A stretch of 32,805 nt of DNA from an uncultured Desulfobacterales bacterium. Its GTDB lineage: Bacteria; Desulfobacterota; Desulfobacteria; Desulfobacterales; JAHEIW01. The position numbers were made by a program, and so were the translations under genes. Below, one piece after another: positions 1 through 32,805 of the stretch; position 1 is the stretch's first letter; every line of letters begins with the position of its first letter. The notes below the pieces were generated by a model. That model had not been told where the DNA came from. It did not search any database and worked only from the letters and a program-made list of their open reading frames with translations. The stretch covers positions 1 to 32,805 of the forward strand of contig CAMYLV010000033.1 of the NCBI GenBank assembly GCA_947259495.1, given 5' to 3'.

Positions 1-36
1 AAGGTAATGAACCTTGACCGCTTCGACCTCGCCTGA
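1..36 (+). CDS. possible 3' end of a gene cut by the window edge
   Basis: Frame 1 reads eleven codons (KVMNLDRFDLA) and then a TGA stop at 34-36. The other two plus-strand frames stop within the first 15 bases. A strong rho-independent terminator follows at 168-207 on the same strand, which fits a gene ending just upstream. The fragment is too short to recognise and may be chance. Confidence 0.2.
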   Translation, partial: KVMNLDRFDLA

Positions 37-167
37 TCGTAGCATAAACGTCTTCGAGGGCTTCTGAAGCGTATTCTGAACTGCAAATCGGATGATCAGG
101 AAGCGATAACCGCCACGAACTGACGGATGTTTTGAACGCTCACGGAGGCTATTAGCAACATATGAGC

Positions 168-207
168 GCGGCGTTTCAATACAATCTGAAACGCCGCCTT
201 TTCTTTA
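168..207 (+). terminator. rho-independent terminator
   Basis: A perfect 11-bp stem pairs 168-178 (GCGGCGTTTCA) with 187-197 (TGAAACGCCGC) around an 8-base loop. It is followed directly by a T-rich tract (CTTTTCTTTA) on the plus strand. It probably ends a transcript that starts left of the window. Confidence 0.75.
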
Positions 208-706
208 GGTCCTTACAGTCTGCCGGTCACAGAATCGGAGCCAAAAATACATAAGTGCCTCAAGGGTGACACCTTCCGCGTTGCTCCAGGCGCACCTTAG
301 GCGAGCGTCCAAGGATTATTATCCTATGCACAACTTCCAAAATTATTGATTGTGTCAACAATAGCGGCAGCAACTTCTAGCTATACTGATGAAATACCAC
401 AATCAAAGTAACTTGCCGAACCCAAAACCACATGTCCCTACTCCAACATCCCCCCATTTATACCGATTTTCATAATAATGTTCCGAGTCATCGACCACCC
501 GCAGAGCGGTTGGCTTGGATTTTTCCGCCATCAACGAAAAAATCAAAGGCACGGTCGTGCCTTAATCGGTGCGGGTGTAACCGGGTGCAAAGCACCCGGT
601 TAAAAACACCCAATTACGGAATTACGGCATAGTTGGTTGTAGGAAAAACGTTGGAATACCGGAACGTTTTTTTGACAACCCCTATAATGGGTGTGGCCCA
701 TCGGGT
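208..706. other. gene-free stretch with a hairpin and a repeat
   Basis: I see no convincing gene here. The one open frame of any length (432-632, plus) has no ribosome site and no protein-like composition. The stretch holds a perfect 10-bp hairpin at 579-601 (AACCGGGTGC, loop AAA, GCACCCGGTT) with no T-run in the following sequence. Next to it is copy A of the 86-bp repeat at 602-687. Confidence 0.5.
602..687 (+). repeat. 86-bp dispersed repeat, copy A
   Basis: The 86 bases match the reverse complement of 11565-11650 with 6 mismatches by eye and no gap (about 93 percent). The copy contains a nested hairpin: GGTTGT and ACAACC as outer arms, AAAAACGTT and AACGTTTTT as inner arms. The matched ends (AAAAACACCC and CTATAA) are sharp, and the flanks of the two copies are unrelated, so this is a discrete element. 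No protein is encoded. Confidence 0.85.
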
Positions 707-1000
707 TTATTTAAAACCACCGTTGCCCGCGTTTTCACTCATACACTGCCAGTAATACGGCCAATTTTTTTTATCGGTGCAATCACCGATAAAACCGCCG
801 AAGCGACCCAATTCGTAATCTTGGGTTATGATATAACCGTGGGGAGATTTAACCGGTTTGGCGGGACCAGAGGCGTTTGACGTGTTTTCGGGCACTGCCT
901 TATTTGCGGTATCTGGTGCGGTTTGAGAATTATCGGGTGGTAAGCTCGCAGCACACGCCAACAAATTGATCATCACAATAAAAGTTACTAACGCTTTCAT
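707..1000 (-). CDS. small predicted lipoprotein, function unknown
   Basis: The 97-residue protein begins MKALVTF and has a short hydrophobic signal with a lipobox (LLAC, Cys16), so it is probably lipidated and exported. A low-complexity linker rich in Pro, Ala, Ser and Asn (about residues 20-52) follows, then a small C-terminal part with two cysteines (GDCTDKK and WQCMSEN) that could form a disulfide. I chose the start at 1000 because GGGAGA lies 5 bases upstream; an in-frame ATG 15 bases earlier has no such site. It is monocistronic. Copy A of the 86-bp repeat lies just beyond its stop and its hairpin may act as terminator. I do not recognise the family. Confidence 0.7.
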   Translation of the reverse strand: MKALVTFIVMINLLACAASLPPDNSQTAPDTANKAVPENTSNASGPAKPVKSPHGYIITQDYELGRFGGFIGDCTDKKNWPYYWQCMSENAGNGGFK

Positions 1001-1226
1001 AAATATCTCCCGCAAAAATTTTAGACACTCTCACCAAAACTAACGCAAGTTCATTTATTGTAAAGCAAAATTTACCGGTAACCACTTGCCGCTTTTTATT
1101 GCGGTATTATTTTCAAACAGTTTAGGATTTTTGGCAGAACTATCCTCAACTCGAATAATCAAGTATTTAGTGTTTGGCAATTCATTGGAATCTAATCTAA
1201 ACACAAAACACGAACCAACCAAACAC

Positions 1227-1266
1227 AGAAAAGGTTTCGGGATCGAAAACCTTTTCTTAAAGGAGG
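1227..1266 (+). promoter_or_regulatory. leader hairpin abutting a strong ribosome site
   Basis: A perfect 11-bp stem (AGAAAAGGTTT at 1227-1237, AAACCTTTTCT at 1247-1257) with a 9-base loop lies one base ahead of AAAGGAGG at 1259-1266, which serves the gene at 1274. A hairpin this close to the ribosome site could influence translation or mRNA stability. No trigger or alternative fold could be identified, so the role is inference. Confidence 0.5.
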
Positions 1267-1273
1267 AAGCGAT

Positions 1274-1468
1274 ATGATTAAAGTCAAAACGTTTGCAAGT
1301 CCTTTAAAAATTTTTCATGCCAGAAAAGAGCTCGAAGAACTTGACGCTCTCGTAAACAAATTCATCGAAGAAAAGAAAGTGCAGAGAATAATTTCCGTCA
1401 GTGATGCTCCCACCACCGATGACACCGGAGCGACGATGGGGTTGATTCGCGTCCTTGCTTATGAATAG
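1274..1468 (+). CDS. small conserved-looking protein, function unknown
   Basis: The gene encodes a 64-residue soluble protein with no signal or membrane segment. Residues about 16-36 are charged and helical (ARKELEELDALVNKFIEEKK). The C-terminal half (VQRIISVSDAPTTDDTGATM) looks like a beta strand and a turn, ending IRVLAYE. The start is secured by AAAGGAGG 7 bases upstream. I do not recognise a family and give no function. It lies opposite the 3' part of a probably broken gene on the other strand. Confidence 0.65.
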   Translation: MIKVKTFASPLKIFHARKELEELDALVNKFIEEKKVQRIISVSDAPTTDDTGATMGLIRVLAYE

Positions 1469-1489
1469 ATGGACTCTATTTGGGCTTGG

Positions 1490-1663
1490 GCGATCTGGGC
1501 CGCCTAAAAGTTTTTTCGAATTTTTCGCGCCTTTTATTGGATACTGTGTTTGAGCATCCACCACCCGGCCGTTGATCACACATTTCGGCATGCCGGTCGC
1601 CAGAAACAGGCCCCAAAAGATAAACATTGAGATCAGCTTGGCTCTGATCGATTTGGCTTTCAT
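1490..1663 (-). pseudogene. truncated lipoprotein-like gene
   Basis: The reading begins MKAKSIRAKLISMFIFWGLF, a typical export signal, and continues CVINGRVVDAQTQYPIKGA, which resembles the start of carboxypeptidase-regulatory-like beta-sandwich domains (G-x-V-V-D-x-x-T-x-x-P-I-x-G-A). A purine-rich GGGGGGG lies a few bases upstream of the ATG at 1663. After about residue 45 the protein-like character ends and the frame runs on through unrelated sequence opposite the small gene at 1274. I read this as the 5' remnant of a deleted gene; the exact break is uncertain. Confidence 0.4.
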
Positions 1664-1712
1664 AATTCCCCCCCAGGCCTTCGGAATTAAATACCGCTGT
1701 AATTCAGTCCTC

Positions 1713-1769
1713 CCGGTGCTGATTGCCGGTCCGGTGCAGCCCCGCCCGCAAACGGGCAGGGCTGACTGA
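1713..1769. repeat. GC-rich stem-loop
   Basis: Short outer arms TTCAGTC and GACTGAA enclose an inner stem AGCCCcGCCCG / CGGGCaGGGCT with loop CAAA and one mismatch. No T-run follows on either strand, so it is not a clear terminator. It looks like another intergenic palindrome of the type common in this window. Confidence 0.45.
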
Positions 1770-1801
1770 ACCTTAATGGTTGCAATCCCCCCAAATGCCG
1801 T

Positions 1802-1828
1802 TGTTACAATTTGTTACAAACTGTTACA
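1802..1828 (+). promoter_or_regulatory. three TGTTACA direct repeats at 10-bp spacing
   Basis: TGTTACA occurs at 1802-1808, 1812-1818 and 1822-1828, so the three copies lie on the same face of the helix. OmpR/PhoB-family regulators usually bind such phased direct repeats. The site is about 100 bp upstream of the Spy/CpxP-like gene, and an OmpR-family regulator is encoded downstream at 2714. It is probably that regulator's operator; the match is to site architecture, not to a proven consensus. Confidence 0.55.
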
Positions 1829-1931
1829 CCGCTGAAAAGCATTCTGGCTTAATCTGAATTATGTTTTTACCATCGATAATTTCTTTTTCTTTCCCAATTC
1901 TTATATGTTGTTTTACAAAAAAGGAGGAATC

Positions 1932-2372
1932 ATGGTAAAAAAAGGTTTAACAATCTCATTAATCTGTGTTTTTATTTCAGCTGCTCTGGTTTTCACCGGA
2001 TGTCGCTCTCATTCCGCGCACGGTAAAGCGGAGTTTATGGTGGATTACATTGCCGAGACGCTCGATCTGAACGACCCCCAACGAGCACAACTTGATGATA
2101 TCAAAGAAGAATTTCTGGCTAAAGCCAAAGAAATGCATGCTAAAAAAGCGGCCATGCATGCGGAGTTGATGGCCGAGCTGCGTAAGGAAGAAATTGATCA
2201 GCAGCGGATGAAAGAACTCATCGCTCAGAAGCAAGAACAGATGGCTGAAATAATGGATCTGGCGGTGGTCCGTCTGGCTGATTTTCACCGCACCCTGACA
2301 CCGGATCAAAAAGAAAAGCTGGTGGCCAAGCTGGAATGGTTTCATGAGAAGCATAAGCATCGGTGGGAATAA
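1932..2372 (+). CDS. Spy/CpxP/ZraP-like periplasmic stress lipoprotein
   Basis: The 146-residue protein has a signal peptide ending in a lipobox (VFTGC, about Cys24), so it is likely anchored in the envelope. The rest is highly helical and charged, with LDLNDPQRAQLDDIK near residue 45 and HRTLTPDQKEKL near residue 125; the second carries the LTxxQ motif of the Spy/CpxP family. Members bind misfolded proteins or metals in the periplasm and often feed back on a partner sensor kinase. I chose the ATG at 1932 because AAGGAGG lies just upstream and the signal peptide begins there. The paired regulator and kinase lie downstream, and phased TGTTACA repeats upstream suggest control by that pair. Confidence 0.75.
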   Translation: MVKKGLTISLICVFISAALVFTGCRSHSAHGKAEFMVDYIAETLDLNDPQRAQLDDIKEEFLAKAKEMHAKKAAMHAELMAELRKEEIDQQRMKELIAQKQEQMAEIMDLAVVRLADFHRTLTPDQKEKLVAKLEWFHEKHKHRWE

Positions 2373-2376
2373 AAGC

Positions 2377-2653
2377 CATCTCAAAAATGCATCTAACCCG
2401 CCTGCGGCGGACAGGCGCCCAAGGGCTGTGTTATCCAGGATAAATGGATTACACATCTATTTTTATGAAGATTAAGGTGTGCATCAAACCGATTCAAAAT
2501 GCTCGAATACTATCGTGTATGCTCCTCTTTTGAATCGGTTTTCGCCTTTTGAGCACCTTTACATTAATTAAGATCTGATGCGAAATCCCGCCTATAGCGG
2601 GGGCCCTTGGGCGCCTGTCCGCCGCAGGCGGGTTACCTACTATTTTTGAGACG
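2377..2653. repeat. 277-bp palindromic MITE-like element
   Basis: Two perfect 31-bp inverted arms (2395-2425 and 2604-2634, GC-rich, containing GCGGCGGACAGGCG in the left arm) are framed by outer arms CATCTCAAAAAT (2377-2388) and ATTTTTGAGACG (2642-2653, 11 of 12 paired). Inside is a further inverted pair, AAACCGATTCAAAA and TTTTGAATCGGTTT, around 2487-2542. No protein is encoded. The whole space between the Spy-like gene and the response regulator (2373-2713) is essentially this element, consistent with a non-autonomous mobile element or intergenic palindrome family. Confidence 0.75.
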
Positions 2654-2713
2654 ACTTTAAATAACTATTAGTAGGTCTAGAATTAAAGTCTAAACTCTAA
2701 AATCCAAAATTGT

Positions 2714-3394
2714 ATGGCTTCGACGATCCTGATTATTGATGATGACACCAAACTGAATCAGCTGCTCAAAGATTTTTTAAAAGATTTTGGTTATGCGGTC
2801 ATCACGGCAACCCGACCGACCCAAGGGCTAAAAAAGCTGAAGCGGGATTCGCCGGATCTGGTAATTCTGGACATCATGCTGCCGGAGATGGACGGTTTCG
2901 AAGTCTGTAGAGCGATTCGCCAGACCAGCACCATTCCGATTATCATGCTTACGGCCAGGGGAGAAATTACGGATAAGGTGGTTGGGCTGGAGCTCGGGGC
3001 CGATGATTATTTGGCAAAGCCCTTTGAACCCCGTGAACTGGTGGCCCGGATTCAATCTGTTTTACGCCGCGCACATCAACTCAGCGACAATCAGACTCTG
3101 ACATTTGAGCGGCTGACCATCGATCTGGATAAACGCATTGCCCTGCTGGATGGTAATCCCGTTGACCTGACAACCAATGAGTTTACTGCTCTGACATTGC
3201 TGGCCAGGAATGCCGGGAAAGTGTTGAATCGCGACCAGATTCTGCAGGAACTGCGAGGTATGGACTGTGATGCCTTCAATCGCTCGGTTGACATCGCTGT
3301 CAGTCGCCTGCGTCAAAAGCTTAACGACAATCCCAAGTCTCCTGAGTTTATTAAGACGGTTTGGGGAAGTGGATACGTATTTATTGCCAATTGA
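2714..3394 (+). CDS. OmpR/PhoB-family response regulator (CpxR/RstA-like)
   Basis: The 226-residue regulator has a receiver domain (about 1-118) with the acidic pair in IDDD (residues 9-11), the phospho-acceptor Asp in VILDIMLP (Asp53) and the conserved Lys in LAKPFEP (about 102). A winged-helix DNA-binding domain (about 128-224) shows LTTNEFTALTLLARNAG and the GSGYVF end. It should be phosphorylated by the kinase encoded 61 bp downstream and act on promoters with direct repeats, possibly the TGTTACA array upstream of the Spy-like gene. No good ribosome site precedes the ATG. The 277-bp palindromic element separates it from the Spy-like gene. Confidence 0.9.
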   Translation: MASTILIIDDDTKLNQLLKDFLKDFGYAVITATRPTQGLKKLKRDSPDLVILDIMLPEMDGFEVCRAIRQTSTIPIIMLTARGEITDKVVGLELGADDYLAKPFEPRELVARIQSVLRRAHQLSDNQTLTFERLTIDLDKRIALLDGNPVDLTTNEFTALTLLARNAGKVLNRDQILQELRGMDCDAFNRSVDIAVSRLRQKLNDNPKSPEFIKTVWGSGYVFIAN

Positions 3395-3455
3395 ATAATG
3401 AAAAGTGAATATTAACGGAATTCTGCCAATTTAAAATCAGGTTTTTCAATCACAC

Positions 3456-4766
3456 ATGCCAACGCAACGGTTTAAAAAAATCTTCCGCTCGGTTTTCACC
3501 AAGCTTCTGGTGGTGATTATCCTCGCCGGTATTTGTATCAACCTGGTGGTGGGTGGATTTTTCATACACCTTCGCAACCAGTTCATCGGCCCATTTCATC
3601 AAAACGTAGTCCAATACCTCAATTATCTGATTGCCGATGTAGGCAACCCCCCAAACCTGGACCGCGCCCGAGAAATTGCCCGTGAGTCTTTTTTGGACGT
3701 TCGTTACGAAAGTCCGAATCTTCGCTGGACGACATCAGATGAGCTGCCAACAGAAATCAGGGGCCGCTTTCGCAGCTTGCGCCAAAATCCCGACGTTCGT
3801 TATGGGAGACACAGGGGACGGCATATCATCGAAGTCACGGCAGAGGAGGGCCGTTTTATCTTTGGCCCGTCTCGCAATTTACCAGTTGATAGCGCCCGCC
3901 ACCGGCTGTTTGTGATCATGCTGCTCCTGTTAACCCTGATTTTGGCAGGGGCCTTTTTTGTGATTCGTCATATTTTAAGACCTGTTAAATGGCTCAACGA
4001 CGGTGTAAAGGAAGTCGGTCGTGGGAATTTAAAACACCGGGTGCCGTTGAAAAAGTCGGATGAACTGCGGGATCTGGCAGCTGCATTTAATGACATGACC
4101 GATCGCATCCGGGACATGCTGCACACCAAAGAGCAGTTACTTTATGATGTTAGCCATGAGCTGCGGACCCCGCTTACGCGCATGAAAGTGGCGCTTGAAT
4201 TTTTGGCAGACAGCCAGGCCAAACAAAGCCTTCAAAGTGACATTGAAGAAATGGAGAAAATGGTCAGCGAGATTCTGGAAACAGCGCGCCGCCAGCATAA
4301 ATATGAAAATTTAAAAAAACAGCCCACCAACCTGGTTGATCTTATCAAACAGACAACGGCCGCCTTTGAAAACCAGCCGCCGGGCATTGAAATTGTTGAT
4401 CTTCCTTCTGAAATTGAGGTCGATATAGACCCCGAGCAGATCAAGACCGTATTTGAAAATGTGCTTAACAATGCGATTAAATATTCACAACCCGATAGTG
4501 CACCCATTCAAATATCTGCTAAATACGAGGAATCCTATGTCGTCGTGCAGATTAGGGATTTTGGAATGGGTATTCCTGCAGAGGAACGAGCGCATATTTT
4601 CGAGCCGTTTTATCGGGTGGACAAGTCCCGCGCCAAAGATACCGGGGGCTACGGATTGGGCTTGAGTTTGTGTAAGACGATTATGGAAGCCCATGACGGT
4701 AAAATAGAAGTGCAAAGCCGGCCGCAAGAGGGAACCACCGTGTCTCTATTCTTTCCTTTAATCTAA
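3456..4766 (+). CDS. membrane sensor histidine kinase (CpxA-like)
   Basis: The 436-residue kinase has a membrane helix at about 13-35, a periplasmic sensor of about 110 residues, a second helix at about 150-170, HAMP (about 171-225), a HisKA domain with the phospho-accepting His234 in DVSHELRTPL, and an ATPase domain with the N box NVLNNAIKYS and the G boxes DFGMGIP and GGYGLGLSL. It should autophosphorylate and signal to the adjacent regulator. The size of the periplasmic domain and the Spy-like partner suggest envelope-stress sensing. Its stop overlaps the left end of a 90-bp palindromic element. Confidence 0.9.
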   Translation: MPTQRFKKIFRSVFTKLLVVIILAGICINLVVGGFFIHLRNQFIGPFHQNVVQYLNYLIADVGNPPNLDRAREIARESFLDVRYESPNLRWTTSDELPTEIRGRFRSLRQNPDVRYGRHRGRHIIEVTAEEGRFIFGPSRNLPVDSARHRLFVIMLLLLTLILAGAFFVIRHILRPVKWLNDGVKEVGRGNLKHRVPLKKSDELRDLAAAFNDMTDRIRDMLHTKEQLLYDVSHELRTPLTRMKVALEFLADSQAKQSLQSDIEEMEKMVSEILETARRQHKYENLKKQPTNLVDLIKQTTAAFENQPPGIEIVDLPSEIEVDIDPEQIKTVFENVLNNAIKYSQPDSAPIQISAKYEESYVVVQIRDFGMGIPAEERAHIFEPFYRVDKSRAKDTGGYGLGLSLCKTIMEAHDGKIEVQSRPQEGTTVSLFFPLI

Positions 4767-4855
4767 AGTGAGCGTTTCAAATTAAAAATATGGGGTCATT
4801 TTTAACTTTAAGGAATTCTAATCTTTTTAATATTTTTTATTTGAAACGCTCACTT
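4766..4855. repeat. 90-bp element with 26-bp terminal inverted repeats
   Basis: The arms 4766-4791 and 4830-4855 pair with one mismatch; the outermost 17 bases (AAGTGAGCGTTTCAAAT) are perfect. The AT-rich core is 38 bp. The transcript would fold into one long hairpin with a T-rich 3' arm but no terminal T-run. It overlaps the end of the kinase gene and probably works as a transcript end or is a MITE remnant. Confidence 0.7.
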
Positions 4856-4892
4856 CAGGTAGGAGCTTACGATCTGTTGATCGATCTGGGAA

Positions 4893-5507
4893 ATGACAAT
4901 GACGAAACATCCTGCAACCAAACCGACAGGTGCCGGCAAAAGCAGCTTTGGGCTGATTGACACGGTAGCCTTTTTTCAAGAGCTCGGTTTAAAAAAAGGC
5001 ATCACTTTTTTGGATGTGGCCTGCGGTCGGGGTGCCTATTCACTTGCAATAGCCGATATCATCGGCCAGGACGGTCAGGTGTATGCGGTTGATCTATGGG
5101 AAGAGGGAATTGGTGTCTTAAGAGAAGAAGCCGCTTCAAAAGGGATCCAGAATATGACGACCTATGTCAGTGATGTGGCACAGCACATACCGGCCGAAGA
5201 TGACAGTGTGGATGTTTGCTTGATGGCAACGGTGCTGCATGATCTTGTGGCAGATAAAGTTGAGCGGCAAGTGATGAAGGAAATTGTAAGGGTCATTAAA
5301 CCCCATGGGGTTCTGGCCATTGTTGAGTTTTTTAAAAAGGAGGGACCGCCGGGGCCTCCGAAACCGGTGAGGCTATCACCGGAAGAAGTTGACCAAATGG
5401 TATCGGCCTATGGCTTCCAACAAAAACGGTATACGGAAATCGGGCCCGACAATTATTTGCAAATTTTCACCGCTGCCAGAATCCCCTTTTCTTTCTCGAG
5501 CACATGA
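4893..5507 (+). CDS. class I SAM-dependent methyltransferase, substrate unknown
   Basis: The 204-residue protein has a Rossmann fold. Motif I is FLDVACGRGAYSLA (about 48-61), followed by an acidic residue at the second strand (VYAVDLW) and by VSDVAQHIPAEDDSVDVCL at strand 4. The later VEFFKKEGPPGPPKPVRLSP segment is typical of small ubiquinone/arsenite-type methyltransferases, but nothing shows the substrate. There is no arsenic, quinone or tRNA gene beside it. The start is the ATG at 4893; another in-frame ATG lies at 4899. Its 3' end overlaps the convergent cyclodeaminase gene by 55 bp, and its last dozen residues may be an unneeded extension. Confidence 0.75.
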   Translation: MTMTKHPATKPTGAGKSSFGLIDTVAFFQELGLKKGITFLDVACGRGAYSLAIADIIGQDGQVYAVDLWEEGIGVLREEAASKGIQNMTTYVSDVAQHIPAEDDSVDVCLMATVLHDLVADKVERQVMKEIVRVIKPHGVLAIVEFFKKEGPPGPPKPVRLSPEEVDQMVSAYGFQQKRYTEIGPDNYLQIFTAARIPFSFSST

Positions 5508-6076
5508 CGCTCAAGTTTCTTGATTTCCCGGGTTAGTTCAGCCACAAATACCGTATCTTTAATGGCGCTTAAATTTATCTTTACATTGTATGCTGCTGCA
5601 AGGGCTGCCGTTCGTGCAGCCAGAACGCCAACTAAACCATCGGTAACGGCATTTTGATTTCCGGCCGTAATTGCCCGAAAAGCCAGGTCCATTATTTTTA
5701 ATGCATCCCGGGCAACGCTCAGCGGAACCGTTGCCGCGGTTTTGAATGCTTGCTGAATGGTTCTGGAGCGCTGTTTTTTTTCTTCGCCTGTTTTTTTCGG
5801 CAGCTTAAAGGCCGCCAGCACTTCCTGGTACGCCTGCGCATCATTGTCGATATCGTTCTGCAGCTTCTTTCTCAGATCCGCGGCGGTTTGCGCAATTTTT
5901 TGCATTTCATCCTCAACGGCCTGAAATTCTTTGCGGCCGATGGTTAAATTGGCCACCATTTCTGTCAGGCTGGCTGCTAGGGCGGCATTGAGAGCAGCCG
6001 TGCAGCCGCCCCCGGGCAAGGGTTCCGCCGAAGCCGTCTGTTCTAAAAATTCGATTATAGTCAAATTTTTTAGCAA
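5453..6076 (-). CDS. fchA: formimidoyl-tetrahydrofolate cyclodeaminase
   Basis: This enzyme converts 5-formimino-THF to 5,10-methenyl-THF and ammonia, the last step that saves the histidine one-carbon unit. The 207-residue, all-helical protein matches the cyclodeaminase family: EPLPGGGCTAALNAALAASL near the N terminus, then DIDNDAQAY at about 76-84 and a C-terminal helical bundle. The start is TTG at 6076 with GGAGG nine bases upstream; it overlaps the hutI stop by 7 bp, so translation is probably coupled. It is the last gene of the minus-strand hut operon, immediately after hutI, and FtcD from the same operon supplies its substrate. Confidence 0.9.
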   Translation of the reverse strand: MLKNLTIIEFLEQTASAEPLPGGGCTAALNAALAASLTEMVANLTIGRKEFQAVEDEMQKIAQTAADLRKKLQNDIDNDAQAYQEVLAAFKLPKKTGEEKKQRSRTIQQAFKTAATVPLSVARDALKIMDLAFRAITAGNQNAVTDGLVGVLAARTAALAAAYNVKINLSAIKDTVFVAELTREIKKLERHVLEKEKGILAAVKICK

Positions 6077-7359
6077 TGGATGATACCTCCATTTTCTTTA
6101 TCATAAACCAGGTTGCCCTGTTTGATCACTTTTTCAACGGTGCTGATGCCCAGATGGTAAGGAATATAGGTGTAGGACGGAAATTCCAAAACAACCAGGT
6201 CGCCCGTTTTGCCGGCATCGATACTGCCGATTTGATCCGCCCGGTCGAGGGCGGCCGCGCCGTTTATGGTCAGGGCACTGATGGCTTCTTCGGTGGAAAT
6301 GTTCATATAAAGTGTTGCCAGCGCAAATACCAGCGGAATGGATTCCGTAAAACAGCTTCCCGGGTTAAAATCGGTGGCCAGCGCCACGGCACAATTTGAA
6401 TCCATCATTTTGCGACCGTTGGCATACGGTTCTTTCAGGCTAAAAGCGGTGGCCGGCAAAAGGGTTGCCACGACACCGGCCGCTGCCATGTCTTTAATGC
6501 CCTGGTCGGAGGCCTGCAGCAAATGATCCGCCGAGACTGCCCCGAGCTCCGCTGCCAGTTCCGCCCCACCCAGTTGCACGATTTCATCCGCATGCATTTT
6601 TAACTTCAGTCCCAGGTCCTTTGCACTGGAAAGCAGACGGCGGGATTGTTCAATCGAAAAGACGTTTTTTTCACAGAATATATCGCAGAATTCCGCCAGT
6701 TGTTGATCGGTTACCCGGGGCAGGACGTCTTTGGCCATGAAATCGATGAAGGCATCTTGCTTGCCTTTATATTCTTCCGGAACTGCATGGGCGCCCAAAA
6801 AGGTCGGCACCACATCCAGGTAGTGAATTTGATCCAGGCGGGCCATCACTTCAAGCTGTTTGATTTCGGTCTCCTGGTCCAGGCCGTACCCGCTTTTGCC
6901 CTCCACGGTGGTTACGCCAAACGACAGCATGGAGTTCAGTCGCTGGATGCCGGATTGCAGCAATTCTTCGGCCGAGGCCTGCCGGGTGGCCTCTACTGTG
7001 TTAACAATGCCGCCGCCACGCTGCATGATTTGCATATAACTGTCGCCGCGCAAACGCCATGCAAACTCTTCGGCCCGGTAGCCGCCGAATACCAGATGGG
7101 TGTGCGAATCGACAAAACCCGGCAGCACGGCTTTGCCGCGGGCATCGATCATATCAAAATCGGATTGATCCGCGCCGGCCTTTTTAAACCGCTTCTCAAT
7201 ATCCTCGCTTTGGCCGGTGGCCTCAATGACCCCATTTTTTATCAACACAGCCCCATCATAGATGATTTTCAGATCGACCATCTCCCGGCCCTGTTTGGCC
7301 GCAAACCCGCTGCAGGTCACCAGCTCAGCAGCATTTTTTATTATCAGGTTTCCATTCAT
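6070..7359 (-). CDS. hutI: imidazolonepropionase
   Basis: HutI opens the imidazolone ring of 4-imidazolone-5-propionate to N-formimino-glutamate. The 429-residue protein is an amidohydrolase TIM barrel with the metal ligands His86 and His88 (DSHTHLVFGG), His256 (MHADE), a later His in VSADHL and the catalytic Asp330 (ATDFNPGS). The substrate-binding segment KSGYGLD is at about 155-161. Length is normal for the family. AAAGGA lies before the ATG. A 137-bp palindrome separates it from ftcD upstream, and its stop overlaps fchA. Confidence 0.95.
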   Translation of the reverse strand: MNGNLIIKNAAELVTCSGFAAKQGREMVDLKIIYDGAVLIKNGVIEATGQSEDIEKRFKKAGADQSDFDMIDARGKAVLPGFVDSHTHLVFGGYRAEEFAWRLRGDSYMQIMQRGGGIVNTVEATRQASAEELLQSGIQRLNSMLSFGVTTVEGKSGYGLDQETEIKQLEVMARLDQIHYLDVVPTFLGAHAVPEEYKGKQDAFIDFMAKDVLPRVTDQQLAEFCDIFCEKNVFSIEQSRRLLSSAKDLGLKLKMHADEIVQLGGAELAAELGAVSADHLLQASDQGIKDMAAAGVVATLLPATAFSLKEPYANGRKMMDSNCAVALATDFNPGSCFTESIPLVFALATLYMNISTEEAISALTINGAAALDRADQIGSIDAGKTGDLVVLEFPSYTYIPYHLGISTVEKVIKQGNLVYDKENGGIIHC

Positions 7360-7396
7360 CTTTTTCCTTTAACAACACGGTTTTTGGGATATTTAA

Positions 7397-7533
7397 AGCG
7401 TTTGAAAAATGCTCAGTTTTGTTCAAGTCAAGGAAGTCAAAGATTTTTACCGGAGGCATACTTGTAGTATGTCGAGGATTAAAATCTTTTTCTGACACAG
7501 AAATTGGGCAAAAGGGGGCGTTTTTCAAATGCT
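7397..7533. repeat. 137-bp imperfect palindrome inside the hut operon
   Basis: The ends AGCGTTTGAAAAA (7397) and TTTTTCAAATGCT (ending 7533) pair with one mismatch. Further in are AAAGATTTT and AAAATCTTT, and at the centre CATAC-TTGTA-GTATG. The element fills almost the whole spacer between ftcD and hutI and ends exactly at the ftcD stop codon. It codes for nothing visible and would form a long hairpin in the operon mRNA. Confidence 0.7.
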
Positions 7534-8439
7534 TTACTCCCAGATGCGCGATTCCAGTACCTGCTCCATTGAAAAATCCTCCAGCCCCAGATAATACGCT
7601 GCCGCATCAATAAGCGCTTCCATGGGGACCAGCCCGACGATTTCACTGCCGATCACATTGACTCCATAGCGGCGGGCTTCGACTTTGATCAGTTCAAAGG
7701 CCCGGTATAGAGCGGTTTTGCTGTAGTCGGTCAGGTTCATCGATACCTGCACCAATCCCCGGTCTTTTAATTCAATGCCGATGCCCTTACAGTATCTAAG
7801 CCCGCCGCTGATATGCCGGACCTTTTTAGCAATTTCGTTGGCAATCTCGAGGTTGCCGCTGTCCAGGTTGACATTATAGGCCACCAGCGGCGTTCGAGCA
7901 CCGATGGCGGTCACGCCGGCTGCGGGATGAATCTTGGCGGGGCCAAAATCGGGTTTCCATTTTGCCTGTTTGATTTTTTCTATCATACCCTCATATTGGC
8001 CTTTGCGAATGTTGGTCAAATTCTGCCTTTCAGGGCGGCTGGCCGATTTTTCATACAGATAAACGGGAAGAGAATATTTCTGGGCTGCCTTTTTTGCGAC
8101 TTCTTTGGAAAAGGCGATAGCTTCTTCCATATGGACGTTTTTAATCGGAATAAATGGAACGACGTCGATAGCCCCCATCCTCGGATGCTGGCCCTGGTGG
8201 GTTCTCATATCGATGACCTCGATGGCACAGCCCATTGCCGCGATGACGGCTGTTTTGAGGGCATCCGGTTCTCCGACCACCGTAATGACCATCCGATTGT
8301 GATCTCTGTCTGTTTGATAGTCGAGAAGCTTAACACCTTTTTTGCCCCGAAAGGGTGCCACTATTTTTTCGATGTTTTTCGAATTTCGTCCCTCACTGAA
8401 ATTGGGCACACATTCGATTATTTTTTTCATCCCAGCCAT
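7534..8439 (-). CDS. ftcD: glutamate formimidoyltransferase
   Basis: FtcD moves the formimino group from N-formimino-glutamate to tetrahydrofolate, giving glutamate and 5-formimino-THF. The 301-residue protein is the stand-alone bacterial form, with the cyclodeaminase as a separate gene (fchA), unlike the fused mammalian enzyme. Visible family marks are the start ECVPNFSEGR, the active-site stretch MRTHQGQHPRMGAIDVVPF at about 78-96, and SEIVGLVPMEAL near the C terminus. The ATG at 8439 has AGGAG five bases upstream. With this gene the operon follows the folate-dependent branch of histidine breakdown rather than HutF/HutG or HutG alone. Confidence 0.93.
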   Translation of the reverse strand: MAGMKKIIECVPNFSEGRNSKNIEKIVAPFRGKKGVKLLDYQTDRDHNRMVITVVGEPDALKTAVIAAMGCAIEVIDMRTHQGQHPRMGAIDVVPFIPIKNVHMEEAIAFSKEVAKKAAQKYSLPVYLYEKSASRPERQNLTNIRKGQYEGMIEKIKQAKWKPDFGPAKIHPAAGVTAIGARTPLVAYNVNLDSGNLEIANEIAKKVRHISGGLRYCKGIGIELKDRGLVQVSMNLTDYSKTALYRAFELIKVEARRYGVNVIGSEIVGLVPMEALIDAAAYYLGLEDFSMEQVLESRIWE

Positions 8440-8468
8440 GTCTTTCTCCTGGATTTAATTTTTCTCAT

Positions 8469-8552
8469 CGCAGAGTTCGCTGAGTTTATTTTTCTTTTTG
8501 CTTTCCATTGAGAGGACGGAAAGCAAAAAACTATCTCTCTGCGAACTCTGCG
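8469..8552. repeat. nested cruciform between hutU and ftcD
   Basis: Outer perfect 12-bp arms CGCAGAGTTCGC (8469-8480) and GCGAACTCTGCG (8541-8552) enclose inner perfect 12-bp arms TTTTTGCTTTCC (8495-8506) and GGAAAGCAAAAA (8518-8529). On the operon strand no T-run follows, so it is not a classical terminator. It could set the relative amount of HutU and the downstream enzymes by processing or stabilising the mRNA, or be a mobile palindrome. Confidence 0.75.
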
Positions 8553-8565
8553 TCTCTGCGACGAA

Positions 8566-10611
8566 TTATTTTTTCAAGTCAGCAAATGCTTTCGTAACCA
8601 GGTCCGCCACCATTTTATCATCGGCGATATAGGGTATGGTGATGTGATCTGACCCCGCACGCATTTTGTTATACTGGATGCTGGTGTCAATTGAATTTGC
8701 ATTGCGGGCCCATGCCCGGCGGGCCACACCCCCCATTACATCCCATGGGATCGCGCGCCGGATGACGGCATCGACGCGCTCGCTGCCGTCTAAAACGAGC
8801 CCGAATCCACCGTTGATGGCATTGCCGATGCCCACTCCGCCGCCGTTGTGCAGGGCCACCAGACTCATGCCCCGGGCGGCATTGCCGGCATAGCAGTGAA
8901 TCGCCATGTCAGCGGTAATATTACTACCGTCTTTGATGTTGGCGGTTTCCCTGAACGGCGAATCCGTGCCGCCGGTATCATGGTGATCGCGGCCCAGCAT
9001 GACCGGACCGATTTCAGCATTGCGTACCATTTCGTTGAATTTCAAAGCGATGTTCATGCGCCCCATGGCGTCCTGATATAAAATTCGCGCTTGCGTTCCC
9101 ACCACCAGCCGGTTCTTTGCGGCATCGCGAATCCAAACATAGTTATCCCTGTCCTGGAAGCGTCTTTGCGGATCGATGCATTTCAGGGCCGCCCGGTCGG
9201 TTTTTACCAGATCTTCTTCTTCTCCGCTCAAGCACACCCATCTGAATGGGCCATAGCCGTAATCGAAAAGAATCGGTCCCATGATGTCTTCGACATAGGA
9301 CTGGAAGACAAATCCATCAAGGGGATCTTTGCCGTTTTTGCAGATCTCGCTGACGCCGGCATCAAAGACGGCCTTGAGAAAACTGTTGCCGTAATCGAAA
9401 AAATAGGTGCCCCGATCCGCCAGGGCTTTGATGAGCTCAAAATGGCGCCGCAGCGTGGCGTCAACCATTTCCTTGAAACCGGCATGGCCGGAGCGCAGCA
9501 GCTCGTTGCGTTCCTCAAAGGAAATCCCCTGCGGGCAGTAACCGCCATCATATACCGCGTGGCAGGAGGTTTGATCCGATAACAGATCAATCTTTACGGT
9601 GTGGTTGACAGCATATTCCAGCAGGTCGACCACATTGCCGTAAAAGGCGATCGCCGTACTCTTCTTTTGCTGTTGATATTGTGCGGCGACCTTGAAAGCT
9701 TCAGCCGGATCCTCGGTTACCCGGCTGACCCATCCCTGTTCAAGCCGGGTTTCGATCCGGGAATAATCGACTTCGGCAATTATACCCACGCCGTTGGCAA
9801 TTTCGATGGCCTTGCCCTGGGCACCGCTCATGCCGCCAAGGCCGGAGGTAACAAATAAGCGTCCACTTAAATCCTGATCGGCCGGAATGCCGAGTTTGTC
9901 CCGACCGGCGTTGAGAATGGTGCTGTAAGTGCCGTGCACGATCCCCTGGGGGCCGATATACATCCACCCACCGGCGGTCATCTGACCGTAGTTGGAGACC
10001 CCCAGGGCCGCGGCACGGTTCCAGTTTTGCAGATCGTCAAAGCAGCCCACCATTATGCCGTTGGTGATGATGACGCGCGGTGCCGCCGGTGATGATGTGA
10101 ACAATCCCAGCGGGTGGCCGGATGCCATAACCAGCGTTTGCTTCCGGTTTAGCGTTTCAAGGTATCTTTTGATTAAATGGTACTGCATCCAGTTCTGACA
10201 GACCTGGCCGGTTTCGCCGTAGGTTACTAATTCATAGGGGTAAAGCGCGACATCAAAGTCCAAATTGTTGTCGATCATGACCTGAAATGCGCGGCCCTCG
10301 ATACAGGGGCTGCGGTATGCATCGATCGGCCGGCCTTTGATATGGCCTGCGGGTCGAAATCGATATCCGTAAATTCTTCCCCGGGTCAGCAGTTCCGTTA
10401 AGAATTCGGGTGCCAGCTGTTGATGCCATTTTTGCGGAACATAGCGCAGGGCATTCCTTAAAGCGAGTTCGGTATCCTTTTGATTAAGTGTGAAATGGCG
10501 GGCCGGGGCCCTGCGGATGCCGGCGACAAATGGCGGCATTTCCGGCAGGTCATCAAACATGTCTTCCAGTTTAATCGTCATTGCTTTTGAAATCCTTGCA
10601 TTAACTTCCAT
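8566..10611 (-). CDS. hutU: urocanate hydratase, long (eukaryote-like) form
   Basis: HutU adds water to urocanate, using tightly bound NAD, to give imidazolone-propionate. The protein has 681 residues, whereas classical bacterial urocanases have about 555, and it resembles the long form of animals: DQTSCHAVYDGGYCP, GPFRWVCLSG, RDHHDTGGTDSPFRET and NGGFGLVLDGSE. The nucleotide-binding GLGGMSGAQGKA lies near residues 257-268. The position that reads ARICW in short urocanases, with its catalytic Cys, reads ARILY here. GPFRWVC offers a cysteine elsewhere. A purine-rich AAGGGAAAA overlapping the upstream isomerase stop serves the ATG at 10611, so the two genes are probably translated together. Confidence 0.93.
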   Translation of the reverse strand: MEVNARISKAMTIKLEDMFDDLPEMPPFVAGIRRAPARHFTLNQKDTELALRNALRYVPQKWHQQLAPEFLTELLTRGRIYGYRFRPAGHIKGRPIDAYRSPCIEGRAFQVMIDNNLDFDVALYPYELVTYGETGQVCQNWMQYHLIKRYLETLNRKQTLVMASGHPLGLFTSSPAAPRVIITNGIMVGCFDDLQNWNRAAALGVSNYGQMTAGGWMYIGPQGIVHGTYSTILNAGRDKLGIPADQDLSGRLFVTSGLGGMSGAQGKAIEIANGVGIIAEVDYSRIETRLEQGWVSRVTEDPAEAFKVAAQYQQQKKSTAIAFYGNVVDLLEYAVNHTVKIDLLSDQTSCHAVYDGGYCPQGISFEERNELLRSGHAGFKEMVDATLRRHFELIKALADRGTYFFDYGNSFLKAVFDAGVSEICKNGKDPLDGFVFQSYVEDIMGPILFDYGYGPFRWVCLSGEEEDLVKTDRAALKCIDPQRRFQDRDNYVWIRDAAKNRLVVGTQARILYQDAMGRMNIALKFNEMVRNAEIGPVMLGRDHHDTGGTDSPFRETANIKDGSNITADMAIHCYAGNAARGMSLVALHNGGGVGIGNAINGGFGLVLDGSERVDAVIRRAIPWDVMGGVARRAWARNANSIDTSIQYNKMRAGSDHITIPYIADDKMVADLVTKAFADLKK

Positions 10612-10623
10612 GACAATTTTCCC

Positions 10624-11520
10624 TTAACGCGGGCTGTCTTGTGTTATTCCTAAAACCTCCCGACAATATTTAATGCTCCGCACGATAGTCTCTTTTTCCA
10701 TCCTCAGGGCCGTTTCCCTATCATCAAGAGGTATTTCCATCTCAGTTTCAATATTAATTCGTTTCATGGATGATCGGGTTTTGATGATCTCATAGGCGCG
10801 CTTTATGTCAATGTCCCCGTCACCGACGGCGGTTCCCGTTAGCTTAAATCCGTGGCGCTGAAATTCGATACGGTCGTCCCGGAAATGATTCGTAAAAGCA
10901 CGCGGAGCCAGATTTTCAATGGCCTCCATCGGATCTTCCATGACCATCAAGGCATTGACGGTATCGATGCAGGCACCGACCAGCGGGTTGTCGACCTGGT
11001 CCAACAGCCAGAGGATCTCCTCTGAAAAAGTGTCGCAGTGATTTTCCACAGCAATTTTGACGCCGGCGTCTTCGGCGGCCGGGACCAGCTGTTTTAGCCG
11101 GGAGGCAACGGATTTTATTTGCGCCATTACTTCAGGATGGAAACGGCTGGCCGCTACCGGGCGCGGCCGGATTAAGTCCATACTGAGCTTGACGATATCC
11201 GCCCCTAAAAATTTTGCAGTGGCAATCGCTTCTGCCGGGTCATGCTGAATTCCGATTCCCTGTCCGCCAAGGTCCATGGAAAAGTTGTATTCGAGATACA
11301 GATCCCGTTCGCGCGCTGCCATGCCGACTTCTTCAAGATAAGCCGGTTCCAGACTTTCCAGAACCCCGTCATCTAAATGCAGGCCGTCTATTCCCCAGCG
11401 AACCGCCTGGTCCAGAAGTTCCAAGGTGCTCAACTGCCTGGGCCAGGGCAGGTTAAAGTCGGCCCAGGCCTGTCCGATGCCGTGAAGATAAAGACTATAT
11501 GTGTGCAGTCCCAGCAACAT
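10624..11520 (-). CDS. TIM-barrel sugar-phosphate isomerase/epimerase-like protein
   Basis: The 298-residue protein belongs to the xylose-isomerase-like/AP-endonuclease-2 family of divalent-metal TIM barrels. Likely metal ligands are Glu in KIAVENHCD, Asp in GACIDTVNAL, His in FTNHFRDD and Glu in INIETEME. Its substrate cannot be read from the sequence. It is the first gene of the hut operon, 12 bp before hutU, though no isomerase is needed for histidine breakdown; this suggests a second substrate or a side branch. A paralogue with the same opening (MLLGLHTYSL) begins at 32480. I see no clear ribosome site before the ATG. Confidence 0.8.
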   Translation of the reverse strand: MLLGLHTYSLYLHGIGQAWADFNLPWPRQLSTLELLDQAVRWGIDGLHLDDGVLESLEPAYLEEVGMAARERDLYLEYNFSMDLGGQGIGIQHDPAEAIATAKFLGADIVKLSMDLIRPRPVAASRFHPEVMAQIKSVASRLKQLVPAAEDAGVKIAVENHCDTFSEEILWLLDQVDNPLVGACIDTVNALMVMEDPMEAIENLAPRAFTNHFRDDRIEFQRHGFKLTGTAVGDGDIDIKRAYEIIKTRSSMKRINIETEMEIPLDDRETALRMEKETIVRSIKYCREVLGITQDSPR

Positions 11521-11564
11521 TTTGCGTTGAAATGTCTAATCCTGGATACCTTAATTGATTGGCT

Positions 11565-11650
11565 TTATAGTGGTTGTCAAAAAAACGTTCCGGTATTGAA
11601 ACGTTTTTTCTACAACCACCTATGCCGCAATTCCGTAATTGGGTGTTTTT
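11565..11650 (-). repeat. 86-bp dispersed repeat, copy B (inverted)
   Basis: This is the reverse complement of the copy at 602-687, with 6 differences over 86 bases. It lies in the divergent spacer between the isomerase-hutU operon and hutH. The nested hairpin (GGTTGT/ACAACC outside, AACGTTTTTT-type arms inside) is kept in both copies, which suggests the structure matters. Confidence 0.85.
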
Positions 11651-11736
11651 AGTGGAAAGCTGTATATATGCTTGTGATGTTCGGAATTCGTTGCGGGGAA
11701 AGATAACTTGTATTGAAAGTCCTTGCAAGGTAATAT

Positions 11737-11766
11737 TTGACAACTCTTCGTTCACCGTTCTATTCT
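11737..11766 (+). promoter_or_regulatory. candidate sigma-70 promoter of hutH
   Basis: A perfect -35 box TTGACA (11737-11742) is followed after 18 bases by TATTCT (11761-11766), which matches four of six -10 positions. Transcription would start near 11773, about 40 bp before the hutH ATG at 11815. The 20-bp motif at 11776 then falls at the transcript start, where a repressor could act. Confidence 0.45.
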
Positions 11767-11775
11767 AATTTCGTT

Positions 11776-11795
11776 TTGTTTACGACCAATTGGGG
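11776..11795 (+). promoter_or_regulatory. shared leader motif, copy 1 (hutH)
   Basis: TTGTTTACGACCAATTGGGG matches 18 of 20 bases of 18425-18444, which lies upstream of the second mttB-like gene. The two places are otherwise unlike. The position just after the likely -10 box of hutH suits an operator. It has little internal symmetry (CCAATTGG is a short palindrome here only). Confidence 0.45.
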
Positions 11796-11814
11796 CAATA
11801 GTGAGGCCAATGTT

Positions 11815-13344
11815 ATGAAGACCATATTTCTGGGTGTGGAGGGTATGGCTCTGGAGCACCTGATTGCCATTGCCAGAAACAGCGCACAGGTTCAATTGAC
11901 CGCTGACGCAGAGAAGCAGATACAAAAAAGTCGACACCTGATTGAGCGCTGGGTGCAGGAAGAGCGAAGAATATATGGCATCACCACCGGATTTGGCGCC
12001 CTCAGTGATGTTTCCATATCCAGAGCCGATACCCGTCGCCTTCAAAAAAACATACTGATGAGCCATGCCGCCGGTGTCGGCAGACCTTTTGATGAGGAAA
12101 CCGTCAGAGCCATCCTGGCGCTGCGCATAAAGGATTTGGCCAGGGGCCATTCCGGTATTCATCTATCAACTGTACAACAGCTGGTGGCGCTTTTGAACTG
12201 GGGGGTGAGTCCGTTCATTCCTGAAAAAGGCTCGGTGGGGGCCAGCGGCGATTTGGCCCCGTTGGCCCATCTTGCCCTGGTTCTGATCGGGAGGGGGGAA
12301 GCCTTTTACAAGGGGCAGCGGCTAACCGGTCGACAGGCACTCAACAAATGCGGTCTTAAGCCGTTGCAGCTGGAAGCCGGTGAAGGCCTGGCGCTGGTCA
12401 ACGGCACTCAGGTGATGACCGCCATCGGTGGACTGGCGGTCTATGATGCCGGCCGGCTTGCCAAGTTGACCGACATCGCCGCGGCTATGAGCCTGGAAGT
12501 ACTGATGGGCAGCCGCATGGAATTTGATCCCAAAATCCATGAGGTTAGACCCCATCCCGGCCAGGCAGCCGCAGCCGATAACATGGCACGCATCACCCAA
12601 AATAGCGAAATCATCACTTCCCATAAAGATTGCGTCCGCGTTCAGGACGCTTACACATTAAGGTGTTCACCACAGGTCCATGGGGCCACGCGGGATGCCA
12701 TCCGCTATTGCCGCGATGTGATTGAAACCGAGATGAATTCTTCCACTAATAATCCACTGATATTTGCAGATTCAGAAGCGTTTTTACTGGGCGGCAACTT
12801 CCACGGTCAACCGGTTGCGCTGGCGATGGATTTTCTCGGAATAGCGGTTGCCGAGCTTGCGGATATCTCGGAACGACGAATCGAACGCCTGGTCAATCCC
12901 ATGCTCAGCGGCCTGCCGGCTTTTCTGGTGGATGACGGCGGGCTTAATTCCGGGTTTATGCTCGTCCAATACACCGCTGCGGCCCTTGTTTCTGAAAACA
13001 AGGTACTCTGTCATCCGGCCAGTATCGATTCAATTCCCACCTCGGCGAATAAGGAAGATCACGTTTCGATGGGAACCATTTCGGCGCGAAAATGCAGAGA
13101 AATTGTCAGCAATACCGAAGATGTCATTGCGATTGAACTTTTGAGTGCCGCCCAGGCGCTCGATTTGTTTACCAATCTGAAACCCGGCGAGGGCACCCTG
13201 GCCGCCTACCAGGTAATTCGGAAGACGGTTCCCCACCTTGAAAAGGACCGCATTCTCTCCTCAGATATCGCCGCTGTCAAGGCGTTGATGCGCAGCGGTA
13301 AGATCGTCAACGCGGTAGAAAAACAGGTCGGTGCACTTCAGTAA
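11815..13344 (+). CDS. hutH: histidine ammonia-lyase
   Basis: HutH removes ammonia from L-histidine to give trans-urocanate, the entry step of the pathway. With the start at 11815 the protein has 509 residues, the family's usual length, and residue numbers line up with the Pseudomonas putida enzyme: Tyr54 (YGITTGFG), His84 (MSHAAG), the MIO-forming Ala143-Ser144-Gly145 in GSVGASGDLAP, Asn196, Gln277, Arg283, Phe329 and Glu414 (ANKEDHVSM). His83 and Glu414 in P. putida numbering are associated with histidine use, which argues against a Phe/Tyr lyase. An earlier in-frame TTG at 11737 is part of the promoter instead. GAGG lies about 10 bases upstream. It is divergent from the rest of the hut genes and leads an AOR and an mttB-like gene. 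Confidence 0.95.
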   Translation: MKTIFLGVEGMALEHLIAIARNSAQVQLTADAEKQIQKSRHLIERWVQEERRIYGITTGFGALSDVSISRADTRRLQKNILMSHAAGVGRPFDEETVRAILALRIKDLARGHSGIHLSTVQQLVALLNWGVSPFIPEKGSVGASGDLAPLAHLALVLIGRGEAFYKGQRLTGRQALNKCGLKPLQLEAGEGLALVNGTQVMTAIGGLAVYDAGRLAKLTDIAAAMSLEVLMGSRMEFDPKIHEVRPHPGQAAAADNMARITQNSEIITSHKDCVRVQDAYTLRCSPQVHGATRDAIRYCRDVIETEMNSSTNNPLIFADSEAFLLGGNFHGQPVALAMDFLGIAVAELADISERRIERLVNPMLSGLPAFLVDDGGLNSGFMLVQYTAAALVSENKVLCHPASIDSIPTSANKEDHVSMGTISARKCREIVSNTEDVIAIELLSAAQALDLFTNLKPGEGTLAAYQVIRKTVPHLEKDRILSSDIAAVKALMRSGKIVNAVEKQVGALQ

Positions 13345-13525
13345 TTGAAACCCTCATTTGGTAAAAATGTGTTGAGTAAACATACCTTTATGCCGAACTT
13401 ATATTTAGCGATGGTAGGAGTTTTCTTTCTTGACACAGATTTCGCAATTCTCTAAGTTAAATTGTTTTAGCAGACTCAGACCCAATGTGGGTTAATTTGA
13501 AATCGAAAGGTGCTTTCTCGTTTTT

Positions 13526-15409
13526 ATGAGCGTATCCGGGCAAATTCTTGATATCGATTTAACCACCGAAACATGGAAGCTTTCTGAAAACCCGGAAGAC
13601 CTGGCCGGAGAATATTTTGGCGGGCGCGGGCTCAATGTTAAGCTCCTCTATGATCAAATTCCTCCCGGAACCGATCCTTTGGGACCCCAGAACATTCTTA
13701 CTTTGTCCTGTGGCATGCTGACCGGCACTGCGGCACCGGCGTCTTCCAGACTGCATATCAATGCTCTGTCTCCCTTAACCGGTATCTTAGGCGGCTCCAA
13801 CGTCGGCGGCGGATTTGGCATAAGCCTGCGTATGGGCGATATCCAGCAGTTGGTCATACGCGGTCGGGCTTCGAGACCGGTGTACATCTGGATTGATGGT
13901 GACTCTATTGAGATTCGCAACGCCAAATCTCTCTGGGGCAAAGATACGTGGGAAACCGAGGACCTGCTAAAAAACAGGCTGGGTACAGAAAAATTAAATA
14001 TTCTGGCCATCGGTCCAGGCGGCGAAAACGGATGCAGTTTCGGCTGTATCATCACCGAACGGGATCATGCGGCCGGGCGCACCGGCATGGGTACCGTTAT
14101 GGGGTCCAAAAAATTGAAGGCCATTGTAATTAAAACCCAAAGGCCCCAAGCTGCATTTCGCCCTAAAAATAACACCCATGAAGCCATCAAGCGCTACCTG
14201 TGGCAGATGCAATACTCGCCTGAGTTCAAGAGCATGAAAGCGCATGGCGGAGCCGGTTATGTTGACTGGGCGGATGAACTGGGTATTTTGGGCACCCGAA
14301 ATTACCGCGACTATCACTTTGAGGCCGCCAGGCGTATTGACGGCAAGCATCTGAAAGAAAATATTACGCGAAAACACGGTTGTCCGCGATGCCCGGTTCA
14401 ATGTAAAGCCGATCTAAAATTTTCAACCGGAAGACTAAAAGGCAAAAAAGCCGTGAGGCCCGAGTTCGAGCCCATGCTGGCGCTGGGCGCCAAGTGCGGG
14501 TTAAACGATTTGCAGACCCTGGTTTATCTGGACAATCTGTGTACCCGGCTGGGTCTTGACAGCATTTCAGCCGGAACCGTCATTGCTTTTGCCATGGATC
14601 TTTTTGATCGCGGTATTTTAACCACGTCGGATACCGGCGGATTAGATCTTAACTGGGGTAACGGGGAGGCAATGGAAATGCTGATCCGGCAAATGGCCGA
14701 TTGCAAAGGGTTCGGTAGAATCCTTGCCAAAGGTGTCCGTCGGGCAGCGCAGATCATCGGTCGTGGCGCCGAGCGCTATGCGGCCCACATTAAAGGCCTG
14801 GAAATGGCCGGTTATCACCCCTATAACATGATGGGAACGGCCCTCGGGTATTCAGTTTCCAGCCGGGGCGCAGATTTCAGTGATATCTATGCAACTCTGG
14901 AGTACAAATGGTTGCCGGAAAAAGCGACGAAGGTCTTCGGCACTCCGGTTTCGTCCGATCCGCGGTCGATACAGGGAAAAGCCGAACTGGTGCGAAGATC
15001 CATGATTGTCGGTTCGGTGTTAGACTGTCTGGGGCTCTGTAAGGTTCCGGCGCTTTGCCTGATTTGCACCTATGATCTGGTGAGTGAGGCCGAACTCGTT
15101 TCTGCCTTGAGCGGCCGGGCAGTGAGCATTACCGAGCTTTTTATGGCCGGCGAAAGGATTGTCAACCTCGAGCGGTTGTTTAACCTGCAACACGGGGCCG
15201 GAATTTCGGATGATCGGCTACCGGATATGTTTTTTGAGAAAGAGTATAATGCCGGTATAGAGCCCTCAAAACCGGCCGAGTGGATGGAGCCCATGAAGCA
15301 GGAGTTTTATAAGATTATGGGCTGGGATGACACCGGTCAGCCGACGGCCGAAAAATTGGCTGAGCTGGGCTTGGCCCGGCCGCAATGCGCAGCGCAGCCG
15401 GCAGCCTGA
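13526..15409 (+). CDS. aldehyde:ferredoxin oxidoreductase (tungsten/pterin), AOR-1
   Basis: The 627-residue enzyme belongs to the AOR family, which oxidises aldehydes to acids, or runs in reverse, with ferredoxin. It has the N-terminal bis-pterin-binding domain (GGRGLNVKLLYDQIPPGTDP, later AGRTGMGTVMGSKKLKAI). The [4Fe-4S] ligands are Cys286, Cys289 and Cys293 (HGCPRCPVQC) plus Cys504 in the DCLGLC motif. PEFEPMLALG holds the conserved Glu. The substrate is not deducible. It follows hutH by 181 bp on the same strand and precedes an mttB-like gene, so it may treat an aldehyde released in amine breakdown. Unlike AOR-2, no ferredoxin gene lies beside it. The ribosome site is weak. Confidence 0.92.
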   Translation: MSVSGQILDIDLTTETWKLSENPEDLAGEYFGGRGLNVKLLYDQIPPGTDPLGPQNILTLSCGMLTGTAAPASSRLHINALSPLTGILGGSNVGGGFGISLRMGDIQQLVIRGRASRPVYIWIDGDSIEIRNAKSLWGKDTWETEDLLKNRLGTEKLNILAIGPGGENGCSFGCIITERDHAAGRTGMGTVMGSKKLKAIVIKTQRPQAAFRPKNNTHEAIKRYLWQMQYSPEFKSMKAHGGAGYVDWADELGILGTRNYRDYHFEAARRIDGKHLKENITRKHGCPRCPVQCKADLKFSTGRLKGKKAVRPEFEPMLALGAKCGLNDLQTLVYLDNLCTRLGLDSISAGTVIAFAMDLFDRGILTTSDTGGLDLNWGNGEAMEMLIRQMADCKGFGRILAKGVRRAAQIIGRGAERYAAHIKGLEMAGYHPYNMMGTALGYSVSSRGADFSDIYATLEYKWLPEKATKVFGTPVSSDPRSIQGKAELVRRSMIVGSVLDCLGLCKVPALCLICTYDLVSEAELVSALSGRAVSITELFMAGERIVNLERLFNLQHGAGISDDRLPDMFFEKEYNAGIEPSKPAEWMEPMKQEFYKIMGWDDTGQPTAEKLAELGLARPQCAAQPAA

Positions 15410-15426
15410 TTTCCATCTGCGAGGCA

Positions 15427-16878
15427 ATGAACGGCATTATGAACATAGATTCCCGCCTTTTTGCACCGACCTTAAATTTTCTTTCGAATCAAAATAAGGA
15501 CAGAATCCATCAGGCGGTGCTCAAAATCCTGGCGCAGATCGGCATGAAGATATTTCATGAGCAGGCGCTCGAACTGCTTGCAGGTGCTGGCTGCAGTGTT
15601 GAAAATGACCATATCGTAAAAATTCCCTCCGATCTGGTCACACAGGCCCTGGAAAGCACACCCAAAAACATTGCCGTTTACGATCGGGAGGCAAACCATT
15701 GTATGGATGTCGGGGGGCGTCGCGCGTATTTTGGCACCGGCTCGGATCTTATTTTTTCACATGACTCGATCAAGAAAGAGCGACACCCGTGTGTTCTTGA
15801 GGACGTCAGTCGTGCGGCGCGTGTGGCCGATGCCCTGCCCAATATCGACTTTATCATGTCGTTTGCGCACCCCACTGACTGTCCGCCGCAACAAGCATAT
15901 CTGGTCAGCTTTCAAGCCATGACCGCTAATTCCATCAAGCCCATCGTCAGTACCGCCCAAGGCCGCGATGACCTCGCTCAGATGTGGCAAATCTGCCGCA
16001 TTCTCAGAAGCTCAGAAAAGCAGTTGCGCGAAAAGCCGCTGATGATCCATTATGCCGATCCGATCAGCCCCTTAAAGCACCCTTTTTACAGCCTGGATAA
16101 GCTGTTGTTTTGCGCCCAAACATCCGTCCCCCTGATATACTCCCCGGCGCCGATTGCCGGAACTACAGCTCCGATGACCATCGCCGGGCATGTGGCTCAG
16201 GGTCTGGCAGAGTGTTTTTGCGGCCTCGTGATCCACCAGTTAAAATCCAAAGGCGCACCGTTTCTGATGGGCATGGGGCCGGCGGTATTGGATATGGCCT
16301 CCGGTGAGTGTTCCTATAATGCGCCCGAGTTTCTACTGTCGTACCAGGCGATGGTTGAAATGAGCCAGTATTATGACTTGCCCAACTGGGGCTATGCGGG
16401 AACCACCGATGCACAGATTCCGGATGAACAGGCAGTTTTTGAGGCTGGCCTGGAGACATTTATTGCCGCCATGGCTGGATCGAACTTAAATCACGATGTC
16501 GGCTATCTGGATTTTGGACGCACGGGTAGCCTGGAGTTGATGGTGATCCTTGATGAAGTAATTGATCAAATCCGACGCTTGGCACAGGGCATTCCCGTTG
16601 ATGATGACACGCTGGCGCTGGATGCCATCCGGGAAGCGGCGTCTGAAGGCGATTTTCTGACCCACCCCCACACCCTTAAATATTTGCGCCAAACCCAGTG
16701 GCGTCCCAAGCTGATCAGCCGCATGGGCTATGAAGAATGGCATTCAGCCGGAGGCACAAGTTTACTGGAGCGCTCCCAAAAAAAGCTTCAAGATATCCTG
16801 CGCGACCACCAGCCGGTGCCGATTCGTGCAAAGCAGGCCCGGGAAATTCAAAAAATCGTTGATCAATTTAAGACCTAA
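15427..16878 (+). CDS. MttB-family (non-pyrrolysine) methyltransferase 1
   Basis: The protein of about 483 residues belongs to the trimethylamine methyltransferase family (MttB/MtgB type). These TIM barrels move a methyl group from a quaternary or tertiary amine to a corrinoid protein. Family stretches are HEQALELLAGAGC near the N terminus, APMTIAGHVAQGLAE at mid-length, GYAGTTDAQIPDEQA and NHDVGYLDFG. The frame is open from end to end, so there is no in-frame amber codon. It is thus of the MtgB-like group that acts on substrates such as glycine betaine, not of the pyrrolysine trimethylamine group. The start is uncertain: ATGs at 15385, 15427 and 15439 are in frame, and the later two avoid overlap with the AOR stop. 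It ends 8 bp from the convergent paralogue. Confidence 0.88.
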   Translation: MNGIMNIDSRLFAPTLNFLSNQNKDRIHQAVLKILAQIGMKIFHEQALELLAGAGCSVENDHIVKIPSDLVTQALESTPKNIAVYDREANHCMDVGGRRAYFGTGSDLIFSHDSIKKERHPCVLEDVSRAARVADALPNIDFIMSFAHPTDCPPQQAYLVSFQAMTANSIKPIVSTAQGRDDLAQMWQICRILRSSEKQLREKPLMIHYADPISPLKHPFYSLDKLLFCAQTSVPLIYSPAPIAGTTAPMTIAGHVAQGLAECFCGLVIHQLKSKGAPFLMGMGPAVLDMASGECSYNAPEFLLSYQAMVEMSQYYDLPNWGYAGTTDAQIPDEQAVFEAGLETFIAAMAGSNLNHDVGYLDFGRTGSLELMVILDEVIDQIRRLAQGIPVDDDTLALDAIREAASEGDFLTHPHTLKYLRQTQWRPKLISRMGYEEWHSAGGTSLLERSQKKLQDILRDHQPVPIRAKQAREIQKIVDQFKT

Positions 16879-16886
16879 TGGTCTGT

Positions 16887-18344
16887 TCACTTTTTGCTGA
16901 GGTCATTTTCACCCTTTTTTCGAATCGATTTCAGCGCGGATAGCGTTTTGTCCGGCAGGGCCGGTGCTTCATAATGTTTAACAATATCTTCAAGTTTTTC
17001 CTGAATCCGGGCGGCCATATCTTTGGCGCCCTGGTCTTGCCAATCCGTATAGGCCGATCGCGTCATTAAGCGCGGTACCCAGAGCTCGTTCTTGAAATGA
17101 TTATAGGTGTGATCTTGATCCAGAAAATGTCCTCCGGGTCCGACTTTTTCAATCACATCGCGGGCCAGGGTTTCGTGGTTGACCTCAATGCCGCGAATAA
17201 AGTGCTTGGCCATCCCGATGTTCTCGTCACCGAGAATCAATTGGGCGGCGGAACAGACCATTCCGTTGCTCATATACCCGACATCATGGATCAGATTTAA
17301 GCCGGCTAAGCCCTGGGCCAGAATGGAAAAAGCAGATTCGGATCCGGCCTGGGCATCCAGTACTTTCGCGTCGGTTGCCCCTGCCAGACCCCAGGTGGGC
17401 AGCTGGAAGGATTGTGCGACCTCCGCTTGCGCCGCCAGGGCCAGACTTGTTTCCGGCGCGGCGATTGACAGGAGGCCGGCGGCCATATCAAATAAACCGA
17501 AGTTGCAACCCAGACCGATGGGGCACCCCGGTTTGCGCAGTTGTGCCAGAATCAGGCACATCATGGCTTCGGCGGTAGCCTGCGCAACAGCGCCGGCCAG
17601 CGTTACCGGGCCTGTTGCGCCGAATTGAATCGTTGGCCCCTGTATTTGCGGCAAAGACAGATCGGCGCAGACAAACAGGCGGTCAATCACATCCGCCGGC
17701 CAGACGAGCGGTGAAATCGGCTCCGGATAAAAAATGACAAATGGCCGTTCTTGGAGCTTCTCGATGCCGCCGGCGACTGCGGCGGCCATCTCAAAAACAA
17801 GCTCAACCCCGCGAGGCGTATATCCTAAAAAAACAATGGGTTTGGTGGTATTCGTCACAACAGCTTCGAATTCAAACAAATCGGCGACTGTAGGCGGTAC
17901 ATCCTGTACAGAACCCATCGGCATGACCCAGTCGATGTTCATCAGAGCGTCGGCCACTTTGGCACCGATGGCAATATCGGCCACGCGGGTCGGGTGAATT
18001 TCGCCGCTCAACGCATCTTTCGTATTCGGACTGGCCGTGGAGGTGCCGTAGTAGCTCTTGCGACTTTCGACTTCCATAGCGCGGTTACCGTCCCGATCGT
18101 AGATCGTCCAGCCTTTGGGAACCGTTGAAAGACAAGCGTTTACCAGGGATTCTGGAACTTTGACGATTTCCCCGCTGACCGTCGCGCCGGCTTGCTTGAG
18201 CATTTTGCGGGCGCCTTCGTGATGGACGCGAAATCCCACTTTGGACATGACTTCGAAAGCCGCCCGTTTAATTTCCTCGATCTGGTCGTCACTCAGAACC
18301 CGTAACGAAACCGATCTTTTTTCAATTGAACCTGTCTGAATCAT
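16887..18344 (-). CDS. MttB-family (non-pyrrolysine) methyltransferase 2
   Basis: The 485-residue paralogue of the genes at 15427 and 26949 has the family stretches HHEGARKMLKQAGA, GATGPVTLAGAVAQATAEA, GLAGATDAKVLDAQ and IHDVGYMSNG. There is no in-frame stop, so no pyrrolysine. The ATG at 18344 has AGGAGG four bases upstream (18349-18354); an ATG 27 bases earlier lacks such a site. It stands alone on the minus strand, facing mttB-like 1 tail to tail. A leader motif shared with hutH lies about 80 bp upstream. The substrate is presumably an N-methylated amine, and the corrinoid partner must be encoded elsewhere. Confidence 0.88.
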   Translation of the reverse strand: MIQTGSIEKRSVSLRVLSDDQIEEIKRAAFEVMSKVGFRVHHEGARKMLKQAGATVSGEIVKVPESLVNACLSTVPKGWTIYDRDGNRAMEVESRKSYYGTSTASPNTKDALSGEIHPTRVADIAIGAKVADALMNIDWVMPMGSVQDVPPTVADLFEFEAVVTNTTKPIVFLGYTPRGVELVFEMAAAVAGGIEKLQERPFVIFYPEPISPLVWPADVIDRLFVCADLSLPQIQGPTIQFGATGPVTLAGAVAQATAEAMMCLILAQLRKPGCPIGLGCNFGLFDMAAGLLSIAAPETSLALAAQAEVAQSFQLPTWGLAGATDAKVLDAQAGSESAFSILAQGLAGLNLIHDVGYMSNGMVCSAAQLILGDENIGMAKHFIRGIEVNHETLARDVIEKVGPGGHFLDQDHTYNHFKNELWVPRLMTRSAYTDWQDQGAKDMAARIQEKLEDIVKHYEAPALPDKTLSALKSIRKKGENDLSKK

Positions 18345-18424
18345 GATGCCTCCTGATGTAAGTTTTATCAAAACCTCCTGAAGTTATACCTTTATTTTAA
18401 AACCTCTCCCCCCCTTTTTTCATA

Positions 18425-18444
18425 TTGTTTACGATCAATTAGGG
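18425..18444 (+). promoter_or_regulatory. shared leader motif, copy 2 (mttB-like 2 / uspA spacer)
   Basis: TTGTTTACGATCAATTAGGG differs at two positions from the copy in the hutH leader. It lies in the divergent spacer, about 80 bp upstream of mttB-like 2 and 190 bp upstream of uspA. If it is an operator, it would link hutH with this methyltransferase. Confidence 0.4.
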
Positions 18445-18467
18445 TGTTATTTACCGTATAAACACAG

Positions 18468-18495
18468 GGAACGCAAAGGCTTATTTTTGCGTTCC
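18468..18495. repeat. intergenic hairpin upstream of uspA
   Basis: Perfect 10-bp arms GGAACGCAAA (18468-18477) and TTTGCGTTCC (18486-18495) enclose an 8-base loop. Beyond them AACACA and TGTGT continue the dyad imperfectly. There is no T-run, so it is another palindrome of the window's intergenic type rather than a clear terminator. Confidence 0.55.
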
Positions 18496-18634
18496 ATTGT
18501 GCGTTCTTGTGTAAATTTCCAAATCCTTCCGGTCTTGAAGTTATCTTGACAGAAGCATTTCAGTTTACTACGGTTACTACTCAAAAAACGAATTCCTGTG
18601 CTTTTTGAATGTGAAGACAGATAAGGAGGTCAAA

Positions 18635-19027
18635 ATGAAAATATTAGTGGGTTATGATGAACTGGACGTTGATAAAAAGGCGTTGGCGCTATCCCAAAAA
18701 TATGCCAACGCATTCAAGGCTGATATCCTTATAATGACCTCTTTAGAACAAGGACCGACGTTGCAAAAAGATGATATCGAAGAGGTCGAAGACAGACTGG
18801 AAAAATTAAAAAGGCCTTTCAATAAAGATAATATAAACTGTGAGACAGCTGTATCTGTCAATTACCTGTCTCCCGGGGAAGACCTGGTTCAATTTGCCAA
18901 AGACAACGGTGTCGAACTGATCTTTATCGGGATTAAAAAAACTTCAAAAGTGGGTAAATTAATGTTTGGCTCCACAGCCCAGTATGTCCTTTTAAACGCC
19001 CCCTGCCCGGTGGTTGCGGTTCGCTAA
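18635..19027 (+). CDS. universal stress protein, UspA family
   Basis: The 130-residue single-domain Usp has the opening KILVGYDELD with the nucleotide-site Asp and the C-terminal GSTAQYVLLNAPCPVVAVR, preceded by GIKKTSKVG; this is close to the ATP-binding G-2x-G-9x-G(S/T) signature. Such proteins are small cytoplasmic stress or nucleotide-binding proteins and often appear next to transporters. The ATG at 18635 has AAGGAGG just upstream; the earlier in-frame TTG at 18605 is not needed. It is transcribed alone and ends in a terminator that also faces the ABC operon. Confidence 0.88.
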   Translation: MKILVGYDELDVDKKALALSQKYANAFKADILIMTSLEQGPTLQKDDIEEVEDRLEKLKRPFNKDNINCETAVSVNYLSPGEDLVQFAKDNGVELIFIGIKKTSKVGKLMFGSTAQYVLLNAPCPVVAVR

Positions 19028-19060
19028 ACGTTTGAATCGCCAGAGTTAGATGATCTCGAT

Positions 19061-19100
19061 AAAACAAAAAAACCGGCTGAAAAGCCGGTCTTTTTATTTT
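19061..19100. terminator. bidirectional rho-independent terminator
   Basis: ACCGGCT (19072-19078), loop GAAA, and AGCCGGT (19083-19089) form a perfect 7-bp stem. CTTTTTATTTT follows on the plus strand, and an A-rich run precedes it, which is a T-run for the minus strand. It ends uspA from the left and the ABC transporter operon from the right. Confidence 0.88.
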
Positions 19101-19119
19101 GCCAGTACAGTTTCTCTTT

Positions 19120-21231
19120 TTAAGCATCGGCCTTATGTATCACAGGATCAATCTTAGCGAGTTCCTCGATGGGGATGTGACAGAGGATACGATGCCCCCT
19201 TTGCGAGTCTTGCCAGGGGGGTGTGTCTTTTTCGCAGATTTTCCCCCCATCCGGTAACATTTCATGTCTCCGGGGGCAACGCGTATGGAAGCGACATCCG
19301 CTCGGGGGATCCAGCGCGCTGGGCACGTTACCGCTGAGGCGAATCTCTTTTTGCTTAACATCCGGATCAGGGATGGGCACGGCCGAGAGCAAGGCTTCCG
19401 TATAAGGGTGATACGGCGGCTCGTAGATGGCGTCCGCCGGACCGATCTCTACAATCTGCCCCAGATACATGACAGCAATGTCGTCGGAGAAAAAGCGGAC
19501 CACGCTCAGGTCATGGGCAATAAAAATCATGGATGAGCCGAAAACCTGCTGGATTTCCAGAAGCAAATTGATGACCGCGGCCTGAACCGAGACATCCAGG
19601 GCGGAAACCGGCTCGTCGCAGATGATCAAATCGGGTCGGCTGGCCAGGGCGCGCGCAATGCCGACGCGCTGTTTTTCGCCGCCACTGAGTTGTCGTGGGA
19701 GGCGATCGTAGAATGTGGGTGGCAGACGTACCGCCTTCAGCAGCTTAATAACCTCATCTTTGACTTGATTTCTGGGCGCGGTCTTAAAACGCCTGATCGG
19801 CCGGGCGATCTGTGAACCTACCGTGAAAGACGGGTTGAGGGTCGAATCCGGATTCTGGAAGACCATCTGCATTTCTTTGATCAACTTTGTATCCCGCTCT
19901 GTTACCGGCTTGGTGGTATCGATACCCATAAACTGCACGTCGCCGTCGGTCACCGGCTCCAGGCCGATGAGTCCCTTGACCAGAGAGGATTTTCCGCAGC
20001 CCGACTCCCCCACGATGCCCAGTGTGCGCCCTTTTGCCACCCTGACACTGACATCATCCACGGCTTTGACAAATTTCTTTTCGCCCATACCAAACAGGCT
20101 GACCACCGAGTTCGATTCCTGAGGATAGTAGACTTTGAGATGTTCAAAGCTGAGCAAATCTTCTTTGGGGGCTTCAGCCAGCTCCTGTGCCTCTGGTACC
20201 TTTTTCCGTTTTTTGGTTAGAGCGCGATCCTGAATTTCTGTTGCGTAGATGCAGCGGGCGACGTGCTCCGATGAAATTTGCGCAAAACCCGGACGGGCTT
20301 TGCGGCAGTCTTCGGTGACATATTCGCAGCGCGGTGCAAAAATGCATTCGGTCTTGGAACGCTCTGCCGGAGGCGGCACCCGACCCCGGATGGGATGCAG
20401 TAAAGACTCCAGCTTGCTGTCCCCCAGCCGCGGGACACAGGCCAGCAACCCCATGGTATAGGGGTGCCGCGGATCATGGAAGATCTCTGTCAGGGGCCCG
20501 CTTTCCACCATTTGCCCGGCATACATCACACAGAGATAGTCACTGACGCGCGCAACCACTCCCAGGTTGTGAGTGATGAAAATATTGGCGGCGTTGAAAT
20601 CATGTTTGAGCTCATCGAGCAGATCCAGCACGGCCGCTTCAACGGTAACATCCAGGGCCGTTGTGGGTTCATCCATGATGATGAGGGCCGGGTTGTTGAG
20701 CATGGCCATGGCGATAACGACCCGTTGCTGCTGACCGCCGGAGATCTGGTGCGAATAGCGCTGCATCACATTTTCGACATCCGGCATGTTCACCCGCTTG
20801 AGCATTTGAATACATTTTTCCCAGGCCTCTTGCTGGGAGATATCTCTGTGGCAGGTCAAGACCTCGGCCAGCTGTTCACCGAGTTTCACCGATGGGTTCA
20901 ACGCCTGCATCGGGTCCTGAAATACCATGGAAATCCGGTCTCCCCGCAGTTTCTTGAGATCTTCCTCAGATCGGCCCACCAGCTCATCTCCCTGAAAGCG
21001 GATACTGCCTTCCACAATTTTGCCATTCGGTCCCAGAAAATTAACAATCCCGAAGGCAATGGTGCTCTTGCCGCATCCGGATTCGCCCACCAGACCAACG
21101 GTTTCGCCCTCTCTGACTTTAAAGGAGACACCTTGAATGGCCTCTACATCGCCCTTGCGGGTCTCATAATTTATTTGGACGTTATCTACGTCAAGGACGA
21201 TGTTGTTTGCCGATGCGCTAGAATTTTGCAT
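19120..21231 (-). CDS. fused ABC transporter ATPase (DppD-DppF type)
   Basis: The 703-residue cytoplasmic protein carries two ATPase modules in one chain. The first has Walker A GESGCGKST (about 49-57), signature SGGQQQRVVIAMA, Walker B LIIMDEPTTALD, and the oligopeptide-ATPase C-terminal extension with its cysteines (CIFAPRCEYVTEDC). The second has GESGCGKSS (about 405), SGGEKQRVGIARA and LIICDEPVSALD, then a CRFHTRCP extension. All catalytic motifs are intact in both halves, so it can power import alone as a fused pair. It is the last gene of the importer operon. Confidence 0.93.
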   Translation of the reverse strand: MQNSSASANNIVLDVDNVQINYETRKGDVEAIQGVSFKVREGETVGLVGESGCGKSTIAFGIVNFLGPNGKIVEGSIRFQGDELVGRSEEDLKKLRGDRISMVFQDPMQALNPSVKLGEQLAEVLTCHRDISQQEAWEKCIQMLKRVNMPDVENVMQRYSHQISGGQQQRVVIAMAMLNNPALIIMDEPTTALDVTVEAAVLDLLDELKHDFNAANIFITHNLGVVARVSDYLCVMYAGQMVESGPLTEIFHDPRHPYTMGLLACVPRLGDSKLESLLHPIRGRVPPPAERSKTECIFAPRCEYVTEDCRKARPGFAQISSEHVARCIYATEIQDRALTKKRKKVPEAQELAEAPKEDLLSFEHLKVYYPQESNSVVSLFGMGEKKFVKAVDDVSVRVAKGRTLGIVGESGCGKSSLVKGLIGLEPVTDGDVQFMGIDTTKPVTERDTKLIKEMQMVFQNPDSTLNPSFTVGSQIARPIRRFKTAPRNQVKDEVIKLLKAVRLPPTFYDRLPRQLSGGEKQRVGIARALASRPDLIICDEPVSALDVSVQAAVINLLLEIQQVFGSSMIFIAHDLSVVRFFSDDIAVMYLGQIVEIGPADAIYEPPYHPYTEALLSAVPIPDPDVKQKEIRLSGNVPSALDPPSGCRFHTRCPRRHEMLPDGGKICEKDTPPWQDSQRGHRILCHIPIEELAKIDPVIHKADA

Positions 21232-21369
21232 GGGTTGTTTCTGCCTTTCAAGGAAATGATTAAAATTGTGGTTATCTGTCTTCTGTCATCTGACTTCTGC
21301 TCTCTGAAAAACAGACACCTGACACCCAATCTATACCAACTGACAACTGACCACGGACAACTGTCATTA
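21232..21369. repeat. spacer of short CTGAC/CTGTC-like repeats
   Basis: The 138 bp between the second permease and the ATPase gene contain many near-copies of CTGTC, CTGAC and ACAACTG in both orientations (for instance TGTCTTCTGTCATCTGAC and AACTGACAACTGACC). There is no reading frame or terminator. It looks like decayed simple repeat. Confidence 0.4.
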
Positions 21370-22305
21370 CTATTGATACCGCATCGATTCTTCTCTGAGG
21401 CCATCGGCCAGCAGGTTCAGGCCGACCACCAGAGAAGCAATAGCGACGGAAGGCCACAGGGCAGCATACGGGCTGCCGGTCAGGATAAATTCGCGTCCTT
21501 TGGCCACCATGCTTCCCCAGTCCGGAGACGGTGGTGGTATCCCCAGGCCCAGGAAGCCCAGTGTCCCCATGGCAAAGATGGCATAACCCACGCGGAGCAT
21601 GGCATCGATGATGATGGGGCCCCGGGCGTTGGGCAGAATTTCAAAAAACATGATGTGCCACGGGTTTTCTCCCCGGGTCTCGGCAGCCCGGATGTATTCC
21701 CGCGTGCGAATATCCAGGGTGAGACTGCGCACCAGCCGGGCAATACCGGGTGTTCCGACAATGGTGATGGCGATGACGACATTTACAGCGGAAGCGCCCA
21801 GGGCTGCCATGATGATCATATAAAGCAGTATGATGGGGACCGCCATCATGGCGTCCAGCAAACGCATGATGATTTCATCAATCCATCCGCCGTAATACCC
21901 ACCCATCAACCCGAGGGTCGCACCGACTATCAACGCAATAACCACCCCCCAAATCGCGGTTCCTCCGGGTATCCAGAAATTTTCCGTTATCGGCATGAGC
22001 ACCAGGACCACGCGGGCACCATAGATCAACCGAGACCACAGATCTCGTCCCAGCTCATCGGTTCCCAGAATGTGGGATGCTGAGGGACCCTGATTCGGCG
22101 CTTTCCAATCCTGCTCCAAGGGGGTGTACTGGGTGAATAACGGGGCAAAAATCGCCACAATGATCCAAAAGAGGACAATTGTGAGTCCAACCACTGCTAT
22201 TTTGGATGCAAAAATAATGGAAAGCCCGGCCCAAATGCGTCTGAAGATTCCAGGCTTTGCTTCTTCAACCTTAATGGGAGCGGTTGCTTGTTCAGCTGTT
22301 GCCAT
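21370..22305 (-). CDS. ABC transporter permease, DppC/OppC type
   Basis: The 311-residue inner-membrane protein has an N-terminal helix at about 36-56, a conserved periplasmic loop with LGTDELGRDLWSRLIYGAR, then further helices. The ATPase-docking EAA loop is YIRAAETRGENPWHIMFFEILPN (about 212-234). The ending GLREESMRYQ is characteristic of DppC. GAGGAGA lies ahead of the ATG at 22305. It pairs with the DppB-type permease upstream. Confidence 0.92.
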   Translation of the reverse strand: MATAEQATAPIKVEEAKPGIFRRIWAGLSIIFASKIAVVGLTIVLFWIIVAIFAPLFTQYTPLEQDWKAPNQGPSASHILGTDELGRDLWSRLIYGARVVLVLMPITENFWIPGGTAIWGVVIALIVGATLGLMGGYYGGWIDEIIMRLLDAMMAVPIILLYMIIMAALGASAVNVVIAITIVGTPGIARLVRSLTLDIRTREYIRAAETRGENPWHIMFFEILPNARGPIIIDAMLRVGYAIFAMGTLGFLGLGIPPPSPDWGSMVAKGREFILTGSPYAALWPSVAIASLVVGLNLLADGLREESMRYQ

Positions 22306-22337
22306 GATTTCTCCTCAGCTTACAAAAATTGTTTTCT

Positions 22338-22415
22338 CGCAAAGGCCCAACGACGCCAAGATTTGTTAAGCTAATTTTTTATTTTTTCCTCTTAGCGGGC
22401 TTTGCGGCTGTGCGT
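22338..22415. repeat. imperfect palindrome between the permease genes
   Basis: TTCTCGCAAAGG on the left answers GCTGTGCGTGAGA on the right with several mismatches, and CGCCAAG answers CTTAGCG. The layout (Usp-type TCTCGCAAAGGCGC...TTTGCGTGAGA) is that of a known style of intergenic palindrome in many bacteria. It codes for nothing visible. Confidence 0.4.
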
Positions 22416-22426
22416 GAGATAATTGC

Positions 22427-23728
22427 TTACGCATATCTGATGCGCGGATTCAAAAATGTATAAATAATATCGGCGAACAGTTGCGTCAGTACGGCAACCG
22501 ACACCAGAATCATGGCTCCGGCTTCCAGGGCGTTGATATCCTTAAACATCGCGGAGTCGAGCAGGTACTTGCCCAGACCGGGATAGCCGAAGACAACCTC
22601 CACGATCACGATGCCGCCCATCAGCCAGTTGACGTGTAGCATGATGACCGTGATCGGCGCCATCAAAGCATTTCGCAATGCATGTTTGAACACGATTCGC
22701 CAGTAGGGCAACCCTTTGAGATAGGCGGTCCGAATATACGGCGACTTCATGACCTCTACCATGCTGGCGCGCGTGATGCGCAGGATGTAACCCAATTCGA
22801 TCAGCGTCAGGGTCAGCACGGGCAGGATGACCATATCCAGCCGTTCCCAGGGCGCCTTTTCACCAATGACCGTGGCGCCCGGGAGCCAGCCCAGCCAAAC
22901 GGCTACGATGAGGATAAGAAAGATTCCGGTGGCAAACTCCGGGGTCACCGAAAACATCATGCCGCCAATCGATAGCGCACGGTCCCGGAAACTGCCTTCC
23001 TTCAATCCTGCGAGAATTCCGAGAATCAGCGCCAGGGGCATGACGATCACAAAGGCGGTCCCGGCCAGAAACAACGAGTTGCGCAACCGGGTCCAGATAC
23101 TGTCGGAAACCGGCCGACCCGTTCGAAAAGAGACACCGGGATCCCCCCGGATAAATCCCTTTTTTAAGGGAATATACTCTATGGCACCGCCGGAACTCTT
23201 CTTCCACCCGGTTCCGGTAATAAAGGTCCAAACCTCTTTGTCCGTGCCTTTTTCCCAGCGAACCACATGGTTGGCATCATCAACGCCCCAGAACTCGCTT
23301 TTACCGCTCGCGTCCGTCTGCCATTTTTCGTTGTTTTTATATTTGGTGTCGACACCAACGGATTGCAGCCTACCAATGGCGTATAGATCTTCGCCGTCAA
23401 GTTTCCAGCGGACCAGGGCGCCATCGTCTCGCACAGCCCACCACTCCTGGAAACCGTCTTGAGTGGTGACGCGTTTCAACGGCAACCCCACTTTGCGGGT
23501 GGCCGACCATTCACTGCCGAAGAGCCAGTAGAAATACCGCACATAGACGGGTTTATCCAGGCCCACCTGGGCCAGGAACGAGGCTTCCTGTTCCGGGGTA
23601 ACAAAGGCGCCCAGGACATTGCGGGCTACATTGCCCGGTGAAGACTCGGTGATCAAAAAGACGGCCATCGACACCAGAACCATGGTGAGCAGAAGCAAAA
23701 GAATACGTCTTACGATAAATTTTGCCAT
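22427..23728 (-). CDS. ABC transporter permease, DppB/OppB type, with a large periplasmic insert
   Basis: The protein has 433 residues where DppB usually has about 335. The first helix (about 8-27) and the start of the periplasmic loop are normal. An insert at about 72-190 follows, then the family resumes at FIRGDPGVSFRTGRPVSDSIW and continues through the remaining helices to the end FLNPRIRYA. The insert contains two similar units 50 residues apart, EWWAVRDDGALVRW (about 95-108) and EFWGVDDANHVVRW (about 145-158), suggesting a small repeated beta domain outside the membrane, perhaps near the binding protein. The frame is unbroken. The EAA-type loop is YIRTAYLKGLPYWRIVFKHA. Confidence 0.9.
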   Translation of the reverse strand: MAKFIVRRILLLLLTMVLVSMAVFLITESSPGNVARNVLGAFVTPEQEASFLAQVGLDKPVYVRYFYWLFGSEWSATRKVGLPLKRVTTQDGFQEWWAVRDDGALVRWKLDGEDLYAIGRLQSVGVDTKYKNNEKWQTDASGKSEFWGVDDANHVVRWEKGTDKEVWTFITGTGWKKSSGGAIEYIPLKKGFIRGDPGVSFRTGRPVSDSIWTRLRNSLFLAGTAFVIVMPLALILGILAGLKEGSFRDRALSIGGMMFSVTPEFATGIFLILIVAVWLGWLPGATVIGEKAPWERLDMVILPVLTLTLIELGYILRITRASMVEVMKSPYIRTAYLKGLPYWRIVFKHALRNALMAPITVIMLHVNWLMGGIVIVEVVFGYPGLGKYLLDSAMFKDINALEAGAMILVSVAVLTQLFADIIYTFLNPRIRYA

Positions 23729-23850
23729 GATTTACCCCGCAGTTCTCCATCAGGAATCAGCGTATAAAATACTCAGATTTTCATTTGTTTGCTCTATTGT
23801 GGTAGGCTCAGGCGGATCGTAAAGACCGCCTGAACCATATCGGGTTTCTA

Positions 23851-25497
23851 TTATGCAAGCCAAGCATCATTGAAGGTAATGTACAAAGATGGAACGCCAG
23901 ACACGTTCTTGACATTTTTTCTGAGGCAGTACCACGCGTTTCTCCAGTAAGGGATTCCGATGGAACCTCGCTGTTGCTGGATATTCTCCAATTTGCAGAA
24001 GACCTTGCGGCGTTCATCCACGTTGAGCAGTCCGTTGGCTTCCTTTAGCAGTTTAGAGAATTCAGGGTCCGACCAGCGGGTTTCGTTCCAGGGCACCGGC
24101 TTGCCCGCATCGTCGTTGACGTAGGCCAGATTCAGCACCATGGTACCGATGGGTCGATGCATCCAGGGGGTGATCCCCAGATCGACCTCGGTCCATTTTT
24201 CCCAGTACTGGCTGGTGGGCATGGTCTGGATATTGATCCTGAAGCCGGCCGGCGCGGCATCTTGCTTGAGGACTTCCGCGTAGCGCACCACATCCGGCCA
24301 GGTGCCCGCAGCCAGATTGATGTCGATGCCGTTGGGGTAACCCGCCTCCTTCAACAGTTGTTTGGCGCGCTTGGGATCGTACTTGGGTATCGGCTTTTCA
24401 CAGTATTCGGGGTGCAGCTGATAGACGTGGAAATCCTGTCCCTGGAGACCCTCATTGTAATAAACCAGCGACAGGAGTTTTTCGTGGTGCTGACAGATCT
24501 TCAGGGCTGTCCGCACTTTATTATTATCCCAGGGTTTGATGTCGACCCGCATCCGGAGGACCCGGGTGGATGCGCTGGTATACGGTATCATGTTGATGTT
24601 GGGATCTTTGCTCAAGGCCTGGAATACATCCACACCGGCGACATCGCCGAGGTCGACCATATCGACCTCGCCGGCTTTAATGGCGGCAATCTGGGGGGCC
24701 ATCTCGGTTCCCATGTCAATGAATTCCATGCCGTCCATGTAGGGCAGCGGCTTACCGTCGGCACCCTTCTGCCAGTAGTCTTTGCGCGCCTTGAGCACGG
24801 CACGCTCACCCGGCAGATAACTTTCGAGGGTATACGGGCCGGTGCCGACCGGCTTTTTGATGAAGTCACCGTCAAAGGTTTTGGCGTTCAAAACCAGAGC
24901 CGGGTAATGGAAGAGGTGTTCGGGAAGGGCGATCTCGGGTGTCTTCAGATGGAGTTTGACCTGGTATTGATCGACCTTTTCAATCCCTGAGAGATCCAGG
25001 TATTTCCCGACCAGACCCAGCATGGAGGAACCCACGTCCTTGTTCATCCACTGGTTGAATGTGAAAACCACATCCTCTGACGTAAACGTATCTCCGTTGT
25101 TCCATTTGATGCCCTGGTTAAGGTTCAGGGTCCAGGTCTTGAGATCGTCGCTTACCTGCCAGTTTTTTAGCAGATAGGGATGGGTGATGTTTTTGCCATC
25201 GGTAAAGGTGAGGTATTCGGCGACCTGACGCCCCACCTGTGAGGGCGCCACCCATGAAAACTGGGCCGGATGGGTGATTTTTTGGACTTGGCCGGCAATT
25301 TTGAGTGTCCCGCCACGCACCGGTTCGGCGGCAAAGGCCTTTTTAGGCCACCACAGACCTGCCATTTGACTGGCTGCCGCCGCAGACATTCCGAGTAGCG
25401 TAGCATATCTCAGAAAATCGCGGCGTGTGAGCTTCCCCTTGTCCATGTCGACCTTAAGATCGTAAATGGCCGGGTGAAGGGTTTCCTTTTTTTTCAT
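23851..25497 (-). CDS. periplasmic substrate-binding protein, SBP family 5, Tat-exported
   Basis: The 548-residue protein belongs to the peptide/nickel/opine-binding family (SBP_bac_5). It carries an N-terminal twin-arginine signal, TRRDFLRYATLLG at about 24-36, with a long charged n-region, and cleavage probably after AFA. The Tat route suggests folding before export. Family stretches include GIKWNNGDTFTSEDVVFTFN and VGTGPYTLESYLPGE. The ligand cannot be told; the neighbours suggest an amino-acid-derived compound rather than ordinary peptides. AAAGGAGG lies before the ATG at 25497. It is the first gene of the importer operon, divergent from the GntR gene. Confidence 0.92.
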   Translation of the reverse strand: MKKKETLHPAIYDLKVDMDKGKLTRRDFLRYATLLGMSAAAASQMAGLWWPKKAFAAEPVRGGTLKIAGQVQKITHPAQFSWVAPSQVGRQVAEYLTFTDGKNITHPYLLKNWQVSDDLKTWTLNLNQGIKWNNGDTFTSEDVVFTFNQWMNKDVGSSMLGLVGKYLDLSGIEKVDQYQVKLHLKTPEIALPEHLFHYPALVLNAKTFDGDFIKKPVGTGPYTLESYLPGERAVLKARKDYWQKGADGKPLPYMDGMEFIDMGTEMAPQIAAIKAGEVDMVDLGDVAGVDVFQALSKDPNINMIPYTSASTRVLRMRVDIKPWDNNKVRTALKICQHHEKLLSLVYYNEGLQGQDFHVYQLHPEYCEKPIPKYDPKRAKQLLKEAGYPNGIDINLAAGTWPDVVRYAEVLKQDAAPAGFRINIQTMPTSQYWEKWTEVDLGITPWMHRPIGTMVLNLAYVNDDAGKPVPWNETRWSDPEFSKLLKEANGLLNVDERRKVFCKLENIQQQRGSIGIPYWRNAWYCLRKNVKNVSGVPSLYITFNDAWLA

Positions 25498-25559
25498 TAC
25501 ATCCTCCTTTCGTTGCGTCCTTAGGTTGGCAGTAGGCGAACACTATATGAAAATCCACG

Positions 25560-25588
25560 TGATATTATTTCATCTATTTATAATATCA
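25560..25588. promoter_or_regulatory. dyad upstream of the importer operon
   Basis: TGATATTAT (25560-25568) and ATAATATCA (25580-25588) are perfect 9-bp arms with an 11-base spacer, 63-91 bp upstream of the binding-protein ATG. The position suits an operator. The low complexity of AT-rich DNA weakens the case. Confidence 0.35.
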
Positions 25589-26029
25589 ATAGGATAAGAA
25601 AATGTTGAAAGCGCAAAATTCTCTGATAAAATGGTTATTTCTTGCGTTTTTCTTAAAGTTATTGTGAATAACTAATTACTTACGGTTAAGAATTCTAACC
25701 ATTATCTTTTGCTTGCAGTATTTTGCGTTGGGCGGGAAAGGTTAAAAAGACAATATAATCATTTAAAGAAACTTAAAAGCAATCTAACAACAAAAAGTTG
25801 AGAGTTTTAATTACATAAAAAACAAGAATAAAAATAAATAATTAAGTATTATCCAATAAATGAATCGTCTCCACCATAAATAATCAATTCGGCACTGTCA
25901 AGGTCAAATCTGATTTTTAGGCATCTTCTGAGCAGGCTTTATTTCTGCCGTTAAATGACAAGGGTCTCGCGAAGCGGCATAATTTTAAATCAACATGTAT
26001 GCCGGCAATCTCATCTAAAAAAATAATTG

Positions 26030-26050
26030 AAATATATTGACAATATATTT
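26030..26050. promoter_or_regulatory. 21-bp palindrome, probable GntR operator
   Basis: AAATATATTG (26030-26039), A, CAATATATTT (26041-26050) is perfectly symmetrical. It overlaps TTGACA (26037-26042), which with CATAAA 17 bases later (26060-26065) makes a fair sigma-70 promoter for the GntR gene. FCD-type GntR regulators bind short palindromes and often repress themselves, so this is the best autoregulation site. Confidence 0.55.
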
Positions 26051-26075
26051 GAAATATTTCATAAACTTTTAAAAA

Positions 26076-26828
26076 ATGCGTCAAAAGAAATTTCTCATGT
26101 CGAAAAAAAAGAATCAGATAAAATCTCTGCCACTCAGTGAAATTGCCTATCAAAGAATTAAAGAGCTCATTGTAACGTTAAAACTGGGACCCGGGGATCA
26201 GGTTGATGAGGAGTGGGTTGCCAAAGCGCTTTCGATCGGCCGGACGCCCATCCGGGAAGCGCTTTTTCGTTTGAACGCTGAAAACCTCGTTGAGATGGTT
26301 CACGGGCGGGGGTTTTTCGTGCAGGACATCACTTTGAGCAACCTCAAAGATCTGTTCGAAACCATGTTGATCCTGGAACGATCGGCAGTGGCTTTAGCAG
26401 CCAACCGAATTAAAAAAAACCAGATTGAGGATCTCCAGCAGATAAACAGCGACTTACGCCAAGCCTGGCTCGAAAAGAACTTTTTGCGCGTGACGTTGAT
26501 GAACAGCCGGTTTCACCGTTTCATCTACAGAGCCACGGAAAATACATTTTTAATCTCCTATCTGGACAATCTGCAGAATCAATGCCAGCGTCTGGCCTAT
26601 ATGTGTTTCAGCAAGGATTTGTCGTCATATGATATGCAGTCTCACGCCGAGCTGTCTATCAAAGATCATCAGTCGTTAATCGAGCTACTCAAGCAAGGCA
26701 ATGACATCGAAGCGGCAAACCTTATCTCTGAACACGTAAAGCTCTTTCAACGTCGTGTTAATCATTTTATATTACCTTCACTTGATATTCTGGATGCGGT
26801 AACATCATCACAGGGGATTAAGTCCTAA
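26076..26828 (+). CDS. GntR-family transcription regulator, FadR/FCD subfamily
   Basis: The 250-residue protein (243 if it starts at 26097) has an N-terminal winged helix (about 15-85) with LPLSEIAYQRIKELI, GDQVDEEWVAKALSIGRTPIREALFRL and GRGFFVQDI. An all-helical FCD effector domain follows, with the metal-ligand pattern of this group (an Asp/Arg/His set around NSRFHRFIYRAT and SIKDHQSLIELL). Effectors are usually small organic acids or amino acids. The ATG at 26097 is perhaps likelier, because the predicted transcript begins only a few bases before 26076. It lies between the divergent importer operon and the mttB-like 3 operon, so both are candidate targets. Confidence 0.9.
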   Translation: MRQKKFLMSKKKNQIKSLPLSEIAYQRIKELIVTLKLGPGDQVDEEWVAKALSIGRTPIREALFRLNAENLVEMVHGRGFFVQDITLSNLKDLFETMLILERSAVALAANRIKKNQIEDLQQINSDLRQAWLEKNFLRVTLMNSRFHRFIYRATENTFLISYLDNLQNQCQRLAYMCFSKDLSSYDMQSHAELSIKDHQSLIELLKQGNDIEAANLISEHVKLFQRRVNHFILPSLDILDAVTSSQGIKS

Positions 26829-26948
26829 CAGTCAAAGCCGAGGATTAGCCTTATTTGAAACTAATTTGGAAGATGCTGTCATTAAGTATAATCCCAGCTT
26901 CTCATTAATTTTTATGCAAGATTCAGGTAAGAGGGGTAAGCAAAGCAG

Positions 26949-28406
26949 ATGGTAACAAGCGGTCGCGAGTTATACAACCAGCCCACTTTAAATGTGCTCA
27001 GTACGGACCAGGTTGAGCAAATACATTTGGCCACGATGGCGGTTCTGGAACGCACCGGCATCCGGATGACCCACGTCAAGGCCCTGGAATTGCTGGACGG
27101 TGCGGGTGCCCGTGTGAATGGAGACCGGGTACGCATTCCTGCACAGACAGTCGCGGACGCCATACACGCATCGCCCGCCCACTTTGCATTGGGCAGACGA
27201 AATGGTGAACCCGCATTCATGCTGGAGGACAATAAAAGCTGGTATGGCGCCGGTCTGGATTGCATGGAATATTTGGACCCTTGCACTGATGTCCGCCGCC
27301 TTTTCACCAGTGAGGATTGTCGTGTCACTGCCACGATTACAAATGCGTTGCCCAACTACGCCTGGTCGATGATTCTTGGTTTTGCCGCTGATGTACCGGC
27401 CGCAATCGCCGACCGGGTGACCGCCAGGCAGGCGTTGACCTACTGTGAAAAACCGCTATTTTTTTGCTGCAAGGATATGAACAGTCTGCGCGCGATCTAT
27501 GATATGGCTGTATTGATCGCGGGCAGTGAGGAACGCTTTCGGCAGGCACCGTCCATCGCCGCAATTTGCTCCGCGATTTCACCCCTGTGGTATGACGATA
27601 ATACGGTAGAGAAGGTTATATTTTGTGCTGAAAAAGGTATTCCCCAAGTTTTCTACTCAGGGCTTCAAGCCGGCGCCACTTCTCCGGCAACATTTGCCGG
27701 CACAATCGTGCAGGGTAGTGCTGAATCGCTGAGTGGCCTGGTGGTTGCACAGCTTGTTCGAACAGGCGCGCCTGTCATCTATGGCGCCTTTACAACGATC
27801 ATGGATATGGCCACAGCCATTTTCTCCTATGGTGCGCCTGAGATGAGTTTGATGACTGCCGCCATGGTCCAAATGGCACAGCATTATAATCTGCCTGTCT
27901 TTGGTACGGCCGGCTGCTCCGACGCCAAGTTTCACGACGATCCCCAGGCCGTTATCGAAGGGACCTTCTCCTGTTTGAGCTCGGCACTCAGTGGTGCCAA
28001 TTTGATCCATGACCACGGTTTTCTCGATCATTCAGCGGTCATCTCACCAAACTACCTGGTATTGATCGACGAAGTACTCTCTATGGTGAATCAATACATG
28101 CGCGGTATTCCTGTTAATGATGAAACGCTGGCGCTTGACCTGATTGATCGTGTTGGACCCGGTAGGCACTATCTGGAAGAGGAGCATACCATGCGGCATT
28201 TCCGCGACGTGTGGTTTTCAGATCTGTTTGACCGTACAAATTATGACGCGTGGCTCAAACAGGGATCAATTCATTTTGCAGAGCGATTGCAAGAAAAAAC
28301 CCGGAAACTGATGGATCTCAATACCGCGTCATTGCCAGCAGAAATTATCAAAGAAATGGAATATATGGAAAAGCAGTGGCGCAAGGAATCCGGGCCGAAT
28401 CACTAA
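26949..28406 (+). CDS. MttB-family (non-pyrrolysine) methyltransferase 3
   Basis: The 485-residue third paralogue has THVKALELLDGAGARV near the N terminus, GATSPATFAGTIVQGSAES, GTAGCSDAKFHDDPQ and IHDHGFLDHS. It is open throughout, so it does not need pyrrolysine. It probably moves a methyl group from an N-methylated amine to a corrinoid protein; neither the substrate nor the partner is encoded nearby. GAGGGG precedes the ATG. It leads a tight operon with the ferredoxin, AOR-2, the flavoprotein and isomerase 2, which suggests successive work on one substrate. Confidence 0.88.
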   Translation: MVTSGRELYNQPTLNVLSTDQVEQIHLATMAVLERTGIRMTHVKALELLDGAGARVNGDRVRIPAQTVADAIHASPAHFALGRRNGEPAFMLEDNKSWYGAGLDCMEYLDPCTDVRRLFTSEDCRVTATITNALPNYAWSMILGFAADVPAAIADRVTARQALTYCEKPLFFCCKDMNSLRAIYDMAVLIAGSEERFRQAPSIAAICSAISPLWYDDNTVEKVIFCAEKGIPQVFYSGLQAGATSPATFAGTIVQGSAESLSGLVVAQLVRTGAPVIYGAFTTIMDMATAIFSYGAPEMSLMTAAMVQMAQHYNLPVFGTAGCSDAKFHDDPQAVIEGTFSCLSSALSGANLIHDHGFLDHSAVISPNYLVLIDEVLSMVNQYMRGIPVNDETLALDLIDRVGPGRHYLEEEHTMRHFRDVWFSDLFDRTNYDAWLKQGSIHFAERLQEKTRKLMDLNTASLPAEIIKEMEYMEKQWRKESGPNH

Positions 28407-28477
28407 ATACTAAACACAAAACACCTGATGAATTCGGCTTTTTACGAATTTGTCAAAGGCAAAGGAGTTGAAGACTC

Positions 28478-28882
28478 GTGGAATTAAAAGCAATACATGC
28501 AAATTGTTCCGGCTGCAGCACATGCCGGTTGGCCTGTGCCATTGAAAATTTCCGAGAGGTTAATCCATCCAAATCATTGCTGCGTATCGAAGCCCGCTTT
28601 CCTGCACCGGGCGATTACCGTATCCATCTCTGTAACCAGTGCGGCGAGTGCGCCGACAATTGCCCGGAGGATGCCATTCGACTTCAAAATGGTGCCTATA
28701 TCGTGGATCCGGATGCGTGCACGGGATGTATGATATGTGTCGAGGTATGTCCGCAGCATGTGATGTTTGCGCAAAAAAATTCTGATATTCCCGTAAAATG
28801 TAATCTCTGCGGGGAATGCGCGCAAACATGCCCGCGCAATGCGATTGTATGGGTTGAAAATCAAGAAAGTGAGGTGGCCTAA
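28478..28882 (+). CDS. ferredoxin-type iron-sulfur protein with four [4Fe-4S] motifs
   Basis: The 134-residue protein has sixteen cysteines in four groups: CSGCSTCRLAC (about residues 10-20), CNQCGECADNC, CTGCMICVEVC and CNLCGECAQTC. It resembles the small electron-transfer subunits (HycB/AorB type) that sit beside AORs. It should pass electrons between AOR-2 and a further carrier in the cytoplasm. The start is GTG at 28478 with AAAGGAG upstream. Its TAA is directly followed by the AOR-2 ATG, so the two are almost certainly partners. Confidence 0.9.
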   Translation: MELKAIHANCSGCSTCRLACAIENFREVNPSKSLLRIEARFPAPGDYRIHLCNQCGECADNCPEDAIRLQNGAYIVDPDACTGCMICVEVCPQHVMFAQKNSDIPVKCNLCGECAQTCPRNAIVWVENQESEVA

Positions 28883-30790
28883 ATGCTGTACGGATATGCG
28901 GGCACGCTCCTGCGCGTCGATTTGAGTAATGAGGCTGTCTGGAGGGAACCGCTGCCCGATTCGCTGGTGCAAAACTTCACCGGTGGCAGAGGCTTTGTGG
29001 CGAAAATGTTGTACGATGAAATTCCGCCCGGAATTGGTCCGCTTGATCCGGAGAACATGCTGATTGCAGCTACCGGCCCACTCACCGGTCATTTTCTGCC
29101 AGCCAGCGGTAAGACCCATTTCGGCACCAAATCTCCGGCCACCGGCGGCTATGCCGACAGCAATTTGGGCGGGCATTTCGGACCGCAAATGAAATATGCC
29201 GGCTATGATGTACTGGTGATTACAGGCAAGGCGGAGCACCCCAGCTATTTGTTCATCAATGACGATACGGTTGAGATTCGCCCGGCTGCGGAATACTGGG
29301 GGCAGGGCTCGATTACGGCGGAAAAAAATTTTAAAGATCATCTGGGAGACGACTATCAGGTGATCACCATCGGACCGGCGGGAGAAAACCTTGTGCGCTA
29401 CGCCTGTATTTCCCATGATTTTGGACGCCAGGCCGGAAGGACGGGTGTTGGGGCCGTGATGGGAAGTAAAAATCTAAAGGCCATTGCGGTAAGAGGTACC
29501 GGGAGTATACCGGTTGCAGATCTAAAAAAAGCCTACGCAAAAGGCAAAGAAGCCTACCAAAAGGTCATGGCCAAACCCGGTTTTGAGGGCTGGACGCCGG
29601 AGGGCACGGCCGGGATAACGGACTGGACCAATGAAGTCGGTGTATTTCCCACCCGCAATTTTCAGACCTCGCATGCCGGGCATTATAAAAATATAAACGG
29701 CAAAGCAATCCTCGACCGGCTGAAAATTACCGATAAGGGGTGCTTTAGCTGTCCAACGCCCTGCGGAAAGTACGGGCACACCCAGACACCGTCGGGGTCG
29801 GCCTACGTGGAAGGACCCGAATATGAAACCATCGCCTTGTTCGGTGGAAATTGCGTTTTGAAGACCATCGAGGAAGTGGCTTATGCGAATTATTTGTGCG
29901 ATGAACTGGGTATCGATACCATCTCCGCCGGCGTCGTTGCGGGTTGGGCCATCGAATGTTTTCAGAAAGGGATCTTAAGCCGTGACGAAATCGGACGAGA
30001 GATCGATTTTTCGGATTTGGATGCGGTCGTTTACCTGTTGAATAAGATTGCTAAGCGAGAAGGAATCGGCAACCTGTTGGCCGAAGGTGTCAAGATTGCC
30101 GCAGAAAGAAAGGGTAAGGGCTCGGAGCGATTTGCCATCCACGTCAAAGGTTTGGAGTGGTCGGGCTATGAGTGTCGCAATGCCCCCTCGATGATGCTGG
30201 CCTATCTGACAGCCGATGTGGGGGCCCATCACAATCGCGCCTGGGTGCTGGGCCACGATATCGCCGGTGCCTGGACCAACGTTCACGATCTGATTGCCTC
30301 TGAGACGGAGATTGAAGCGCAGCCCAAGGCGGTTGTCAGCGAGCACTGCGCGGAATATGTGATCGCATCCCAGCATAAGCGTTCTCTCTTCGATGCCTTA
30401 GGAAACTGCCGGCTTCAAATGATGGAACTGGGCTTCGAGGAAGAACATTACGCCGAATTGTTTTCGCTGATCACCGGTGTGACGAAAACCTGGGATGATC
30501 TGCTGGAGATTTCCGAGCGCATCTGGCATCTGACCCGGGCGTTTTCGGTGCGGGAGATAGACGGTTTTGGCCGGCATCTCGATTTGCCCCCGGCACGGTT
30601 AACCGAAGATCCCATTGCAGATGGGCCGAACCAGGGGCATGTTATATCCAGGGAAAATATCCATCAGCTGCTGACCTGGTACTATTCCGCCAGGGGGTGG
30701 AGTGAAGACGGTATACCAACAAAGGAGACGCTGTTGCAGGCCGGTCTGCCTGAGGTTGTGACGGATTTCGAGGCACGGGGTCTCTTTTAG
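28883..30790 (+). CDS. aldehyde:ferredoxin oxidoreductase (tungsten/pterin), AOR-2
   Basis: The 635-residue paralogue of AOR-1 has GGRGFVAKMLYDEIPPGIGP and AGRTGVGAVMGSKNLKAI in the pterin-binding domain. The [4Fe-4S] ligands are in KGCFSCPTPC (about 288-296) and the distal Cys in the FDALGNC motif. PEYETIALFG holds the acidic site. It differs from AOR-1 around the distal motif (DALGNC against DCLGLC), so the substrates may differ. Its ribosome site GAGGTGG lies inside the end of the ferredoxin gene. The likely role is oxidation of an aldehyde, for example formaldehyde from the flavoprotein downstream, with electrons going to the ferredoxin; the substrate is inference. Confidence 0.92.
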   Translation: MLYGYAGTLLRVDLSNEAVWREPLPDSLVQNFTGGRGFVAKMLYDEIPPGIGPLDPENMLIAATGPLTGHFLPASGKTHFGTKSPATGGYADSNLGGHFGPQMKYAGYDVLVITGKAEHPSYLFINDDTVEIRPAAEYWGQGSITAEKNFKDHLGDDYQVITIGPAGENLVRYACISHDFGRQAGRTGVGAVMGSKNLKAIAVRGTGSIPVADLKKAYAKGKEAYQKVMAKPGFEGWTPEGTAGITDWTNEVGVFPTRNFQTSHAGHYKNINGKAILDRLKITDKGCFSCPTPCGKYGHTQTPSGSAYVEGPEYETIALFGGNCVLKTIEEVAYANYLCDELGIDTISAGVVAGWAIECFQKGILSRDEIGREIDFSDLDAVVYLLNKIAKREGIGNLLAEGVKIAAERKGKGSERFAIHVKGLEWSGYECRNAPSMMLAYLTADVGAHHNRAWVLGHDIAGAWTNVHDLIASETEIEAQPKAVVSEHCAEYVIASQHKRSLFDALGNCRLQMMELGFEEEHYAELFSLITGVTKTWDDLLEISERIWHLTRAFSVREIDGFGRHLDLPPARLTEDPIADGPNQGHVISRENIHQLLTWYYSARGWSEDGIPTKETLLQAGLPEVVTDFEARGLF

Positions 30791-30985
30791 TGCCCCGTTC
30801 AGGGTTCAGAGGTTCAGAGGTTCAGGGTTCGGAGGTTTAGGGTCACGGTTAAGCTAACTTATAATGGTGAACCTTGAACCTGTGAACGCCTAAAAAGAAA
30901 GCTAATCCGGAACCCAGAACGATGAACTTATGAACCCATCAAAAAATATAACCCTGAACGGTGAACGCTGAACCTGTGAACCCCC
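30791..30985. repeat. degenerate GTTCAGG/TGAACC repeat tract
   Basis: Plus-strand copies of GTTCAGG-like units (30796-30845) are followed by inverted CCTGAAC/TGAACC-like units (30868-30980), for example GTGAACCTTGAACCTGTGAA. The two halves could pair imperfectly into a long hairpin between AOR-2 and the flavoprotein gene. No gene is present. Confidence 0.55.
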
Positions 30986-31002
30986 CAAAAAAGGAGGCGG
31001 AT

Positions 31003-32205
31003 ATGGGAAAGATATTTACGCCAACCGAGAATGATTTCGGTAAAACCGATGCAGTGGTCATCGGCGGCGGCATCGTCGGTACGGCGACGGCTTTCTGGCT
31101 TTCCAGGGCCGGATGGGATGTTGTTGTCTTAGAGATGCGCGACGGCCTGTCGACCTTGACCACACCCGCATCGGCGGAATGCTTTCGGGCTCAATTCGCG
31201 GAGCCGGCCATGGCCGCCCTGGCGATACCGAGTATTGAGATGTTCGAGCACTTTGATGACGTCATCGGTTTACCGGGATACGGAATTTCCATCAAACAAC
31301 AGGGATATCTTTTTCTGACCGATGACCCGAAAACGGTTGACGATCTTAAGGAGAACGTGGCACAGCAACACAAATTGGGCGTAACGGACTCGGAATTCTT
31401 GGAACGTGATAAAATCCTCACCCGATTTCCTTTTCTTTCTCCTTCTGTGTTGGCTGCGACGTTTCGACAGCGGGACGGCTGGTTGTCGTGCCATGAGACC
31501 ACCCAGGGGTTTGCCAAAGGCTGTGACGCCCGGTTTTTCATCAACACCAAAACCACCGGGATTCAAATGGATCAAAAAGGGATCTGCGGGGTGGAAACCA
31601 ATCGGGGAATCCTTCAGACTCGCGCTGTGGTCAATGCGGCCGGTCCTTTTGCGGCTGAGATCGGACGCATGGTCAACGTGGATTTGCCGCTGGAGCCGGT
31701 CCGTCGCCAAAAGGTTTATATACAGACTGCTGTGCCTATTCCTGAGAATGCCCCGTTTACCATTGATGTTAATAATAATTCATACTGGCGTCCTGAACCG
31801 GGGGGAGTGATTGCCGGTTGGGTGGATTCGGATGAACCGGTCAGCGAGCCTTCTGAGAAAGTGCATACCGATTGGGAGTTTCCGGCCTTAACCCTGGACA
31901 AAGTCAAGCGTTTAACGCCGTTTTTCGAAGAAATTGAAAAGACCGTCAGGCAACCCGATATGAATACGTCAGCCGGATATTACATGTATACGCCCGATGA
32001 CCAACCCTTGATCGGCGTAGTGCCCGAAGTTCCCGGTTTTTATGTCAACTGCGGCTATTGGGCCGGCGTTATGCTCTCTCCAGAGGCGGGCAAGCGGATC
32101 AGCGAGCTCGTCACCGGCAAGTTGGATCCCAGGGACAACCCCTTACGACCGACCCGTTTCAAAGAAGGACTGGGGAAGAAGGGGAAAACCTTGATGAGCC
32201 ACTAG
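31003..32205 (+). CDS. FAD-dependent amine oxidoreductase (sarcosine/dimethylglycine oxidase-like)
   Basis: The 400-residue protein belongs to the D-amino-acid-oxidase fold family. It has the FAD-binding GGGIVGTATAFWLSRAGW (about 23-40), VVNAAGPFAAEIGR at mid-length, and the closing MYTPDDQPLIGVVPEVPGFYV plus CGYWAGVMLSPEAG, which is typical of sarcosine oxidase beta/dimethylglycine dehydrogenase relatives. Such enzymes remove N-methyl groups from secondary or tertiary amino acids, releasing formaldehyde. That would fit after a quaternary amine has lost one methyl group to an MttB-like enzyme. AAGGAGG precedes the ATG at 31003 by 5 bases; an earlier in-frame GTG-type start inside the repeat tract is unlikely. 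Confidence 0.88.
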   Translation: MGKIFTPTENDFGKTDAVVIGGGIVGTATAFWLSRAGWDVVVLEMRDGLSTLTTPASAECFRAQFAEPAMAALAIPSIEMFEHFDDVIGLPGYGISIKQQGYLFLTDDPKTVDDLKENVAQQHKLGVTDSEFLERDKILTRFPFLSPSVLAATFRQRDGWLSCHETTQGFAKGCDARFFINTKTTGIQMDQKGICGVETNRGILQTRAVVNAAGPFAAEIGRMVNVDLPLEPVRRQKVYIQTAVPIPENAPFTIDVNNNSYWRPEPGGVIAGWVDSDEPVSEPSEKVHTDWEFPALTLDKVKRLTPFFEEIEKTVRQPDMNTSAGYYMYTPDDQPLIGVVPEVPGFYVNCGYWAGVMLSPEAGKRISELVTGKLDPRDNPLRPTRFKEGLGKKGKTLMSH

Positions 32206-32218
32206 TTTTTTCTTTGAG

Positions 32219-32253
32219 AAACAACTTTATGTTTTTTTGGTAAAAGTTGTTTT
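32219..32253 (+). terminator. probable terminator after the flavoprotein gene
   Basis: Perfect 10-bp arms AAACAACTTT (32219-32228) and AAAGTTGTTT (32243-32252) with a 14-base T-rich loop end in a short T-run. The stem is AT-rich and the tail short, so it may be only partial and let some transcript read into the isomerase gene. Confidence 0.5.
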
Positions 32254-32281
32254 AGGGCATAGATAATCTATTGAAAAAAGG

Positions 32282-32452
32282 GAAATCCGAAAATCGAATA
32301 TCGAAATCCGAAACAAGCACGAATCACTAAAACTCAAATGTCACAAACAGAGTCGTGACGCCAATGATGTTGCATGCTGATCTTGTTTTGGCCATTGGAG
32401 CATTCGATTTTCGTATTTGTTTCGTTTTTCTTATTTCGTGCTTCGTATTTCC
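32282..32452. repeat. long imperfect inverted repeat before isomerase 2
   Basis: The left part (GAAATCCGAAAATCGAATAT, then CGAAACAAGCACGAA) is answered on the right by TTTCGTGCTTCGTATTTCC and GATTTTCGTATTTG in inverse order, with mismatches. The 55-60 bp core contains no reading frame. It is another palindromic spacer of the type seen throughout the window. Confidence 0.5.
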
Positions 32453-32479
32453 GGCTCGTCCGGGTTAGGAGATTCCGTT

Positions 32480-32805
32480 ATGCTATTAGGATTACACACA
32501 TACAGTCTGCATTTGCACGGCATGGGGCAGAACTGGGGCGGCTTCAAGCTTCAGTGGGAGCCGGTTTGGGACATCTTCGGCCTGATGGACGAGGCCAAGA
32601 AACTGGGACTCGAAGGGCTGCACCTGACTGCCGCTGATCTGGGCGCAACCGATCAGGCCCACCTGCATGCTGTTCGCCGGGCTGCGGAGGAAAGCGGATT
32701 ATTTCTGGAATACAATTTCTCATTGGACGCATCCGAATACGATGATCGCCTGACGCATACCATGGAGGAGGGGATCGCTATTGCCGAGTCCATCGGTTCG
32801 GATAT
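32480..32805 (+). CDS. TIM-barrel isomerase/epimerase-like protein 2 (cut by window end)
   Basis: The first 108 codons are open to the window edge. The protein starts MLLGLHTYSLHLHGMGQNWG and continues through GLEGLHLTAADLG and LFLEYNFSLDAS, closely following the gene at 10624-11520 (MLLGLHTYSLYLHGIGQAWA, GIDGLHLDDG, LYLEYNFSMDLG). It is a paralogue of the same xylose-isomerase-like family. The metal-binding half lies beyond the window. TAGGAG at 32466-32471 sits 8 bases before the ATG. It is probably the fifth gene of the mttB-like 3 unit. Confidence 0.85.
   Translation, partial: MLLGLHTYSLHLHGMGQNWGGFKLQWEPVWDIFGLMDEAKKLGLEGLHLTAADLGATDQAHLHAVRRAAEESGLFLEYNFSLDASEYDDRLTHTMEEGIAIAESIGSD

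Follow-up and report, generated by a model that had tools for sequence, protein, structure and literature searches.

The two inverted repeats that bracket some 11 kb of the window (the whole 32,805-nt stretch of DNA analysed, which is contig C33 of the 4.44-Mb, 69-contig genome G000 of an uncultured relative of marine sulfate reducers) very probably belong to a family of non-autonomous transposons (MITE) that is moved in trans by a transposase of the IS630/Tc1-mariner type. The MITE-like reading suggested in the preliminary description is strongly supported by the dispersed copies, by two empty sites with TA duplicated, one clean and one probable, and by ends that match those of IS630 elements. 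Copies A and B are independent insertions and form no designed pair.

A repeat search returned, as the longest inverted pair among those found in the window, two arms at 601-687 and 11565-11651, each of 87 nt, 93% complementary with six mismatches and separated by 10,877 nt. BLAST between repeat A and repeat B gave E = 1.5e-31, a likeness far past chance. The inverted copies with six mismatches of the preliminary description were borne out, as was the location of copy B in the isomerase/hutH intergenic region. Its 86-bp unit stood as regards the inversion and the equal arms, but when the flanks of further copies were read, 602-687 and 11565-11650 turned out to be only the right-hand part common to two longer elements. 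Copy A extends leftwards as far as 458 (TTATACC) and copy B as far as 11667. Nearly the whole length of copy A was matched at at least 17 other places of the genome, where other copies have the same ends. Copy B retains the AAAACACCC tail of a second dispersed repeat, E2, and probably arose by internal deletion from the long form represented by copy A. The coordinates are collected in Table 1, where the TA to the left of copy A would be a target duplication by analogy with the empty sites of other copies, and where the hutH start was set at ATG 11815 by the ORFs of relatives. The start of the isomerase gene is 47 bp from copy B.

Table 1. Features of the two MITE copies and of the genes next to copy B (window coordinates).
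Feature	Position	Strand	Basis
MITE copy A, long form, 224 bp excluding the target TA	461..684	+	ends TACCG...CCCCTA
TA, left end of copy A (putative target duplication)	459..460		sequence; TA rule from other copies
TA, right end of copy A	685..686		sequence
E2, second dispersed repeat, four hairpins, nested in the left hairpin of copy A	485..613	+	same segment elsewhere without MITE
Right-hand hairpin of copy A: right terminal repeat and its inverted copy	632..680	+	fold; pair counts, 86 copies
MITE copy B, 97 bp	11568..11664	-	alignment row L002; nhmmer match 11565-11666
TA, left end of copy B	11665..11666		sequence
TA, right end of copy B	11566..11567		sequence
Xylose-isomerase-like TIM-barrel gene	10624..11520	-	PF01261, E 6.1e-18
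hutH (histidine/aromatic lyase), other side of copy B	11815..13344	+	PF00221, E 6e-204 for ORF 11737-13344

At least 41 places in the genome matched the repeat at E <= 1e-17 (40 of 288 first-look candidates scored). Contig C13 (345,603 b), taken whole as a sample not picked for copies, contained 22 copies of at least 45 bits plus two left halves at about 35 bits, from which about 280 dispersed copies per genome were extrapolated, the count that the preliminary description had proposed to make. All 22 copies in C13 were intergenic at a coding fraction of 0.815, as were 57 of the 59 copies in all sampled regions, both the counts and the fraction resting on a simple codon-usage gene caller made for the analysis. 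The common form measures ~105 bp including the flanking TTA/TAA and consists of two adjacent hairpins, TTATACCGC..GCGGTATAA and GTGGTTGT..AACGTTTTTTTGACAACCAC; subfamilies have the ends in common and differ in their interiors. Like the 97- and 224-bp copies of the window, the elements are short, multicopy and without room for a transposase gene, and they carry terminal inverted repeats that are imperfect, the left and right consensus ends agreeing at 19 of 27 bases. Mean pairwise identity among 38 aligned copies from this genome was 84%, so most of them are not recent. At L015, L021 and G000:C4:110238-110331, extra right ends alone, in tandem units of ~30 bp, adjoin MITE copies.

Eleven copies in two 20-kb regions of the same genome were checked for empty sites against homologous regions drawn from the same-genus genomes G001, G002 and G003. 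For the copy at L142:15506-15610, a clean empty site was found in G002, where the copy is lacking and the flanks meet in the exact join ATATATTTA|AAT after one TA; this copy is also missing from G001. The long form at L142:3358-3590 is missing from G001 and G002, one TA remaining, and G003 has its own long form at that place. Only the first 14 bases of the right flank were comparable here, and they agreed at 12 positions in G002 (a level reached at none of 19,485 other places) and at 9 in G001 (reached at 57 of 18,486), making this a probable empty site of the long form. The duplication of a target site, which the preliminary description had named as a check, was thus found as a duplicated TA at one clean and one probable site. 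A third copy (L149:2843) is missing from both G001 and G002, with an inexact join right before the AGGAGG of a gene, and the remaining copies among the eleven had inexact joins or diverged flanks. When the homologous stretches were scanned with a profile, one long form was found in G003 and no copy in G001 or G002 except for one weak right-end match in the latter (12.8 bits). The subfamily copy L142:10875 was up to 99% identical to G002 copies located elsewhere, while the homologous stretches are 76-86% identical and the homologous place in G002 has no copy, pointing to recent activity or transfer.

The mobilising enzyme was sought through the ends of the element. An intact IS630-family element with ends like those of the MITE was identified in G186: it is ~1.2 kb long, has an open frame of 343 aa (NCBIfam NF033545; PF13358) and is bounded by TTTA and TAAA, with TA on both sides. 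The right end of the MITE is matched at 25 of 27 bases by the right end of this element and at 20 of 27 by its left end. In the same-genus G003, elements of this kind are internally deleted and bounded by both ends, and in their left end the terminal repeat pairs with an inverted copy of itself to form a hairpin, the same design as in the MITE; from this likeness of design we infer that the MITE may derive from such a hairpin-forming IS end. With the G021 protein as query, 27 of the 194 genomes of the order gave a match. Ends were compared with five patterns, two from the MITE and three from IS elements. At four or fewer mismatches, 10 of the 12 close transposase loci (60-100% identity, with L204 and L228 taken together as a single locus) had an end that fitted one of these patterns, and 7 of these 10 had ends on both sides when up to six mismatches were allowed per side; the two failing loci were L233 (7 mismatches) and L249. 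As a control, none of 20 distant loci (<40% identity) had an end within 7 mismatches. The three IS end patterns were first seen in L204, L206 and L207, which are not independent in this test; against the MITE ends alone, 3 to 6 bases differ in these loci.

The window's own genome yielded no parent. A search of seven genomes (G000, G001, G002, G003, G007, G021 and G030) for DDE_3 transposases gave no match in G000, G001, G002 and G007, of which G000, G002 and G007 are copy-rich. An old family does not require the parent to be present in the same genome, and the G000 assembly, 97% complete in 69 contigs, could miss one. DDE_3 matches were obtained in G003 and G021, whose loci bear the ends of the repeat, and in copy-rich G030, where neither of the two loci has matching ends. 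DDE_Tnp_1 (PF01609) was also considered as the parent and rejected, since its 19 loci in 5 genomes had no end at 8 or fewer mismatches of 27.

At the level of the order, the MITE was present in 16 of 194 genomes, across ten families. A scan of an 84,980-species collection with a single exact pattern returned 37 stretches, all from MAGs labelled Desulfobacterales, Desulfobacteraceae or Deltaproteobacteria. Only 3 of the 16 MITE-bearing genomes (G003, G021 and G079) also contain an IS with matching ends, and G005, G103 and G186 have such an IS and no MITE match. The association of MITE and IS (Fisher p 0.013) was not relied on, as it came from a provisional table with 4 IS-only genomes against 3 with matching ends. 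No DNA match to the repeat was found in the plasmid collection, which held only IS630 relatives of <60% identity; in the viral contigs, a scan with one exact pattern was negative and the G186 transposase had no relative.

The long form of the MITE is a composite, because the segment at 485-613 also occurs without MITE. It was found without MITE ends at 10 aligned loci, and a search for E2 in G000, G002 and G003 gave 30 loci, with 21 solo copies, 7 inside a MITE and 2 beside one MITE end; the two sets overlap by four loci. Solo E2 copies have common ends (GAGTCA...CCCAATC) in unrelated flanks, and a solo copy forms four hairpins with a predicted folding energy of -69.5 kcal/mol. A search with full-length copy A found at least 18 places, A itself included, that match over almost the entire element (40 of 325 candidates scored). 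These 18 places with the same ends, together with the probable empty site at L142:3358, suggest that the composite moved as one unit. Copy B and L016, which retain the E2 tail, have the appearance of long forms shortened by deletion. Contig C13 contains one solo E2 and no long form. A tRNA gene was present in the retrieved stretch at 5 of the 10 aligned E2 loci, and in the larger set one lay within 200 bp at 3 of 21 solo E2 loci vs. 0 of 30 MITE loci; a MITE copy outside those 30, L144:6947-7052, adjoins a tRNA-Leu gene. The vicinity of E2 to tRNA genes is only a weak hint. Some solo copies, among L261, L262, L263, L265 and L144, lie 16-146 bp from tRNA genes.

In the proposed mechanism, the transposase would recognise the terminal repeats, TATACCGC...GTTCCG on the left and TATAGTGGTTGTCAAAAAAACGTTCCG on the right; the element would be excised and then inserted at a TA, which would become duplicated, a cut-and-paste reaction of an IS630-type enzyme modelled on ISY100. 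The parent element would have been lost from the window's genome. E2 would have come to lie in the left hairpin, giving the long form, the composite would then have spread, and copy B would be a later internal deletion. Whether the MITE acted as a carrier in the full sense, taking up the independent, strongly structured E2, multiplying the composite as a TA-inserting unit and, as orphan copies, crossing families of the order without its parent, we regard as evenly balanced.

The preliminary description had also envisaged that recombination between the inverted copies could flip the enclosed 11 kb. Such a device is suggested by the inverted orientation and the 93% identity over 87 bp, but with about 280 similar copies in the genome nothing marks out this pair, and the relative orientation of the genes across copy B is the same in G001 and G002, so that inversion is not supported and appears very improbable. 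In both relatives, the counterparts of about 8540-11520 and of 11810-13349 share a contig and are oriented relative to each other as in the window, and 706-5467 (G001) and 708-5086 (G002) are collinear with it. The comparison of orientation in relatives proposed earlier could be run across copy B, whereas window 1-457 has no homologue in the relatives' stretches examined, so this comparison covers copy B and not site A. In G001 the 706-5467 block and the block across copy B are on different contigs, which continue past the match by 1.4 and 2.3 kb; this indicates a rearrangement near 5467-5478, at a distance from both copies. One of the G002 contigs stops at 5086. The interval between isomerase and hutH holds an extra ORF in both, of 387 aa in G001 (L139 582-1745) and 374 aa in G002 (L140 786-1910), the latter, the only one of the two scanned, having 4Fe-4S domains. 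The window lacks this ORF, and copy B sits there.

The hairpin mentioned in the preliminary description proved real, with folding z-scores on the repeat's own strand of -6.5 for copy B and -1.7 for copy A, and with pairing over 86 copies of 96-98% in the right hairpin and 87% in the left. The covariation score of 0.046 over these copies was reached by 0 of 500 shuffles; a +3 slide gives a close 0.041, a single stem pair accounts for 14 of the 20 both-side changes, and RNAalifold assigns a consensus energy of nearly nil (-0.4 kcal/mol). What is claimed is therefore a kept palindrome, not a proven RNA. These data bear on the idea that copies have been co-opted, the hairpin or the outward TTGACA of the right end serving as a putative terminator, promoter part or mRNA leader for genes such as hutH or the isomerase. 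Copies lie in intergenic gaps, some of them 13-15 bp from the nearest predicted gene, the isomerase start is close to copy B, and the kept hairpin has one pair with both-side changes in 14 of 86 copies and a score unmatched by the shuffles. Yet these changes in a single pair may stem from few subfamily events, the slid alignment scores almost as well, the consensus energy is almost none, and any tolerated insertion is expected to be intergenic; judged from sequence features, such a role is unlikely. That the repeats represent a vertically inherited structured RNA or cis-regulator is extremely improbable: copy B folds stably, but Rfam had no match at either repeat, the homologous stretches examined in G001 and G002 showed no copy apart from the weak right-end match in G002, and presence in the order is patchy. 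An RNA family was rejected on the absence observed at homologous places in relatives and the lack of an Rfam match. Spread by a RAYT (Y1) transposase, as for REP-type palindromes, is also very improbable. The elements are palindromic and intergenic, and 28 Y1_Tnp matches exist in 6 genomes, 3 of them in G000, but REP elements have neither terminal repeats nor duplication, whereas these possess terminal inverted repeats and TA duplication. Nor are copies enriched at the 28 Y1 loci (85 kb), which include one near-complete copy and one left end with E2 against about five expected by chance at the G000 density.

As an IS630-derived MITE, the element is of a kind already known; no published report of its family was found among the titles and abstract beginnings listed from the open-licence literature. 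The TATAGTGG start of the MITE presumably resembles Correia ends, and Candidatus Thiomargarita nelsonii, which has a comparable element, belongs to a different phylum. The closest in kind is the RUP (repeat unit of pneumococcus), which is about 100 bp long, has at least a hundred intergenic copies, IS630-like terminal inverted repeats and a TA target, and was proposed to be mobilised by IS630-Spn1 (PMC2229807). The present family differs in that no parent was found in most copy-rich genomes, that its terminal repeats are longer but imperfect, and that it has a long form with another repeat, the two being likened by description. Correia/NEMIS elements are similar in that they come in two sizes, of which the larger has additional sequence inside, and in their TA at the termini and their hairpin (PMC2229807); for the present family, in contrast, a matching IS630 element could be identified, and the sequence inside is a dispersed repeat in its own right. 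The TATA-ended MITE of Ca. Thiomargarita nelsonii, again likened by description, has many copies in an uncultured marine bacterium and TATAG ends, an IS630 origin was considered and it is combined with a group I intron, while no strong parent candidate was reported there (PMC4853749). ISY100, of the Tc1/mariner/IS630 family, shares the TA target duplication and a transposase acting at terminal inverted repeats, and supplies the cut-and-paste mechanism; it is autonomous, whereas the window element has no transposase gene (PMC2170065).

The window contains further repeats. At 2383-2646 there is another dispersed repeat with 44-nt inverted arms, whose core (2416-2548) has many copies in both G001 and G002 and occurs at 5 places in C13. 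A third family at 7394-7536 (core 7401-7529) has several copies in G001 and G002 and none in C13 at E <= 1e-5. A 93% inverted repeat at 4763-4858 has one relative in C13, and sequence similar to it flanks the MITE copy at C13:277587. Two MTTB-family methyltransferase genes stand back to back at 15385-16878 (+) and 16887-18371 (-); an Rfam PYLIS_3 match at 17279-17378 (-) is barely over threshold, and both MTTB frames are open in the bacterial code.

A conspicuous repeat is thus accounted for as a transposon family, and the likeliest type of its mobilising enzyme is named. The case also calls for caution, as by chance any two MITE copies may seem to bracket a block of genes. In the composite, one bacterial repeat clearly lies inside another and apparently travels with it, and if the MITE did act as the carrier, one parasitic repeat hitch-hikes on another. 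With many copies and no resident parent in an uncultured member of the Desulfobacterales, the persistence of orphan MITEs becomes approachable by genome comparison.
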